The notes under the pieces: generated by a model | Databases searched by the model: none | What the model was told of the DNA's origin: nothing | Seen by the model: the letters and a program-made list of their open reading frames with translations, nothing else | Assembly (NCBI RefSeq): GCF_017876575.1 | Contig: NZ_JAGIOE010000001.1 | Span: 248,001-312,000, forward strand | DNA length: 64,000 nt | Source: Paeniglutamicibacter psychrophenolicus | Lineage (GTDB): Bacteria > Actinomycetota > Actinomycetes > Actinomycetales > Micrococcaceae | Direction of reading: 5' to 3' | Program-made: the position numbers and the translations under genes | Shown here: piece by piece, positions 1 to 64,000 of the stretch | Layout of the letters: every line of letters begins with the position of its first letter | Position numbering within the stretch: position 1 is the stretch's first letter

Positions 1-304
1 CGGTGTTCTCCGTGACCCAGGACAATGCCACGCTGGAGGCCGCCGAGAGAGAGGCGGTGTTGACCAGCCCCCAGATGACGAAGGCCAGCGCGAAGGCTCC
101 GGCAACGCCGAAGGTGACCTTGTCCAAACCCTCGGGCAGACGCGGTATCACCCGCAGTGCCTTCCGTTCCGATTCGCTGTCTTTCAACTCCTGCAGGATC
201 ATGCTGTCGTCCGCTGGCGGGCGCACCATTTCCGGTTCCTCGGCCAGTTCCGCCTCGGGCACATCCGGATCGTCGGACAAGGTTTCATCGGTGTTCACTG
301 CCAT
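1..304 (-). CDS. BCCT-family transporter, N-terminal part (cut by window edge)
   Basis: The first 101 residues of a secondary transporter are present; the rest lies left of the window. An acidic cytoplasmic head of about 60 residues is followed by the first membrane segment (residues about 63-82) and then a stretch ending in SWVTENT, which matches the conserved start of betaine/carnitine/choline transporters. The ATG is preceded by AAAGGAA at a normal distance. The neighbouring gbcA, gbcB and fdhA genes degrade glycine betaine, so this is probably the importer feeding them. Family assignment rests on one membrane segment and context; another BCCT substrate such as choline or dimethylglycine is possible. 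Confidence 0.72.
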   Translation of the reverse strand, partial: MAVNTDETLSDDPDVPEAELAEEPEMVRPPADDSMILQELKDSESERKALRVIPRLPEGLDKVTFGVAGAFALAFVIWGLVNTASLSAASSVALSWVTENT

Positions 305-1059
305 GTGGGTTTCCTTTGACTGGGGATTCGAATTGCGTCTTTGGAGCCAGGTGGAGCCGTGGAACGGGGATATTCACCCAACGCGGGAGCGCTATTTGCG
401 GTGGATGGCGCCGGTCGAAAGGATTGCCTGTTGCGTGGTCGGTGCGGTCAAGAAAAGGTGAACCTTGTTTCGCATCGATCAACAGCAAGCGCCTCGAGCA
501 ACAATCGTGGCCCACCTCACATTGCAAAGTCAAGGGATCGCGAACTAATGAAAGTGGCTGGCTGGATGAGATGCGTGCCTGACGGAGAAACGTGCACGAG
601 AAGTTCCGACACGTGCGACTTATGCGTGCAACTGATGTGTGGGCCCGCGCGCTGGGTGGAAGCCCGAGAAATTGCTGGCGGGACCCTTGCCTGGAAGTTT
701 TCCCCTGCTTCCGCAGGGCAGGGGTCCTGCAAACGGGCGTCGCCGGGGGAATCAGGGGCCGAAGGCCGACGGCATTGACGCCCGTGAAGCAGCTGGGATT
801 GCCATCAATGGCCCGGTCCCCATGTCCGGACGTGGCAGGTTTCGACGGGACGCCAGCGGCGGCCTATCGGTCACAAACCCGTCCGGCATCCCTCGATACC
901 GAAAACCGCTGATTCAGGACCTTTGTTGCCTACAGGGAGGAATCCACGCGGCATGTTGCAGAACGATGGCCCGAGATCCCCAGACGATTGATGGCTTCGG
1001 ACGCGCCGAACCACCTGCTCTCATCGCCACCAAGAGTCCAAGCCGATGATCACGCGGTG
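305..1059. other. Intergenic stretch, no gene recognised
   Basis: About 750 bases between the transporter start and the LysR stop. Several open frames exist on both strands but none resembles a known protein or has a good ribosome binding site. The one structure I see is a short hairpin (CCCCTGC at 702-708 with GCAGGGG at 718-724, nine-base loop) without a following T run. Promoter and leader of the transporter must lie in the left part. Confidence 0.5.
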
Positions 1060-2007
1060 TCACAGGTCGCTTTCCAGCCGCTCGGTGAGGATTCGCTTCG
1101 CCCGAGCCTGGAGGATGACGAGGGACTCCTTGATGAGCGGTGATCCGAGGCTGCCCTTGCGCACGGCGGCGACGATCCTGCGCGAGGGCCGCCCCCTGCC
1201 CGATATGGGCAGTCGAGTCACGTTCTCCGCATTTCCCAGGGTCGCCAGGCGCGGCAGCAGTCCAACTCCCAGTCCCGCGCCGACAAAGGCGATCTGGGTT
1301 TCCCATTCGACGGCCTCATGGGCAATTCTCGGAGTGACGCCAACGGCAGTGAACGCCGCAGTGAACAGCGAATGGTAGGTGGACCCGGGGGCTTCCGTGA
1401 TCCAAGGGTCCGTCGCCAGCTCTTCGAGCGTCACTGTTTCCCGTGACGCCAGGGGATGGTCGGAGGGAAGGATCACGTCGAGGGGATCATTGAGCAGCGT
1501 TGTCTGCTCAAAGCGTGGATCCTCCTCAACGTACGTCTCGGACTGCATGGCCACGATGACCGCAAGGTCGATTCGCTCGGCAACCAACAGATCGAAGCAC
1601 CGTGCCGGATTCGCCTCGAGCACCTGGACCTCCAGCGACGGGCGTGCCTTACGCAGGGTGGCTGCAAGCGGCGCGAGCAGTTGGGCAGCCGCGGTGGAAA
1701 AGCCGCCGAGCCCCAATCGGGACTGCACCTGGTCGCCGGCCTCCAGGGCCGCGGCGCGCAGTCTCTCCCAGTGCGTAATCAGCGTGTCCGAACCCTCCAC
1801 AAGAAATCGCCCCGTGGCGGTCAACCGGACGCCCCGTCCGTCCTTTGCCAAAAGCTGCATTCCGAGGACGCGCTGCAGTTCCCGCAACTGCGCGGAGACG
1901 GCGGAAGGTGAATAGCCAGTGAGCTCCGCGGTTCCTGCGACGGTGCCGCATCGGGCGAATACCCTGAGCGTGGTGATTCGTGAATCGATCATGCACACAT
2001 TGTGCAT
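1060..2007 (-). CDS. LysR-family transcriptional regulator, probable regulator of gbcAB
   Basis: A 315-residue LysR-type regulator: N-terminal winged helix-turn-helix (residues about 8-65, with TGYSPSAVSAQLRELQ as recognition region) and a C-terminal effector-binding domain (about 90-290). It is divergent from the glycine betaine demethylase genes, the usual place for a LysR protein that controls its neighbour. The start is chosen from the GGAG six bases upstream of the ATG at 2007; a later ATG at 1992 gives a more typical N-terminus but has no ribosome binding site. The first codons coincide with a perfect palindrome, suggesting autoregulation. The effector is unknown; betaine or dimethylglycine would fit. 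Confidence 0.85.
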   Translation of the reverse strand: MHNVCMIDSRITTLRVFARCGTVAGTAELTGYSPSAVSAQLRELQRVLGMQLLAKDGRGVRLTATGRFLVEGSDTLITHWERLRAAALEAGDQVQSRLGLGGFSTAAAQLLAPLAATLRKARPSLEVQVLEANPARCFDLLVAERIDLAVIVAMQSETYVEEDPRFEQTTLLNDPLDVILPSDHPLASRETVTLEELATDPWITEAPGSTYHSLFTAAFTAVGVTPRIAHEAVEWETQIAFVGAGLGVGLLPRLATLGNAENVTRLPISGRGRPSRRIVAAVRKGSLGSPLIKESLVILQARAKRILTERLESDL

Positions 2008-2039
2008 CATTATCTCCAAAATCTTGCGCTTTTATTGCA
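1991..2039. promoter_or_regulatory. Paired TGC-N9-GCA boxes, likely LysR operator
   Basis: ATGCACA-CAT-TGTGCAT (1991-2007) is a perfect 7-base inverted repeat containing TGC-N9-GCA (1992-2006). A second TGC-N9-GCA lies at 2025-2039. Their centres are 33 bases apart, about three helical turns, as expected for a LysR tetramer contacting one DNA face. The first box covers the start codon of the regulator. Assignment to this LysR protein is inferred from position. Confidence 0.5.
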
Positions 2040-2152
2040 GATCGAGGATCCCTAACCTCATGAGTAAGACGAGTTCGACAGCTGCGGTGACAACAATCAC
2101 CCCGTGGTCCACGGCCCACGCACGCAAACCCATTCCTCCGAGGAGTAATTAC

Positions 2153-3457
2153 ATGCCTGCTTCAGTGAACGTGCCTCTGTCTTCACGAGGCAAGCTCGCT
2201 TCGTCATTGCCCGCAGAGCAGCTGGCAGAAATCACCGAGTTGTTCGAGCATCGGCGCGCCGGCTATTCCCTCGACGCCCCCTTCTACACCGATCCGGCGA
2301 TTTTCAAGATCGACATGCAGGCCATTTTCGGCCAACACTGGATCTTCGCCGCAAGTGTTGCCGAGCTCCCCGAGCCGGGGGACTACGTCACCGTCGACTA
2401 CGGCCCCTACTCCTTGATCGTCCTGCGCAACGACGAGGGCGGCGTAAACGTCATGCACAACGTGTGCCGCCACCGCGGGGCACGGGTCCTGACCGAATCG
2501 GCCGGGAGCACCGGCAACATGGTCTGCGGCTACCACTCCTGGACCTACTCGCCCAACGGCGACCTGATCCATGCCTCCGCTCCCGGGGAAACCAATTTCG
2601 ATAAGAGCTGCTTCGGCCTCAAACGCGCCCACAGCCGCGAATACGCCGGACTCATCTTCGTCTGCATGGCGGACGAGCCGCCGGCCGATTTCGATGAAAC
2701 GGCCAAGATCTTCGAGCCCTACCTCGCGCCCCACGACCTGGCCAAGACGAGGGTCGCCTACCAGCAGAACATCATCGAAGAGGCGAACTGGAAGCTCGTG
2801 ATGGAGAACAACCGGGAGTGCTACCACTGCGACGGCCACCCGGAACTCGCCTGTTCCCTCTTTCCCACCTGGGGCCTGACGGAGGGCCTCATCCCGCCAC
2901 ATCTCGAAGAAGTGTGGGACCGCAACAAGGAAGCCCAGGCCGCGCTCGAAAAGCGCTGCCAGCGCTACGGCATTCCCTACGAGGTCGTCGAGGAGCTTGA
3001 CACCCGCGTGGCGGGAATCCGCATCTCCCGCGAATCCCTCGACGGCGACGGCGAGTCGTTCTCGCCCGACGGGCACCGGCTCTCCAAGAAGCTGCTTGGG
3101 GACCTGCGCGATTTCCGCCTCGGCCGCTGCTCGATGCACCTGCAACCCAACAGCTGGTTCCACTTCCTCGGCGACCACGCCATCACGTTCGCCGTGTTCC
3201 CCGTCAACGAGCACCAGACGCTGGTGCGCACCACCTGGCTGGTGGCCGACGATGCCGTCGAAGGCGTCGACTACGACCTCGAGAAGCTCACCCACACCTG
3301 GAAGCAGACCAACCTGCAGGACAAGGCTTTCGTGGAACTGTGCCAGAAGGGCGCAAGCAGCCCCGCCTACGAGCCCGGCCCGTACATGAAGAGCGAATAC
3401 CAGGTCGAGGCCTTCATCAACTGGTACGTCCAGCGTGTGCAGGAACACCTGTCGTGA
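2153..3457 (+). CDS. gbcA: Glycine betaine demethylase, Rieske oxygenase subunit
   Basis: A 434-residue Rieske non-haem iron oxygenase alpha subunit. The 2Fe-2S site is visible as C105-x-H107 and C125-x2-H128; the mononuclear iron site includes H225 and H229 in the segment NNRECYHC and following. The protein resembles GbcA, which removes one methyl of glycine betaine as formaldehyde to give dimethylglycine. The ATG has GAGGAG seven bases upstream; an upstream open extension lacks similarity. The gene overlaps gbcB by four bases (GTGA), so the two are translationally coupled, and a formaldehyde dehydrogenase follows. A related substrate such as stachydrine or carnitine is less likely but not excluded. 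Confidence 0.88.
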   Translation: MPASVNVPLSSRGKLASSLPAEQLAEITELFEHRRAGYSLDAPFYTDPAIFKIDMQAIFGQHWIFAASVAELPEPGDYVTVDYGPYSLIVLRNDEGGVNVMHNVCRHRGARVLTESAGSTGNMVCGYHSWTYSPNGDLIHASAPGETNFDKSCFGLKRAHSREYAGLIFVCMADEPPADFDETAKIFEPYLAPHDLAKTRVAYQQNIIEEANWKLVMENNRECYHCDGHPELACSLFPTWGLTEGLIPPHLEEVWDRNKEAQAALEKRCQRYGIPYEVVEELDTRVAGIRISRESLDGDGESFSPDGHRLSKKLLGDLRDFRLGRCSMHLQPNSWFHFLGDHAITFAVFPVNEHQTLVRTTWLVADDAVEGVDYDLEKLTHTWKQTNLQDKAFVELCQKGASSPAYEPGPYMKSEYQVEAFINWYVQRVQEHLS

Positions 3458-4935
3458 CCATGACCATGACCGAACCCACGACAACGACCGAGATCACGAC
3501 CACGACCATTACCGCGCCCCACCAGGAGCCACAGCGCATCCGCGGCCTGGAAATGCCGTGGAACCGGGTGCTGGGCAGCACCGAGGGACCGGCCAGTGCC
3601 GCGCGCGCTCTGGGCCCCTGGCATCCGCAGGAGTTCCTGGCGGAATGCGTCGAGGTCGTTCCGGAGGTCGGCGGAATGCTGACCTTCGTGTTCCGCCGCC
3701 TTGACGGCGCGCCCCTGGCGTTCCGTCCGGGTCAATACGTGAACATCGCCTTTCCCGTGAACGGCGAGGGCGGGGAACCGATGGACCGCAGCTACTCCTT
3801 GTCCAGTTCGCCCACGAAACCGTGGACCTTCGACATCACTGTGAAGCGCGATCCGGCCGGCCGGGTCTCGCCGTGGGTACACGAGAACGTCGGACCCGGC
3901 ACGGTGCTTGAAATGCTCGGGCCCGTCGGCGCATTCCACCTGCCCGATGTCGACCGGCGGGCGCGCTACCTCCTGCTGGCGGCGGGATCCGGCATCACCC
4001 CCATCATGTCGATGCTGCGGACCATCCATTCACTGCCCGGACAGGCGGACGTGGTGGTGCTCTACCACGGTGCGGTGCCCGGGGGCTTCGCCTTCCACCA
4101 GGAATTGGGTTACATCGCCACCGTGGATTCGCGCGTCACGGTCCACTACTCCTTGGGCGACCGCAGCGCGCCCGAGGACTGGGAAGGCCTCACCGGACGG
4201 CTGTCCACCGCGATGCTCGACGAGGTGGCGCCGGACGCCAACGGGCGGCAGGTCTACGCCTGCGGCCCCGAGGGCTACCTGAACAGCGTGTCCGAAATGC
4301 TCGCCGCGGTCGGCGTCGACGACACCTCCATCCACATGGAGTTCTTCTCGGGTGACCGCGAGACTACCCTGGAATACCGGGCAGAGGTCGCGCTGGCGGA
4401 GGAGCTTGCGGAGGGAATCGCCGAGGAAATCGCCGACTCCGCGGAGGACTATTACGACAGCCAGCCTTCAGCCCTCGGCATGTACGAACCGGCCTACGAC
4501 GACGAGGGGCCTTTGGAGGCCACGGGCCTGCCGCTCGAGGCGGCCGATCCCGACTTTGCCGAACCAGGCCCTGTCGATTCCGAGGTCCAGGCCGCCGACA
4601 CCGCACCCGAGACCGAAGAAACAGCGGAACCTTCCGCCCCCGACGTTTCGGCATTCGACACCGTCGGAACGGGAACGCTCACCCTGTCCTTCGTTCGCAC
4701 GGGCATCAACGTCCTGATCAATCCCGAGGAGAAGATCCTCGGCGTGGCCAAGCAGGCAGGCGTCAGGATCGGGGCCAACTGCCAGGAAGGCATGTGTGGT
4801 TCGTGCAAGGTCGTGAAGCTTTCCGGGGACATTGAGATGAACCACCAGGGCGGGATCCGGTCACGGGAAATCGAGGCCGGCAAGTTCCTGCCCTGCTGTT
4901 CCACGGCGTTGACCGACATGGTGATCGACGCCTAG
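3454..4935 (+). CDS. gbcB: Glycine betaine demethylase, ferredoxin reductase subunit with acidic linker
   Basis: Passes electrons from NAD(P)H to GbcA. Order of parts: Thr-rich head (residues 1-20); FAD/NAD ferredoxin-reductase module (about 60-305) with the flavin motif RSYS (112-115) and nucleotide motif AGSGITP (177-183); strongly acidic, Pro/Ala-rich linker (about 310-403); plant-type 2Fe-2S domain (about 405-493) with C443, C448, C451 and C481/C482. At 493 residues it is over 100 longer than typical GbcB, mainly because of the linker and head. Start GTG is chosen because AGGAA lies eight bases upstream and it overlaps the gbcA stop; ATG codons at 3460 and 3466 are alternatives. Confidence 0.86.
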   Translation: MTMTMTEPTTTTEITTTTITAPHQEPQRIRGLEMPWNRVLGSTEGPASAARALGPWHPQEFLAECVEVVPEVGGMLTFVFRRLDGAPLAFRPGQYVNIAFPVNGEGGEPMDRSYSLSSSPTKPWTFDITVKRDPAGRVSPWVHENVGPGTVLEMLGPVGAFHLPDVDRRARYLLLAAGSGITPIMSMLRTIHSLPGQADVVVLYHGAVPGGFAFHQELGYIATVDSRVTVHYSLGDRSAPEDWEGLTGRLSTAMLDEVAPDANGRQVYACGPEGYLNSVSEMLAAVGVDDTSIHMEFFSGDRETTLEYRAEVALAEELAEGIAEEIADSAEDYYDSQPSALGMYEPAYDDEGPLEATGLPLEAADPDFAEPGPVDSEVQAADTAPETEETAEPSAPDVSAFDTVGTGTLTLSFVRTGINVLINPEEKILGVAKQAGVRIGANCQEGMCGSCKVVKLSGDIEMNHQGGIRSREIEAGKFLPCCSTALTDMVIDA

Positions 4936-5085
4936 CCGCCGACGGCGCCACAGCGGCTGTTTTCGGGCCGTCCAACAACCCGCACGGCCCCCGGGAACCG
5001 ACCCGGCCCCTTTCACCGGCACCACTGGCGCACCCGAGGGGGCCACCGCGAATGATTGACCACCCAACCAATGAGGAGCCATTCA

Positions 5086-6306
5086 ATGTCAGGTAACAAG
5101 GCCGTCGCCTACAAGTCGCCCGGGGTCGTCGAGGTCATCGACACCCCGTACCCCACCCTCGAGCTCAGGGACGGACCCGGGGTCAACCCCGCCAACGTCG
5201 GGCGCAAGGTCCCGCACGGGGCGATCCTGCGCACCGTGGCCACCAACATCTGCGGCTCGGACCAGCACATGGTCCGCGGCCGCACCACCGCCCCCGCAGG
5301 CCTGGTCCTGGGCCACGAAATCACCGGGGAGGTCATCGAGACAGGCCCCGACGTCGAATTCCTCAAGGTCGGGGACATCGTCTCGGTCCCCTTCAACATC
5401 TCCTGCGGGCGCTGCCGCAACTGCAAGGAGGGGCAGACGGGGATCTGCCTGAACGTGAACCCCGACCGCCCCGGAAGCGCCTACGGCTACGTCGACATGG
5501 GCGGCTGGGTCGGCGGGCAGGCCGAATACGTCCTGGTCCCCTACGCGGACTGGAACCTGCTCAGGTTCCCCGACCGCGACCAGGCCCTGGAAAAGATCAT
5601 GGACCTGACCATGCTCTCGGACATCCTGCCCACCGGCTTCCACGGCGCCGTCACCGCCGGGGTCACCGTCGGCTCGACCGTCTACGTGGCGGGGGCCGGG
5701 CCCGTCGGGCTCGCCGCCGCCGCGTCCGCCCAGCTGCTGGGGGCCGCGGTGGTCATCGTGGGCGACCTGAACGAGGAACGCCTCGCCCAGGCACGGTCCT
5801 TCGGCTGCGAAACGATCAACGTCGGCGCCGGGGACCCGGCAGACCAGATCGAGCAAATCCTCGGCGTGCGCGAGGTCGACTGCGGCATCGACGCCGTCGG
5901 CTTCGAGGCCCGCGGCCACGGGCACGGCTCCGGCGCGCAGGAGGCCCCGGCCACCGTGCTGAACTCGCTCATGGACCTCACCCGGGCCGGCGGATCCCTG
6001 GGCATCCCCGGGCTCTATGTCACCGGGGACCCCGGCGCGGTGGACGAGGCGGCGAAGAAGGGCAGCCTGTCCCTGTCGCTGGGCACCGGCTGGGCCAAGT
6101 CCCTGTCCTTCGCCACCGGCCAGTGCCCGGTGATGAAGTACAACCGGCAGCTGATGATGGCGATCCTGCACGAGAAGATCCACATCGCCAAGGCCGTGAA
6201 CGCCCGGGCGATCGCGCTGTCCGAGGCCCCGCGCGGCTACGCCGAGTTCGACGCCGGCGCGGCCACCAAGTACGTCCTGGACCCCAACGGGTACCTCAGC
6301 AACTAG
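5086..6306 (+). CDS. fdhA: Formaldehyde dehydrogenase, glutathione-independent
   Basis: A 406-residue zinc-dependent medium-chain dehydrogenase of the Pseudomonas putida formaldehyde dehydrogenase / dismutase type. The catalytic-zinc cysteine lies in NICGSDQH (C56), the structural zinc cluster in SCGRCRNCKEGQTGIC, and the NAD-binding turn in VAGAGPVGLAAAA. The family oxidises formaldehyde to formate with tightly bound NAD. This suits the position downstream of gbcAB, whose reaction releases formaldehyde. GAGGAG seven bases before the ATG supports the start. The 150-base gap after gbcB has no obvious terminator, so co-transcription is plausible. Confidence 0.88.
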   Translation: MSGNKAVAYKSPGVVEVIDTPYPTLELRDGPGVNPANVGRKVPHGAILRTVATNICGSDQHMVRGRTTAPAGLVLGHEITGEVIETGPDVEFLKVGDIVSVPFNISCGRCRNCKEGQTGICLNVNPDRPGSAYGYVDMGGWVGGQAEYVLVPYADWNLLRFPDRDQALEKIMDLTMLSDILPTGFHGAVTAGVTVGSTVYVAGAGPVGLAAAASAQLLGAAVVIVGDLNEERLAQARSFGCETINVGAGDPADQIEQILGVREVDCGIDAVGFEARGHGHGSGAQEAPATVLNSLMDLTRAGGSLGIPGLYVTGDPGAVDEAAKKGSLSLSLGTGWAKSLSFATGQCPVMKYNRQLMMAILHEKIHIAKAVNARAIALSEAPRGYAEFDAGAATKYVLDPNGYLSN

Positions 6307-6733
6307 CCCCGGGCAAAGGATGGCGGGTTGGCTTCGCCCCCTACCGGCAGGATTGCGCGGTCGTTGCAGCACCCAGATCGCTTGGGAGTTGCAACGACCG
6401 TGCTGTCCTTAACGACGAGGCCACTCACCGGTGAAAATCACTGGGGCCCGGGAAGGCACTCCGCTGAGGATCGCCAACGATCCACCATTGCTCCAGGGCG
6501 TTCGGGGAGGGTTTTCTCAGCGGCCAGGGAGTTCGGGTCTTGACTTCTCAGTCCGTGGCTCCCGCGGTACGAAGAAGGCCCCCTGCGTCCCCAGGACCGG
6601 CAGGACGAAGAATTCGATTCCTTGCCCCGGCGCTAAGCATCTCAGAGACCGCGCGCCGATAAGCAGGTAGGCCCCAAACGACATTCAGGGCCGCATTGGA
6701 CGGCACCAGTGCCCATTTTCTTGGTCGGGCGCG
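6307..6733. other. Intergenic stretch between convergent fdhA and iclR-type gene
   Basis: Apart from the inverted repeat at 6358-6400 I see no gene, RNA or mobile-element signature. Short open frames here have no ribosome binding sites and no recognisable product. Confidence 0.5.
6358..6400. terminator. Perfect 11-base inverted repeat downstream of fdhA
   Basis: Left arm CGGTCGTTGCA (6358-6368) and right arm TGCAACGACCG (6390-6400) are perfectly complementary, with a second short helix CCCA/TGGG inside the loop. It sits 52 bases after the fdhA stop. There is no strong T run, so it may be a factor-independent terminator typical of GC-rich genomes, or a protein-binding palindrome. Confidence 0.55.
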
Positions 6734-7588
6734 TCAGCCGACTGTGTAGCCAAGCGATGCGCTGACCTGGAGCCCGGCCCGCTTGAGACCCTCGATCAGG
6801 CCTGGCTCCTTTTCCGGGTCAAAGCGGAAGGCCGGGCCGGAGATGCTGATGGCCCCCACGACCGCCCCGAGGTGGTTGCGCACCGGTACCGCGACCGAGT
6901 TGACACCCATCTCGAATTCCTCGCGGGCCTGGGCGTAGCCGTTCTTCACGACCTGCAGCAAGTCCTTTTCCAAGGCGGGGCGCGTTCGGATGGTTTTGGC
7001 CGTGCGCTGGGGAAGCTTGGTGATCTTCAGTATCCGTCCGCGCTCATCGGCCCCCAGGGCCGCCAGCAGCACCTTGCCGCTCGAGGTCGCATGCAACGGG
7101 GTGAGGCTGCCGAGCCAGTCGTGGGTCGCCAGGGTGGAGGGGCCCATGGCCTGGTCGACATTGACCGCGTATTCCTCGCGCAGGACCGCGAGGTTGACGG
7201 TTTCCTTGTACTCCTCGGCCAGCGCCTCGATGACCGGTCGGGCCTCGCCCACCAGCGAGAGCCGTCCGGGAATGGAGCTGGCAAGCTTCAGGATGCCGAA
7301 CCCGAGCTCATATTTCCCGCGGTTGGTGTTCTGTTGCACCATGCCGCGGGCCAGCAGCGAGCTCAGCAGGCGGGAAGCGGTGGACTTGTGGATGTCGAGC
7401 TCGTCGGCGACCTCGCCCACCCCGGAGCTTCCATCCCGACCCAGGATCTCCAGGATCGCCAGCGCCCGGTCCACCGACTGGACGCCGCCGGGAACGGCAT
7501 CGTCGTCGTCAGTTTCGGTGCCTTGCGGTTCGTCGACTGCCAATGGATTTCCGTCCTTCGTGCCGGTTCGTCTCTTTGGGCGTTTCAC
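6734..7588 (-). CDS. IclR-family transcriptional regulator
   Basis: A 284-residue IclR-type regulator with an acidic N-terminal extension (residues 1-34), winged helix-turn-helix (about 36-95, with DIHKSTASRLLSSL as recognition helix) and a GAF-like effector domain (about 110-280). The start is GTG and its ribosome binding site is weak, so the true start may be a little downstream. It is convergent with fdhA and could act on the C1/betaine genes, but the target is not visible. A TnpB gene ends only nine bases upstream, so the original promoter of this regulator may have been displaced. Confidence 0.82.
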   Translation of the reverse strand: MKRPKRRTGTKDGNPLAVDEPQGTETDDDDAVPGGVQSVDRALAILEILGRDGSSGVGEVADELDIHKSTASRLLSSLLARGMVQQNTNRGKYELGFGILKLASSIPGRLSLVGEARPVIEALAEEYKETVNLAVLREEYAVNVDQAMGPSTLATHDWLGSLTPLHATSSGKVLLAALGADERGRILKITKLPQRTAKTIRTRPALEKDLLQVVKNGYAQAREEFEMGVNSVAVPVRNHLGAVVGAISISGPAFRFDPEKEPGLIEGLKRAGLQVSASLGYTVG

Positions 7589-7596
7589 TCCAGCGT

Positions 7597-9339
7597 CTAC
7601 GGAGCTCTGTCATTCCCTGATACTAGGGCATCGGGGGTAGTGGTCCGTCGTTCACGAGTGCCCGGGGGCTGGTTCGTGTCCCACACCGACGCTTGGGATG
7701 CAGGAAGAAAGGTTGTGGCTGTTTTCACCGCCACCGGTGCCACGGAGTTCCGCACCCGTTTGTGGCGGGTCCGTCTGGGCGTGGAGGCGTTCTTCGGGCA
7801 CCGCACGCGCTTCACCGGGGCGTGCACGGCCTTGCGGATGTGCTTGCGGCCGGTCTTCCGATCAACCGTGAGACTGTCCTGGCCGGCGATGGCGCGCTTG
7901 GCGATGTTCACCGCGGCGACCTGGTCCCGGTTCCCTTGAAGCCCGCAGGACCGGCAGCAGGCGCGGTGGTAGCCGCCGGGACGGGTGAGCTCCGCATCGC
8001 AGCCGGGGCAACGGGCGCTGGTGCCCCGGGCCGGTACCTCGATGACCTCCAGTCCCGCGCGGGCGCCCAGGTGGGTGGTGGCATGCACGGCCTTGCGGCG
8101 TGCGGACTGGGCCACCCTGTTGTTGTTTCTCCTGCCGATGCCGCCGGCCTGCAGGGTGGCGAGGTCCTCGATGGCGATGGTGGTGGCACCGGATTCTTGG
8201 GCGTGGCCGGTGGCCCATCCGGCGAAGTGGAAGGCCAGCTCACGGTTGACCCGGCCGCGCTTGGCCCCGAGTTCGGTGCGCAGCTGCCTCCAGAGGGTGA
8301 TCTTCGCCTCCAGCCTCGCGCGCAGGGGCGATGACTCCTCGAGCCCGTCGGCGAGGTGCCCGGTGCGGGCGATCTTCCCGGACAGGATTTCGCCCTCGGC
8401 CTGGAGCCGGGCCAGCTTGGTGCCCAGCCCGCGGTCGTCATACCTGTACCCCTCGAACGCCGAGGACAATGCCCCGTCCGGGGAGGCGGTGACGCGGGAC
8501 ATGACGCCCAAGGCACTGGGTGACCAGTCGATGCCGACCACGGAGGTGATCGGCGTCGACTTCTCGCGCTCGGGTGCGTCCGGTTCGGTGTAGGCGAGGT
8601 GGAAGCGCGCGATGCAGGGTCTGGACGGGTGCGGGGTGATGGTGGGCAGGTGCCACCGGGTGATCGGACGGCTCTGCAGGTGCCTCGGGATCGGCAGGAC
8701 GATCTCGGTCGCCACCCAGTGCCCGCGGCCGGTGGGCCGGGCCCGTGAGGGCAACCGCACGGTAAGCACCAGGAAGGTACCCGCCGGGGTCAGTTCCATG
8801 GTGGCCAATTGCTTGTCCACCGCGCCGAGGACCAGCCGGTGCCCGGGGGCCGGGGTGTCCTGGAGCGCCGGGAGGCGCAGGGAGGCGATCTCGGCACCCG
8901 GGTGGTGCTTCAGGTGCCGGGCCACCTGGCGGCCCAGGTTCTGGGCGACCTGGCGGCCCAGGTTCTGGGCGACGCCGGCGCGGACCTTCGGGTGGGAGGC
9001 GGCCAGCTCCCCGGTGCCGGCGAGCCGTTGCAGGGCGGTGTCCCGCTCGGCGAGGGTCCGCAGGACGGCGACGACATTCGCCTGGATCATCCGGTCCACC
9101 CGGCTGGGCACATACACGCCCTTCCGGTGCGTGGGAACAAGTCCGAGGCGGGCGGCGGCCACGTGGGCGCTGGCCGGCAGCCGCCGCCCGGTGGCATCGG
9201 TTCCTGCGCAGAGCCTCTCCAGCACCGCGGTCGTGAAGCCCCGGGCCATCAGCGTGGCGGCGGATGCCTCGGCGAGGGCGAACAGGCGGGCCAGGCCCGG
9301 GTGCATCGGGACATTCAGCGTCGCGCTGGAGATGGTCAT
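7597..9339 (-). CDS. TnpB-like RNA-guided nuclease / IS605-type OrfB protein
   Basis: A 580-residue TnpB-family protein. The RuvC catalytic residues appear intact: Asp in GIDWSP, Glu in AIEDL, and Asp in NRDQVAAVN. The zinc ribbon CPGC...CRSC lies between the last two. A basic tail of about 100 residues follows NIAKR, in the part of the gene that in known elements overlaps the guide (omega) RNA. No TnpA gene is nearby, so this is a standalone or decayed element. The start is the ATG opening MTISSATL; a long in-frame upstream extension reads as low-complexity shadow sequence. Element ends could not be placed; the 3' end abuts the IclR gene. Confidence 0.75.
   Translation of the reverse strand: MTISSATLNVPMHPGLARLFALAEASAATLMARGFTTAVLERLCAGTDATGRRLPASAHVAAARLGLVPTHRKGVYVPSRVDRMIQANVVAVLRTLAERDTALQRLAGTGELAASHPKVRAGVAQNLGRQVAQNLGRQVARHLKHHPGAEIASLRLPALQDTPAPGHRLVLGAVDKQLATMELTPAGTFLVLTVRLPSRARPTGRGHWVATEIVLPIPRHLQSRPITRWHLPTITPHPSRPCIARFHLAYTEPDAPEREKSTPITSVVGIDWSPSALGVMSRVTASPDGALSSAFEGYRYDDRGLGTKLARLQAEGEILSGKIARTGHLADGLEESSPLRARLEAKITLWRQLRTELGAKRGRVNRELAFHFAGWATGHAQESGATTIAIEDLATLQAGGIGRRNNNRVAQSARRKAVHATTHLGARAGLEVIEVPARGTSARCPGCDAELTRPGGYHRACCRSCGLQGNRDQVAAVNIAKRAIAGQDSLTVDRKTGRKHIRKAVHAPVKRVRCPKNASTPRRTRHKRVRNSVAPVAVKTATTFLPASQASVWDTNQPPGTRERRTTTPDALVSGNDRAP
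8924..8971. repeat. 24-base tandem duplication inside the TnpB gene
   Basis: Two identical 24-base copies lie head to tail (8924-8947 and 8948-8971). They encode a doubled 8-residue segment, read as QNLGRQVA twice, in the N-terminal half of the TnpB protein. The reading frame is kept. It looks like a recent slippage duplication. Confidence 0.85.
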
Positions 9340-9725
9340 GGGGAACCACCGCTCCCGGCGTCCGGGGAACCGGGACCCCGCGTAGCAGTGGACTCGTCCA
9401 TGTCCCCAGTATGTGCGCGGCCACCGACACTTTGGGCCCGCAGACGCAGGGGTGTGGGAAACGTGCCCGGGGTGATCGCCGACGGGAGCCGGGAGCCTGC
9501 CCGTGTTTGCGCAAGACACCATGGTGAGGGGAACGTACCGAGCCGATTCCCGGGGCCCGGTCTCCGGACGGGCCACCGGTCCCCCATCCGCCGGCCGAAA
9601 TCCCCCGGGCGTTTGGTGGCCGCCTGCCATTGTCGAGAAGTGCCAACGAGTGCAGGGGAAATTGCCAACTGTTGACCAGCCTAGTGCCGACCGGGCCGGC
9701 CGGCCCCGATTCCGGGGCCGGACAG
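9340..9725. other. Non-coding stretch between TnpB start and ABC permease end
   Basis: No gene recognised. A nine-base stem CCGGCCCCG / CGGGGCCGG with a four-base loop (9700-9721) lies just after the stop of the minus-strand ABC permease gene and may end that operon. The rest probably contains the TnpB promoter and possibly the element's left end, which I could not define. Confidence 0.45.
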
Positions 9726-10823
9726 CTAGGCAATCCGCGTTCCCGCGGCGAGCCTGCCCGCCGGGGTCCTGAGCCGATTTCGGCCGGCGGCCACGATGCC
9801 TCCGGCCAGCAGGACCTGGATGCCAAGGCCCAGCGGCCACAACGGCGCGGGGGTCGGGGGCAACCCGGTGTTCTTGACCCCGTTCAGGCACGGGATCTGG
9901 AATTCCGGACCCGCCTGCGAGTAGCGCACGCCCTCGCTGATGGCCCCCATCGGACCGGCAGCGGTAAACATCGAGGAATCCACCGGGGCCGGGGACCGCG
10001 GTGCGGCATCGGCCACCACCACAAACGGGTTGGCCGCCAGCAGCCAGGTGATGCGTTCGGTGGCAAAGGTTTCCTGCGCGTACGTCCGGGTTTCACAGGT
10101 GTAGTTGTTCTCGTCCCATTCCCCCATCAAATCGCCGTTCATGTACGTCTCGGGCCAGACCTGGTTGGAGACATTGACCTCGGTCTTCACCATCTGCATG
10201 CTCAGCCCATAGGCAATCAAGGTCCCGAGCCCGAGCAACGCCACCAGCAGGTAGGTGACCATGACGGCAAAGAGCGTGCGGTTGGCCAGAGCGGAAACCC
10301 CTACCCCTAGCGCGCAGACTATGCCCAGTTCAACCGCCAGCATGCCCAGCAGCACCGGCGCCGCCGGCAGGTACACGTCCCCATAGGTCATCGCCCAGCC
10401 GATCAACGGGATCGTGACCACCAGGAAACCCAGCGACGCCACCCACGAGGCCAGCCACTTGCCCCAGAGCAATTGCCCCGGGGTGAGCAGCGTGTTTTGC
10501 AGGATCGCCAGGGTTCCGTTGGCCCGGTCCCCGGTGATCGAGTTGGCGCTCAGTGCCGGGGCGATGAGCATGCCGAAGAAGAGGACGAACGCGATGACCA
10601 GTTCGAACATCACCTGCCCGACACCGAGTCCGTCTTCCCCGACGCTCAGGGCCGCAAGGCCCACGACGGCGGCGACCACCACGAACCAAATGCCCAGCAT
10701 GATGTACCAGCCGCGGTTGCGGATCCGTTGCCGGATCTCCAGGCCGAAGACGGTGCGGATGCCCGCAAGGTAGCCCAGTGCAGGGGCGGCGCTTTGTGCG
10801 CGTGGGGACGTGGAGATACTCAT
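9726..10823 (-). CDS. ABC-2 type exporter permease
   Basis: A 365-residue membrane protein of the ABC-2 permease type: a cytoplasmic head, five membrane segments between residues about 40 and 215, a large soluble loop (about 220-325, containing two cysteines) and a final membrane segment near 335-350. Its ATG overlaps the stop of the ATPase gene by four bases (ATGA), so the pair is translationally coupled and forms one exporter. The substrate is unknown; similar two-gene systems export antibiotics, peptides or lipids. Confidence 0.85.
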   Translation of the reverse strand: MSISTSPRAQSAAPALGYLAGIRTVFGLEIRQRIRNRGWYIMLGIWFVVVAAVVGLAALSVGEDGLGVGQVMFELVIAFVLFFGMLIAPALSANSITGDRANGTLAILQNTLLTPGQLLWGKWLASWVASLGFLVVTIPLIGWAMTYGDVYLPAAPVLLGMLAVELGIVCALGVGVSALANRTLFAVMVTYLLVALLGLGTLIAYGLSMQMVKTEVNVSNQVWPETYMNGDLMGEWDENNYTCETRTYAQETFATERITWLLAANPFVVVADAAPRSPAPVDSSMFTAAGPMGAISEGVRYSQAGPEFQIPCLNGVKNTGLPPTPAPLWPLGLGIQVLLAGGIVAAGRNRLRTPAGRLAAGTRIA

Positions 10824-11800
10824 GGCATTTCATCCTCAAGGCTCAGGTAGGTCTCTTCGAGAAGGCCGGAAGTCGGGGCGAATGCGGTGACGGGAACCCC
10901 GGCACCGGCCAGCCGGCCCAGAAGCTCCGCGGCCTGCACTTCTCCGATGAGCTTCACCTTGGCGCTGCCCCCGCCGTTTTCCAGGTTGCCGCGATATGCC
11001 GCTTCGAAGTTGGCTTCCACCAAGGCGACGCGCAGCATCTCCAGGTCCAGGCTGGCGATGGTGTAGCCGCGGCTCTGCGCCCCGGCCTCGGCGAGACTCT
11101 GGCTGCGCATCGTTTTGCCCCTGGACAGGAACACCGCCGCATCGGCCATTTCATCGAGTTCCACCAGCACGTGCGAGCTGATCACCACGGTCTTCCCGCT
11201 GTCGGCAAGCTGGCGCACGAGCCGGCGCAGTTGCACGCGGGCTCCTGGGTCCAGCCCGCTGGCGGGCTCATCAAGGAGCAGCACGGACGGGTCGTTGACC
11301 AATGCCCTCGCCAGTGAGAGCCGCTGGGCCTGTCCGCGGGAGAGAACCCGGGCCGGGGTGTCGGCCAGCTCTCCGAGGTTCACGACTTCCAGCAGCTCCG
11401 CGGCCCGCACCCGGGCCTGCGCCTTGCCGATCCCGTACAGGGCGGCGACGGTGGTGAGGATTTCCCTGCTGGTCAGGGACTCCCAGAAGCCCAGGGTGTC
11501 GGGCATCCAGCCAAGGACGGCGCGCACCGCGCGGGGATCTGCGCTCGGGTCGATGCCCTGGATGCGAATGCTTCCGGCATCCGGGCGCAGCAGGGATGCC
11601 AGCATCAGCAGCAATGTCGTCTTGCCCGACCCGTTGGGTCCGATCAACGCAGTGACTTTCCCCGGTGCCGCATGGAAATCGATGTTCTCCACCGCCCGCA
11701 CCGCCCCGAAGGAGCGGGCCAGGCCGGTGGCCGTGATTCCCAAACCTAGATCCTGCCGCTGCCCCGGTGCTTGGCCCGGGCCCGTGACAGCTGTTTCCAT
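10820..11800 (-). CDS. ABC exporter ATP-binding protein
   Basis: A 326-residue ATPase with Walker A GPNGSGKTT, a signature motif reading LSRGQ rather than LSGGQ, and Walker B LLLDEPASGLD followed by the switch histidine in ISSHVL. A C-terminal accessory domain of about 95 residues follows. It powers the ABC-2 permease encoded immediately downstream. The start is the ATG opening METAVTG with GGTGG upstream; a longer in-frame version exists but its extra residues look non-coding. Confidence 0.87.
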   Translation of the reverse strand: METAVTGPGQAPGQRQDLGLGITATGLARSFGAVRAVENIDFHAAPGKVTALIGPNGSGKTTLLLMLASLLRPDAGSIRIQGIDPSADPRAVRAVLGWMPDTLGFWESLTSREILTTVAALYGIGKAQARVRAAELLEVVNLGELADTPARVLSRGQAQRLSLARALVNDPSVLLLDEPASGLDPGARVQLRRLVRQLADSGKTVVISSHVLVELDEMADAAVFLSRGKTMRSQSLAEAGAQSRGYTIASLDLEMLRVALVEANFEAAYRGNLENGGGSAKVKLIGEVQAAELLGRLAGAGVPVTAFAPTSGLLEETYLSLEDEMP

Positions 11801-12123
11801 GAGATCCCACCCTGTGCTTGTTCCGATGGCTCCCCCGGGCCCGATCCTCCCAAGGTACGCAGTCTGACTAGGCAAGTCACGCGTTCATCCATTCCGTTAC
11901 CAAATAGCAGTGTTCGGACCCCCGAATCGCCACAAGCCTTCGCCCGGGGTGACCTGAGCGACATCCAATCGAGCAAATAGACCAGCCAAACCCCGCTTTA
12001 TGACCAAGAACGGTCACGTATTGGAGCTCCGGTGCATCACAATGGCTAAAATGGATACGGTGCCGGCCACAGCTGCGCCGGTTGAAGTCCACCTATTTCC
12101 CGTCCCATGGAGTGTGCTGACGC
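11801..12123. other. Divergent promoter region between ABC ATPase gene and lysC
   Basis: No gene recognised. A TAAAAT at 12047-12052 is a possible -10 box for lysC, with the short palindrome GGAGCTCC at 12023-12030 just upstream. No riboswitch-like structure was recognised in the lysC leader. Confidence 0.4.
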
Positions 12124-13410
<1,287 letters not shown>

Positions 13411-13434
13411 TTCCGGTCTCTTTCGCACGCCGCG

Positions 13435-13490
13435 CGGTCCGTGGCGCCGGGGCACGCTTCAATGCGTGCCCCGGTGCCGCGGACCGTTTT
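13435..13490 (+). terminator. Strong intrinsic terminator after lysC
   Basis: A 23-base-pair stem (13435-13457 with 13464-13486, only two G-U pairs) with a six-base loop is followed by TTTT. It lies 24 bases after the lysC stop and can also serve the convergent HNH gene. Confidence 0.9.
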
Positions 13491-13546
13491 CGTTGGCGGG
13501 CGTGCGGGGGCCCGGCATGGCACGTGTGTGGTGCGGGTCCCCGGCG

Positions 13547-14932
13547 TCAGCCGGGGGTGCCGGGCAACGGCGGTGCGGTGGAGGTGTAGGTCGCCCCGAC
13601 CGGGGTGGTGATCTCGATGGTGTGCCGCCCTCCGCTGTCCACGACGCGCTCCTCCCAGCCGGCCTGTTCCTTGGTCTGGTTGCAGCTTGCACACCTCCCG
13701 GCCGAATTAACCTCGCTGGTCGGGCCGCCGCGGCTGTGTTGGACCACGTGGTCGAAGTGCTTGATCGGTGCGTTGCACCAGGGGGTGCGGCAGTACCTGT
13801 CGCGGATGCTGATCAGGTCCTTCAGGGCGGTGGGGAATTGGCGGGACCTGGAGTCCATGGCCACCAGCGCCCCGGTGCCGGGGTGGGTGTAGATCCTCTT
13901 GAGGGACACCAGCCCCCGGTAGCGTTCCCGGTCCTGGGGGTCCCGCCCGGCGACCACCATCCTGGCCCAGGTGGAGGGGACGGTGCCGTAGCCGACCAGG
14001 TGGGCCGGTTCGCTGGAGCCCTGGAAGAGGGTGCGGTCGTTCATGACCAGGTTCAGGACGACCTTCACGCCCTGGGCCGGCTTCCTCCCGCTGACCCGGT
14101 CCACCAGCACGTCGGCCCGGATCTGGGCCAGGGTGCGGGGGTCCCCGGCCGCCTTGATCTCCCGGGCCGCCTCGTCCAGGGCCTGGTGCACGGCCAGTCC
14201 GTCGTCGACGGGCAGCAGCCCGGCCAGCTGCATCATGCCGTCGCGGGCCGGGAACGCGGCCGCGTAGCGCCCGGCCCGGGCGTCCTCCAGGCGGGTCAGG
14301 GCGTCGAGCGAGTCGTACCTGTAGGCGAGGCGGCGCACGGTGTCCACCAGCTGCCGGTCGCACATCCCGTCCAGGGCGTGCGGGGTGCGCATCAGTTCGG
14401 CGTCCACTTCCTGGCGTTCCTTGGAGGGGAGGTTCCGGGTTTCGCTGTCGATGGCCATGGCCTGGGCCTCGTTGAGGTCCCCGGCCAGCAGGGCGGCGAA
14501 GGTCAGGGGCAGGTCCTGGACCATGCGGTTGGAGTAGGCCATGAAGGCCCTGCCCTTGTCCGGGGATTCGCGCCGCGCCATCCCGGCCTGGACGCCGACC
14601 CCGTAGGCGGGGTTGTTTTCGTGGACCCCGGCCTCGGTGCGGGCGTCGATGACGCTTTGCTGCATCATGGTGCCGGCGATGAGCTGTGCGCCGCAGGCCG
14701 CGCCCTTGATGCGTTCGAGCATGGCCATTTTTTCGTGTTGGTCCCGGGCGCTGCCGCCGGTGTGCAGGTTGGCGACGCCGTCCAGGAACGCGTGGAGGTA
14801 GGCCAGGTCTTCGGCGTGGCTGCGTCCGGGCACCGGCGGGAGGGGGATGGCCGGGGGCGTTGGGGCCGCCGGCGCGCTGTTTTCGTCTGGGGGTTCGTCT
14901 TCCGAATCCCTTTTGTGGTATTCATCGAACAT
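13547..14932 (-). CDS. DUF222 / HNH endonuclease domain protein (13E12 repeat family)
   Basis: A 461-residue protein with a Pro/Ala-rich head, an alpha-helical DUF222 region (residues about 50-340) and a C-terminal HNH nuclease motif (about 385-435) containing HFDHVVQHSRGG and the zinc-type pair CASCNQ after CRTPWC. Such proteins occur in many copies in Arthrobacter and mycobacterial genomes and are thought to be remnants or cargo of mobile elements; their biological role is not established. It is convergent with lysC. Confidence 0.85.
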   Translation of the reverse strand: MFDEYHKRDSEDEPPDENSAPAAPTPPAIPLPPVPGRSHAEDLAYLHAFLDGVANLHTGGSARDQHEKMAMLERIKGAACGAQLIAGTMMQQSVIDARTEAGVHENNPAYGVGVQAGMARRESPDKGRAFMAYSNRMVQDLPLTFAALLAGDLNEAQAMAIDSETRNLPSKERQEVDAELMRTPHALDGMCDRQLVDTVRRLAYRYDSLDALTRLEDARAGRYAAAFPARDGMMQLAGLLPVDDGLAVHQALDEAAREIKAAGDPRTLAQIRADVLVDRVSGRKPAQGVKVVLNLVMNDRTLFQGSSEPAHLVGYGTVPSTWARMVVAGRDPQDRERYRGLVSLKRIYTHPGTGALVAMDSRSRQFPTALKDLISIRDRYCRTPWCNAPIKHFDHVVQHSRGGPTSEVNSAGRCASCNQTKEQAGWEERVVDSGGRHTIEITTPVGATYTSTAPPLPGTPG

Positions 14933-15123
14933 ACCTCCATTCTACGCCGTCGGGCCGGCAAAATGAAGACCCGGAGTGCTACCGGTCGGAAACAAAAGCT
15001 CATGTCAGCATCGGTTTTTGGTTGTCCACAGAACTGCGCGGGGGGCTTGACGGACGGGCCCGGAAGGGGCATCGGGGCCCCGGAAATTGCTGCTTCCCGG
15101 CCCCTGCGCGAGACAATGGTTGA

Positions 15124-16029
15124 ATGCTTCCCTCCACCCCGATCTGGCTGCCTCAAGAGCAGTGGCTGCCCGCGGCCACGGCCCACCAGTCGCGCGCCAA
15201 GCGCTTTGGCGAGCCGTTCACCGAGCGCCGGATGAAGCGGCAGAAGCATCCGGTCGAGGATTTCCTCTTCACCTACTACACGCAGAAGCCCGGACAGCTC
15301 TACCGCTGGCATCCGGGACCCGGTGTGGTCCTGGCCGGGGAAAAGGCCCGCGAACGAGCGGATTGGAAGTTCTACCAAGAGGTCATCGACCCGGATTCCG
15401 GCGAGCGCGGATACACGGTGGACCTGACGGCATTTGCCAACGCCCGTGCCGAGGCGATCCGCTTCGCCGCCATCATCCTGGCCCGCACGGCATCGCGCCC
15501 GGGGAACTTCGCCTGCTTCGGGCTGCACGAATGGGCCATGGCCTACAAGTCGGCAGACAACGGCATCCGCCACGAATACCTGCCGCTGCGGCTGGGCTCC
15601 GCGGGAACCGATGCGGTGGTGGAGGAACACAAGATCCGCTGCACCCACTTCGACGCCTTCCGGTTCTACACCCCCGAGGCCGTGCCGCTCAATGAACTGC
15701 AGCCGACCCGCGAGACCCAGCGGGACCTGGAACAGCCCGGCTGCCTGCACGCCAACATGGACCTGTACAAGTGGGCCTACAAGCTCACCCCGGCCGTTCC
15801 CACCGACCTGGTCATGGACTGCTTCGAGCTCGCCTGGGACATCCGCGCCATGGACATGCAGGCCTCGCCGTACGACTTGGCCGAGTGGGGGCAGGAGCCG
15901 ATCCGCATCGAAACGCCCGCGGGCAAGGCCGATTACGTGCGCCTGCAAAAGGAGTTCGCCGACCGCTCCCAGGTCCTGCGCGGGCGGCTGCTGGCCGTTG
16001 CCCAATCCCTTCCGGTGCCACAGACTTGA
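15124..16029 (+). CDS. Conserved actinobacterial protein, often labelled 3-methyladenine DNA glycosylase
   Basis: A 301-residue soluble protein with the conserved segment KHPVEDFLFTYYTQKPGQL near residues 40-58 and no signal peptide or membrane segment. I recognise it as a family common in actinobacteria that databases often label 3-methyladenine DNA glycosylase. I cannot see a helix-hairpin-helix or other glycosylase motif, so the enzymatic name should be treated as unproven. It stands alone: a divergent HNH gene is upstream and a lipoprotein gene follows at 48 bases. Confidence 0.7.
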   Translation: MLPSTPIWLPQEQWLPAATAHQSRAKRFGEPFTERRMKRQKHPVEDFLFTYYTQKPGQLYRWHPGPGVVLAGEKARERADWKFYQEVIDPDSGERGYTVDLTAFANARAEAIRFAAIILARTASRPGNFACFGLHEWAMAYKSADNGIRHEYLPLRLGSAGTDAVVEEHKIRCTHFDAFRFYTPEAVPLNELQPTRETQRDLEQPGCLHANMDLYKWAYKLTPAVPTDLVMDCFELAWDIRAMDMQASPYDLAEWGQEPIRIETPAGKADYVRLQKEFADRSQVLRGRLLAVAQSLPVPQT

Positions 16030-16077
16030 GATAGGCCGGTAGCCACCGGTTCCGACACCAGACGGGAGGGTTCGGCC

Positions 16078-16569
16078 ATGCGGTCCAGGTCTTCCTTCAT
16101 GGCAGTGGCGCTGCTGGCCGGCGCCGCGATGCTGTTTTCCGGGTGCGCCGGATCCACTGGCACCGGGACAACGCCGGTCGAGTCTTCCACCGCGCCGGCT
16201 TCTTCCGCCTCGCCCGCAACGGGCCCTCCGACCACGGACCTGCAGGTCTCGATTCGGGCCGACGGAGCCGTGGAGAGCGCGCACTACCGCCTGCTGTGCC
16301 GGGGGGCCGACCCGCTGCCCGAAAGCCAGCACCCGGACGCGGCACAGGCCTGCGCCCTGGTGGCCAAGGAGCCGAAGCTGCTCACCGGCCCCCGCCGCGG
16401 CGCCAACGATGCGTGCACCATGCAATACGGCGGACCGGCGGTGGGCGTGGTGAGCGGGACGGTGGACGGGCGCGCGGTGAACCGCAGCTTCGATCTGCGC
16501 GACGGCTGCGGGATCGCCGACTGGCACGCGGCCCTGGCGCTGCTGGTCGCCCAGCCCGGCCTGCAATGA
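16078..16569 (+). CDS. Lipoprotein with subtilisin-inhibitor-like (SSI) domain
   Basis: A 163-residue exported lipoprotein. The signal peptide ends in the lipobox FSGC, with C23 as the lipidated cysteine, followed by a Ser/Thr/Pro-rich spacer to about residue 55. The remaining 110 residues keep the four-cysteine pattern of Streptomyces subtilisin inhibitors (Cys in RLLCRG, AQAC, DACTM and DGCG). SSI proteins block secreted subtilisin-like proteases; this one would be tethered to the membrane surface. GGGAGGG seven bases upstream supports the start. Inhibitory activity is inferred from fold only. Confidence 0.75.
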   Translation: MRSRSSFMAVALLAGAAMLFSGCAGSTGTGTTPVESSTAPASSASPATGPPTTDLQVSIRADGAVESAHYRLLCRGADPLPESQHPDAAQACALVAKEPKLLTGPRRGANDACTMQYGGPAVGVVSGTVDGRAVNRSFDLRDGCGIADWHAALALLVAQPGLQ

Positions 16570-16597
16570 TCCCGGCCCCGGACGGGGCTTCGCCGGC

Positions 16598-17263
16598 TCA
16601 GTCCTGCACGAGGTAGCGGTGCTCGGGCCGGCCCCGGCTGCCGTAGGCCAGTTCCAGGCGCAGCGATCCGGCCTGCACCAGGTTGGCCAGGTAGCGCTGC
16701 GCGGTGGCCCGGGAGATCCCCACGGCGGTGACCACGTGCATGACGGTGGCAGGTTCCCCCGCCGCGGCAACGGCAGCCAGCACCGCCTGTTCGGTGGGGG
16801 TCGCCACAGCGCCAGCGGACTCCTCGCCCGAAAGCAGTGCGCGTTGGGCGCGGTCGATGCCCTGCTGGTCCAGCGCCGCGGCGCCATCCAGTTGCCGGCG
16901 GTAGCGGGCGTAACCCCGCAGCCGGGAGGCGAGCATCTTGGGGTCGAAGGGCTTGACCAAGTAGCCCAGCGCGCCGCGCCTGATGGCGGTGCGCACCGCA
17001 TCGACCTCGGTGGCCGCCGAGAGCACGAAGGCGTCCACATCCAGGGTCGCCAGCAGGTCCAGCCCGGAGCCCTGCGGCAGGTACACATCCAGCAGCAGCA
17101 GGTCGGGCTTGCCCTCGGCGACCGCGCGCGGCACCATCCGGGCGTCGTGCACCGGGGCCAGGGCTCGGAAGCCGGGAACCGCATCCACGTAGCCGGCGTG
17201 CAGTGCGGCGACCCGGAAGTCGTCGTCGACCACCAGGACCTTGTAGTCGGTGTGCTCGCTCAT
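16598..17263 (-). CDS. citB: CitB/DcuR-type response regulator
   Basis: A 221-residue response regulator. The receiver domain (residues 1-125) has the acidic pocket VDDD, the phosphorylated Asp in LLLDVYLP, and Lys in YLVKPFD. The C-terminal part (about 160-215) is a helix-turn-helix of the citrate/malate type (VMHVVTAVGISRATAQRY). It overlaps the kinase gene by four bases (ATGA). The pair is divergent from a citrate transporter gene, so it probably activates citrate uptake. The symbol follows the family; dctR or dpiA would be equally apt. Confidence 0.85.
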   Translation of the reverse strand: MSEHTDYKVLVVDDDFRVAALHAGYVDAVPGFRALAPVHDARMVPRAVAEGKPDLLLLDVYLPQGSGLDLLATLDVDAFVLSAATEVDAVRTAIRRGALGYLVKPFDPKMLASRLRGYARYRRQLDGAAALDQQGIDRAQRALLSGEESAGAVATPTEQAVLAAVAAAGEPATVMHVVTAVGISRATAQRYLANLVQAGSLRLELAYGSRGRPEHRYLVQD

Positions 17264-18960
17264 CGCGTGTTCTTCCCTTCGGTGGTTCCGACATCGGTGG
17301 ACAGCACCCCGGGCAGGCGTGCGGCAAAGACTGCCCCGGAGTGCGCATTCTCGGTGTTCCCGGGCCCGCCGGGGTCCGCGATCCAGACCTCGCCGCCGCG
17401 GGTGCGGGCCAGCCGGCGCACCAGCGGCAGGCCCACGCCCTGGCCGTGCTCCGGGGCATCGGGCAGCGCGCCGGTGCTGACCCCCTCGGCAAAGACATCC
17501 AGGCCCGCCGGGACCCCGTCCCCGGAATCGGCGACGGCCAGGTGCAGCGTGGCGCCCTCGGAGAGCAGGTCGACCTCGACCCAGCGCGGGGCCGGTCCTT
17601 GAACCGCGGCGCGCAGCGCATTGTCGATCAGGTTCCCCAGCACCGCGGTGGCGTCCTGCGCGTCGATCAGGCTGCCGTAGAGCGCGCTGGCATCCCCCAC
17701 CCGCAGCACCACGCCGCGCTCGTAGGCCTCGACGCCCTTGGCCCCGAGGAAGGCCCGCAGGTAGGTGTCCTCGATGGCCGCGAGGTTCTGCACGGGCTCG
17801 CGCACCGGCCCGGAGGCGATGACCTCCCCAAGGTAGTCCCGGGCCTCGGCCACGTCCCCGTGGTGCAGCAGCCCGGAGATGGTGTGCAGCCGGTTGGCGA
17901 ACTCGTGGCGCTGGGCCCGCAGCGCGCCGGCCATGGTCTGGACCGCGTCCAGCCGCGAGCCCAGGGTCTCGATGGTGGTCACGTCGCGCAGCAGCACCAC
18001 CTGGCCCAGGTCGATGCCCTCGCGGGCCACCGGGTGCACGGTGGCCACCAGTGCCGCGTGCTCGGTTTCCAGGCGCAGCGTGGCTCCGGTGCCCTCGGCG
18101 ATCGCGGCAACCAACGGTGCCGGCAGCCGCGCGTCTGTGTAGGGCTGCCCGATGATGTCGGAGGACTCGTGGCGGTGCGGCAGCCCCAGCATGATCCGCG
18201 CGGCCTTGTTGCGCACCGAAACCCGGCCGTCGGGGCCGATGCCGATGACGCCGTCGGCCACCCCGTAGAGCACCGCGTCGCGGTCCCGCAGCAGCTGCGC
18301 CATCTCGGCAGGCTCCAGCCCCAGGGTCTGCGCCTTGAGCCGGCGCACCAGCCAGCGGGTCGAAGCCGCGGAAAGCGCCAGGGCCCCGAGGCCCAGCCCG
18401 AGCACCCAGGCACCGGCGGTGCGCAGCCGCGCGGCCAGCTCCTGGACGCCCACCCCGACGCTGACCTCGCCCACCACGGTGGCGTCGCCCGGTGCGAAGA
18501 CCGGGACCTTGGCGCGCACGGATTCGCCCAGGGTCCCGTGCTCCCGGGAGACCGACTCGTGCCCGGACAGCGCGACCGGGTCGGTGGAGACCTTCTGGCC
18601 CAGCAGGGAGGGGGTCGGGTGCGCCAGGCGGATCCCGCGGTCCTCGGTGACCACCACGAAGAACGCACCGGTGCGCGCCCGCACGCCCTCGGCCGCCTGC
18701 TGCACGTACCCGGTGCGCAACGCCGCGGCGTCCAGCGTGTCCGCATCGGCGTAGCGCTGCACCTGCGCCCGGATCTCGGGGTCGGCGGCCAGGGTGCGCG
18801 CAATGGCCAGCGCGCGTTCCTGGGCCTGTTCGTTGACCCGCTCGACGGTCACCCACATGGCTCCGGCCGCGGCGGCAAGGATCATCAGCCCCACCACAAC
18901 GAATTGCAGGGTCATGATGCGGGCGGCGAAGCCGCGGGAGGGCTTCGGTTCTTGGGGCAT
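17260..18960 (-). CDS. citA: CitA/DcuS-type sensor histidine kinase
   Basis: A 566-residue membrane sensor kinase: first membrane segment (about 16-36), extracytoplasmic Cache-type ligand domain (about 40-175), second membrane segment (about 178-198), PAS domain (about 215-330), then a Spo0B-type histidine box RHEFANRLHTI (His followed by Asn four residues on) and an ATPase domain with NLIDNALRAA and GQGVGLPLV. The family senses external citrate or C4-dicarboxylates. The divergent CitM-type transporter makes citrate the likely signal. The upstream ribosome binding site is weak. Confidence 0.87.
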   Translation of the reverse strand: MPQEPKPSRGFAARIMTLQFVVVGLMILAAAAGAMWVTVERVNEQAQERALAIARTLAADPEIRAQVQRYADADTLDAAALRTGYVQQAAEGVRARTGAFFVVVTEDRGIRLAHPTPSLLGQKVSTDPVALSGHESVSREHGTLGESVRAKVPVFAPGDATVVGEVSVGVGVQELAARLRTAGAWVLGLGLGALALSAASTRWLVRRLKAQTLGLEPAEMAQLLRDRDAVLYGVADGVIGIGPDGRVSVRNKAARIMLGLPHRHESSDIIGQPYTDARLPAPLVAAIAEGTGATLRLETEHAALVATVHPVAREGIDLGQVVLLRDVTTIETLGSRLDAVQTMAGALRAQRHEFANRLHTISGLLHHGDVAEARDYLGEVIASGPVREPVQNLAAIEDTYLRAFLGAKGVEAYERGVVLRVGDASALYGSLIDAQDATAVLGNLIDNALRAAVQGPAPRWVEVDLLSEGATLHLAVADSGDGVPAGLDVFAEGVSTGALPDAPEHGQGVGLPLVRRLARTRGGEVWIADPGGPGNTENAHSGAVFAARLPGVLSTDVGTTEGKNTR

Positions 18961-19165
18961 GGAAACCAGTCTAGGACCTCGCGTGGGCTTTATGAGCAAA
19001 AAAGGATTTAGGGGAAGAAGCGGGGTTTGTGGGCACAACCACACCACCGTGATGCGCACCACGTAGCGTTGTGTTCCACGGCGCGATCCACCGGTGAAAG
19101 CACCCCCGGCAGATCGCAAGCCAACTCCCCCCACTCGCGTTACACCCCCACTTAAGGAGATCCCC

Positions 19166-20590
19166 ATGCTGGTAGCACTCGGGTTCCTGATGGTCGCCAC
19201 GTTCATGGCGCTCATCATGACCAAGCGCATGACCCCGTTGCTGGCGCTGATCATCGTCCCGACCATCTTCGGCCTCTTCGCCGGCGCCGGCCTGGGGCTC
19301 GGCGACATGGTGATGGACGCCGTGAAGTCGATGTCCGGCACCGCGGCCCTGCTGATGTTCGCCATCATGTACTTCGGGATCATGATCGACGTGGGGCTCT
19401 TCGACAAGCTGGTCGACGGCATCCTGAAGCTGGTCGGCAACGACCCGGCCAAGGTCGTCATGGGCACCGCGCTGCTCACCGGACTGATCTCCCTGGACGG
19501 CGACGGCTCCACCACCTTCATCGTGGTCACCGCCGCATTGCTGCCGATCTACCAGCGCCTGGGCATGAGCCCGGTGGTGCTGACCTGTGTGGCCGGGCTG
19601 ACCAACGGCACGCTGAACATCGTCCCGTGGGGCGGCCCGACGGCCCGCGCCGCCGCGGCGCTGCACGTGGATGCCTCCGCGGTGTTCGTCCCGATGATCC
19701 CGGCGCTGGCCGTGGGACTGGTTGTCGTCTTCGGCTTCGCCTGGGCCATGGGCATCGCCGAGCGCAAGCGCCTGCAGCGCGAGGATCCGCTGCGTTGGGG
19801 CCCGGGCTCGGTCATGGCCGGCGGCACCGGCGGCTCCAAGGGCTCCGGCAATTCCAAGACCCCAACCGGCGGCCGCGGCGTCGCCCTGCTGGAGAAGGTC
19901 GCGGTGCGCGGCGACGGCACCGAGGCGCCCACCATGAACGGCACGGTCCTGGACCCGACCCGCGAGACACTGCGCCCGAAGCTGTTCATCTTCAACCTCT
20001 CGATGACCGTGGCCATCTTCGTGCTGCTGATCGCCGACGTGCTGCCGCTGTCCTACCTGTTCATGATCGGCACCGCCGTGGCGCTGCTGGTGAACTTCCC
20101 GCGCATCTCCGACCAGGCCAAGATGATCGCCTCGCACTCCTCTGAGGTCATCGCCGTGGTTTCCATGGTGCTTGCCGCCGCGGTGCTCACCGGCGTGCTC
20201 TCGGGCACCGGCATGGTCGATGCCATGAGCGCCTGGCTGGTCGACGTCATCCCGACCTCGATGGGCCCGTACCTGGCGATCCTCACCGGCATCATCTCCA
20301 TCCCCGCGACGTTCTTCATGAGCAACGACGCGTTCTACTTCGGCATCCTGCCGGTGCTCACCGAGGCCGGCGCCCACTACGGCATCCCCGCGGTGGACAT
20401 GGCCCGCGCCTCGATCACCGGCCAGCCGGTGCATATGCAGTCCCCGCTGGTTCCCGCGATCCTGCTGCTGGTCTCGATGTCCCGCGTCGATCTGGGCGAC
20501 CACCACAAGAAGGTCCTGTGGCGCGCACTGGTCGTTTCCCTGGTGATGCTCGCCGTGGGCGTGCTCATCGGCGCCATCGGCATCGGCTAG
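19166..20590 (+). CDS. citM: CitMHS-family citrate transporter
   Basis: A 474-residue integral membrane protein of the CitM/CitH family, which imports citrate complexed with a divalent metal (Mg or Ca type) together with protons. About 11-12 membrane segments are visible; conserved family segments include ISLDGDGSTTFIVV and ISIPATFFMSNDAFYFG. A hydrophilic loop rich in Gly/Ser lies near residues 215-260. AAGGAG six bases upstream fixes the start. It is divergent from the CitA/CitB genes, with about 205 bases of shared promoter region. Confidence 0.9.
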   Translation: MLVALGFLMVATFMALIMTKRMTPLLALIIVPTIFGLFAGAGLGLGDMVMDAVKSMSGTAALLMFAIMYFGIMIDVGLFDKLVDGILKLVGNDPAKVVMGTALLTGLISLDGDGSTTFIVVTAALLPIYQRLGMSPVVLTCVAGLTNGTLNIVPWGGPTARAAAALHVDASAVFVPMIPALAVGLVVVFGFAWAMGIAERKRLQREDPLRWGPGSVMAGGTGGSKGSGNSKTPTGGRGVALLEKVAVRGDGTEAPTMNGTVLDPTRETLRPKLFIFNLSMTVAIFVLLIADVLPLSYLFMIGTAVALLVNFPRISDQAKMIASHSSEVIAVVSMVLAAAVLTGVLSGTGMVDAMSAWLVDVIPTSMGPYLAILTGIISIPATFFMSNDAFYFGILPVLTEAGAHYGIPAVDMARASITGQPVHMQSPLVPAILLLVSMSRVDLGDHHKKVLWRALVVSLVMLAVGVLIGAIGIG

Positions 20591-20614
20591 GAAACACCGC
20601 ACCAACCACGCAGC

Positions 20615-20660
20615 ACGCCACGGGGCGGGGAACCGGAAACGGTTCCCCGCCCCGTGGCGT
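20615..20660 (+). terminator. Perfect 21-base-pair hairpin with GAAA loop
   Basis: Arms 20615-20635 and 20640-20660 are fully complementary and closed by the tetraloop GAAA. It lies 24 bases after the citM stop, so it very likely ends that transcript, although no long T run follows. Confidence 0.85.
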
Positions 20661-20747
20661 TCCCGCGCCGGCTCTGCGCGCTTAACGTCCCCGAAACGGG
20701 CGTGTGGAAAACTGGAAGAACGGATCAAGAGGAAGAGGCACACCCCC

Positions 20748-22319
20748 ATGGAATTCCTGCTGTTGCTGGTCGGGTTGCTCTTCGGGACGGTGCTGGTGGC
20801 GGGCCTGGGCGAACGCATCCGCCTGCCCTACCCGATCCTGATGCTGGTCTTCTCGGCCGGGGCGGCATTCCTGCCCTTCATTCCCGAGGTCCACATCAAC
20901 CCCGAACTGATCCTGCCGCTCTTTTTGCCGCCGCTGCTGTACGCCGCGGCCCAGCGCAGCTCCTGGTCGATCTTCCGGCTGCGCTGGCGCTCGCTGGTGC
21001 TGCTGGCGGTGCTGCTGGTGGTTGCGACCACCGCCGCGGTGGCGTCAGTCGCCTGGCTGATGGTCCCGACCCTGGCGCTGCCGGTGGCCATCGCCCTGGG
21101 TGCCATCGTGGCCCCGCCGGACCCGGTGGCCGTCGAGGCGGTCGCCGGCAAGGTCAAGATGCGCCGCCGGCTTCTCACGGTGCTGCAGACCGAGGGCCTG
21201 TTCAACGATGCCATGGCCATCGTGATCTTCCAGGCGGCGGTTGCCGCGGCCATGAGCGGCGGCGAGGTCGGCTGGGATGTGGTGCCGAAGTTCCTGATCG
21301 GTGCGGCCGGGGCCATCGTGCTGGGCCTGGGCACGGCTTGGCTGGTCGGGGCGCTGAACCGCTTCGTCCCGGACCTGGTGGCCCGCTCTGCGACCACGCT
21401 GGTGGCACCCTACGCGGTGTACCTGCTGGCCGAGGAGGTCCACTTCTCCGGCGTCGTCGCCGTGGTGGTCACCGCGCTGGAGCTGGGCCGCCGGGCCCGC
21501 CCCCAGGACTCCGAGGAACGCCTGACCCGCACCGCTTTCTGGGACGTGGTGGAGCTGCTCACCACCGGGGTCGCCTTCGGGCTGGTCGGCATCGAGATGC
21601 GCTACATCATCCAGGACGAGGGGGCGAACCTGCTGACGTTCATCCCCGGCATCGCGGCCATCTGCGCCACGGTGGTGCTGGTCCGCTTCGTCTGGATGAT
21701 GGCGATGTTCAAGATCGGCGGAACCGAGCGCAAGTCCAAGACCCCGGGCTCGCTGAAGGAAGTGCTGGTTCTGTCCTGGTGCGGCATGCGCGGGCTGGCG
21801 ACCCTTGCGCTGGCGTTGGCGCTGCCGGCCACCATGGCCAACGGGCAGCCGCTGGAAGGCCGGAACTTCGTGATCGCCACCGCCTGCGCCGTGCTGATCA
21901 CGACGCTGGTGCTGCCGGGCCTGACGCTGCCGGCGCTGATGCGCGCGCTGAAGCTGCCCAACGACCATGCAGCGGAGGAACACAAGCAGCGCTCGCTGGC
22001 CCGCCGCGCGGAGAAGGTCGCCTTGGAGACCATGAAGCGCTCCGCCGCCGCGGCGGCGCTGCCGCAAAAACGCCGCGACGCCCTGGCCCGGCGCATGTCC
22101 TCGCTGCACACCATCCTGGAGGCCGACCTCGAGGCGGACCCGGAGAAGATGCTGCGCCTGAAGCAGATCCTCACCGTCATGGACGACGTGCAGCGCGAGG
22201 CGCTGGATGCGGCGCGCTCGGAGATGCTCAAGGCCCGCAACGAACCGGGCAACGACCCCGAGCTCGTGGACCGGGTGCTTCGCCGCCTGGATCTGCGCAC
22301 CGTCACGCTGGACCAGTAG
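20748..22319 (+). CDS. CPA1-family Na+/H+ antiporter
   Basis: A 523-residue cation/proton antiporter. About 12 membrane segments span residues 1-400, with the ion-binding signature VAPPDPVAVEAV (near 122-133) and TEGLFNDAMAIVIF (near 151-164), as in NhaP/NhaG-type proteins. A charged cytoplasmic tail of about 120 residues follows. Such proteins export Na+ (or K+) in exchange for protons for pH and salt homeostasis. It is a single-gene unit between two hairpins. Confidence 0.9.
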   Translation: MEFLLLLVGLLFGTVLVAGLGERIRLPYPILMLVFSAGAAFLPFIPEVHINPELILPLFLPPLLYAAAQRSSWSIFRLRWRSLVLLAVLLVVATTAAVASVAWLMVPTLALPVAIALGAIVAPPDPVAVEAVAGKVKMRRRLLTVLQTEGLFNDAMAIVIFQAAVAAAMSGGEVGWDVVPKFLIGAAGAIVLGLGTAWLVGALNRFVPDLVARSATTLVAPYAVYLLAEEVHFSGVVAVVVTALELGRRARPQDSEERLTRTAFWDVVELLTTGVAFGLVGIEMRYIIQDEGANLLTFIPGIAAICATVVLVRFVWMMAMFKIGGTERKSKTPGSLKEVLVLSWCGMRGLATLALALALPATMANGQPLEGRNFVIATACAVLITTLVLPGLTLPALMRALKLPNDHAAEEHKQRSLARRAEKVALETMKRSAAAAALPQKRRDALARRMSSLHTILEADLEADPEKMLRLKQILTVMDDVQREALDAARSEMLKARNEPGNDPELVDRVLRRLDLRTVTLDQ

Positions 22320-22369
22320 TCCCGGCCCAATTGCCGGCCCTTAGTTGCGTCTCGTTTATGACTTGGGGT

Positions 22370-22408
22370 GGTTACCCATAAAATTCGCACGATTCCTTAT
22401 GAGTAACC
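22370..22408. terminator. Inverted repeat between convergent genes
   Basis: Twelve-base arms GGTTACCCATAA (22370-22381) and TTATGAGTAACC (22397-22408) pair with one mismatch around a 15-base loop. The position between two gene ends suggests a bidirectional terminator. Confidence 0.55.
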
Positions 22409-22430
22409 GGCCCGAAGGTGGGCGCGAGGC

Positions 22431-23372
22431 TCATTCGGTGAAACCGGTCAGCACGATCTTGCCTCCGGCATGCCCGCCCATGCTCTGCGTGATGGCGGCC
22501 GCGGCCTCCTGCATCGGATAGCTGGAGACCACGTGCACGGAGAGCTTGCCTGCCTCGACCAGCGCGTCGAGCCGCGCGAGCTCGCGCCCGTCGGGGCGCA
22601 CCCAGATGTAGCGCCCGCCGTGTTCACCCACGGTGCCGTCGGCGATCGAGGCGTGCTTCCCCGATTCCCTGAGCACCGCCAGGGTGTCTTCGAGCGCCCC
22701 GCCGTGGAAGTCCGCCACCGCGTCGACTCCCTCCGGAGCCAGCGCACGCACCGATTCGACCAGGCCGTCCCCGTAGGTCAGCGGGTGGGCACCGAGGGAT
22801 GCGAGCAGTTCGTGGTTCCTTTCCGAGGAGGTGGCCAGCACGCGGACCCCCGCGGCCGTCGCGATCTGGATGGCTGCCTGCCCGACGCCGCCTGCTCCGT
22901 TGTGGATCAGCAGGGTCTGCCCGGGGGCCAGCTCCAGCGCGTCGAGGGCGCGCAGCGCGGTCCCTCCGGTCAGCGGCAGCGCTGCTGCCTCCTCGAAGGA
23001 GAGCTGCTTTGGCTTGTGCGCCACGGCCCCGGCGGGCAGGGTGATGTATTCGGCGAAGGAGCCGATGCCCACGGTGTCGCGCCTGCCGTAGGCGTGGACC
23101 TCGTCGCCGATGTTGAACTCGGGGGTGTCGAAACCGACGGCGTCCACCACTCCGGCAACATCCCAGCCGGGGACCGCCGGGAAGTGAACATCCATGATGG
23201 GGTCGAGGTAACCGGCCATGATCTTCCAGTCCACCGGGTTCACCCCGGCCGCCTTGATCTTGATCCGCACCGTTCCCGGACCGACCTTCGGCAACGGAAG
23301 CTCGAGCTGCTCCAGCTTCTCCACGCCGCCGTAGCTCGCATACGCCATGGCCTTCATCGTGCGCTCACCCAT
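22431..23372 (-). CDS. Zinc-independent NADP-dependent quinone oxidoreductase
   Basis: A 313-residue medium-chain reductase of the quinone oxidoreductase / zeta-crystallin group: GroES-like N-terminal half and Rossmann domain with LIHNGAGGVGQAAIQIA (near residues 145-161). No zinc ligands are visible. It probably reduces quinones or other electrophiles with NADPH. The ATG opening MGERTMKAM has AGGA upstream. It is monocistronic and divergent from alanine dehydrogenase; a functional link to that gene is not evident. Confidence 0.83.
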   Translation of the reverse strand: MGERTMKAMAYASYGGVEKLEQLELPLPKVGPGTVRIKIKAAGVNPVDWKIMAGYLDPIMDVHFPAVPGWDVAGVVDAVGFDTPEFNIGDEVHAYGRRDTVGIGSFAEYITLPAGAVAHKPKQLSFEEAAALPLTGGTALRALDALELAPGQTLLIHNGAGGVGQAAIQIATAAGVRVLATSSERNHELLASLGAHPLTYGDGLVESVRALAPEGVDAVADFHGGALEDTLAVLRESGKHASIADGTVGEHGGRYIWVRPDGRELARLDALVEAGKLSVHVVSSYPMQEAAAAITQSMGGHAGGKIVLTGFTE

Positions 23373-23632
23373 ATGTGTTTCCTGCTTTCGCTTCTCGGCT
23401 GTTGTGCTTCCCCCGTGGACAACCGTCGCCGGGCCGAAATTATTCGGTGTTTCCGCGCCACGTGGGCAAGGGCATAACCACGGGAAGCCGAACTGCAACG
23501 GATCATCCACCGATCCGCAGCACAAGCACACTGACATATACCCGTGATTCCGGGCCTTTTCGCTACCCGCGGCCTAGACTCAACTCAATCGCCCTACATG
23601 GGGGCCGCCAGAAACCTCAGGAGCAATTCCCA

Positions 23633-24751
23633 ATGATCATTGCCGTGCCCCAGGAAACCAAGAACAACGAATTGCGTGTGGCCATCACCCCGGCCGGAGT
23701 TTCGGAGTTCGTGGCGCACGGCCACCAAGTCGTCATCCAGGCAGGTGCCGGGATCGGGTCGGGCATCGAGGACGCCCACTACCTTGAGGCCGGGGCGCGG
23801 ATCGCCGCCGACGCGAAGACCACGTGGGCGGCCGGTGACATGGTGCTCAAGGTCAAGGAACCGACTGAATCCGAGTACGGCTTGCTGCGTGCCGACCAGG
23901 TGCTGTTCACCTACCTGCACCTGGCAGCCTCTCCCGAATGCGCCGACGCAATCCTGGCGGCGGGTACGACCGCAATCGCCTACGAGACGGTGCGCCGCGG
24001 CGCCGCCCTGCCGCTGCTGGCCCCGATGAGCGAGGTCGCTGGACGCCTGGCCGCACAGATCGGCGCCTTCACCCTGCAGGAGCCCTCGGGTGGATCCGGC
24101 ATCCTGATGGGCGGCGTGCCCGGGACCCGGCCGGCCAAGGTCGTGGTGATCGGCGGCGGCGTCGCCGGCGAAAACGCGGCGGCTGCCTCCGCGGGGCTCG
24201 GCGCGGATGTCACGATCTTCGACGTGAACCTGGCCCGGCTCAAGGAGATCGACACCGACTACCGTGGCCGGATCAAGACACTGGCTTCCTCGAAGCATGC
24301 GATCGCCCGTGAGGTCGCCGATGCCGACCTGGTCATCGGCTCGGTACTGATTCCGGGCGCCGCGGCACCGAAACTTGTCACCTTGGACATGGTCGAAAAG
24401 ATGCGTCCGGGTTCGGTGCTGGTGGACATCGCCATCGACCAAGGCGGCTGCTTCGAGGGCTCGCACCCCACCACCCACGCGGCCCCGACCTACAAGGTGC
24501 ACGATGCCCTCTACTACTGCGTGACCAACATGCCCGGCGCCGTCCCGCAGACCTCGACCGCAGCATTGACCAACGCGACGCTGCCCTACGCGCTGCGCAT
24601 CGCGGACAAGGGCTGGAGGCAAGCCATGGCCGAGGACGCGGGCCTGGCCAACGGCTTGATGGCGCACGCCGGATCGGTGGTCTTTGCTCCGGTGGCCGAC
24701 GCCCTGGGCCGGGAGCACGTGTCGATCGAAAACGTGCTGGCCGGGGCCTGA
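23633..24751 (+). CDS. ald: Alanine dehydrogenase
   Basis: A 372-residue L-alanine dehydrogenase, which reversibly deaminates alanine to pyruvate and ammonia with NAD. Family hallmarks are the N-terminal segment IAVPQETKNNELRVAITP, the substrate-binding KVKEP (near residues 72-76), H96 in TYLHLA, and the nucleotide turn VIGGGVAGENAA. The length is normal. AGGAG nine bases upstream supports the start. A hairpin follows 26 bases after the stop. Confidence 0.95.
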   Translation: MIIAVPQETKNNELRVAITPAGVSEFVAHGHQVVIQAGAGIGSGIEDAHYLEAGARIAADAKTTWAAGDMVLKVKEPTESEYGLLRADQVLFTYLHLAASPECADAILAAGTTAIAYETVRRGAALPLLAPMSEVAGRLAAQIGAFTLQEPSGGSGILMGGVPGTRPAKVVVIGGGVAGENAAAASAGLGADVTIFDVNLARLKEIDTDYRGRIKTLASSKHAIAREVADADLVIGSVLIPGAAAPKLVTLDMVEKMRPGSVLVDIAIDQGGCFEGSHPTTHAAPTYKVHDALYYCVTNMPGAVPQTSTAALTNATLPYALRIADKGWRQAMAEDAGLANGLMAHAGSVVFAPVADALGREHVSIENVLAGA

Positions 24752-24777
24752 CGAGCACCACCAACTTCAACTGTCAC

Positions 24778-24812
24778 TACTCACACCATGGTTGAAGTAG
24801 ATGGTGTGAGTA
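24778..24812. terminator. Perfect 12-base-pair hairpin after ald
   Basis: Arms TACTCACACCAT (24778-24789) and ATGGTGTGAGTA (24801-24812) pair perfectly around an 11-base loop. It lies between the convergent ald and YchJ-like genes. The loop contains GTTGAAGT, which can instead pair with ACTTCAAC at 24763-24770, so two mutually exclusive folds are possible. Confidence 0.75.
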
Positions 24813-24874
24813 TTGCGAGTAAGTGTTGCGAGTAGCGGTGCGGGTGGGTGATGCAGCCGGGGACCTCGCTCGCC

Positions 24875-25276
24875 CTAGTCGTCGCCGTCCAGGTAGTACC
24901 AGCGCCCGCCCTCGCGCACGAAGTCGCTGACCTCGTGCTGGGAGTTGGACTGGTTGAGCAGGCGGTAGTGGGCTTCGAACTCAACAATCCCGTTGCTGTC
25001 GAAGGGTCCGCCGGCCTCGGTGCGGATGATGTCCAGGTCCTGCCAGACAATGGCTTCGTCGAGTTCCAGCTCAGCCGGGCGGGTGTCGGGGTGCCAGGTG
25101 GCCAACAGGAACTCCGGCAGGCCCAGCGCGAAGGCGCTGAAACGCGAGCGCATCAACGCGACAGCGGTTCCGGGCCAGGCAGGGGTGTTGGGATCGTTGA
25201 ATCCCTGGTGATATCGGCCACAGCAGGATTCGTAGGATTCCCCCGAATTGCAGGGGCATCGCGAGTCTTTTTCCAT
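24875..25276 (-). CDS. YchJ-family (UPF0225) SEC-C motif protein
   Basis: A 133-residue protein starting with the zinc-binding SEC-C motif CPCNSGESYESCCG (cysteines at 7, 9, 18 and 19) followed by an NTF2-like domain containing LMRSRFSAF and ending in WYYLDGDD. This matches the YchJ family, whose function is not established. It is a single gene convergent with ald. Confidence 0.85.
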   Translation of the reverse strand: MEKDSRCPCNSGESYESCCGRYHQGFNDPNTPAWPGTAVALMRSRFSAFALGLPEFLLATWHPDTRPAELELDEAIVWQDLDIIRTEAGGPFDSNGIVEFEAHYRLLNQSNSQHEVSDFVREGGRWYYLDGDD

Positions 25277-25477
25277 TGAACCAGCTTAAGGGCAGCAGGA
25301 AGCGCAAAATACCGACCTATCGCCCCTCCAACAGAACGTCGAACGGCAGACATGAAATCCGTGTAGCTACCCCGTGCCGGTAGACTTAGCAGGCAAGCTC
25401 GCGGAGCGCCCCCACCCTTGGCGTGAGACGGCACGTCCGCGGGCGATTAACCACCCCTCGCGCACAGGAGAACCCGG

Positions 25478-25729
25478 ATGCCCCGGATCGTTGTTGATGT
25501 TATGCCCAAGCCCGAAATCCTTGACCCGCAGGGCAAGGCCATCGTTGGCGCACTTCCCCGCCTCGGCTTCACCGCTTTCAGCCAGGTCCGCCAGGGCAAG
25601 CGCTTTGAACTGACCGTTGAGGGCGAGGTCACCGAGGAGATCCTGGCCCAGGCCCGCACCGCGGCCGAGACGCTGCTCTCGAACCCGGTCATCGAAGACG
25701 TGGTCAACGTCGAGGTTGTCGCAGACTAA
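25478..25729 (+). CDS. purS: Phosphoribosylformylglycinamidine synthase, PurS subunit
   Basis: An 83-residue PurS, the small dimeric subunit that bridges PurQ and PurL in the FGAM synthase complex (fourth step of purine synthesis). Conserved segments are [17 protein letters not shown] and NPVIEDV. AGGAG seven bases upstream supports the start. The stop overlaps the purQ start by one base (TAATG). Confidence 0.96.
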
Positions 25730-26484
25730 TGAGCGCAACCGAACTTCCCTTGATCGGCGACTACTCGACGCCTGTCCCCGAGCTGAACGGCGCCCGCATC
25801 GGCGTCGTCACCTTCCCCGGAACCCTTGATGACCGCGACGCCGCTCGCGCCATCCGGTTGACCGGGGCCGAGGCAGTGTCCCTGTGGCACGCCGACCACG
25901 ACCTCCAGAACGTCGACGCCGTCGTCATCCCGGGTGGCTTCTCCTACGGGGACTACCTGCGCGCCGGCGCCATCGCACGCTTCGCACCGATGATGGGCAA
26001 CATCATTGACGCCGCGAACTCCGACGCAAAGCTGCCCGTGCTGGGCATTTGCAACGGCTTTCAGATCCTGACCGAATCGCACTTGCTGCCGGGCTCCATG
26101 GTGAAGAACGACCACCTGAAGTTCCTCTGCCGAGACCAGGTCCTGCGCGTGGAAAACAACACCACCGCCTGGACCAACCAGTACGCCAAGGGTGAGGAAA
26201 TCACCATCGTGCTGAAGAACCAGGACGGCCAGTACGTCGCCGACGAGAAGACCCTCGACGCCCTCGAGGCCGAGGGCCGCGTGGCCTTCAGCTACGTCGG
26301 ATGGAACCCCAACGGGTCCCGCCGCAACATCGCCGGCATCACCAATGCCGCGGGCAACGTGGTCGGCCTAATGCCGCACCCGGAGCACGCAGTGGAGGCC
26401 GGATTCGGCCCCGACCACACCGGAACCGACGGACTTGGGTTCTTCACCTCCGTCCTGACCCACCTTGTTGGAGGCCAGAAGTGA
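25729..26484 (+). CDS. purQ: Phosphoribosylformylglycinamidine synthase, PurQ (glutaminase) subunit
   Basis: A 251-residue class I glutamine amidotransferase that supplies ammonia to PurL. The nucleophile cysteine is in LGICNGFQ, the catalytic His-Glu pair in MPHPEHAVE near the C-terminus, and the N-terminal [12 protein letters not shown] region matches PurQ. It is coupled to purS by a one-base overlap and to purL by a four-base GTGA overlap. Confidence 0.96.
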
Positions 26485-28808
26485 GCGCCGCAGAGCAGAC
26501 CGCAGAGCAGAAGAAGTTCAACATGGACACCGTGGCCAACGCCGCGGCCACCCCTGACACCGAACTTCCCTGGGCCGAACTCGGCCTGAAGCAGAACGAA
26601 TTCGAAGAGGTCGTCAAGGTCCTGGGCCGCCGCCCGACCGCTGCCGAACTCGCGATGTACTCGGTCATGTGGTCCGAGCACTGCTCCTACAAGTCCTCGA
26701 AGAACCACCTGCGCCAGTTTGGCGACAAGGTCACCGAGGAAATGAAGAAGGACATGCTCGTTGGCATCGGCGAAAACGCCGGCGTGACCAACCTGGGCGA
26801 CGGCTGGGCCGTCACCTTCAAGATCGAATCGCACAACTCCCCGACGATGATCGAGCCGTACCAGGGTGCCGCCACCGGCATCGGCGGCATCGTGCGCGAC
26901 ATCATCTCCATGGGCGCCCGCCCGGTCGCCGTGATGGATCCGCTGCGCTTCGGCGCGATCGACCACCCGGACACCGCACGCGTCATCCACGGTGCGGTCG
27001 CCGGCATCGGCGGCTACGGCAACTCGCTGGGCCTGCCGAACATCGGTGGCGAGGTCGTCTTCGACTCCGTCTACCAGGGCAACCCGCTGGTCAACGCACT
27101 GGCAGTTGGCATCATGCGCCACGAGGACATCCGCCTGGCAAACGCCTCCGGCCTTGGCAACAAGGTTGTGCTCTTCGGTGCACGCACCGGCGGCGACGGC
27201 ATCGGCGGCGCCTCGATCCTCTCCTCCGAGTCCTTCGACGACACCAAGCCCTCCAAGCGCCCGGCCGTCCAGGTGGGCGACCCGTTCGCCGAGAAGGTGC
27301 TCATCGAGTGCTGCCTCGAGCTGTTCAAGGGTTCCCTCGTTGAGGGCATCCAGGACCTCGGCGCCGCAGGCATCTCCTGCGCCACCTCGGAACTGGCCTC
27401 CAACGGCGACGGCGGCATGGACATCGAGCTGACTTCCGTGCTGCTGCGCGACCCTTCGCTGACCCCGGGCGAGATCCTGATGTCCGAGTCGCAGGAACGC
27501 ATGATGGCAGTCGTCTCCCCGGAGAACGTGGAAGCCTTCGAGGCCGTCATGGACAAGTGGGCCGTGGAGTACTCCTGGCTGGGCGAGGTGACCGACACCA
27601 ACCGCTTGGTCATCAAGTGGGACGGCGAGGTCATCGTCGATGTCGACCCGCGCACCGTGGCACACGACGGACCACTCTACGACCGCCCGTACGCCCGCCC
27701 TGTGTGGCAGGATGCGCTGCAGGCAGACACCTTCAAAGCCTCCGAGGCCGGGAAGAACCTGCCGGCCACCGGCGAGGAACTCAAGGCAGCACTGGTTGAA
27801 CTGATGTCCAGCCCGAACATGTGCTCCAAGTCCTGGGTCACCAACCAGTACGACCGCTACGTCGGCGGCAACACCGCGCTGGCCACCCCGGATGACGCCG
27901 GCGTGATCCGCGTTGACGAGGAAACCGGCATGGGCGTGGCCCTGGCCACCGACGCCAACGGCCGCTACACCTTCCTGGATCCGTACCACGGCGCACAGCT
28001 GGCCCTGGCCGAGTCCTACCGCAACGTCGCCACCTCCGGCGCCGTGCCGCTGGCCGTCTCCGACTGCCTGAACTTCGGTTCCCCCGAGGACCCGGATGTC
28101 ATGTGGCAGCTCGCCGAGGCCATTCGCGGCCTCTCGGATGCCTGCATGGAGCTCGGCGTCCCGGTCACCGGCGGCAACGTGTCCCTGTACAACCAGACCG
28201 GCGCAACCCCGATCCACCCGACCCCGGTCGTGGCGATGCTGGGCAAGTTCGACGACGTTGCACGCCGCACCCCCTCGGGCTGGCGCGCGGACGCCGACGG
28301 ACAGGCCATCTACCTGCTGGGCACCACCTTCGACGAGCTGGACGGTTCGGAATTCGCGAACATCCGCGGACACCTCGGTGGCCTGCCGCCGAAGGTCGAC
28401 CTCACGGCGGAGAAGACCCTGGGCGCGATCCTGATCAACGCCAGCCGCGATGGCATGATCGACTCGGCACACGACCTCTCCGAGGGTGGCCTCGGCGCCG
28501 CACTGGGCGAGATGGCCCTGCGCTACGGCGTTGGTGCCCGCGTCGCACTCGATGACCTGTGCGAGCGCGACGGCGTGGATGCCTTCACCGCGCTGTTCTC
28601 CGAGTCGCAGGCCCGCGCCATCGTCGCGGTTCCGCGCTCGGAAGAGGTCCGCTTCAACGACATGGCCACCGCACGCAACTTCCCGGTGGTTCGCCTCGGT
28701 GTTGTTGATGCCTCGGCCACCTCGCTGGAGATCCAGGGTCAGTTCGACCTGGACTTGAACGAGCTGAGCGAGGCCCACGAGGCCACGCTGCCGAAGTACT
28801 TCGGCTAA
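26481..28808 (+). CDS. purL: Phosphoribosylformylglycinamidine synthase, PurL subunit (small type)
   Basis: A 775-residue PurL synthetase of the small type that needs separate PurS and PurQ. Visible signatures are the N-terminal [12 protein letters not shown], the ATP-site segment [20 protein letters not shown], and the second AIRS-like half with [14 protein letters not shown]. The GTG start overlaps the purQ stop and has GGAGG upstream; an ATG at 26523 is the alternative. purS-purQ-purL form a tight operon ended by a strong hairpin. Confidence 0.96.
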
Positions 28809-28830
28809 GCGATAGCACTCTGCTGACAGC

Positions 28831-28861
28831 GGGGGCGTCGGGGATTTTCCCCGGCGCCCCC
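28831..28861. terminator. Strong terminator after purL
   Basis: A 13-base-pair stem (28831-28843 with 28849-28861, one G-U pair) with loop ATTTT lies 22 bases after the purL stop and before a convergent gene, so it can act in both directions. Confidence 0.85.
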
Positions 28862-28879
28862 TCAGTTGCTTAACGGCTT

Positions 28880-30001
28880 CTACCGTTCCAGGTTCTGTCG
28901 TCGAATGAAATCGGACATGCCCGGGACGGTAAATGCGATTTCGCCGTATTCGGGTGAGTAGACGAGACCCTTGGCGATGAGCTGGGCACGATGCGGTCCC
29001 AAGCTTGTCACTTTCGTCCCCAGTCGCTCTGCCGCAACTCGAGTACTGGAAGGTCCCTCTCCGTCTTCGGCCATTGCGAGCATATATTCACGCTCTTTTG
29101 GCGTGGCCCGATCCCACCGGGACGGAAAGAAGCCCGAATCGAGCCGCTGCAATCGCGCATGAATTGCTGCAGTGGCATCGTCGCGTTGAAAAGGATGCGA
29201 AGTCGCCACATTCCACATGGCACTGCCGAACTCTTGAATGAAATAGGGATAGCGCCCGGATGCCTTAACGAGCAACTCCAATGCTTCGTCAGAGTATGTG
29301 GGACCAACGGATTTTGCCGGTATCACAAATGATTCCTCGGTTTCTGATTCCGAAAGTTTACCGATTACTCGATAGTCGAAAAGCCGCTCTGGGTAGCTCC
29401 GAGCGTCGGCTAAGCGTGCCGGAAAATTGGGCAACCCCGCTCCAACGACGAAGAACGGCAATTCATTTTGTCCAGCATGATGTTGCGCGGCAACCAGTGC
29501 CACCAGCAACTCTTCGTCAAGGTCTTGCATCTCATCGATAAAGATCACAAACCCTTGACGGGCCGCTCGCATCGCACGGGCCACATCCTCTATGACGTCC
29601 CTCAAGTCGATGTCCACCACGCCAGTACGGGCCCGCGAGGGGTCTAAATCCACACCAAGGGATATCCCCGATACGCCAAAGGTGGCCCCAAAAGACGAAA
29701 CTGTCCGAAGCATGGATTTGAATACGGCTTCGCCGGAGCGTGGCGCATAGCGCCGCGAGGCGATTTGCAGTTCTCGAGCAAGGACGTTCCGCACGTCCCT
29801 GGCTGCGGACGCGCCGGCCTGGGCTTCGATCTTGATCGTCAGCCAGTCGTGCGCCAGGGCTATTCCTCGCAACCGGTTAAGTAGCACGGTCTTTCCCACA
29901 CCACGCAATCCGCTGAGCATCAGGGATCGGCTGTGACGCGACAATTTTGTTCGAGCTACCAGGAGGTCGAAGGCATCAATTTCAGCTTGCCTACCCGCCA
30001 A
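28880..30001 (-). CDS. AAA+ / Orc1-Cdc6-like ATPase of unknown role
   Basis: A 373-residue P-loop ATPase with Walker A SGLRGVGKTVLLNRL (near residues 29-43), Walker B FVIFIDEMQDLDEE (near 149-162), and a C-terminal winged-helix-like region. It resembles standalone Orc1/Cdc6-type or STAND-like ATPases found scattered in actinobacteria, whose function is unknown. The nearest usable start is TTG. In-frame codons upstream continue with LNPYNPGSGVPPPF, which fits the usual beginning of such proteins. An AAGGAGG lies further upstream, but no ATG, GTG or TTG sits between them. The gene is visibly richer in A+T than its neighbours, suggesting acquisition by transfer. Confidence 0.72.
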   Translation of the reverse strand: MAGRQAEIDAFDLLVARTKLSRHSRSLMLSGLRGVGKTVLLNRLRGIALAHDWLTIKIEAQAGASAARDVRNVLARELQIASRRYAPRSGEAVFKSMLRTVSSFGATFGVSGISLGVDLDPSRARTGVVDIDLRDVIEDVARAMRAARQGFVIFIDEMQDLDEELLVALVAAQHHAGQNELPFFVVGAGLPNFPARLADARSYPERLFDYRVIGKLSESETEESFVIPAKSVGPTYSDEALELLVKASGRYPYFIQEFGSAMWNVATSHPFQRDDATAAIHARLQRLDSGFFPSRWDRATPKEREYMLAMAEDGEGPSSTRVAAERLGTKVTSLGPHRAQLIAKGLVYSPEYGEIAFTVPGMSDFIRRQNLER

Positions 30002-30072
30002 GAAGGGTGGCGGAACGCCAGATCCCGGGTTGTAGGGGTTTAGTGCGGGTTCCCTCCTTTGATTATGACAGG

Positions 30073-30113
30073 TTATGAGGGCTTATAAGAAGAATCCTTA
30101 TAAGTCCTCATAA
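30073..30113. repeat. AT-rich 17-base inverted repeat upstream of the ATPase gene
   Basis: Arms 30073-30089 and 30097-30113 are complementary except for one base, with a seven-base spacer. Each arm ends in the self-palindrome CTTATAAG, so the site has nested symmetry. It is strikingly AT-rich for this genome and lies just upstream of the AGGAGG of the ATPase gene. It looks like an operator or a recognition site for the ATPase itself. Confidence 0.75.
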
Positions 30114-30313
30114 GCACCTACAAGATATCGGCAACGTCCGTGTCAAGCGCGGTGGCGCCAGATTCAACGACATGGGAATCGCGCACCAACTTACCGTTAC
30201 GCCGCCCTGGTGCAATTGAGGCCCTTGGGCTGCGCGGGAGGACCAATGGGAACCCCCTGCACCCCAAAGCCCTCACACAACAGGCAGCCCCAGGTTTGCG
30301 TGGCCGTGTCGGA

Positions 30314-30709
30314 TCATGAAGCGCCAGGGCGTGGCGTGAGCACCTCGACGCGATTTCCGAAAGGATCGCGGCAATGGAATCTTTCGTAGCCTTCAAAGGT
30401 GTACCGCTCTTCCCAGGAGAAATCGAAGCCGGCCGCCTGGATCCCGGCGGCCAGTTCTTCGAGGCGCGCCACGGATTCCACAACGAATGCAGGGTGCGAC
30501 TTCTTGCCGGGCGCAAATCCCGGTTCGACACCCACATGGATTTCTGCCACGACGACTTCCCCGTCGAAGGCGCGGAACCAGCAGCCCCCGCGGTCGGCAA
30601 GGGATGGCGGCTTGTTGACCTCCTTCAGGCCCAGGGTGCCGGCGTAGAACGCGCGCGCTTCTTCCTCCGAGCCTGGCGGCATCGAAACCTGAACATGATG
30701 CAATCTCAT
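30314..30709 (-). CDS. VOC/glyoxalase-family protein
   Basis: A 131-residue single vicinal-oxygen-chelate domain: it starts LHHVQVSMPPG, continues ARAFYAGTLGL, and ends with FRDPFGNR-like FHCRDPFGNRVEVL. Typical metal ligands (His near the N-terminus, Glu near the C-terminus) are present. Members include glyoxalases, ring-cleavage dioxygenases and drug-resistance proteins; the substrate cannot be told. It is divergent from an aromatic hydroxylase gene, but a shared role is only a guess. Confidence 0.8.
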   Translation of the reverse strand: MRLHHVQVSMPPGSEEEARAFYAGTLGLKEVNKPPSLADRGGCWFRAFDGEVVVAEIHVGVEPGFAPGKKSHPAFVVESVARLEELAAGIQAAGFDFSWEERYTFEGYERFHCRDPFGNRVEVLTPRPGAS

Positions 30710-30878
30710 CGTGCCTCCGCACCCGTTGACTTGCTTGGCAGTCTATGGGGCGACCGCACCGTCGGGCCCTCCGCAATGCCGCTGCCTGGCGCCACCGGGA
30801 GCTTCGGCAGCCGTCACGCGTCCACAGGCACTTGTGAGCCACGTCGCCTTGCCGTAGAGTTCTACGTCACGGACCAGT

Positions 30879-30913
30879 GTTCGACTATAGAACCATTAGT
30901 TCTAATATAGAAC
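30879..30913. promoter_or_regulatory. Two 15-base palindromes, likely operator of the hydroxylase gene
   Basis: GTTCGACTATAGAAC (30879-30893) and GTTCTAATATAGAAC (30899-30913) are two copies of GTTC-N7-GAAC with start points exactly 20 bases apart, two helical turns. A related half-palindrome GTAGAGTTCTAC lies just upstream (30854-30865). They end 49 bases before the hydroxylase start. No regulator gene is adjacent, so the binding protein is unknown. Confidence 0.7.
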
Positions 30914-30961
30914 ACTTGTTGTCAGCCAACAGACACAGACCTGCGAAAAGAGGAAAGCCCC

Positions 30962-32854
30962 GTGCAGTTCCACCACCACGGTTACGTATCCGGTGACCCG
31001 CGTATCAAGCCGGCCGCCGGCGTCGGCATCAACCGCCCGGAGGAATTGCCCGAGGAGGTCGACGTGCTCATCGTGGGCTCCGGCCCCGCAGGCATGCTCA
31101 CCGCCGCCCAGCTGGCCCAGTTCCCGGACATCACCACCCGCCTGGTCGAACGCCGAGGGGGACGCTTGGAGATCGGCCAAGCCGACGGCATCCAGGCCCG
31201 CAGCGTCGAGACCTTCCAGGCCTTCGGCTTCGCCGAGCGCATCACCGCCGAGGCCTACCGGATCACCGAGATGGCCTTCTGGCGCCCGGACACGCAGAAC
31301 CCCAAGAACATCGTGCGCGGTGGACGCGCGGTGGACGACACCACCGGCATCAGCGAATTCCCGCACCTGATCGTCAACCAGGCCCGCGTGTTGGACTACT
31401 TCGCCGAGGTCGCCCGCAACTCACCCACCCGACTGGTGCCCGACTACGGCTGGGACTTCCAGACCCTCGAGGTTGCCGAGACCGGCGACTACCCGGTCAA
31501 GGTCACCCTGGTACGCAGCGCCGGGGAGGATGCGGGCACGGAAAAGATCGTGCACGCAAAGTACGTGGTCGGCGCCGACGGCGCCCGCTCCAAGGTCCGC
31601 TCCTCCATCGGCTGCACCATGGCCGGGGACAAGGCCAACCACGCCTGGGGCGTCATGGACGTGCTGGCCTCCACCGATTTCCCTGACATCCGTCTCAAGT
31701 GCGCCATCCAGTCCCACGACGGAGGCTCCATCCTGCTGATCCCGCGCGAGGGCGGACACCTCTTCCGCATGTACGTGGACCTGGGCGTGGTGCCCGAGGA
31801 CGACAACGGCGCCGTCCGCCAGACCGGGATCGAGCAGATCATCGCGCATGCGAACCAGATCCTGACCCCATACACGCTTCAGGTGCGCAACGTCGCCTGG
31901 CACAGCGTCTACGAGGTCGGCCACCGACTGACCGACAGGTTCGACGACGTGCACGTCGAGGACATTGGCACCCGCACCCCGCGCGTGTTCATCACCGGGG
32001 ACGCCTGCCACACGCACAGCGCCAAGGCCGGCCAGGGCATGAACGTGTCCATGCAGGACGGCTTCAACATCGGCTGGAAGCTCGCCCACGTGCTCGAGGG
32101 CCGCAGCCCCGAGTCCCTGCTGGCCACCTACTCGGCCGAACGCCAGGTCGTGGCCAAGAACCTCATCGATTTCGACAAGACCTGGTCCACCATGATGGCC
32201 AAGAAGCCCGAGGAATTCGAGAACCCCTCGGACCTCGAGGACTTCTACGTGCGCACCGCCGAATTCCCGGCCGGCTTCATGACCGAGTACGCGCCCTCCA
32301 TGCTCACCGGTGCAGCGACCCACCAGGAGCTGGCCACCGGATTCCCCGTGGGCAAGCGCTTCAAGTCGGCCATGGCCTCCCGGGTCTGCGACACCAACCC
32401 GATGCAGCTGGGGCACCATGCCACCGCCGATGGCCGCTGGCGCATCTACGTCTTCGCCGATTCAGCGGCACCGGGCACCGGCTCGAAGGTCGCCGAGCTG
32501 GGCACCTGGCTGGAAACCGCGGCCAACTCGCCGCTCGCAGCAATGCCCGAAGGCCTGGATGAGGACGCCTGGTTCGACGTGAAGGTCATCTACCAGGCCA
32601 AGCACGAGGACATAGACATCAACGCGGTGCCGAAGGTCTTCAAGCCGCTGGTCGGCCCGTTCAAGCTCACCGACTACGAAAAGGTCTACGGCGTGGTTCC
32701 GGGAGCCGACATCTTCGAGACGCGCGGCATCTCCCGCAATGGCGCGATCGTGGTGGTCCGCCCGGACCAGTACGTCGCCAACGTGCTGCCGCTGGATGCC
32801 ACCGCGGAGCTCGGCGCGTTCTTCGCCGGCATCCACACCGGCGCGCGCGTCTAG
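30962..32854 (+). CDS. FAD-dependent aromatic monooxygenase (phenol / 3-hydroxybenzoate hydroxylase type)
   Basis: A 630-residue class A flavoprotein monooxygenase. The FAD motif VGSGPAG is at residues 38-44, the DG motif VVGADGARSK near 201-210, and the GD motif GDACHTHSAKAGQGMN near 346-361. A C-terminal thioredoxin-like domain (about 455-630) is typical of phenol 2-monooxygenase and 3-hydroxybenzoate 4-monooxygenase. It hydroxylates a phenolic ring with NADPH and O2; the substrate is inferred only to subgroup. GTG start with GAGGAAAG just upstream. A hairpin follows the stop. No ring-cleavage genes are adjacent. Confidence 0.86.
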   Translation: MQFHHHGYVSGDPRIKPAAGVGINRPEELPEEVDVLIVGSGPAGMLTAAQLAQFPDITTRLVERRGGRLEIGQADGIQARSVETFQAFGFAERITAEAYRITEMAFWRPDTQNPKNIVRGGRAVDDTTGISEFPHLIVNQARVLDYFAEVARNSPTRLVPDYGWDFQTLEVAETGDYPVKVTLVRSAGEDAGTEKIVHAKYVVGADGARSKVRSSIGCTMAGDKANHAWGVMDVLASTDFPDIRLKCAIQSHDGGSILLIPREGGHLFRMYVDLGVVPEDDNGAVRQTGIEQIIAHANQILTPYTLQVRNVAWHSVYEVGHRLTDRFDDVHVEDIGTRTPRVFITGDACHTHSAKAGQGMNVSMQDGFNIGWKLAHVLEGRSPESLLATYSAERQVVAKNLIDFDKTWSTMMAKKPEEFENPSDLEDFYVRTAEFPAGFMTEYAPSMLTGAATHQELATGFPVGKRFKSAMASRVCDTNPMQLGHHATADGRWRIYVFADSAAPGTGSKVAELGTWLETAANSPLAAMPEGLDEDAWFDVKVIYQAKHEDIDINAVPKVFKPLVGPFKLTDYEKVYGVVPGADIFETRGISRNGAIVVVRPDQYVANVLPLDATAELGAFFAGIHTGARV

Positions 32855-32869
32855 GTTCCGGCACCATCT

Positions 32870-32905
32870 GGGCCCCGCATTCCCTTCCGGGTCAATGCGG
32901 GGCCC
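32870..32905. terminator. Perfect 12-base-pair hairpin between convergent genes
   Basis: GGGCCCCGCATT (32870-32881) pairs perfectly with AATGCGGGGCCC (32894-32905). It lies between the ends of the hydroxylase gene and the HD-GYP gene and probably stops transcription from both sides. Confidence 0.8.
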
Positions 32906-32908
32906 TGC

Positions 32909-34540
32909 TCATGTGCCGGCGTGGGCGCGGTCCCACATGCCGTGCTCGAGCGCGAAGAGCGTGGCCGAGACCCTGTTGGTCGCACCGGTCTTGAGGTAGA
33001 TGTGTTCAACGTGGTTGCGCGCGGTCTTGGGCGCGATCACCAATGCCGCGGCAATGTCGTTGTTGTTCATGCCGCGGCAGAGCAGGGCCAAGACCTCCGT
33101 TTCCCGCCCGGTCAGCCCCGCGGGCCCGGCACCGTGCCTCATTTCCCCGGTTCCCGCGGCCGCGCCCAGCACCGCCTCGACGGCGCGCGCATCGAGCCGG
33201 CCCGCTGCGGCCTCTGCGCGCAGCCGCTCACCTGCAGCCCGCGGGCCCAGGGCACCCCGGTGCGGCCGCGGTTCCAGCTGGCTTTGGTAGGCATCGGCGG
33301 CGGCAAGCAGGCGCTGTGCGGCATCGAGTTCGGGAGCTCCGCGCCCCTGCGGGTAGCCCGACCCGTCGAGCCTCTCCCGGTGGGCACCGGCCACCGCGGC
33401 CACCTGCCGCATCCCGGGAACCCGCGCCAGGATCCGCTCGCTCAGGTACGGGTACATGGCCAGGTGCTCCGCTTGGACCGCGGAGAGCGGTTCGGCCTTG
33501 TCCCACACCGCGTTGGACACCCCCATCCGGCCCAGGTCGTGGACCCAGCCGGCCCGGCGCAGCACCGTGGTTGCCGCCGGCCCCAGGCCCAGCCGCCCGG
33601 CGGCCCCGGCTGCCAGCGCGGACACCGCCCGGGAATGCCCGCTCGTCCAGGGGGACTTCAGGTCCGCGAAATCGCCCATGGCCTCGAGCACCGCATCCAG
33701 TTCCCCCTCGCCCAGCGGTGCCTCGGCGGGGGCGGAGGCCAGTACCTCGTCCCAGGGGTCCAGCTCCAGCAGCCCCCGCACCAGCTCCGCCGCCCGGGCA
33801 CTGAACAAATCGGCGATCCCCGGGTCGAACTGGGTTCCGCGGCGACTGGCGACCATCCGGAGCGCCGCGTCAAGGCCGCCGCTGCGCAGGAAGACCTCGG
33901 CGGTATCGGCAAGCTGCGCAATGCGCATCTCCAGCGGGATCTGCGTACCGGAGCGCCCGGCGGGCAGCCCCTTGCCGTCCCAGCGTTCAAAGGTGTTGGC
34001 GAGGATTGCGGGCAGGTTTTCGTCCAGGCCCACGCGTGCGGCCAGCTGCCCGGCCGAGCTGCAGTGCGAGGCGATCATGTCCCTGACCGTCGTCCTGGCA
34101 TTCACCGCGAACCGGGCGCGTTCGGCCATCCGCCGCCCGGGCCGAAGCCCGGTTCCGGTGCGCTGCAGCATCAGGGAGAGCATCGGGAGCCCGTGGGCGT
34201 CGATGCCGTAGTAGTCGGAGCGGAAGCCGATGTCGTCGCCGAAGAGCGCCGCCAGTTCGAAGGAGTCCACATGGCATCCGATCCAGGCCAGCAGGTTGGC
34301 GTGGTAGATCCGCCCGCGCATCGCTTCCCCGGTCTCGAGCAGCGCGGCGAGGCGCAACCCCAGCACGGTGGCGCGCAGCATGTGTTCCATGGGCTGGCCG
34401 AGCCCCAGGTCGATGGCCAGCGAGAGCGCGGCCAGCAGTTCGCTGCGCCGCGGGGCTCCGGCAGGCTCGCGCGGCACGGCGCCCCCGGGCCCGCTGCCCG
34501 CGGGAATCCGGTCGAAGCTGTCCGTGCGGTTCCGCGCCAC
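32909..34540 (-). CDS. HD-GYP domain protein with C-terminal LuxR helix-turn-helix
   Basis: A 543-residue protein joining a degenerate N-terminal HD-like half (residues about 30-270), an HD-GYP phosphohydrolase domain (about 295-440) and a LuxR/FixJ DNA-binding domain (about 470-530, containing LTGRETEVLALLCRGMNN and VEHIYLKTG). The HD pair is GWVHDLGRMG and the GYP signature HRERLDGSGYPQG, where the usual second His is Arg. HD-GYP enzymes cleave cyclic nucleotides; the fusion suggests a transcription factor gated by such a ligand or acting on it. Start is GTG. It lies nine bases after an unknown gene, probably in one transcript. Confidence 0.83.
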   Translation of the reverse strand: MARNRTDSFDRIPAGSGPGGAVPREPAGAPRRSELLAALSLAIDLGLGQPMEHMLRATVLGLRLAALLETGEAMRGRIYHANLLAWIGCHVDSFELAALFGDDIGFRSDYYGIDAHGLPMLSLMLQRTGTGLRPGRRMAERARFAVNARTTVRDMIASHCSSAGQLAARVGLDENLPAILANTFERWDGKGLPAGRSGTQIPLEMRIAQLADTAEVFLRSGGLDAALRMVASRRGTQFDPGIADLFSARAAELVRGLLELDPWDEVLASAPAEAPLGEGELDAVLEAMGDFADLKSPWTSGHSRAVSALAAGAAGRLGLGPAATTVLRRAGWVHDLGRMGVSNAVWDKAEPLSAVQAEHLAMYPYLSERILARVPGMRQVAAVAGAHRERLDGSGYPQGRGAPELDAAQRLLAAADAYQSQLEPRPHRGALGPRAAGERLRAEAAAGRLDARAVEAVLGAAAGTGEMRHGAGPAGLTGRETEVLALLCRGMNNNDIAAALVIAPKTARNHVEHIYLKTGATNRVSATLFALEHGMWDRAHAGT

Positions 34541-34549
34541 GGGTTCATT

Positions 34550-35263
34550 CTACGGCGGCGGCGCTGCCGTCGAAGGGAAAACGAGGCTGGTGTCCGCCAC
34601 GAACACGCCGCGCTGCGGCAGCCAGGCGTCGGCCAGGTGTTCCTGGACCGGCAGCGGCCGCGGGGTGCCGGCATCGGCCCCGTCAATGGTCGCGCTGGAG
34701 GCGGCGACCAGCCACACCCGCAGCGGGCGTGCCCGGAAGGACTGCCCGTTGGGCACCAGTCCGGACAGGCCCATTCTCCCGGAGCGCAACACCGGTCCCA
34801 TGACCCTGCCCATGGCACCAAGCAGCGGCTCGCTGCTCCACAGTGACGGGGGCATCGCCCCGGCCAGCGCGGAAAGCAGCATCGTGGCCGGGGTGGATTT
34901 CATCTCCAGCTCCCAGTCCAGGACGCCGGGGACGGAGACCAGCAAGCGGTTGGGGCCCGTCCAGCGGCCGGTGACCGGTGTGCGCACCGCCTCGTGCAGC
35001 GCCGCGCCGAAGAAGCGGGCGCAGCTGAGCTCGGGTGCGGCGTCCGCGTAGAAGCTCCAGCTCCCGTCGGGCCGACGCAGCCACACCGAGCTGTAGCCCG
35101 GGCCGAAGGAGCTGCGCGGGAAGCGCCGGTAGGCCAGGTAGTGCCCGCTGCTGAACGGCAGGCCCATGAGTGCGTAGCCCGCGAGCCGGTCCCCGTCCCC
35201 CGGTGGCAGCGTGGCTCCGGCCTCGGCCCGTTGCGCGTACTGTTGCGGCGTCTTGGTTCCCAT
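34550..35263 (-). CDS. Conserved protein of unknown function, cotranscribed with the HD-GYP gene
   Basis: A 237-residue protein I do not recognise. It has no signal peptide; a hydrophobic patch (near residues 118-150) is too broken to be a clear membrane span. The N-terminal segment GYALMGLPFSSGHYLAYRRFP looks like the start of a beta-rich lipocalin-like domain, but that is a weak impression. AAGGAG six bases before the ATG is a strong ribosome binding site. The stop is nine bases before the HD-GYP/LuxR gene. Confidence 0.7.
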   Translation of the reverse strand: MGTKTPQQYAQRAEAGATLPPGDGDRLAGYALMGLPFSSGHYLAYRRFPRSSFGPGYSSVWLRRPDGSWSFYADAAPELSCARFFGAALHEAVRTPVTGRWTGPNRLLVSVPGVLDWELEMKSTPATMLLSALAGAMPPSLWSSEPLLGAMGRVMGPVLRSGRMGLSGLVPNGQSFRARPLRVWLVAASSATIDGADAGTPRPLPVQEHLADAWLPQRGVFVADTSLVFPSTAAPPP

Positions 35264-35348
35264 GGCGTGCTCCTTGCTCGATACCCGCAAGCGTAGGAGT
35301 CCGACTGCCAAGGCGCATGGGGCCGCTGCCCCATCTTTGGCGCGCCGC

Positions 35349-36017
35349 TCAGGATGCCTTGCGGCGCACCATCTCGTTGATCCAGTCCGGGGCGAACGGC
35401 GAGGTGCAGTTTGGTGGCGTCGGGTAGTCCTTGAGCACCTCGAGTCGCTCACCGATCGCCAGCGCACGGGCACGGAATTCCTCGTGCTCGATGCCGATGG
35501 TGGCCAGGGCCTGGTTCATGGCCCACTGCAGCCGGTCCGGCGCGTCCTTCATCCCTGACTCGATGGCATCGAGCAGACCCGGCAGGTCCAGCCCCTCGGG
35601 CTTCTTGGCAATCCGCTCGCTGGTCAGCGCCCAGCCGGCGCTTGCCACCACCGGGTCCGGGTCGGCGCTCCAGGAAACCCGCAGCACCTCGGCGTGCTTG
35701 GACTTCTTCACCACGTAGTTCACCAGCCAGTCGTGCACCTTCGGTGCGCGCGCCTCGCGCAGCATCGCATCGAGCTGGTCCGCGGTGAATTCCTTGGGTT
35801 TGCAGATGAGCAGGGCCACCAGCTTCGCGGCCGTCTGGCCGGTGTCCCACAGGGCGGCGGACAGCTCCTGGTTGGTCTTCAGCGCCTTGGCGACGGCGCG
35901 CAACTTGGTCAGGTTCACCCCGTGGTCGTCGCCGCGCGTTTCGTTCAGCGCGCGAACCTTCGCGTTTTCGAGGCCGGCCAGTTCGGTCAGCACCTGCTCT
36001 ACCGTCGTTGCTTCCAT
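35349..36017 (-). CDS. DNA alkylation repair (AlkD-like) HEAT-repeat protein
   Basis: A 222-residue all-helical protein similar to the AlkD / DNA alkylation repair family, built of HEAT-like helix pairs. Typical segments are LRAVAKALKTNQELSAALWDTG and VHDWLVNYVVKKS. AlkD-type proteins remove bulky or positively charged alkylated bases without base flipping. Assignment is by overall resemblance; the catalytic Asp/Trp set cannot be placed with certainty. It is followed by the gene for an unrelated protein and has AGGAGG just upstream of its ATG. Confidence 0.75.
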   Translation of the reverse strand: MEATTVEQVLTELAGLENAKVRALNETRGDDHGVNLTKLRAVAKALKTNQELSAALWDTGQTAAKLVALLICKPKEFTADQLDAMLREARAPKVHDWLVNYVVKKSKHAEVLRVSWSADPDPVVASAGWALTSERIAKKPEGLDLPGLLDAIESGMKDAPDRLQWAMNQALATIGIEHEEFRARALAIGERLEVLKDYPTPPNCTSPFAPDWINEMVRRKAS

Positions 36018-36084
36018 GCGGTCCTCCTAAGGCCTTGTGCGTGGCACCAGTCTACGTATCGGGACCCACCATACGGCCCCGGTG

Positions 36085-37488
36085 TCAGGTGCCCGCGGCG
36101 AGCCGGCGGGCGGCCGCGACGTACCGCCGGGTGATAAGAGCCTGCGTGGCCCCGGTCAGCGGGCCACCGAGCCGGCGGAACCTGGTCGAGGGGCGGGAGA
36201 CCGCCTTGATCTCCAGGTACACCGATCCGTCGTCCTCCAGCACGGATTCGAAGGATTCCTCCCCGGATGCGGGGTGCCCGGACAGCGTGCCGTAGGCGAA
36301 GCCGGACCGGGCGCCTTCCTCGATGAGCCGCACGACGCGGCATGGTGCGTTGATGCGCGCCGGGCCGAAGCCGATCCCCAGCACCACGCGGCTCCCGAGC
36401 TGGACCCGCGGGGTGTCGGGCCGGACCCCCAGCCGTGCATCCTCGTGCAGTTTCCAGCCCATGATGCCCGCTGACAGCGCCTCGAAGGCGGCAGGGCCGT
36501 GGCCGACGTATTCGCGCACCCGCAACGCGATGTACCCGGCAGGGGGATCTCCACCTGCCGAAACGGCCAAGTCCGGGTAGTTCAAATCGCGCAGCAGCCC
36601 CAGCCTGAACAGCCGGCGCCGGGCGGCCAGCTCGGCGGGCCCGCGCTCATCGAGCACCAGCCCGGCAAGCCCCAGCACCGCCTTGCCGCCGAGACGGGCC
36701 GGCAGCGGCACTGGCCCCAGCGATGCAGGTTCAAGGCCCAGCAGCCTGCGGTGGTTTTCCGGCAGCGTGTCCACAACGGCGGCAAAGAGCAGCTTGTAGC
36801 CCGGCAGCACCGCGGGGTCCAGCGGCGGGTTTTTCAGGAAGGAAACGACCTCGGCGACCCGCGGGCCACCGGCCAGTTCGCCGCGGGTCTCGTATCCGAC
36901 GATCGCCGCGCGCAGTTCCGCCTCGCTGCGCGGCGGGTTGGCCACGCCCATGAGTTCCCCGGCCTTGGCCCATTCGCGCACGTAGGCGTCGGCGCCCTGC
37001 GGGACGGGGCCGCTGAAGGCCTCGTGGCAGCGCAGGAAGGCATCGGCGAAGGCGATGTGCACCCAGTCGGAGAGGCCCGGGTCGTTGGCGCTGTACCCGC
37101 GATCCTCCCCGGTTCCGGCGGTGTAGTGTCCCGCCACCGGGGTGTGGAGCCGTTGCACCCACGCGCAGGCGTCCCGTGCGGCAACCGTGTCGCCGTAGGT
37201 CAGGGTGAAGATCCAGCGGATGGTGCCGGCCAGCCGGGCCAACGGGTCGGCCTGGTAGTTGGAGTGCTCGGCGACCCCGGCCAGCGCGCCGGGATGCAGC
37301 GCCTGGGTCAGCAGCGCCCGGATGCCCGCGGCGATCGGGCTCATGCCGCCGTGCACCGCCCAGACCGCGGAGTCGTGCCGGAAGTATCCCGCATCCTCCC
37401 CCGCATCCAGCGCACGTTCCCACACGGGGTCGTAGGTTTCCTGGGCGGAGAAGGTCTGGTGCAGCTTGAGCCGCAGCGCGGAGAACAT
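36085..37488 (-). CDS. DUF2236 (MpaB-like oxygenase) - DUF1990 fusion protein
   Basis: A 467-residue two-domain protein. Residues about 20-285 match the DUF2236 family (MpaB / latex-clearing-protein-like, putative haem oxygenases), with AVWAVHGGMSPIAAGIRALL and QALHPGALAGVAEHSNY. Residues about 310-460 match DUF1990, with GPARINAPCRVV, GFAYGTLSGHPASGEE and a basic C-terminus. These are normally separate proteins. It is followed on the same strand by unrelated genes; upstream come the ABM-type and MmcQ-type genes with gaps of 8 and 23 bases, so the three form a likely operon. No enzymatic role is proven for either domain here. Confidence 0.8.
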   Translation of the reverse strand: MFSALRLKLHQTFSAQETYDPVWERALDAGEDAGYFRHDSAVWAVHGGMSPIAAGIRALLTQALHPGALAGVAEHSNYQADPLARLAGTIRWIFTLTYGDTVAARDACAWVQRLHTPVAGHYTAGTGEDRGYSANDPGLSDWVHIAFADAFLRCHEAFSGPVPQGADAYVREWAKAGELMGVANPPRSEAELRAAIVGYETRGELAGGPRVAEVVSFLKNPPLDPAVLPGYKLLFAAVVDTLPENHRRLLGLEPASLGPVPLPARLGGKAVLGLAGLVLDERGPAELAARRRLFRLGLLRDLNYPDLAVSAGGDPPAGYIALRVREYVGHGPAAFEALSAGIMGWKLHEDARLGVRPDTPRVQLGSRVVLGIGFGPARINAPCRVVRLIEEGARSGFAYGTLSGHPASGEESFESVLEDDGSVYLEIKAVSRPSTRFRRLGGPLTGATQALITRRYVAAARRLAAGT

Positions 37489-37496
37489 GGCGGGAA

Positions 37497-37820
37497 CTAG
37501 TCGATCTGCAGTTCGCCCATGTCGCCCCAGGAATCTCCCTCGACCTTGCGCGAGACGATCTTCGGGGTGGCGGCGAGGGCCGGGCGCATGGATTCCAGGC
37601 CGGCCTTGAAGTGCGCGGAGTTCACGTGGGTGCCGGCGGCCTCGTCGTCGAGGAAGGCCTCGACGAGCACGAACTCTGCAGGGTCCTGGACGCTGCGGGA
37701 CCAGTCGAACCAGAGGTTGCCGGGCTCGGCGCGGGTGGCCTCGGTGAACGGGGTCACCAGGTCCATGAATTGTTCGGTGTATTCGGGCTTGGTCTGGAAC
37801 TTAACAACGATGAAGTACAT
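37497..37820 (-). CDS. Antibiotic-biosynthesis-monooxygenase-like (YgiN-type) protein
   Basis: A 107-residue ferredoxin-like alpha/beta protein of the ABM superfamily. It starts MYFIVVKFQTKPEYTEQF and contains the conserved EPGNLWFDWSRS and FVLVEAFLDDEAAGTHVNS. Homologues include quinol monooxygenases and haem-degrading proteins. It sits eight bases upstream of the DUF2236-DUF1990 gene and may be a partner in redox or detoxification chemistry; that link is inferred from position. Confidence 0.85.
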   Translation of the reverse strand: MYFIVVKFQTKPEYTEQFMDLVTPFTEATRAEPGNLWFDWSRSVQDPAEFVLVEAFLDDEAAGTHVNSAHFKAGLESMRPALAATPKIVSRKVEGDSWGDMGELQID

Positions 37821-37843
37821 GCCACCAGCCTACAGATTCCGGA

Positions 37844-38239
37844 TCAGCCGCGCTCGAGAAGGCCCCTCCATCCCAGCGCCGCGCGGTCGGCGGCAGGCAG
37901 GGAGGCGACCACCAGGTCGTAGGAGTCCTCGATCATCGCCAACATGGTCTCGGCGTCCAGGCCCGGCACCACGGTGTTCCAGTGCTTCTTGTTCATGTGG
38001 TAACCCGGGGTGATCTGGGGGTTTGCGGCTCGCAGCTGCTCGGCCAGGGCCTGGTCGCACTTCAGGTTCAGGCTCGTTGTCCCGCCGCGGAGCATCAGCA
38101 GCCCGAACATCTTGGCCCGTGCGCCGTCCCTTCCCGCGACCTTGAAAACGGCCGCGTCCTCGCCGAAGGGGAAGTCCTCGAAGGCACCCGGAAGGGAGAG
38201 CAGCATCTCGCGCCAGGATTCGTATTCCACGCTGCCCAT
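37844..38239 (-). CDS. MmcQ/YjbR-family DNA-binding-fold protein
   Basis: A 131-residue protein of the MmcQ/YjbR family (CyaY-like fold). Conserved parts are LSLPGAFEDFPFGEDAAVFKV, TSLNLKCDQALAEQL and KKHWNTVVPG. The role of the family is unknown. The ATG opening MGSVEYESW is preferred over an upstream in-frame start that lacks a ribosome binding site. It is the first gene of a likely three-gene operon. Confidence 0.85.
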   Translation of the reverse strand: MGSVEYESWREMLLSLPGAFEDFPFGEDAAVFKVAGRDGARAKMFGLLMLRGGTTSLNLKCDQALAEQLRAANPQITPGYHMNKKHWNTVVPGLDAETMLAMIEDSYDLVVASLPAADRAALGWRGLLERG

Positions 38240-38313
38240 CCTAGCCCCGCCGGGTATGGAAGTGGCCGGCCCTGCCACCTGGGGGTTGTGGCAAGACCGG
38301 CCGGTCTACAGGG

Positions 38314-38366
38314 GTTCGCGGTCGGCCCGTCCCTCGAGTGGGGAGAGGCCGACCGCGAACTTCGGT
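38314..38366. terminator. Perfect 14-base-pair hairpin after the giant surface-protein gene
   Basis: GTTCGCGGTCGGCC (38314-38327) pairs with GGCCGACCGCGAAC (38347-38360), followed on the + strand by TTCGGTTTTT. It lies just beyond the stop of the minus-strand surface-protein gene and probably ends that transcript; the T run favours the + direction. Confidence 0.7.
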
Positions 38367-38378
38367 TTTTCCTGTGGG

Positions 38379-41300
38379 TCAGTTCCCCTCGCCCTTGCGG
38401 CGGCGGGAGCTTGCCACGAATGCTGCCCCGAGGAGCAGGATCAGTGCGCCGGAGCCCAGGATCCACAGCGTGGAGTCATCCGCGCCCGTGGTCGCCAGCG
38501 GCGGTACCGGCTTGCGCGGCGGAACCACGACGACCGGCGCCGGATTCACCGGTGGGACCACGACCACCGGTGCCGGATTCGCCGGCGGGACCACGATGAC
38601 CGGCGGCGCCGGCAGCAGGTGCTGCTCCTCCGGGGTCGGGTGCACGGTCTTCGACGGCGGGACATCCCCGTTGCCGGTGGCCACGTTCACCAGGATCTCG
38701 TCCCAGGCCTCGTCATCCACCGTGATGGAGTAGGTGAGGGTCTTCTCCTCGCCGACCGCCAGGTCGCCCACTGTCCACACCAGCTTGCTGCCGTCGATGG
38801 CAGACTCGCCGCCACTGAGCTGCAGGCTTCCCTCGTCGAGGGTTGCCGCGTGCTGCCAACCGGCCATCTCGTCGGTGACGACCGCCCCGGTGTACACGAA
38901 CTCGCCGGTGTTGCGCACCGTGAGGGTGTAGCTGACGGTGTCCCCTGGCCAGACGATGGTGCCGCTGGCCGGGTTCGAGGTCTTCACCAGCGAGTAGCCG
39001 CGCGGGTTCTTCACCGGGGTCTCGCAATCGCGGGATGCGGTGCTTTTGCCGTTGGCGCTCAGGGTGGCCTCGTTCAGGAAGCCGCCGTCGGTGTTGGTGT
39101 CCTCGGGCTGGCAGGTGCCGGCCTCGGACCCGATGACCCCGTCCGCCAGGACCGCGACGACGTGCACCACGTAGGTGTGGGAGTCGCGTGCCTCGAGGTT
39201 GCGGTCGGTGGCCAGCACCGTGCTCGTCTGCGTGCCGGGGTTCTCCCAGCTGCCGGCCTCGTCGGTGCCTTCCAGGGTCCAGTTGGCGCTGGTGGCGGTG
39301 ATGCCGTCGCCGAAGCGCAGCGTGTCGGTGAGGTTGTAGCGGGTTGCCACGTCCGAGGTGTTGTTCACCACGACCGTGTAGTGCGCATCCCAGCTGCCAT
39401 CCGCGTTCTCCTCGGCCGTGACGGCCGTCTTGACGACGTTGCTGCTCGGTGCCGGGATTTCCAGGCAGGCACTGTCCGTATCGGACTCGTTCCCTGCGGT
39501 GAGGACACCGGTGTTCAACAGGCCGTGGCCTCCCTCGCCGCATACCCGGTCCGCATCGTTGATCGCGGAGGTCAGGGACACGTTGACGATGACCGTGAAG
39601 GTGTGGACAGCTCCCGATTCCAGGACCTGGTCCGCCACCACGACGTCGTCGGTGGAGTCCTTGCCGTGCCATCCCTCGTTGACCACGACGTCGGTGGAGC
39701 TGACGTAACGGTCGTTGACGGTGACGCCGTCGGCGAAGGCCGGGGTGTCGGTGAGCGTATAGTTCGCGCTCGTGCCGTCGGTGGCCGGGTTGGCGACGAT
39801 GAGCGTGTAGCTCGCGTCCCAGGTGCCGTCCCAGTTTCCGTCGGCGTCCTCATGCTGGACCAACCCAAGTCCCTGCTTGTCGAGGCTCGGGGCAACCGGT
39901 GCCGCGCAGGCCGTCGCCTCTGTGTCCTGCCCGTTGGCGGTGATGGTGGCCGAGTTCAGGAACCCGGTGCCGTCCTCGCCGTCGACCAGTTCGCAGTTGC
40001 CGGCCTCGGTGCCCACCACACCGGCCGCGACGTCTGCGGTGACCGTGACCTGGTAGGCCTCGGTGGCTCCGGCGTCGATCAGCCTGTCGGTGGCCAGGAC
40101 CTCGGTGTAATCCGGGGTCGCCAGGTCCCAGGCGCCCGAGTCGCCGGCCACGGGGCCGGTCCACGAAGCGCCGGTGACCGTGATGTCTCCGCCGAAGGAC
40201 AGGGTGTCATCCAGCGAGTAGCGGCCCTGGACATCGTCGTTGTTGGTGACCTCCAGCGTGTAGGTGATGTTCCAGGTGCCATCGGCGTTCTGCCGGGTGC
40301 CGGTGACGGTCTTTTCGACCGTCGAGGCCCCGACCGTCACGCAGACCTCGACCGAGGTGCTGGCATCGTGGGTTGCCACGGAGGTGGCGGTGTTGGTGTG
40401 GGTGGTGCAGGTGCCGTCCAGGGCATCCGGGTTCGGGTTCGTGAAGATCACCTGGTAGGTGAACTGGGTGGGAACGCCGTCGGAGTTCCAGTCCGCGGTG
40501 CCCAGGGACACCGGGGTCTCGACGGTTCCGGCCTTGTCGTCAAAGACCTCAAGGTCCTTGTTGGTGGAGCCGGCTTCTGCGTATTTCACCTCGGCCGTGC
40601 CGGTGGCGGACACCTTATCGCCAGTGGCGTTTGCCCAGGTGGCGGTGGCGGTGTTCGCGCCTGTGTAGTCCATGTCCTGGGGGGTGCCGGTGCACGTGTA
40701 GTCAAGGACCACGGCGCCCGGGTTCCCTTCGGTTCCCACGGGGACCTCAACCTGCAGGCCGTCAAAGGTATCGTCGGCGTCCTCGGCGTTGATCTGGCAG
40801 GTCACGCCCTGGATGTCGAGGCTGTCGGAGACGGTGGCCGTGATGGCACCCTCGGCGAACTGGTTCGGGTTTTCCAGGGTGATGGTGCCGGAAACCGCGT
40901 GGTTCGAGTCCTCGAAGCCGGACGGGGTCGCGGCCACCGTGTAGTCGAAGGTTGCCGTCCCGTCCAGGCCGATCGCGACCTTGGTGGCCGAGACCTTCTT
41001 GTCCAACTCCCACAGGTATTCGCGGTCGAAGGATGCCTCGGCGGTCTTGGTGACCAACAGGCCCTCCTTGGCGCAGATCCTGACGTCCGTCGAGTCGGTG
41101 TTGTCGCCGGCGGCGCTCATCGACATGGCCTCGGCGGGGCCGTTCTCGGTGCTTTCCTCGAGCACCGCGTTGTTGGTGTAGGTGGTGCACTGTCCGGCGA
41201 CTCCTGCGAGTTCCACCGGGTAGGTGAACGTCCTGGCGTCCTCGTCGTCTCCAACGCTGACGGTGCCCAGGTCGTGGGTGGCACCCGGAACCGTCTTGTC

Positions 41301-44300
41301 GTCGAGGACGTTGACCGTCTCGTCGATGCTGCCGGTCTGTGTGAACAGCACGTCGGCGTCGAAGGAAGCGGTGTTGTCCTGGCCGTCAACGCCGGTCCAG
41401 GTGACCGTGGCGGTGTTGGTGTGGCCCGAGTAGTCGGACTCGGCCAGCTCGCCCTCGAACACGCAGTCGTAGCTGACCGTGGTCTTGCCGCTGGTGACGG
41501 TTCCGTCCGTTTCGGTGGCCGCGGGGACCACCACGTCCGTGCCGCCGCCGGCGACGGTGCACGTTGCGCCCGGAACCGATGTGGCATCGCTGATGTCGAC
41601 GCCCAGCTCGCCCAGCTGGTTCGGGTTGAACACGTCGATCGTGCCGGACATCGTCCAGTCCTGGTCGGCATGCCCGTCCAGGCTGGCGGTGACCGTGTAG
41701 TTCGCGGTCGCCTTGCCGTTGCCGTCAACGGTGAAGCCGGTCTCGTCGACCTGCTTGTCAATGCTCCAGTCGTAGTCGCGGGTGAATCCGGCCTTGACTG
41801 TCTTGACGACCGTCATGCCCTTCTCCACGCAGACCTCGACGGCCACGGAATCGGTGTTGTCCTCGTCGCTGCCGGCCTTTTCCTTGAGCACCGCGGTGTT
41901 GGTGAACGTGGTGCATTTGCCCGCCGTGCCCACCAGCTCCTGCGGGTAGGTGAAGACGTTCTCGCCGCCCAGGGTCGCGGTGCCCAGCTTCACGGGCTCC
42001 GCTTCCGGGTTGGTCAAGTCGTCGTAGACGTCGACCGAGGAGTCGGTGGTTCCATCGAGCGTGAAGTCCACGTCGACCGGATCGCTGGACGCGCTGCGGC
42101 CATCGCCCCAGGTCGCGGTCGCGGTGTTCTTGATGAAGCCGGCGTACTTGGCTTCGTCCACGCCGGCGGCAACGTCGCAGGTGTAGTCGAGCGTTGCCGT
42201 CTCACCGGCAGCGATCGTCACGTCCGCACCGCCGCTGACCGTGCAGGCGATGCCCGGGACGTTCAAGGCGTCGGTGACGTTGGCGCTGATCGAGCCGAAG
42301 TCGTTCGGGTTGTGGACGGTGATGGATCCACCGAGCGTCCAGCCCGAATCCGTGTGTGCATCCTGCGTTGCGGTCACGGTGTAGTTGGCAACGACCTTGC
42401 CCTCGCCATCGACGTTGAAGGAGGTCTCATCGACCTGCTTCTCGATCTTCCAGTCGTAGTCGCGGTCGTAGCTGGCCGTGGCGTCCTTGGAGACATCCAG
42501 GTCCGCCTCGACACAGACCGTGACGGTCTGCTCGTCGGTTGCCAGGATGTTCGTTTCCCCGGTTGCCACCATCGCCCTCGGCTCCCCGGCCATGCTGGCC
42601 AGGGTCGCGGTGTTGGCGTAGTCGGTGCAGGTGCCCAGCACGCCCGGGAACGACAGGTCGTAGGCGTCAAAAGTCGTGGGCCCGTCAATCCAGTGTGCGG
42701 TGCCCAGCAGGACCGGTTCCCCAACCGTTCCGGCCTTGTCGTCAAAGACCTGCACGTCCTCGTCCGTCACGGTGGCCTCGTAGGCGAAATTGACCGTGTT
42801 CTTGGCGGAAGCGGGTTCCCCGGCTGCGTCGGTCCATGTCACGAGCACGGTATTGGTGCCGTTGTAGCTGGCGGGTGTGCCGGCGCAGTGGTACGTCAGC
42901 TCCACGGTGCCGTCGGTGGTGCCGTCGGTGCCCGCGGGCACCAGGACCTGGAATCCGGCCTTGTCCGGATCATGATCCGTGGGGTTGGTGATGTCGCAAG
43001 CCAATCCGGCGATGCCCACGGTGTCCGTGACGGTTGCGGTGATCGCACCGTCAGCGAATTGGTTGGGGTTGGTCAGCGTGATCTTGCCGTCCAGCGTGAA
43101 CCCGGTGTCGATCTTTTCCTTGGGTTCGGCCGTGACCGTGTAGGCGAACGTGGCCAATCCGTCCGGGGCGATAGTCTGCTTCGACGGCTTCGCGGACTTC
43201 TCCACGTCCCAGGTGAACAGGCGGTTGAAGGATGCGGTGGCGTCCTTGGCCACCTGCAGTCCGGCCTTGGCACAGACTTCCACGTCCTGGCTGGCCTTGT
43301 TGTTTGCGTCCTTGCCGTCGGTCGCGGTTTCCTCGTTCAGCACCGCGGTGTTGGTGTAGGTGGTGCACTGCCCGGCAGTGCCTTGGAGTTCAACCGGGTA
43401 CGGGGCGAACGTCCTCGGAGCGTCGGACACGCTCGCGGTGCCCAGTTCATGCTCGGCCCCGGGAACGGTCTTGTCATCGACGACGGTGACGGAATCGTCG
43501 ATGCTGCCGGTCTGCGTGAAGACGATCGGCGCGCTGTTGGTCACGGTGCGGTCCATACCGTCGACACCCTTCCAGGTGACGGTGGTGTGGTTCTTCTTGC
43601 CCGTGTAGTCGTCAGCCAAGACCTCGTCGGCAAAGGTGCAGTTGTACTGCACCGTGGCGCTTCCGTTGGTGACCACGCCCTCCGACCCGGTGGCGGCGGG
43701 AACATTCACGCCGGTGCCGTTGGCCACCGCACACATTGCTCCCGGGATCTCCGGGGTGTCGGTGACATCGACGGTGATCGCTTCCTGCTGGTTCGGGTTG
43801 AACACGGTGATCACACCGGTCATCGCCCAGTCCTGGTCCTTGTGCCCGTCCAGGAGCGCCTTGACCGTGTAGTTGGCGGTGGCCTTGCCGTTCCCGTCAA
43901 CGGTGAACTTGCCCTGGTCGACCTGCTTGTCGATGCCCCAGTCGTAGTCGCGGGTGAAGCCCGCATCGACGGTCTTGACCACGGTCAGGCCGTCCTCGAC
44001 GCAGACTTCGATGTCGGCGGATGATTCGTTGCCTTCGGGGTTGTCGTCGTCGCCCTCGAGAACGGCGGTGTTGGTAAAGGTGGTGCACCTGCCGGCAACG
44101 CCCTGCCAATCAACGTTGTAGTCAAAGGTCTTCGGTGACTGGTCGCGGATCACCGTGCCCAGCACGCCGTCATTCTCGGCGTAGTGGTCGTCGGTCACCG
44201 TGATCTCGGTGTCCGTTTCCGTGGCCAGTGCGAAGTTCGCGTCGATCGGGCCGCTGGAGGCGCTGCGGCTCTCTCCCCAGGTGGCCGTCGCGGTGTTGGT

Positions 44301-47300
44301 GATCTTGCCGGTGTAATCGGCTTCGGCCACGCCGGCTGAAACATCGCAGGTGTAGTCGAGCGTTGCCGTCTTGCCGGCAGCGACCACCACGTCCTGGCCT
44401 TCAGCGACGGAGCAGGTGATGCCCTCAACATTCAAGGCATCGGTGACATCGGCGGTGATTGAACCGAACTCGTTCGGGTTGGCCACCGTGATGGTGCCCG
44501 TGAGCTTCCACTTCGAATCCGTGTAGCCGTCCTGGGTGGCGGTCACCTTGTAGCCCGCGGTGACTTTGCCGTTCCCATCGACCTTGAAGGAGGTCTCGTC
44601 GGCCTTCTTTTCAATGTTCCAGTTGTAGTCGCGGTCGTAGGTGGCTTTGGCGGTCTTATCGACCACCAGGTCCTGTTCGACACAGACCGTGACGGCCTTG
44701 CTGTCGGAGTCCAGGGTTGCCTGGTTCCAGCCCTTCTCGGTCACGATCGCGGTGTTCGTGTAGTCGGTGCAGGTCCCCGGGGTTCCCTCGAACTTCAGGT
44801 CGTACGTGAATGCCGTGGGTACCTTGTCCTTGTTCCAGGTGGCCTCGCCCAGCAGCTCGGGGTAGTCGGTCTCGTAGACCTTGTCGTCGAAGACCAGGAC
44901 GTTCTTGTCGTACTCGGTGTCGAGGAGGTACTCGACCTTGGCCGTTGCCTGGGTCGACTGCGGGGTGCCGGTCGCATCCTTCCAAGACACGTCGACCGTG
45001 TTGCTGCCCGTGTAGCTGGCGGGCTTGCCCGTGCACGTGTAGTCCAAGACGACGATGCCGTCGTCTTGCCCGATATTGGCCGGGACCAGGACCTGCAGTC
45101 CGTCGGTGGTCGGGTCGTGGTCGGTGGCCTGGATTTCGCAGGTCACGTTGCCGATGCTGACCGTGTCCGTGAGCGTTGCGGTGATCGCTCCGTCGGCGAA
45201 CTGGTTCGGGTTGGTCAGGGTGATCGTGCCGTCCAGGGTTTCGTCAAAATCGTCAAAGCCGTTCGGGACTGCCTTGACGGTGTAGTTGAAGGTTGCCTTT
45301 CCATCCGGGGCGATCGTCTTTTCGGTCTTGTCGACGTCCTTGGTCACGTTCCACTGGTAGATGCGGTCGAAGGATGCCTTGGCGGTCTTGGAGACCTGCA
45401 GTCCTGCCTGGTCACACACGGTGGCGGTGGCTTCGTCGGAGGGGTTCTCCGAGCCGTCGCCTTCAAGCTCGAGCCAGGCCTTGTTGGTGAAGGTGCCGCA
45501 GGTGCCGGGATCCACTACGTGCTCCAGCTCGTACGGGAACGCCTTGGATCGAGTCGCCTTGTCCTTGACCTCGCCCCAGGAGATGGTGCCCACCTCGGTG
45601 CCTTCGGCACCGGGGGCCGCCTGGTCGTCGAATACCTTGACGGTTTCGTCGGTGATCGTACCCGGCTTGAATTCGATGGGCTTCGCCTCGCTGGTGGCTT
45701 CGCCGCCGGCCCAGGCAATCTTTGCGGTATTGGTTCCGCCGACGTAGTCGGATTCGGCTACATTGCTGGGATCACAGGCGTAGTTCACGGTCGTGGTTCC
45801 GGGAATCCAGTTCCCGTCGACCAGGGTGGCCTGCGGTACGTTGACCTGAATGCCGGCAGCGTTCAGGTTCACGTCTTGGGTGGCGTCGACGGTGCAGACC
45901 AGGCCTGTCAGCGACGTGCTATCCGAAACCGTGGTCTCGACGTCTCCGCCGAACTGGTTCGCGTTGGCCACCGTGATGGTGCCGCCCATGGACTTGGTGT
46001 CCGTGTAGCCCTCGCCGGTGACGTTGATGTCGTAGCCAACCGTCGCCTTTCCTTCGGGGCTCGCATTGACGGTCCCGTCGGTCTTGGCCGTTTTTTCGAT
46101 GTCCCACGTGTAGGTGCGATCGTAGCTTGCAGCCACGGTCTTCGACACGCTCAAGCCGGCCGGGAGGCAGGCCTGGATGGTCGCGTCATCGGATGCGAGG
46201 ACCTCAGTGGCGGAAACCTTGGCGGTGTTCGTGAACGGTACGCATTGTCCGGCGTCTGCCGTCGGGACCGTCCAGGTCACCTCGTAGTCCTTGGACTGTG
46301 GCTTCGTGCCGTCGGCCCCGTCAATGGTCCATGCGGGGTCAAAGGTGAACTCATCGTCGGTCACGGTCACGTTTTGGTTCAATGGGCTCTGCGTCCACGA
46401 ACCAGCGGTGACCTCGGCGGCGCCCTCGTCGAACTCGCCGGGGGTTGAGGCTTCGGCCTTGCTCCAGTCAACCCTGGCGGTGTTGGTTCCCGTGTATCTG
46501 GGCTCCGAATCGAATTTACAGGCGTAGTCGAACTCGATGGAGCTGTCCTCCGGGATGACCGTCTGGAATCCGGGCTTGGTCGGGTCCAGGTCGGTCCCGG
46601 TGCCCGGGTTGGTCTGGCCGGTCACGGCACATACCGCGTCGCCGCCCACGTCCACCGCGTCGGTCAGGGTTGCGGCAACGTCCTGCCACTTGTTCGGGTT
46701 CTTCACCGTCATGGTGCCGGTCATGGCCCAGTTGCTGTCCACGTATGGCTGCGGCGTCACCGTCACCCGGTAATCGACGGTGACCTCGCCGTTCGCATTG
46801 GTGGTGTACTTCGTGTTGTCCTCAACCGGCTGGCCGTTCAGCAGCGGGGTCTTGTCGATCTTCCAGGAGTAGGCCCGGTTGAAGCTTCCCTGGACGTTTT
46901 TGGTGACTTCCAGGTTGGCACCGATGCACACCTGGACCGAAGCCGAATCGCTTCCGGTGCCGCCGTCGGCTTCCTTGTAGGTTGCGGTGTTGTCGTAGGC
47001 CGTGCATTCGCCGGAGACCCCTGGCCACTTGATGGAGTAGTTGAACGTCTTCGATGATTGCGCCGCGGTGACCTGGTTTCCGTCCGGAAGGGTGCTCAGG
47101 TCAAAGTTGTTGTCCGTGACGGTGACCTTGTCATCGGTGACGGTGGGTTCCACACCTGCGAAGGTGAAGTCCTTGGTGGCGCTGGCTTCGCCATCCGTCC
47201 CGAAGTAGGATGCTGCGTCCCAGTTGGCCTTGACGGTGTTTGTTCCCGAGGTTGCAGCCGTGGTTCCGGTCGGCATCTCACAGGTGTAGTTGAAGTTCGT

Positions 47301-48947
47301 CGTGCCGTTCGGAATCGAGATCGGGCCGGTAACGGCGGTGCCGCCGGCTGTTTCGATGGCACATTGCGCGCCGGGGAGGCTGTCGCTCAACGTCACGCCG
47401 TTGATCGCGGCGGAGTTGCTGTTCTCGACGGTGATGACACCGTCGACGACAAAGTTGCTGTCCTTCGGAGCACTGGCCTTGACCAACACGCTGTAGTCGA
47501 CACTGACGTTCGTCGTCGGCGACTTCACGCTGGCATCCTGGCCGGTGGCAAGGTTCTTGTCGATGGTCCAGTCGTAGTCGCGGTCGAACCTGGGCTTGGC
47601 CGTCTTGGAGACCGCAAGATCCTTGTATGTCGTCTTGCTGTTGAGGAACGTACAGGCAACTTTGGCATTGTCCGCCAGATTGAATGAAGCAGTGCGTGCT
47701 GACATGTCGATCGTCGGGGTGACTCCGGTGCAGGTCAGGTCGGTGAGGTTCCAACCGGCGGAAAGGTCCCCTTCAGAAATGCTGACCCCTCCCGGTGCCA
47801 CCGTGTAGGTGACGCTGTCCGGAAGGTCCGTTGCTCCGGAGTCCGAGGTTGCGCTGTCGTCCAGATCAAACGCAACCGTATCCCCGGTCTTCGCGGACTT
47901 CAGCAAGAACGAAAAGTCGGTGCCATCTGCTGGGACGGCGTCCTTGATGATCGTCACGAAGCCGGCTTGGACGTCGCTCGCCGAGATCTGGTTGTCCATC
48001 CTTCCCGTTTCAGCGCAATTCAGCGTTGACAACGACACGTGATAGGGGGAACCACTGATCGATGAGGCGCCGGTGACCGACCCATGGTCAAGTTCCGAAG
48101 CTATGTGTGCGCTGAAGAGGAGGGTAACCGAGGACGAAGTTGCATCAAAGGTGAGTTTGACGGTGTCTTCGCGTTCGCCTCCGGACCCCTCGATCACCTG
48201 GATATTGGTGATGGTACCGCCGGTCATTGAGTACTGGTCGATGAAGTCGTAGGCCCATGTGCCAGCTTTCTTGACCCGGTAATTAAAAACGAACTCGTTC
48301 TCGCCCGATGCCATGTTGATGAATTCAACCCGCTGGTGGACGTAGCCTCCTTCGTACAGGCCCTTGGACAGATTGCCGTTGGCAAATTCCGTGGTGTCGG
48401 AGCGTTGCATGAACGAATCAATCTTGCCGGTGTTGAGGTTCGTGTCGCAAACGCCGGCAACTCCGGCGAGGGCGGCCACGACGGGTTCTTCCTTTGCCAG
48501 GGACTCCTTCGATTCAGCTGCCGGTGCTTCGGTCTTCTTGGGAGCTTCGTTCGCGGGGGCCGGCGACGTCTTCGTCTCAAGGGGCTTCTTTGTCACTGGA
48601 GCTTCGGACTTGGGGGCCGCGGACTCCTGCGGTTCGGCGACCTTCTCGGCCGCGGGCGGTTCGGTGCCCTCGGCAGGTCCTTCCGCAGCCTTCTCTTCCG
48701 TGGCGGCGGCCACGGATTCCTTCTTCGACGCGTCCGATTCGACCGTCGTTTCGCCGTCCTTCACCGCGTCGAGCAGTTGCTGCTCCACGGCGGTGTCTTG
48801 GTTATCGGCTGGCGCGGCTGCGGCGGGATTGAATCCACCACCGCCAAACATCATCGTCGCAACGAGCGCCGTCGTTGCGCTGGCACCAACGGTTGAACGG
48901 ACGACACCGTTCCTCCAAATGGATGCCAAAAAAGAGCCACTGCGCAT
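38379..48947 (-). CDS. Giant LAxTG-anchored repeat surface protein
   Basis: About 3522 residues. Order: signal peptide (1 to about 45, ending AAAA); Ala/Pro/Glu/Lys-rich stalk (about 46-145); an adhesin-like N-terminal domain and one prealbumin-like domain (about 150-445); ten repeats of 227-253 residues, each opening with [FY]-x-R-x-[YF]-x-W and holding four cysteines; three DUF11-like modules of about 150 residues; a final DUF11-like domain; a Pro/Val-rich wall-spanning tail; the sorting signal LATTGAD, a hydrophobic segment and a KR-rich end. LAxTG is the motif of class E sortases, so the protein is probably linked to the cell wall. No sortase gene is in the window. The chosen ATG has AAAGGG ten bases upstream. 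Likely an adhesin or surface-layer fibre; ligand unknown. Confidence 0.9.
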   Translation of the reverse strand: MRSGSFLASIWRNGVVRSTVGASATTALVATMMFGGGGFNPAAAAPADNQDTAVEQQLLDAVKDGETTVESDASKKESVAAATEEKAAEGPAEGTEPPAAEKVAEPQESAAPKSEAPVTKKPLETKTSPAPANEAPKKTEAPAAESKESLAKEEPVVAALAGVAGVCDTNLNTGKIDSFMQRSDTTEFANGNLSKGLYEGGYVHQRVEFINMASGENEFVFNYRVKKAGTWAYDFIDQYSMTGGTITNIQVIEGSGGEREDTVKLTFDATSSSVTLLFSAHIASELDHGSVTGASSISGSPYHVSLSTLNCAETGRMDNQISASDVQAGFVTIIKDAVPADGTDFSFLLKSAKTGDTVAFDLDDSATSDSGATDLPDSVTYTVAPGGVSISEGDLSAGWNLTDLTCTGVTPTIDMSARTASFNLADNAKVACTFLNSKTTYKDLAVSKTAKPRFDRDYDWTIDKNLATGQDASVKSPTTNVSVDYSVLVKASAPKDSNFVVDGVITVENSNSAAINGVTLSDSLPGAQCAIETAGGTAVTGPISIPNGTTNFNYTCEMPTGTTAATSGTNTVKANWDAASYFGTDGEASATKDFTFAGVEPTVTDDKVTVTDNNFDLSTLPDGNQVTAAQSSKTFNYSIKWPGVSGECTAYDNTATYKEADGGTGSDSASVQVCIGANLEVTKNVQGSFNRAYSWKIDKTPLLNGQPVEDNTKYTTNANGEVTVDYRVTVTPQPYVDSNWAMTGTMTVKNPNKWQDVAATLTDAVDVGGDAVCAVTGQTNPGTGTDLDPTKPGFQTVIPEDSSIEFDYACKFDSEPRYTGTNTARVDWSKAEASTPGEFDEGAAEVTAGSWTQSPLNQNVTVTDDEFTFDPAWTIDGADGTKPQSKDYEVTWTVPTADAGQCVPFTNTAKVSATEVLASDDATIQACLPAGLSVSKTVAASYDRTYTWDIEKTAKTDGTVNASPEGKATVGYDINVTGEGYTDTKSMGGTITVANANQFGGDVETTVSDSTSLTGLVCTVDATQDVNLNAAGIQVNVPQATLVDGNWIPGTTTVNYACDPSNVAESDYVGGTNTAKIAWAGGEATSEAKPIEFKPGTITDETVKVFDDQAAPGAEGTEVGTISWGEVKDKATRSKAFPYELEHVVDPGTCGTFTNKAWLELEGDGSENPSDEATATVCDQAGLQVSKTAKASFDRIYQWNVTKDVDKTEKTIAPDGKATFNYTVKAVPNGFDDFDETLDGTITLTNPNQFADGAITATLTDTVSIGNVTCEIQATDHDPTTDGLQVLVPANIGQDDGIVVLDYTCTGKPASYTGSNTVDVSWKDATGTPQSTQATAKVEYLLDTEYDKNVLVFDDKVYETDYPELLGEATWNKDKVPTAFTYDLKFEGTPGTCTDYTNTAIVTEKGWNQATLDSDSKAVTVCVEQDLVVDKTAKATYDRDYNWNIEKKADETSFKVDGNGKVTAGYKVTATQDGYTDSKWKLTGTITVANPNEFGSITADVTDALNVEGITCSVAEGQDVVVAAGKTATLDYTCDVSAGVAEADYTGKITNTATATWGESRSASSGPIDANFALATETDTEITVTDDHYAENDGVLGTVIRDQSPKTFDYNVDWQGVAGRCTTFTNTAVLEGDDDNPEGNESSADIEVCVEDGLTVVKTVDAGFTRDYDWGIDKQVDQGKFTVDGNGKATANYTVKALLDGHKDQDWAMTGVITVFNPNQQEAITVDVTDTPEIPGAMCAVANGTGVNVPAATGSEGVVTNGSATVQYNCTFADEVLADDYTGKKNHTTVTWKGVDGMDRTVTNSAPIVFTQTGSIDDSVTVVDDKTVPGAEHELGTASVSDAPRTFAPYPVELQGTAGQCTTYTNTAVLNEETATDGKDANNKASQDVEVCAKAGLQVAKDATASFNRLFTWDVEKSAKPSKQTIAPDGLATFAYTVTAEPKEKIDTGFTLDGKITLTNPNQFADGAITATVTDTVGIAGLACDITNPTDHDPDKAGFQVLVPAGTDGTTDGTVELTYHCAGTPASYNGTNTVLVTWTDAAGEPASAKNTVNFAYEATVTDEDVQVFDDKAGTVGEPVLLGTAHWIDGPTTFDAYDLSFPGVLGTCTDYANTATLASMAGEPRAMVATGETNILATDEQTVTVCVEADLDVSKDATASYDRDYDWKIEKQVDETSFNVDGEGKVVANYTVTATQDAHTDSGWTLGGSITVHNPNDFGSISANVTDALNVPGIACTVSGGADVTIAAGETATLDYTCDVAAGVDEAKYAGFIKNTATATWGDGRSASSDPVDVDFTLDGTTDSSVDVYDDLTNPEAEPVKLGTATLGGENVFTYPQELVGTAGKCTTFTNTAVLKEKAGSDEDNTDSVAVEVCVEKGMTVVKTVKAGFTRDYDWSIDKQVDETGFTVDGNGKATANYTVTASLDGHADQDWTMSGTIDVFNPNQLGELGVDISDATSVPGATCTVAGGGTDVVVPAATETDGTVTSGKTTVSYDCVFEGELAESDYSGHTNTATVTWTGVDGQDNTASFDADVLFTQTGSIDETVNVLDDKTVPGATHDLGTVSVGDDEDARTFTYPVELAGVAGQCTTYTNNAVLEESTENGPAEAMSMSAAGDNTDSTDVRICAKEGLLVTKTAEASFDREYLWELDKKVSATKVAIGLDGTATFDYTVAATPSGFEDSNHAVSGTITLENPNQFAEGAITATVSDSLDIQGVTCQINAEDADDTFDGLQVEVPVGTEGNPGAVVLDYTCTGTPQDMDYTGANTATATWANATGDKVSATGTAEVKYAEAGSTNKDLEVFDDKAGTVETPVSLGTADWNSDGVPTQFTYQVIFTNPNPDALDGTCTTHTNTATSVATHDASTSVEVCVTVGASTVEKTVTGTRQNADGTWNITYTLEVTNNDDVQGRYSLDDTLSFGGDITVTGASWTGPVAGDSGAWDLATPDYTEVLATDRLIDAGATEAYQVTVTADVAAGVVGTEAGNCELVDGEDGTGFLNSATITANGQDTEATACAAPVAPSLDKQGLGLVQHEDADGNWDGTWDASYTLIVANPATDGTSANYTLTDTPAFADGVTVNDRYVSSTDVVVNEGWHGKDSTDDVVVADQVLESGAVHTFTVIVNVSLTSAINDADRVCGEGGHGLLNTGVLTAGNESDTDSACLEIPAPSSNVVKTAVTAEENADGSWDAHYTVVVNNTSDVATRYNLTDTLRFGDGITATSANWTLEGTDEAGSWENPGTQTSTVLATDRNLEARDSHTYVVHVVAVLADGVIGSEAGTCQPEDTNTDGGFLNEATLSANGKSTASRDCETPVKNPRGYSLVKTSNPASGTIVWPGDTVSYTLTVRNTGEFVYTGAVVTDEMAGWQHAATLDEGSLQLSGGESAIDGSKLVWTVGDLAVGEEKTLTYSITVDDEAWDEILVNVATGNGDVPPSKTVHPTPEEQHLLPAPPVIVVPPANPAPVVVVPPVNPAPVVVVPPRKPVPPLATTGADDSTLWILGSGALILLLGAAFVASSRRRKGEGN
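38517..38605 (-). repeat. Pro/Val-rich tandem repeat in the wall-spanning tail
   Basis: Near-identical units of about 33 bases encode NPAPVVVVPP twice, flanked by degenerate copies (PPVIVVPP and PPRKPVPP). Such Pro-rich runs just before a sorting signal usually cross the peptidoglycan layer. Confidence 0.8.
40320..47620 (-). repeat. Ten coding tandem repeats with an A-B-C super-period
   Basis: The conserved R-x-[YF]-x-W landmark occurs at 47568, 46863, 46104, 45351, 44619, 43938, 43209, 42450, 41766 and 41010, spacings of 705, 759, 753, 732, 681, 729, 759, 684 and 756 bases, all multiples of three. Repeats 4, 7, 10 share NPNQFA[DE]GAITAT; repeats 5 and 8 share VTDALNV and DETSF; repeats 6 and 9 share AGFTRDYDW and FTVDGNGKATANYTV. 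Thus 4-5-6 and 7-8-9 are copies of one three-repeat block, followed by a third A unit. Confidence 0.9.
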
Positions 48948-49230
48948 CGCGCGGTGACCCTTTGGAATCCGTGCAGCATTATCCCCAATTTTGCCGAACA
49001 CTTTAATTACCCCAATTACCCCAAGGGGCGCGACAACCACGCAATAAGCACCGTTTACGGAACGGCCCCAGCCGATCCGTTAGATAAGTTCAAACCCCAA
49101 GTTCAAACTTCCCCCAGTATTTATTGGGTCCCCAGCACCCAATTTTGTGTTGCTTGTGCTGCCGACATTCTAATCACACAATGTGTTCCACGTCTACTAC
49201 AACCAATGGAATATCTATTTTCGGTCGAAT

Positions 49231-49659
49231 TCAGAGGAATGGATACTCGATCTTGGGGCAGGTGTCCATCACGACTTCCAGCCCGGCTGCCTTGGCACGT
49301 GCGGCTGCCGATTCGTCAATGACACCGAGTTGCAGCCAGAGTGCATCCGCTCCGACGGCGATCGCCTGGTCAACAATGTCGCCGACTTTTTGCGAGTTCA
49401 CAAAGCAGTCAACGACGGCGATGTGCCCCGGAATATCCGCCAACCGCTTGTATCCGGTGTTGCCCAGGACTTCCTCGCCGCTGAGGGATACAGGGATGAC
49501 TTCCATCCCGAGTTGCTCCTGCAGAAAGTACGAGACCCCCGGTGCCACGCGCCGCGGGTTGTTGGTCAGTCCGACCACTGCCCATCGCGCGGGGGTTTGC
49601 AGGAGCCGGCGAACTACCGCCGGGTCGTTGACGTGGCGTTGGCCAACTTCGTTGCTCAT
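49231..49659 (-). CDS. CoA-binding (YccU-type) Rossmann protein
   Basis: A 142-residue single-domain CoA-binding protein of the YccU type: WAVVGLTNNPRRVAPGVSYFL at the N-terminus, IPVSLSGEEVLG, and WLQLGVIDESAAARAKAAGL. Family members bind CoA but no reaction is established. The ATG opening MSNEVGQ is preferred to a much longer open frame upstream. It follows the organosulfur operon on the same strand after a hairpin, so it is probably a separate unit. Confidence 0.8.
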   Translation of the reverse strand: MSNEVGQRHVNDPAVVRRLLQTPARWAVVGLTNNPRRVAPGVSYFLQEQLGMEVIPVSLSGEEVLGNTGYKRLADIPGHIAVVDCFVNSQKVGDIVDQAIAVGADALWLQLGVIDESAAARAKAAGLEVVMDTCPKIEYPFL

Positions 49660-49724
49660 GTTCCCTACGTTACCGCCATATTCTGGGTCTTGGCCCAAAG
49701 TCGATGCGTCGCCAAGACGCGACA

Positions 49725-49760
49725 GGGGAGCCAAAAGGTCAAGTGCCCTTCCGGCTCCCC
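49725..49760 (-). terminator. Weak hairpin after the organosulfur operon
   Basis: GGGGAGCC (49725-49732) and GGCTCCCC (49753-49760) can pair around a 20-base loop just after the stop of the last operon gene. No T run follows, so assignment is tentative. Confidence 0.4.
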
Positions 49761-49786
49761 GCATCTCCGGGGCCGCCCGATGCGAT

Positions 49787-51205
49787 CTAGAGTGAGCGCT
49801 CCAGCGCCTGCTCGGTGTTAGCCGCCGAGTGCTCCGTGAAGGCGCCACGGAAACGCGCCGCCGGATGGGATTCCTCGAGGCGGGCACCGCGGCCGAAGAC
49901 CTTCTCACGCAGGGTTCCCGGGGCGTACTCGGTCTGCGCCAGTCCGCGCTTGTGCAGCTCGGGCAGGATGCCGTCGATGAAGTCGGTGTAGGAGCCGGGC
50001 AGGATCTGGTTCATGATGTTGAGCCCGTCCATGCCGGCGTCCTGCCAGCGTTCGATCTCGTCCACGATCTGTTCCGGGGTGCCGGAGATCTGCTGGGCCT
50101 TGGCCCGGTAGCGTGCCAGGTCGCCAATGGTGGGCTTGCCTCCCGGCACCGAGGCAATGGCCGCCTCGAGGACGCCGCGGGCCCCCTCGGTCTGTACATC
50201 CCCCAGCGGGGTGTCCAGGTCCAGGCCGCCCAGGTCGATCCCGATGCCGCCACCGATGTGGGCAACGATTGCGTCGAGGTCCAGGTACTCGTCGTACTCT
50301 GCTTCCTTGCGCTTGGCTTCCTCCTCGGTGCTGCCGACCACGAAGGACAGTCCCGCAAAGACCTTCACGTCTCCCTTGGCGCGGCCTGCAGCGGCCTCGA
50401 GCTCGCGGATCTTGCCCACCTGCTTGGCCACGTACTCCGGGTGCGGGGCAAAGAGGAAGGTCGCTTCCGCATGCTGGGCAGCGAACTGCTTGCCGCGCGC
50501 GGAGGAGCCCGCCTGAAACAGGAACGGGGTGCGCTGCGGGCTTGGCAGGGCGGTGTGCGGGCCCTCGATGGAGTAGCGCTTGCCCTGGTGGTGGATCTTG
50601 TTGACCTTGGCCGGGTCGGCAAAGAGCCCCGATTCCTTGTCGGCAAGAAGTGCGTCGTCTTCCCAGGAACCCTCCCACAACTTGTAGGTGGCCTCGACGT
50701 ATTCGTCGGCCCAGTCGTACCGGTCGTCGTGGGCGGCCAGGCCCGCGGCGCCGAAGTTGCGGTGCGAGTTCTCCAGCACGCTGGTCACGATGTTCCACGC
50801 AACGCGTCCGTTGGAGATGTGGTCAAGGGTGGAGAGCTGGCGCGCGAACTGGAACGGCGAGGCCTGCACCACCGAGCTGGTCATCGCCAGGCCGATGTCG
50901 CTGGTGGTCGCGGCGAGCGCCGAGAGCAGCACCAGCGGGTCGTGCGAGGGAACCTGCATGCCCTTGCGGACCATCGAGGCCCACCCGCCCTCGTGGTTGC
51001 CATACAGTCCCACGACGTCGGCAAAGAACATGTTGTCGAACTTCGCGTCCTCGAGCTGCTTGGCCAGGTCGACCCACAGCTTCAGCTCGTTGAAGCGGTG
51101 CTGCTGGGCCTCGGGATGGCGCCATTGGCCGCCGAGGATGTGGCTCGGGGTGTTCATCAGGAAGGCGCTCAGCAGCAGCCGTGGACGCGCATCAAAGGTA
51201 CCCAT
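49787..51205 (-). CDS. FMN-dependent monooxygenase, NtaA/SnaA/DszA (luciferase-like) family
   Basis: A 472-residue bacterial-luciferase-like monooxygenase of the subgroup that uses reduced FMN to attack sulfones, amines and related compounds. Conserved parts are the N-terminal LLLSAFLMNTPSHILGGQWRHP, NGRVAWNIVTSVLENSHRNFG and SPQRTPFLFQAGSS. It starts directly after the stop of the DszC/SfnB-like gene (TAAATG) and is the last gene of the riboswitch-controlled importer operon. It probably oxidises an imported organosulfur compound, releasing sulfite or sulfinate; the substrate is unknown. Confidence 0.87.
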   Translation of the reverse strand: MGTFDARPRLLLSAFLMNTPSHILGGQWRHPEAQQHRFNELKLWVDLAKQLEDAKFDNMFFADVVGLYGNHEGGWASMVRKGMQVPSHDPLVLLSALAATTSDIGLAMTSSVVQASPFQFARQLSTLDHISNGRVAWNIVTSVLENSHRNFGAAGLAAHDDRYDWADEYVEATYKLWEGSWEDDALLADKESGLFADPAKVNKIHHQGKRYSIEGPHTALPSPQRTPFLFQAGSSARGKQFAAQHAEATFLFAPHPEYVAKQVGKIRELEAAAGRAKGDVKVFAGLSFVVGSTEEEAKRKEAEYDEYLDLDAIVAHIGGGIGIDLGGLDLDTPLGDVQTEGARGVLEAAIASVPGGKPTIGDLARYRAKAQQISGTPEQIVDEIERWQDAGMDGLNIMNQILPGSYTDFIDGILPELHKRGLAQTEYAPGTLREKVFGRGARLEESHPAARFRGAFTEHSAANTEQALERSL

Positions 51206-52441
51206 TTACTTGCTCTCCGATTTCGAATCCTTGGCGTCCCCGATGGAGTGCAGCCCGGTGGGAATGGTGCCGTTGATGTAGTAGTCGCCCACCGAGCGGG
51301 CCTTGAAGGCCACGGGATTGTGGGTCGCGACGGTGCGGGCGTTGCGCCAGTGCCGGTCCAGGGACTTGCCGCGCGACACCGAGGAAGCACCGGTGACGTC
51401 AAAAAGTTCGCTGGTTGCATCCAGCACCAGTTTCGGGACGCTCACGTGTGCCTGCTGCACGGCAAGCTCCGCGCGGATAAAGGCAGCCGTCGGATCCAGA
51501 CCCAGCGAGGTGTCGACCGCGGCATCTAGGTCGCGGGCGGCGGCGAAGACGATCGCGTCGGCCGCGTAGACGGCCGCGGCGATGCGGCCGACCTTTTCCT
51601 GGATCAGCGGGTCGTTGCGGAACAGGTCCCCGGAACCGGTGTTGAAGGTCCGGGTGCGCTCGCGCACCAGCAGTGCCGCATCCGCCAGCGCAGCGCGGCC
51701 GATGCCGGCCAGCACGCTCAGCAGCGACAGCTGGAAGAAGGCGGGCTCGAGCGTGGAGGAAACCTTGCGCGCGATGATGTCCTCGAATTCGACCACGACG
51801 TCATCAAAGATCGCGGTGCCGGTTCCCGTCAGGGGCTGGCCGAAGCCATCCCAGTCGTCAATGATCCGGACCTTGGCGTCGTCGGCGCGCACGATGGCGT
51901 ACTGACGGCCCTCGACGCCTTCGGTGCTGGCCATGACCACGACCCAGTCGGCAAAGATCGACCCGGTCGTGTAGTACTTTTCCCCGTTGAGCAGCCACTG
52001 GCCGTTTTCCTCGCGGAGCTTGGTGTTGGTCGTGCCCAGGGCGTTGCCGCCCTTCTCGGTGGCCGCATTGCCGAAAATCTCGCCGGCAAGCACCCGCGGG
52101 AACCAACGGAGCCGGAATTCCTCGGGCTGCAGGGCAATGGTTTCGACAAAGGAGAAGTGCGAGCGCAACAGGTGCCCGACGTTGGAGTCGGCCGCGGAAA
52201 GTTCCACGATCAGCCGGAAGAGGTGCTCGTGGCTGACGGGTTCCCCACCGTAGGCTGCCGGGACCCGAAGCGTGGTGAAGCCCGCGTCCTTGAGCCACTT
52301 CACTGGTTCAAAGGGCAACACGTGGTCGTTTTCGCGCTCCACGGTGCCTTCGGCGATGCGCTCAAACACCGGGGCAAAGCGCGCGCTCAGCTCCGCGTAG
52401 CGGGCTTCGGCTGTTCGTTCCTTCACGTACGTTGCACTCAT
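51206..52441 (-). CDS. Acyl-CoA-dehydrogenase-fold monooxygenase, DszC/SfnB-like
   Basis: A 411-residue flavoprotein with the acyl-CoA dehydrogenase fold, in the subgroup of DszC (dibenzothiophene) and SfnB (dimethyl sulfone utilisation) that oxygenates sulfur compounds with reduced flavin. Typical segments are NGEKYYTTGSIFADWVVV and the C-terminal RHWRNARTVATHNP. The catalytic Glu of true dehydrogenases is not evident. It sits between the importer ATPase and the DszA-like gene in one operon. Substrate specificity cannot be read from the sequence. Confidence 0.85.
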   Translation of the reverse strand: MSATYVKERTAEARYAELSARFAPVFERIAEGTVERENDHVLPFEPVKWLKDAGFTTLRVPAAYGGEPVSHEHLFRLIVELSAADSNVGHLLRSHFSFVETIALQPEEFRLRWFPRVLAGEIFGNAATEKGGNALGTTNTKLREENGQWLLNGEKYYTTGSIFADWVVVMASTEGVEGRQYAIVRADDAKVRIIDDWDGFGQPLTGTGTAIFDDVVVEFEDIIARKVSSTLEPAFFQLSLLSVLAGIGRAALADAALLVRERTRTFNTGSGDLFRNDPLIQEKVGRIAAAVYAADAIVFAAARDLDAAVDTSLGLDPTAAFIRAELAVQQAHVSVPKLVLDATSELFDVTGASSVSRGKSLDRHWRNARTVATHNPVAFKARSVGDYYINGTIPTGLHSIGDAKDSKSESK

Positions 52442-52488
52442 TTGTCTTCCTTTGCATCCATGAGTTTCAAGAAATTGTTGTCCAAGGC

Positions 52489-54126
52489 CTAATTCGTTGC
52501 CATCTCGCGCAGCAGCGCCCCGGGGTTCGAATCCAGCAGGAGCCTGGTGTATTCGCTGGCGGGACTGTTCAGGACCTGTGCCGCCGCCCCGACCTCGACC
52601 AGCCGGCCTTGGCGCATGACTCCCACATCGTGGGAAATGCGTTCGACCACATGCAGGTCGTGGGAAATAAAGAGGTAGGACAGGCCCTGGTTGATCTGGA
52701 GATCTTCCAGGAGCGCCAGGATCTGCGCCTGGGTCAGGACGTCGAGTGCGGAAAGGGCCTCGTCCAGCACGAGCGTCTTGGCACCCAGTGCCAGCGCCCG
52801 GGCAATGGCCACGCGTTGGCGCTGCCCGCCGGAGAGTTCCTTGGCACCCAATGCGGCCATGCGGCTGGGCAGGTTGACCGCGTCCAGCAGCTCGGCCACC
52901 CGGATCCTGCGTTCGGCCTTGCTGCCGACCTTGTAGTTTTCCAGCGGTTCGCTGATGATCCGGGACACCGAGTAGCGCGGGTCCAGGGCCGAATCCGGGT
53001 TTTGGTACACCAGCTGCAGGCTGCGCCAGAGTTCGCGCTTGGCGGCCCCGCGCACGTGGGTGACGTCCTGTCCGTGGATTTTCACGATTCCGGCGGTGGG
53101 CTCCAACAGCCTCATGATCATCCGCGCGGTCGTGGATTTCCCGGAACCGGACTCGCCCACCAGGGAGAAGGTCGTGCCGGGGCGCACCGCGAACGAAACC
53201 TCGTCCACGGCCGCGCGTTCGGTTTTCCCGCTGCCGAAGATCTTGCCCAGGCCCGCCACCTCGATGGCCGGGACCTCGATGCCGCGTGCATCGCCGGTGG
53301 TCCGTGATCCGTCGCCCGAGGCGGTGGCCTCGGTGAGCAGCATTCGGGTGTAGGGGTCTTCGGGTGCCCGCAGGATCTCACGCACCGGGCGGTCCTCGCG
53401 GATCCGCCCGTGCTGCATGACAACGATGCGGTCGGCGATGTCCGTGGCCACGGCGAGGTCGTGGGTCACGAAGATGACAGCGGTTCCGAGCTCCCGCGCC
53501 AGCTTGGTGAAGACCTCCAGGATCGTCTGCTGGACCGTGACGTCCAGGGCGGAGGTGGGCTCGTCGGCAATCAGCAGCTCGGGCTCCAGCGCGAAGGCAA
53601 TGGCAATGAGCACCCGCTGCTTCAGACCGCCCGAAAGCTCGTGCGGGTACTGGCCGATGCGCTGTTCCGGGGTGTCGATCCCGACCAGTTCCAGCAGCCG
53701 GATGACTTCGGCGCGCAGCTGCGCCTTGGAGCGCTTGCGGCCCTGCGGGTGCAGGCGGAAGACCTCGGAGATCTGGGATCCCACGGTCTTCACCGGGTCC
53801 AGTGAAGCTCCCGGATCCTGCGGGACCATGCCGATACGCCGGCCGCGGATCGATTCCAGCTCCTTGGCCGCCATGTCCAGGAGGTTCCCGCCGGCCAGGT
53901 CGATGCTGCCGTCCAGGATCCTTGCGGATTCGGGAAGCAAGCCGATGATGGCCTTGGACAGGGTGGACTTGCCCGAACCCGATTCGCCGACCAGGGCAAC
54001 GATTTCCCCGGGCCTGAGGGCGAGGTCGATGTTCTCCGCGGCGACGACCGCTTCGTCGCCGTGGCCGTAGGTGATGCTCAGCCCGCGGATATCCAGCAAT
54101 GCTGGTGCCGAGTCGATGGTGCTCAT
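52489..54126 (-). CDS. Peptide/nickel-type ABC importer, fused double ATPase
   Basis: A 545-residue protein holding two complete ABC domains in one chain. Each has GESGSGKST, a signature (LSGGLKQR; LSGGQRQR) and Walker B (LLIADEPTSALD; TLVLDEALSALD). It is the DppD-DppF arrangement fused, common in such sulfur-compound importers. AGGAG upstream supports the ATG. It is 13 bases after the permease gene and powers the importer encoded upstream. Confidence 0.9.
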   Translation of the reverse strand: MSTIDSAPALLDIRGLSITYGHGDEAVVAAENIDLALRPGEIVALVGESGSGKSTLSKAIIGLLPESARILDGSIDLAGGNLLDMAAKELESIRGRRIGMVPQDPGASLDPVKTVGSQISEVFRLHPQGRKRSKAQLRAEVIRLLELVGIDTPEQRIGQYPHELSGGLKQRVLIAIAFALEPELLIADEPTSALDVTVQQTILEVFTKLARELGTAVIFVTHDLAVATDIADRIVVMQHGRIREDRPVREILRAPEDPYTRMLLTEATASGDGSRTTGDARGIEVPAIEVAGLGKIFGSGKTERAAVDEVSFAVRPGTTFSLVGESGSGKSTTARMIMRLLEPTAGIVKIHGQDVTHVRGAAKRELWRSLQLVYQNPDSALDPRYSVSRIISEPLENYKVGSKAERRIRVAELLDAVNLPSRMAALGAKELSGGQRQRVAIARALALGAKTLVLDEALSALDVLTQAQILALLEDLQINQGLSYLFISHDLHVVERISHDVGVMRQGRLVEVGAAAQVLNSPASEYTRLLLDSNPGALLREMATN

Positions 54127-54139
54127 GCTGTTCTCCTGG

Positions 54140-55048
54140 CTAGAAACGGAAGATCTTGTGGAGCTGGCGGCCGAGTCCCGCAAGCAGGATGACCACCGCG
54201 ACGATGACCACGCCCGGAAGGGTCGTGAGCCACCAGGCCGAGGCGAGGTATTGGCGTCCCTCGGCGATGAGCAGGCCCCATTCGGGGGTCGGCGGCGGGG
54301 ACCCGAAGCCCAGGAAGCCGAGCCCGGAGATCGCCAGGATGGCAACCCCGAGGTCCACGGCCAGCAGCGCCAGGACCGGGCCGCAGGAGTTGGGCAGGAT
54401 GTGCTTGAAGACCACCGACCAGTAGGTCCCGCCGTTCATGAACGCGGCTTCGACGTAGTCAAGGCTGCGCACCCGCAGCACCTCGGAGCGGACGACGCGG
54501 GCGAAGGATGCGATGGAGGCGATGCCCACGCCGATGCCCAGGGAGATCGGTCCCGGCGCAAAGGCGGTGACGATGATCAGCGACACCAGGAAGCCCGGGA
54601 CGGCAAGCAGCACGTCGATCAGGCGCATGGTCACGGCGTCGGCGGCACGTCCCGCGGTTGCGGCCAACAGGCCCAGGCCGGTTCCCACCACGAGGCCGAT
54701 GGACACGGCCAGTCCCGCGGTCAACAGGGTCTGGCTGGTTCCATGGACCACCCGGGCAAACACGTCCCTTCCCAGGTGGTCGGTGCCGAACCAGTGTTCG
54801 GCACCGGGAGCCTGGAACTTCTGCGCGGGAACACCGCTGATGGGGTCGAATCCGCTGAAAAGCGTCGGGAACAGCGCCCAGCCCAGGACCATGGCCAGCG
54901 GGGCGCAGGTGAGCCAGAAGGCGGGGGAACGAAGGGCGCCGGCCTTCTTCCTCGGCGCGGCAACCTCGTCCACCTTGAGGGGTGCAACGACCGGGACGTT
55001 GTCCTGGGCCTCGACCCGGGTCAACGGTTCATCTAGTTTGATGCTCAT
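54140..55048 (-). CDS. ABC importer permease, DppC type
   Basis: A 302-residue permease with about six membrane segments and the DppC-type N-terminal cytoplasmic part. The binding-protein-dependent transport motif is in SLDYVEAAFMNGGTYWSVVFKHILPN. The segment HWFGTDHLGRDVFARVVHG is characteristic of DppC/OppC proteins. It pairs with the DppB-type permease 18 bases upstream. The importer probably brings in an organosulfur compound, judged from the operon, not from the permease itself. Confidence 0.9.
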   Translation of the reverse strand: MSIKLDEPLTRVEAQDNVPVVAPLKVDEVAAPRKKAGALRSPAFWLTCAPLAMVLGWALFPTLFSGFDPISGVPAQKFQAPGAEHWFGTDHLGRDVFARVVHGTSQTLLTAGLAVSIGLVVGTGLGLLAATAGRAADAVTMRLIDVLLAVPGFLVSLIIVTAFAPGPISLGIGVGIASIASFARVVRSEVLRVRSLDYVEAAFMNGGTYWSVVFKHILPNSCGPVLALLAVDLGVAILAISGLGFLGFGSPPPTPEWGLLIAEGRQYLASAWWLTTLPGVVIVAVVILLAGLGRQLHKIFRF

Positions 55049-55066
55049 GGTTTTCTCCGTTCGTTC

Positions 55067-56026
55067 CTAGGCCACAAGTGCGCGCGGTGCCCCGTGCGTT
55101 CCACTCTTGAGGATCCGCGGATCCAGCAGCGGGTAAAGCAGGTCGACCACCAGGTTCACCACGACGAATGCCGTGGCCGTGAGCAGTACGAGCCCCTGGA
55201 CCAGGGCGACGTCCTGCGCCGTGACCGACTGCAGCACGACCTGGCCCAGGCCCGAGCGGGCGAACACCGTCTCGGTGATGACGGATCCGGCAAGCAGCGT
55301 TCCCACGGTGATCCCGCTGATGGTCATGGCCGGTGCCGCGGCGTTCTTCAGGGTGTGGCGGAAGAAGATCCACGACGGCGAAGCACCCTTGGCGCGCAGC
55401 ACGTCGATGAACGGCTGGGCGTGCACATTGTCCACGCTCTTGAGGAGCACCTGGGCGATCGGGGCGGAGACGTGGATGGCCAGCACGAGCACCGGAACGG
55501 CGATCGAGGCAAAGGACCCGTCCGGGAACAGCGACATGATTCCCAGCTTGATGGACAGCACCTGCAATAGCACCAGTCCCAGCCAGAACACCGGGACCGC
55601 CGCGAAGAGCGGCGGCAGGTTGAGCACCAGCCGCTTCAGCCACGCCTTGCGTGCCAACGTGGCCGAGGCGACCAGCACCACCGCGAAGACGACCGCGGTG
55701 ACGAAGGCGCTGGAGGCCAGCACCAGCGTCGATCCGACGACGGCGCCGATGCGTTCGGCAACCGGCTGGCCCGAGGCCAGCGAGTAGCCGAAGTCCCCGG
55801 TGAAGAGGCCGGCCAGTTGGCTGAAGTACTGCACGATCAAGGGCTGGTCGTAGCCGTACTGCGCCTTCATGGCGGCAATGGTTGCCGGGTCGGCCGCAGC
55901 ATCGGCTGAAAGGAAGATCGTTACCGGGTCATTTGGCAGCAGCTGCACGGCCAGGAAGACCAAGGTGTAGGCAAGCCAAATGACGAGCAAGGCTTGTCCG
56001 ATGCGTCGCGCGATGTATGCGGCCAT
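55067..56026 (-). CDS. ABC importer permease, DppB type
   Basis: A 319-residue permease with a first membrane segment at residues about 10-30 and five more from 100 onward. It has DppB-type motifs: YGYDQPLIVQYFSQLAGLFTGDFGYS near 55-80 and the ATPase-contacting loop DVLRAKGASPSWIFFRHTLKN. It lies six bases after the binding-protein gene. Confidence 0.9.
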   Translation of the reverse strand: MAAYIARRIGQALLVIWLAYTLVFLAVQLLPNDPVTIFLSADAAADPATIAAMKAQYGYDQPLIVQYFSQLAGLFTGDFGYSLASGQPVAERIGAVVGSTLVLASSAFVTAVVFAVVLVASATLARKAWLKRLVLNLPPLFAAVPVFWLGLVLLQVLSIKLGIMSLFPDGSFASIAVPVLVLAIHVSAPIAQVLLKSVDNVHAQPFIDVLRAKGASPSWIFFRHTLKNAAAPAMTISGITVGTLLAGSVITETVFARSGLGQVVLQSVTAQDVALVQGLVLLTATAFVVVNLVVDLLYPLLDPRILKSGTHGAPRALVA

Positions 56027-56032
56027 GGTTGG

Positions 56033-57691
56033 CTACTTTCCGGTCTTCCAGGCGCCCTGGAAGATCGGGGCGGTGCCGGAGGTGAATTCAACGTGGGCGT
56101 CGGAGTTGCCGCCGTAGACCTGGACTTCGTCCCACAAGACGAGGGACAGCGCCTTTTCGGTGACCAGCTGGCGCTGTTCCTCGGCGACCAGTTCCTTGTG
56201 CTCCGCTTCGCTGGTGGCGGCGCGTTCCTTGGCGAACAGCGCGTTGAGCTCGGTGTCGGCGTTCAGCGTCTGGGTGTTGTTGGCCGGGCCGAAGACCGGG
56301 CCCAGTCCGCCGTATGCAAACTGGCGGGTCCCGAAGAACTCGATGTTCGGATCGATCATGGCCGTGGCCAGGAAGGTGTTGTCGGCGGCGCGGTTGATGA
56401 GCTTGACGCCGATTTCGCGCCACTGCTGTTCGATCAATTCGAAGGCGGGCTTGATGACGACGGAGTTGTTCGAGCTGGTGATGGTGAGTTCCAGCTTCTT
56501 GCCGTCCTTCTCGCGGACGCCGTCGGCTCCGACGACCCAGCCTGCCTCGTCGAGCAGGGCCTTGGACTTTTCCGGGTTGTAGGCCAGGTCCGCGGACAGG
56601 TCGATGAATCCGGGTGCCGCGTGGTTCAGGACGGAGTCGGCGATGACGTAGCTGTCGGAAAGCACGGTGTCCTTGATGGACTGGCGGTCGATGCCGACCT
56701 GGAGTGCCTGGCGCACCTTGGCATCGGCGAGCTTGCCGTTGCCGATGCGCACCGCTGCCATGTTCGTGGTCAGGTCGACGCCCTGGGCCGGAAGGACCTG
56801 GTCGCCGCTGCTCTTGAGTGCCTGCTCGTCCACGGGCTGGAGTCCGCGCACCAGGTCGACCTGCCCGGTTTGCACGGCGCCGGCGCGGTGGGCGACCTCG
56901 GGCAGGTACTTCACCACGAGCTTGTCCAGGTATGCGGCGCCCTGGTTGGGGGCCGTTTCCGGTGCCCACTTGTAGTCGGCGCGCTTGGCGAAGGTGACTT
57001 CCTCGTCGGTCTTTTCGGATTCAAAGACGAACGGGCCGGATCCGATGATCTTCGCGATCGCCGACTGTCCGGCATTGTCCAGCTTCAGTGTTGCCGGGGA
57101 AACCAGGCCCGCAGTGACTGACGAAGTGGCGCGCAGGAAGTTGGCGTCCGGTGCCTTGAGCGTGACCTTGACCTGGTTCTTTCCCACGACCTTCGAGGAC
57201 TTGTAGGAGGCGAAGTCGACGTTCGGTGCGACCTGCGCGTCCTTGATCCCCAGCCCAAGCGCGTCAAGGTTTTCCTTCACGGCCTTGGCATCGAGCGGAG
57301 TTCCGTCGGAGAAGGTCACGCCGTCACGGATGGTGAAGGTGAATTCGGTCTGGTCCTTGCTGGCGCTGAACTCGGAGGCGATCCAGCTTACGAGCTTTCC
57401 CGATTCCGTGTCGAAATAGGTCAGGCGGTCCAGCACGCTGTTGAGGACGTTGGACTTCTCGTAGAAGCGTGCGGCCTGGGTCTGCCAGTTGTTGATCGGG
57501 GCGACCTCCGCGTAGACGAAGGTTCCTCCCTGCACCGGCTCGGTGCTGACCGGGCCGGCCGCGTTGCCCGTTGCTGGGGCTCCGGACCCGCACGCGCTCA
57601 GTGCAAGGGTGGCGACGGAAAGTACCGTAAGAATCTTGACGCTGAGGCTGGCGCGAATACGTCGCTTGGCCGGTGGGTTGGTGTTGCCCAT
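56033..57691 (-). CDS. Periplasmic-type solute-binding lipoprotein, family 5
   Basis: A 552-residue lipoprotein: signal peptide with lipobox LSAC (C34), then a family 5 extracellular solute-binding domain (DppA/OppA/NikA fold) with IRDGVTFSDGTPLDAKAV and RQALQVGIDRQSI. It captures the substrate for the two permeases and fused ATPase encoded downstream. It is the first gene of a six-gene unit that ends with two sulfur-type monooxygenases. A SAM-I-like leader precedes it by about 108 bases. The ligand is probably a sulfur compound such as a sulfone or sulfonate. Confidence 0.9.
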   Translation of the reverse strand: MGNTNPPAKRRIRASLSVKILTVLSVATLALSACGSGAPATGNAAGPVSTEPVQGGTFVYAEVAPINNWQTQAARFYEKSNVLNSVLDRLTYFDTESGKLVSWIASEFSASKDQTEFTFTIRDGVTFSDGTPLDAKAVKENLDALGLGIKDAQVAPNVDFASYKSSKVVGKNQVKVTLKAPDANFLRATSSVTAGLVSPATLKLDNAGQSAIAKIIGSGPFVFESEKTDEEVTFAKRADYKWAPETAPNQGAAYLDKLVVKYLPEVAHRAGAVQTGQVDLVRGLQPVDEQALKSSGDQVLPAQGVDLTTNMAAVRIGNGKLADAKVRQALQVGIDRQSIKDTVLSDSYVIADSVLNHAAPGFIDLSADLAYNPEKSKALLDEAGWVVGADGVREKDGKKLELTITSSNNSVVIKPAFELIEQQWREIGVKLINRAADNTFLATAMIDPNIEFFGTRQFAYGGLGPVFGPANNTQTLNADTELNALFAKERAATSEAEHKELVAEEQRQLVTEKALSLVLWDEVQVYGGNSDAHVEFTSGTAPIFQGAWKTGK

Positions 57692-57796
57692 GAGTATTTC
57701 CCTCTCGGTTCACCCGAGGAACGCCGCGACATGGCTGGTCAATCGGATACCGCGTGGGGCATGACGGTATTCGGTGGACCGCGCAGAGTTTGGCTA

Positions 57797-57890
57797 TCTC
57801 CATCGGTCCTGGCGGTAGCACCGGCTCCCCGTGACGGGAGTGGTTGCTGCGACGTCAACGAGCCAGGTCTCTCAGTCGCTCTGGATGGTG
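57797..57890 (-). ncRNA. S-box-like (SAM-I clan) riboswitch A, upstream of the importer operon
   Basis: Read on the minus strand, P1 pairs CCATC (57888-57884) with GATGG (57804-57800), P2 pairs GCGAC with GTCGC, the inner helix GAG/CTC encloses the conserved CCTGG loop, then GCAGCAACC, a CTCCC/GGGAG P3, and GGTGCTACCGCC. These match the S-box core. P2 differs from the other two copies by a compensatory pair (GCGAC/GTCGC against GCGGC/GCCGC). Family choice (SAM-I, SAM-IV or the I/IV variant) is uncertain. Confidence 0.8.
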
Positions 57891-58262
57891 TGTGCCCGTA
57901 AGTGGCTGGTTGCCGACTTCGAACACTTCAAGTGTGTTGCAGGATCTTCGATATGACCAAGGAAATGGGGCCCGCGGTGAAACAAACCGACGCAATGGGT
58001 CGATTCCTGGCTTGAATCGAGTCGCCGGACGTCACAAGACCGATTGTGACGCACCGATTTCCGGAAGCTTGCGTCATCATCGAGTCATGTTGACAATGAA
58101 GCGCTGGTATCGGCGGCATTTCAGCGCCCCGAAAAGCACTCCGACCAGTTCGCCGCTTGATGGTTACGGACCCTGCCAATCGCAAGATCCCATGCTCGGC
58201 CATCGCTTGCGGGCAGCGGTCCACCGTATGCCGGTGCGCCCCAAACGTGGTTGGATCGGTTC
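57891..58262. other. Intergenic region between riboswitch A and the DUF1345 gene
   Basis: No gene recognised. It must contain the divergent promoters of the importer operon (minus strand) and of the DUF1345 gene (plus strand). I could not assign -10/-35 boxes with confidence. Confidence 0.4.
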
Positions 58263-58913
58263 ATGAAAAGCACGTTGTCGCAGCGCGCCAGGCACCGCAG
58301 GCTGCGCGTTCTGGGCATGCTCGCCGGCGGAGTCGCCGCCACTGCATTGACCGGCCTCCTGGGAGCCTGGGTTTACGCTCCGGCCGTCGGCTGGACCGTG
58401 GCAGCGCTGATTTACAACGCCTGGGTATGGATCACCATTGCCCCCATGGACCATGCCCGCACCGCGGCCCACGCACAGGAGGAGGACCCGGGATTCCAGA
58501 CCACGGACCTGCTGATCCTCTTCGCGGCCATCGGCTCGCTGGCCGCGGTCGTGATGGTGATGGCCGGCAGCAGGGACCTGGCCGGAGGCGCAAGGTTGCC
58601 GTTGGCACTGCTGGCACTGACCTGCACCGCGATGTCGTGGCTGATGGTCCATACGCTCTACACGCTGCGCTACGCCATGATCTATTACAGCGGCACACCG
58701 GGCGGCATCGAATTCAACCAGGACGAGGCCCCGCAATACACGGACATCGCCTACATGGCGTTCAGCGTGGGCATGACCTACCAGGTCTCGGACACCAGCA
58801 TCACCACGCGTGAAATGCGCTCGGCGGTCTTGCGCCACAGCTTGCTGGCGTTCCTCTTCGGCACCGGAATCCTCGCCACCACCATCAACCTGGTGGTCAG
58901 CCTTGCCGCGTAA
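58263..58913 (+). CDS. DUF1345 membrane protein
   Basis: A 216-residue membrane protein with about five segments (near residues 20-40, 45-63, 83-103, 113-132, 190-212) and the DUF1345 signature DIAYMAFSVGMTYQVSDTSI. Function unknown. The ATG opening MKSTLSQ is preferred; a TTG four codons upstream is possible. The ribosome binding site is weak. It lies between two sulfur operons on the opposite strand and has no evident link to them. Confidence 0.82.
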   Translation: MKSTLSQRARHRRLRVLGMLAGGVAATALTGLLGAWVYAPAVGWTVAALIYNAWVWITIAPMDHARTAAHAQEEDPGFQTTDLLILFAAIGSLAAVVMVMAGSRDLAGGARLPLALLALTCTAMSWLMVHTLYTLRYAMIYYSGTPGGIEFNQDEAPQYTDIAYMAFSVGMTYQVSDTSITTREMRSAVLRHSLLAFLFGTGILATTINLVVSLAA

Positions 58914-58915
58914 AT

Positions 58916-58958
58916 GGCTGGGGAGGCGGTGCATCCATGGTGCGCCACCTCCCCAACC
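58916..58958. terminator. Hairpin between convergent DUF1345 and DmoA-like genes
   Basis: Seventeen-base arms (58916-58932 and 58942-58958) pair with a few G-U or mismatched positions, best on the minus strand. The position between two converging gene ends suggests a bidirectional terminator. Confidence 0.65.
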
Positions 58959-58984
58959 GGCAGGGAACTTTGCCCCGCTATTAC

Positions 58985-60388
58985 TTACTTGACCTCGGCG
59001 TTCGAGAACCGGTAGTTGGCCGCGCGGTGCGAGTCCTGGACCCGGTCGCCCTTGCCGAAGAGCTTGTTGCGCAGCGTGCCCTCAACGTAATCGGTCGGGT
59101 AGGCACCGCGGGCCTGCAGCTCGGGAACGATGAACTCGACGATGTCCTCGAAGGTGCCCGGGGTGATGGCGTAGGCCAGGTTGAACCCGTCCACGTCGGT
59201 GTCCTGCACCCACTCGATCAGCTTGTCGGCGACCTCGGTCGGCGAGCCCACGGTGATCGGGCCGAAGCCGCCCACGCCGACCCACTCGGCCAACTGGCGG
59301 ATCGTCCACGGGTTCCCGGCGTCCCCGCTGGCCTTCTGGAAGGTCGCCACGGAGGACTGGATGGCGTTGGACTTCACGTTGTCGCCAATGACGTCGTCCG
59401 GACCGTAGGTGGACAGGTCGATGCCCATCCAGCCCGAGATCAGGGCCAGGGCGCCGTCGATGTCGGCGTAGGACTTGTAGTCCTCGAACTTTGCCTGGGC
59501 CGCTGCGGAGTCCACGTCCGTGATGATGGTCTGCATGGCGTAGATGCGCACATCGTAGCGGTCGCGGCCGGCGGCCTCGACCTCGTCGCGGATCTTGGTG
59601 ACGGTGGCCTTGAGCAGTTCCTTGGTCGGGGAGGTCACGAAGACGGCTTCGGCGTTCTCCGAGGCGAACTTCAGCCCGCGCGGCGAGGTGCCCGCCTGGA
59701 AGACGACAGGGGTGCGCTGCGGGCTGGGCTCGGTGATCGCGATGCCCGGGACCTTGAAGTACTTGCCCTCGTGCTTGATCTCGTGGACCTTGGCCGGGTC
59801 GGTGAAGATGCCGCGCTCGGCGTCGCGCACCACCGCGTCCTCTTCCCAGGAGCCCTCGAGCAGTTTGTACACGACCTCCATGTACTCGTCGGCGTGGTTG
59901 TAGCGCTCGTCGTGCTCGAGCTGGTCTTCCTGGCCCATGTTCCGGGCGGCGGAGGGCAGGTAGCCGGTGACCACGTTCCAGCCGATGCGACCCTTGGTCA
60001 GGTGGTCAAGGGTGGCCAGGCGGCGGGCAAACGGGTACGGGTGCTCATAGGCGGTGCCGGCGGTGACGCCGAAGCCGAGGTTCTCGGTCACCGAGGCCAT
60101 GGCCGAGACGAGCATGAACGGGTCGTTGACCGGGACCTGGGTGCCGGCACGCAGCGGAACCTCGTTGGAGCCGCCGAAGACGTCATAGGTGCCCAACACG
60201 TCGGCGATGAAGATGCCGTCGAACTTGCCCTTTTCCAGGGTCTTGGCCAGGTCGGTCCAGTAGGACAGGTCCTTGTAGCGGGCTGACTGGTCCTTGGGGT
60301 GCTTCCACAAACCCGGGGACTGGTGTCCCACGCAGTTCATGTCGAAGGCGTTGAATCGGATCTGGCGTGTGGCCGGCGTCGTGCTCAT
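58985..60388 (-). CDS. FMN-dependent monooxygenase, dimethyl-sulfide monooxygenase (DmoA)-like
   Basis: A 467-residue luciferase-like monooxygenase. It resembles DmoA of Hyphomicrobium closely from memory: RFNAFDMNCVGHQSPGLWKHP at the N-terminus, HLTKGRIGWNVVTGYLPSAARN, SPQRTPVVFQAGTSPRG, and DVDGFNLAYAITPGTFEDI. DmoA oxidises dimethyl sulfide with reduced FMN. The substrate here is inferred; dibenzothiophene sulfone or other sulfones are alternatives. It follows the DszC-like gene by 81 bases in the second riboswitch-controlled unit. Confidence 0.83.
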   Translation of the reverse strand: MSTTPATRQIRFNAFDMNCVGHQSPGLWKHPKDQSARYKDLSYWTDLAKTLEKGKFDGIFIADVLGTYDVFGGSNEVPLRAGTQVPVNDPFMLVSAMASVTENLGFGVTAGTAYEHPYPFARRLATLDHLTKGRIGWNVVTGYLPSAARNMGQEDQLEHDERYNHADEYMEVVYKLLEGSWEEDAVVRDAERGIFTDPAKVHEIKHEGKYFKVPGIAITEPSPQRTPVVFQAGTSPRGLKFASENAEAVFVTSPTKELLKATVTKIRDEVEAAGRDRYDVRIYAMQTIITDVDSAAAQAKFEDYKSYADIDGALALISGWMGIDLSTYGPDDVIGDNVKSNAIQSSVATFQKASGDAGNPWTIRQLAEWVGVGGFGPITVGSPTEVADKLIEWVQDTDVDGFNLAYAITPGTFEDIVEFIVPELQARGAYPTDYVEGTLRNKLFGKGDRVQDSHRAANYRFSNAEVK

Positions 60389-60469
60389 GGTTGTCCTTTG
60401 CGGGAGTGTCGGGTGGTTGTCGGTCCGGTACGGGACGGGCCGGCGGTGTGGGTTCTGGGGGCGGGATGC

Positions 60470-61807
60470 CTAGGGCAGTGCGGTGGCCGGGGTCGGGCCG
60501 ACGTCGCCGATGGCGTTCAGCTGCTGGGGCGCCGCGCCGTTGACCTCGTAGTCGCCGATGATCCGCGACTTGTAGATCGCCGGGTTGTGCGTGGCCACGG
60601 TGCGGGCGTTGCGCCAGTGCCGGTCGAGGTTGCAGCTCGTGGCGGTTGCCGAGGCGCCCAACCCGTCAAAGAGCTTGGTCGCAGCGGAGAGCGCCAGCGG
60701 TTGCACGATGGCCTGGGCCCGGTCCGCCGAGAGCTCGCAGACCGCGAAGCGCTCGGCCGCGCTCAGCGACGTGTCGGCCAGGGCGACCTCGATCTCCGCA
60801 ACCGCCGCCAGGACGATGGAATCAACCGCGAACGCGGTGCCGGAAATCTCCCCGACCAGCTGCAGGACCTGTGGCTCCTCGCGCACCGGCACCCCGGTTC
60901 CGGTGCTGAACGACCGGGTGCGGGCCTGGACGGCGGAGCGCACGTCGTTGAGCGCCGCGCGGGTGATCCCGGCCTGTACCGCCAGGAGCACCAGCTGGAA
61001 GATCGCGGATTCCGGATCGTTGATCTGCTGCTCCTCGGGAAGGACAGTGTCGACCGGGACGTTCTCGAACGTGGTCGATCCGGTCCCGGTGAGCTGCTGG
61101 CCGAAGCCGTCCCAATCATCAAAGATCTTCACGCCGGAGTGCTGGGTGGAGACCACGGCGATCTGCCGTCCGGCGCGGGTGGGGTGAGCCGCGGCGACGG
61201 CGACCCAGTCGGCGTAGATGGTGCCGGTGCAATAGTATTTTTCGCCGTTGAGGATCCAGCGCTCCCCATTCTTGGCGATGGTCGTATTCAGCGTGCCCAA
61301 CCGGTTTCCGCCACGTTCGGTGTAGGCATTGCCGACGATCTGTCCGGCAACGATGCGTTCGACCCAGCGGTGCCGCAGGGCGACGTCTTCGAGCTGCAGC
61401 ACGGATTCCACGAAGCCGATGTGCGAACGCCAGAGGTGTGCGACCTGCGAATCGGCCTCGCCCAGTTCGATGAGCAGGCGGAACAAATCCAGCAGGCTGG
61501 CCCCGTAGCCGCCCTCGGCCGCCGGGATGCGCAGGGCCCCGAAGCGCTCGCGGTTGAGCCAGCCGACCGGCTCGAAGGGAAGTGTCCTGTTCGCGTCGCG
61601 CTCGCTGGCCCCGGCAGCGATCTTGGCGAAGACCGGGCGGAAGATTGCGGCCAGCTCGTCGTAGTGCCCGTCCTTGGGGACTCCGGGGGTGAGCTTGAGC
61701 AGGTGCCTGGCAGGGGTGTTGCCGGTGAACGCGTCTAGATTGACGGCCCCGAAAATGTTCGGATCCGCTTCGACATTGTGTGCATCGTTGAAAGACTCGA
61801 CAGCCAT
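60470..61807 (-). CDS. Acyl-CoA-dehydrogenase-fold monooxygenase, DszC/SfnB-like (second copy)
   Basis: A 445-residue paralogue of the DszC/SfnB-like protein at 51206-52441, sharing NGEKYYCTGTIYADWVAV and RHWRNARTVATHNP but with a 35-residue N-terminal extension. The ATG at 61807 is fixed by GGAGAG, whose first two bases are part of helix P1 of the upstream riboswitch. It is the first gene of a two-gene unit with the DmoA-like enzyme. It probably oxygenates a sulfide or sulfone; the flavin would come from a separate reductase not seen here. Confidence 0.85.
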   Translation of the reverse strand: MAVESFNDAHNVEADPNIFGAVNLDAFTGNTPARHLLKLTPGVPKDGHYDELAAIFRPVFAKIAAGASERDANRTLPFEPVGWLNRERFGALRIPAAEGGYGASLLDLFRLLIELGEADSQVAHLWRSHIGFVESVLQLEDVALRHRWVERIVAGQIVGNAYTERGGNRLGTLNTTIAKNGERWILNGEKYYCTGTIYADWVAVAAAHPTRAGRQIAVVSTQHSGVKIFDDWDGFGQQLTGTGSTTFENVPVDTVLPEEQQINDPESAIFQLVLLAVQAGITRAALNDVRSAVQARTRSFSTGTGVPVREEPQVLQLVGEISGTAFAVDSIVLAAVAEIEVALADTSLSAAERFAVCELSADRAQAIVQPLALSAATKLFDGLGASATATSCNLDRHWRNARTVATHNPAIYKSRIIGDYEVNGAAPQQLNAIGDVGPTPATALP

Positions 61808-61812
61808 GATTT

Positions 61813-61918
61813 CTCTCCATCGGTTCTGGCGTGAGCACCTACCGCCCAATCAAGGGGAGGGGTTGCTGCGGCGTCATGGAGCCAGATCTCTCGGCCGCTC
61901 TGGATGGTTGTTGGTCAT
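61813..61918 (-). ncRNA. S-box-like (SAM-I clan) riboswitch B, overlapping the ribosome binding site
   Basis: On the minus strand: P1 CCATC (61917-61913) with GATGG (61821-61817), P2 GCGGC/GCCGC, inner GAG/CTC around ATCTGG, GCAGCAACC, a short P3, then AGGTGCTCACGCCAG. The Shine-Dalgarno GGAGAG (61818-61813) begins with the last two bases of P1, seven bases before the ATG. Ligand binding that closes P1 would hide the ribosome binding site, an off switch at translation. Confidence 0.83.
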
Positions 61919-62333
61919 ATTTCTACACGCCGCGGCGCAGGGGTGACAACTCGGATCGTCACAATTGGGCCCTGCGCCACCGGCTGGATGGCGATCCACC
62001 AACTCAGTCCGGCCCGCGGGAATCATCGGATGTGCGGCGTTCTTCAGGCCATTCATTCGAAGCATCTGCCAATATCCCTCGGACCTGCCGAAAAACCCCG
62101 TCGGCCGTACAATCATTGGCAAATAGGATGGTGGCATGAGACTTCCAGTGTCCTTCCCGGGTGCCAGCTGCACCGGGAACACTGATTCGCAGCGTTTCCG
62201 CCATTCGATAATTTTCGATTTATACGAAGATTATTCGACCTTGAAACCAAGAAAAGCCTGACATCGAACGTTCCGTCACATTACGGTCGGTTTGCTCCCG
62301 TGACACGCCATCGAGTTTGATGAATGAAACTAC
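61919..62333. other. Divergent promoter region between riboswitches B and C
   Basis: No gene recognised. It holds promoters for the DszC/DmoA-like unit and for the synthetase gene. An AT-rich imperfect inverted repeat lies at 62205-62238; open frames here are short and lack ribosome binding sites. Confidence 0.45.
62205..62238. promoter_or_regulatory. AT-rich imperfect inverted repeat in the divergent promoter region
   Basis: TTCGATAATTTTCGA and CGAAGATTATTCGA are inverted copies with one inserted base, separated by TTTATA. The composition contrasts sharply with the surrounding GC-rich DNA. It could be an operator for a sulfur regulator or part of a promoter. Confidence 0.4.
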
Positions 62334-62420
62334 CCATCCCGAGCGGCCGAGAGATCTGGCTCCCTGACGCCGCAGCAACCACCTCCGTCAGGTGAAGTGC
62401 TAACGCCAGAACCGATGGAG
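62334..62420 (+). ncRNA. S-box-like (SAM-I clan) riboswitch C, in front of the synthetase gene
   Basis: P1 CCATC (62334-62338) pairs with GATGG (62414-62418); P2 GCGGC (62343-62347) with GCCGC (62368-62372); inner GAG/CTC encloses ATCTGG; then GCAGCAACC, P3 ACCT/AGGT and AGTGCTAACGCCAG. GGAG (62417-62420) is the ribosome binding site of the next gene, six bases before its ATG, and its GG belongs to P1. It is nearly identical to riboswitch B, on the opposite strand. Confidence 0.83.
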
Positions 62421-62426
62421 AACAAA

Positions 62427-64000
62427 ATGCCTGAAACCCTTTTGCCCGTGCTCGCTGCCGAGGAAACCTTGTGGAGCGAAGACGAACGCCTCGCGTTCTG
62501 GGATGCCGCGGCGCGGCGCCTGAGCTGGTCCGAGGACTGGCACACCATCCACTCGAGCACCGGTGTCGATGCCGAGGCCCGGCGCGGGCCCGAGCTTCGC
62601 TGGTTTGAGGGCGGCAAGCTCAACGCCGCCTACAACTGCGTGGACCGCCACGTGGAAGCCGGGCGCGGCGACAAGGTCGCCCTGCACTTCGAGGGCGAGC
62701 CCGGCGACAGGACGACCGTCACCTACCAGGACCTGCAGGACCGGGTGTCCCGGGCCGCCAACGCGCTGCTCGCCCTGGGCGTGGGCAAGGGCGACCGCGT
62801 GGTCATCTACCTGCCCGTGCTCGTGGAAACCGTGGTCATCACCCTGGCCTGCGCGCGCATCGGCGCGGTGCACTCGCTGGTCTTCGGCGGCTTTTCCGCA
62901 GAGGCGCTGAGGTTCCGCGTCGAAGACACCGGCGCGAAGCTGCTGGTCACCACCGATGGGCAGTTCCGCCGCGGCGAGGCCGTGCCGGTCAAGGACAACG
63001 CCGATGCCGCGGTTTCCGGGGAGAACAGCATCGAACACGTGCTGGTGCTCCGGCGCACCGGGAACGAGATCGCCTGGACCGAAGGCCGGGACGTGTGGTG
63101 GCACGAAACCGTCGACACGGCGAGCAAGGAGCACTCCCCCGAGGCATTCGACGCCGAGACCCCGCTGTTCATCATGTACACCTCCGGCACCACCGGCCAG
63201 CCCAAGGGCCTGGTCCACACCACCGGGGGCTACCTGACGCAGGCCTCCTGGAGCCACGAGTTCCTCTTCTCCCATCCGGACCCCGCGCAGCGGGAAAACG
63301 ATGTCCACTGGTGCACTGCGGACCTGGCCTGGGTCACCGCGCACACCTACGAGATCTACGGGCCGCTGTCCAACGGCGTCACGCAGGTCATCTACGAGGG
63401 CGTGCCCAACGCCCCTCACCCCGGGCGCCACTTCGAGATCATCGCGCGCTACGGCGTGACCAGCTACTACACCGCGCCCACCCTGGTGCGCTCGCTGATG
63501 GGCTGGTTCCCCGAGGGGGTCCCTGCCGACTACGACCTGTCCTCGATCCGATTGGCCGGAACCGTGGGCGAGGCCGTGAACCCGGAGGCATGGCGCTGGC
63601 TGCGCAGCCAGGTCGGCCGCGACACCGAAGCCGGCATTCCGATGGTCGACACCTGGTGGCAGTCCGAAACCGGCTCCACGATCCTTTCCCCGCGGCAGGG
63701 GGACACCGAGTTCAAGCCGGGCTGCGGCACCCGGGCGCTGCCCGGGGTAACCGTGGACATCGTCGACGAACAAGGAGCCGGGGTGGAGCCGAACGTGCAG
63801 GGCAACATCGTGCTGACCAAGACCGGCCCGGCCATGGCCCGCACCGTGTGGGGAAACCCCGAGCGCTACTACACCTCCTACTGGGAAAAGTATGCCGAGC
63901 AGGGCTGGTTCCTGGCCGGGGACGGCGCACGCTTCGATGCGGACGGGGACATCTGGATCCTGGGCCGGACCGACGACGTCATCAACATCTCCGGGCACCG
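62427..64000 (+). CDS. Acetyl-CoA synthetase-type AMP-forming ligase (cut by window edge)
   Basis: The first 524 residues of an AMP-forming acyl-CoA synthetase of the Acs type; the C-terminal domain lies outside. Visible motifs are the Acs linker and N-terminal domain, LVFGGFSAEALRFRVED, the P-loop YTSGTTGQPKG (near 249-259), DTWWQSETGS, and GRTDDVINISGH at the hinge. It converts acetate, or possibly a related short acid, plus CoA and ATP to acyl-CoA and AMP. The unusual point is its SAM-I-like leader shared with two organosulfur operons. A side role in sulfur-compound breakdown, such as activating a C2-C4 acid left after desulfonation, is an inference. Confidence 0.85.
   Translation, partial: MPETLLPVLAAEETLWSEDERLAFWDAAARRLSWSEDWHTIHSSTGVDAEARRGPELRWFEGGKLNAAYNCVDRHVEAGRGDKVALHFEGEPGDRTTVTYQDLQDRVSRAANALLALGVGKGDRVVIYLPVLVETVVITLACARIGAVHSLVFGGFSAEALRFRVEDTGAKLLVTTDGQFRRGEAVPVKDNADAAVSGENSIEHVLVLRRTGNEIAWTEGRDVWWHETVDTASKEHSPEAFDAETPLFIMYTSGTTGQPKGLVHTTGGYLTQASWSHEFLFSHPDPAQRENDVHWCTADLAWVTAHTYEIYGPLSNGVTQVIYEGVPNAPHPGRHFEIIARYGVTSYYTAPTLVRSLMGWFPEGVPADYDLSSIRLAGTVGEAVNPEAWRWLRSQVGRDTEAGIPMVDTWWQSETGSTILSPRQGDTEFKPGCGTRALPGVTVDIVDEQGAGVEPNVQGNIVLTKTGPAMARTVWGNPERYYTSYWEKYAEQGWFLAGDGARFDADGDIWILGRTDDVINISGH

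Follow-up and report, generated by a model that had tools for sequence, protein, structure and literature searches.

SAM-I riboswitch leaders without P4 precede organosulfur monooxygenase, importer and acetate–CoA ligase genes in Paeniglutamicibacter psychrophenolicus

Related leaders stand before three sulfur-associated transcription units in the window, by which we mean the whole 64 kb stretch of DNA analysed here. They raise the question of which RNA class they belong to, how they could act on the genes behind them, and how far the same control extends in the genome and the family.

Class and architecture of the three leaders

Scanning the whole window with cmscan gave three RNA-family matches over the gathering score, all to RF00162 (SAM-I; cut-off 44.4 bits): copy A at 57797..57891 on the minus strand (57.1 bits, E 1.5e-10), located before an ABC importer/monooxygenase operon, copy B at 61814..61910 on the minus strand (54.7 bits) and copy C at 62331..62421 on the plus strand (55.9 bits). 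The Infernal result thus agrees with the original prediction of three SAM-I-like leaders, and the two other models that it had named for checking, RF00634 (SAM-IV) and RF01725 (the SAM-I-IV variant), do not match at the three copies. Our genome searches score part of the first-look candidates only; at E 10, RF00634 gave eight genome matches (150/2168 candidates scored), six of them over the cut-off and none at copies A, B or C, and RF01725 matched nowhere in the genome (150/186 candidates scored). SAM-IV is in the same clan as RF00162, occurs in the same genome and also lacks P4 (PMC6890682), but SAM-IV RNAs carry P5 and, 3′ of P1, a further pseudoknot. RF01725 belongs to the SAM-I/SAM-IV superfamily and is described as lacking the P2 internal loop (PMC2864571), whereas the three copies possess it. 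With SAM-I (S box) they share P1, P2 with the kink-turn region, P3, the L2–J3/4 pseudoknot and the GCAACC/GGTGC core, besides the score over gathering and the sulfur genes downstream, the difference being that P4 is absent and only 2–4 nt separate the pseudoknot from the P1 3′ arm.

The leaders had been called near-identical with a common GTGCTA core; they are indeed related, but pairwise identity is 81–90% (75/93, 74/89 and 79/88 aligned columns), and GTGCTA is found in copies A and C while copy B carries GTGCTC. The helices read as predicted, with P2 being GCGAC/GTCGC in copy A and GCGGC/GCCGC in copies B and C, and P1 being CCATC/GATGG in all three, with no P1 variation within the window. 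A set of 46 family sequences was collected with a pattern in which some of the conserved letters were already required. In this set, 99.8% of 1058 cells are paired, compared to 26–54% in slid controls, and double changes occur in 7 of 23 pairs (shuffle mean 1.4; 0/500 shuffles reach 7). P2 and P3 each contain two of these double-change pairs, while P1, P2b and the pseudoknot have one each, showing the pairing and covariation of SAM-I in P1, P2/P2b and P3. The L2–J3/4 pseudoknot CTGG/CCAG is paired in 100% of these sequences with double changes at one of its four pairs, and the variant CTTGG/CCAAG appears in sites L135 and L142. P1 varies at only one of five pairs in this set, which we count against our best explanation.

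The typical SAM-I architecture has four stems (PMC10853860). In copies A, B and C the 17–18 model positions of P4 are reduced to 1–2 nt and the helix is absent, and P4 is evidently not required for passing the Rfam cut-off, as these copies score over it. The spacer between pseudoknot and P1 3′ arm is 2–4 nt in 146 of 147 distinct family sites, six of which come from this genome; they were taken from the top-scoring matches listed, together with neighbouring sites, and are not a random sample (regular-expression site finder, 157 matches, duplicates counted once). By eye, the spacer of the remaining site is also short. P4 loss as a trait unique to the family was ruled out, since P4-less matches also occur elsewhere in the phylum: inspection by eye found a P4-like hairpin in 25 of 25 parsed phylum loci (30 taken, 5 unparsed) and no P4 in 7 of 10 further loci outside the family, 8 of these 10 having been fetched because their matches were short.

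The missing P4 would fit a degenerate or re-specialised SAM-I relative that senses another ligand, as the spermidine variant does, and SAM-I variants with a different ligand exist (PMC10853860). We regard this as very improbable. The spermidine variant is described as having changed SAM-contacting positions in J1/2 and P3 and polyamine genes (PMC10853860), whereas, compared with that text description, the leaders here keep the P3 core GCAA/GTGC of RF00162 and have sulfur and methionine genes downstream. The P3 core letters of copies A, B and C match the RF00162 consensus, and GCAA...GTGC is identical in 46/46 family sequences, an invariance that is partly due to selection because the search pattern demanded part of the conserved letters, although all loci fetched for RF00162 sites and tested with the pattern gave a match. 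Covariance models, covariation and gene context together support SAM-I leaders, one per transcription unit, with a likely SAM-OFF logic.

Genes behind SAM-I and SAM-IV

Copy A precedes an operon on the minus strand whose first gene starts ~108 nt downstream of its P1 and encodes an ABC substrate-binding protein (56033..57691; TIGR04028 367.7 bits, cut-off 468.5). It is followed by two ABC permeases, Opp2B/NikB-like (55067..56026; NF045470 238 bits, below the cut-off of 350) and Opp2C/NikC-like (54140..55048; NF045474 229 bits, below 300), a fused ABC ATPase of the Dpp/Opp/Nik type (52489..54126), an SfnB-like flavin monooxygenase with the acyl-CoA dehydrogenase fold (51206..52441; TIGR04022 302.7 bits, cut-off 430.9) and an NtaA/DmoA-family FMN monooxygenase (49787..51205; TIGR03860 496.9 bits, cut-off 279.7). 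Behind copy B, also on the minus strand, lie a second SfnB-like flavin monooxygenase (60470..61807; TIGR04022 268 bits, cut-off 430.9) and a second NtaA/DmoA-family enzyme (58985..60388; TIGR03860 548.3 bits, cut-off 279.7). Since both TIGR04022 scores are below the equivalog cut-off, these two proteins are SfnB-like only; the earlier term 'DszC-like' was looser still, with DszC model scores of 129 and 111 bits against a cut-off of 850 and SfnB as the best model. Copy C precedes an acsA paralogue (acetate–CoA ligase) on the plus strand (62427..64000, continuing past the window end), which exceeds the AcsA model cut-off (TIGR02188 774 bits, cut-off 724.95) and ranks second among four ACS-like genes detected genome-wide.

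Every sulfur transcription unit in 49.2–64 kb has its own SAM-I leader, and no regulator gene is among the genes recognised there. Both observations argue against a model in which promoter control by a protein regulator dominates and the riboswitches only trim expression. For Rhodococcus, possible protein regulators of sulfur genes have been discussed (PMC8557817), which speaks for such control; we rate it as rather unlikely here.

The genome, of the Paeniglutamicibacter/Arthrobacter group, contains six SAM-I sites, and a family-specific model recovers the same six, with the next match at E 1.9 (150/7836 candidates scored). Because the three sites outside the window precede metY, metF–metE and a second importer/monooxygenase operon, the regulon is one of methionine and organosulfur. 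A single organosulfur regulon, as first proposed, is not supported: SAM-I stands also before metY, metF–metE and the acetate–CoA ligase paralogue, and part of the same genome's sulfur network sits behind SAM-IV, whose six sites lie, among others, before metY–metX and a flavin reductase-like gene. A variant SAM-IV core was also seen before small genes, for which an altered-ligand class is one reading considered.

SAM-I is present in 122 of 149 family genomes, SAM-IV in 148 of 149 and both together in 121 (both counts taken as the same genomes). For 126 of the 141 family sites outside this genome, a match to a protein of its own regulon begins within 450 nt, although 34 of 132 matches are merely to 'an ABC ATPase' (31–39% identity). 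Six sampled ATPases comprised four MetN-like and two SsuB/nitrate-like proteins, all below cut-offs, and four sampled unmatched first genes were two MetE-like, one MetQ-like and one SfnG over the cut-off. A model built from near relatives found the RNA upstream of sfnB in 14/14 Micrococcaceae loci and, at E≤0.01, in 0/11 Pseudomonas and 0/1 Dokdonia loci.

A divergent SAM-I pair with 418–424 bp between its members occurs in 12 of 15 genus genomes. The first gene of the partner unit differs among genomes, which rules out acsA as a fixed divergent partner: it could be identified in 8 of the 12 and is AcsA in four (G000, G005, G010 and G014), an ABC ATPase in three (G001, G006 and G008) and an OsmC-type gene in one (G009). 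At two loci, FlavRed–AcsA–MetY form one run. This genome has flavin reductase-like genes (43–48% identical) and OsmC-type genes behind SAM-IV, and relatives have such genes behind SAM-I; OsmC is a weak case of one gene that changed riboswitch class, the compared proteins being 32% identical over 107 aa.

Expression platforms

The P1 3′ arm of copies B and C ends in GG, and these two bases also open the Shine–Dalgarno (SD) sequence GGAG. For copy B (minus strand), the P1 3′ arm (61817–61821) overlaps the SD (61815–61818) and the ATG (61805–61807) follows 9 nt after P1, and for copy C (plus strand) the respective positions are 62414–62418, 62417–62420 and 62427–62429, with the start codon 8 nt after P1. 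Across the family, 66/143 sites have an ATG or GTG 6–14 nt after P1 that opens an ORF of 100 aa or more, compared to 11–31/143 at downstream control offsets (11–13/142 at the two furthest) and 1–3/145–147 upstream. Homology supports an immediate in-frame start in 70 of 132 matched sites, and in 56 of these 70 the first two bases of the SD fall within P1. That GGAG is phased at P1 does not by itself count as evidence, and we dropped this phasing as proof of SD occlusion, because GATGGAG is as common where it is not the SD of the first gene (47/53 sites with the first match at least 80 nt away, against 53/70 immediate-start sites). Of the two, the surplus of nearby start codons alone speaks for direct SD occlusion. 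Direct translation attenuation has already been described for SAM-I (Barrick and Breaker 2007, PMC2258182) and is not put forward as a discovery; P4 loss and organosulfur genes are not mentioned in the available passages of that paper.

Energy folding failed as support for a switch and serves as counter-evidence. In ligand-free nested folding, the SD of copies B and C is paired elsewhere (unpaired probability 0.00–0.03), and it pairs even without P1, which counts against SD occlusion. At the 70 immediate-start sites, the SD has a mean openness of 0.28 when P1 can form and 0.30 when the P1 5′ strand is blocked, and it is open above 0.5 in 5/70 and 7/70, respectively; folding energies are no better than those of shuffles (z −0.2 to −0.5).

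Copy A has a candidate anti-P1 hairpin (57776..57809, minus strand), in which GGACCG (57804–57809) pairs with CGGTCC (57776–57781) in competition with the P1 3′ arm. The duplex reaches −16.8 kcal/mol versus −11.7 kcal/mol for shuffles (p 0.02), and the hairpin is in the centroid fold and absent from the MFE fold. Anti-P1 pairing at p≤0.05 was found in 18 of 76 other leaders, a set that includes near-identical orthologues and some immediate starts lacking homology support (L033 and L037 among the 18), versus 0/70 immediate-start sites, so that no alternative platform is visible at the latter. The promoter and terminator scan was uninformative: it gave no sigma-70-like promoter where 0.7 were expected and 2 terminator-like sites where 3.9 were expected, none of the latter between copy A and its gene, which we count against the best explanation.

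Copies B and C could instead be SAM-I leaders that act mainly via mRNA stability, Rho-dependent termination or transcription attenuation, with the SD overlap being secondary. The retention of GATGGAG far from starts and the lack of SD release in folding are consistent with this, but the excess of start codons at SD distance and the lack of an anti-P1 partner at the 70 immediate-start sites make it quite improbable. We consider it probable that all three copies are P4-less SAM-I OFF switches, using SD occlusion in B and C and anti-P1 pairing in A, which co-switch sulfur, acetate and methionine genes. Plentiful SAM would bind the P1–P2–P3/pseudoknot core and lock P1. In copies B and C, P1 formation would then directly block ribosome loading, because its 3′ arm contains the GG of the SD close to the start codon, and we infer that the SD is released without SAM. 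In copy A, the P1 3′ region would pair instead with the downstream CGGTCC, as in a conventional anti-P1 expression platform. Falling SAM would turn on organosulfur import, C–S-cleaving monooxygenases, acetate activation and methionine synthesis together. MetY releases acetate from O-acetylhomoserine, and the AcsA paralogue behind copy C perhaps recycles it, which we suggest as the metabolic reason for its place in a sulfur regulon.

Two SAM sensor classes in one sulfur network

The sensor type is ordinary, while its gene set, beside a second SAM sensor type, seems little described. A regulon of SAM-I with organosulfur genes in Micrococcaceae was not found described in open-licence titles, abstract starts and passages, an absence that is weak evidence because the search covered these texts. 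The RNA-regulon survey PMC3766115, in the part available, covers only Corynebacteriaceae and Mycobacteriaceae among Actinobacteria. In Candidatus Pelagibacter ubique, SAM-V and SAM-II already provide an example of a genome with two classes of SAM riboswitch (PMC5069961). SAM-V occludes the RBS there, and metY, metX, bhmT, mmuM and osmC are downstream; in contrast to our case, the aptamer classes and the phylum are different, and organosulfur importers, according to the passages available, showed no increase under sulfur limitation (PMC5069961).

It is a tentative possibility that the methionine/organosulfur network of Micrococcaceae runs on two sister SAM classes per cell with staged thresholds, namely a core-only, P4-less SAM-I before the units for monooxygenases, importers and acsA, with SAM-IV serving metY–metX and flavin reductase. 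The class before a gene type could then change, as the flavin reductase-like and OsmC-type genes suggest, and the core that both classes share would be represented in minimal form by P4-less SAM-I. If this is true, SAM-I and SAM-IV might differ in their SAM threshold and give staged responses to sulfur shortage. The analysis offers predicted SAM-responsive leaders for desulfurisation-type enzymes and turns a loose guess into a testable regulon, in which organic sulfur scavenging and methionine synthesis would be read out via SAM by RNA.

Three SAM-I aptamers and the genes behind them

The original prediction of three SAM-I-like leaders was confirmed with Infernal: cmscan gave three Rfam matches above the gathering score in the 64-kb window, every one to RF00162, namely copy A (57797-57891, minus strand), copy B (61814-61910, minus) and copy C (62331-62421, plus), with scores running from 54.7 to 57.1 bits where the cut-off is 44.4 bits. 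The leaders had been called near-identical, and their measured pairwise identity is 81-90%; the stems are as predicted, and GTGCTA occurs in A and C, with GTGCTC in B. A genome search with RF01725 at E 10 gave no match (150 of 186 first-look candidates scored). Copies A-C are real members of the SAM-I riboswitch class, ordinary in kind and informative in context.

Downstream of copy A is a single run of six same-strand genes, in the order substrate-binding protein, permease, permease, fused ABC ATPase (Dpp/Opp/Nik type), SfnB-like monooxygenase and NtaA/DmoA-family monooxygenase. Copy B lies upstream of a second SfnB-like and NtaA/DmoA-family pair, and copy C upstream of an acetate-CoA ligase (AcsA), which ranks second among the genome's four detected ACS-like genes. 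The NtaA/DmoA-family and AcsA proteins pass their cut-offs; the SfnB-like proteins score under the SfnB equivalog cut-off and far under that of the DszC model.

The 4.9-Mb genome, in which the window spans C1:248001-312000, holds six SAM-I sites, and a model built from the family recovers the identical six, its next match having an E-value of 1.9 (150 of 7836 candidates scored). Of the three outside the window, one lies ahead of an O-acetylhomoserine sulfhydrylase gene (metY type), one ahead of metF-metE, and one ahead of another ABC importer with NtaA/DmoA-family and acyl-CoA-dehydrogenase-like genes behind it. A CoA_binding_2 (PF13380) gene of no obvious role follows operon A (49231-49659, minus) and another follows this metY (L007:11194-12315, plus), making it a recurrent neighbour of SAM-I units. 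Between units A and B, on the opposite strand, lies a DUF1345 membrane protein gene (58275-58913, plus) with no RNA-family match and no evident sulfur link. The 3553-aa ORF at 38379-49040 (minus), with many similar repeats and an anchor-like C-terminus, looks by eye like a giant repeat surface protein.

Aptamer structure and loss of P4

In the cmscan alignment, P4 (17-18 model positions) is reduced to 1-2 nt in A, B and C alike. Among 46 diverse family sequences, collected with a pattern that requires part of the conserved letters and was matched by each fetched locus submitted, P1, P2/P2b, P3 and the L2-J3/4 pseudoknot are paired in 99.8% of 1058 cells; double changes occur at seven of 23 pairs, a level reached by none of 500 shuffles, and sliding the partner strand as a control lowers pairing to 26-54%. 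P1 is close to invariant, with one of its five pairs varying, in two sequences. The pattern permitted up to 30 nt between the pseudoknot and the P1 3′ arm; at 146 of the 147 distinct family sites this spacer measures 2-4 nt, and it is short by eye at the remaining one. Restriction of P4 loss to the family is ruled out by further phylum loci, seven of ten of which also lack P4 by eye (eight of the ten picked for shortness). A P4-like hairpin is found in all 25 parsed top-scoring phylum loci, five of the 30 being left unparsed. In earlier work, SAM-IV is described as having no P4, with P5 and a second pseudoknot present (PMC6890682), and a SAM-I variant as sensing spermidine via altered pocket bases (PMC10853860).

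Overlap of P1 with the Shine-Dalgarno sequence

P1 of copies B and C closes with a GG that also forms the first bases of the GGAG Shine-Dalgarno (SD) sequence, with ATG 9 nt past P1 in B and 8 nt in C. An ATG or GTG opening at least 100 codons occurs 6-14 nt past P1 at 66 of 143 family sites, compared with 11-31 of 143 at downstream control offsets (11-13 of 142 for the two most distant) and 1-3 of 145-147 upstream; for ATG alone the count is 55 versus 0-16. Homology backs the immediate start frame at 70 of the 132 matched sites; at 56 of them the SD begins two bases within P1. The phasing of GGAG at P1 by itself proves nothing about SD occlusion, because GATGGAG, present in 53 of the 70 immediate-start sites, is also carried by 47 of the 53 sites with a first match at least 80 nt away. 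Complementarity to P1 (anti-P1) is found in none of the 70, compared with 18 of 76 other leaders at p≤0.05 and nine at p≤0.01, copy A being such a leader; the set includes orthologues, which do not count as independent cases, and an immediate start lacking homology support occurs in two of the 18.

Folding provides counter-evidence. In nested folding without ligand the SD of B and C is paired regardless, blocking the P1 5′ strand hardly alters SD openness (0.28 to 0.30, 70 sites), and folding energies show no improvement over shuffles. We therefore take the overlap of SD with P1 and the start-codon excess as solid, and only infer that the SD would be freed in the absence of SAM. Barrick and Breaker 2007 (PMC2258182) already describe direct translation attenuation by SAM-I.

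A proposed SAM-I regulon beside SAM-IV

SAM-I is present in 15 of 15 genus genomes, 122 of 149 Micrococcaceae genomes (above cut-off in 113) and 199 of 396 in the phylum, the nearest named relatives being Paeniglutamicibacter and Arthrobacter (98% protein identity). All 14 Micrococcaceae loci with an sfnB relative have the RNA upstream of it; at E≤0.01 it is absent from the 11 Pseudomonas loci and the one Dokdonia locus, and L199 carries a single chance-level match of 13.7 bits. Among the open-licence titles listed, none describes SAM-I control of organosulfur oxygenases in the family.

A protein matching the regulon of the window's genome starts within 450 nt of 132 of the 147 distinct family sites (126 of 141 without the six from that genome). 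The best matches are ABC ATPase (34, at 31-39% identity, hence no finer than 'an ABC ATPase'), substrate-binding protein A (18), NtaA2 (18), AcsA (16), SfnB2 (16), MetY (10), SfnB1 (9), flavin reductase (5), MetF (4), SBP_F (1) and NtaA1 (1). Six sampled ATPases are MetN-like (four) or SsuB/nitrate-like (two), all under cut-offs. The 15 unmatched sites arise partly where the fetched stretch stops short, and four sampled cases are MetE-like (two), MetQ-like and SfnG. Within the downstream sequence fetched for each site, at most 4 kb, AcsA is present at 23 of 147 sites, and a FlavRed-AcsA-MetY run was found at two loci.

Twelve of the 15 genus genomes retain the divergent SAM-I pair seen at 61814-62421, spaced 418-424 bp apart, with AcsA, ABC ATPase or OsmC as the gene on its variable side. 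Past the divergent gene, five loci carry weaker SAM-I matches of 20.8-70 bits (L177:1042-1126, L178:1041-1126, L179:535-622, L180:522-609 and L182:501-587, all minus), as if a further copy were diverging or decaying.

SAM-IV (RF00634) gave six genome sites above cut-off, all elsewhere than copies A-C (150 of 2168 first-look candidates scored). Three of them precede small ORFs; the others precede metY-metX, an OsmC-type gene and a flavin reductase-like gene whose best model scores under its own cut-off. SfnB- and NtaA-type monooxygenases require reduced flavin from a partner, so the SAM-IV-linked reductase is plausibly part of the same programme. Each of the 15 genus genomes has this reductase at one SAM-IV locus and metY at another. 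Three RF00634 matches (L084:720-831, L085:548-670 and L086:976-1105; C1:4670620, 4605448 and 4727876 in the window's genome) share a variant core, ACCAACCCC...GGGTGGTTCGGATGA, replacing GGCAACCC...GGGTGC, and the small ORFs after them (90-116 aa, as delimited in this analysis) have no Pfam match; these may form a SAM-IV subtype. OsmC-type genes follow SAM-I in two genus genomes (L033:1595-2176 and L028:1595-2182, both plus) and SAM-IV in the window's genome (L083:5153-5746, minus); a SAM-I-linked and SAM-IV-linked pair is only 32% identical.

SAM-IV is present in 148 of 149 family genomes and both classes together in 121, provided that the two surveys drew the identical genome set. Candidatus Pelagibacter ubique, with two SAM riboswitch classes on metY, metX, bhmT, mmuM and osmC, is a precedent both for two classes in one genome and for osmC behind a SAM riboswitch (PMC5069961). 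The most plausible role of AcsA would be to recycle acetate set free by MetY. The SAM-I leaders probably act as OFF switches, and their proposed regulon comprises methionine and organosulfur genes, running beside SAM-IV.
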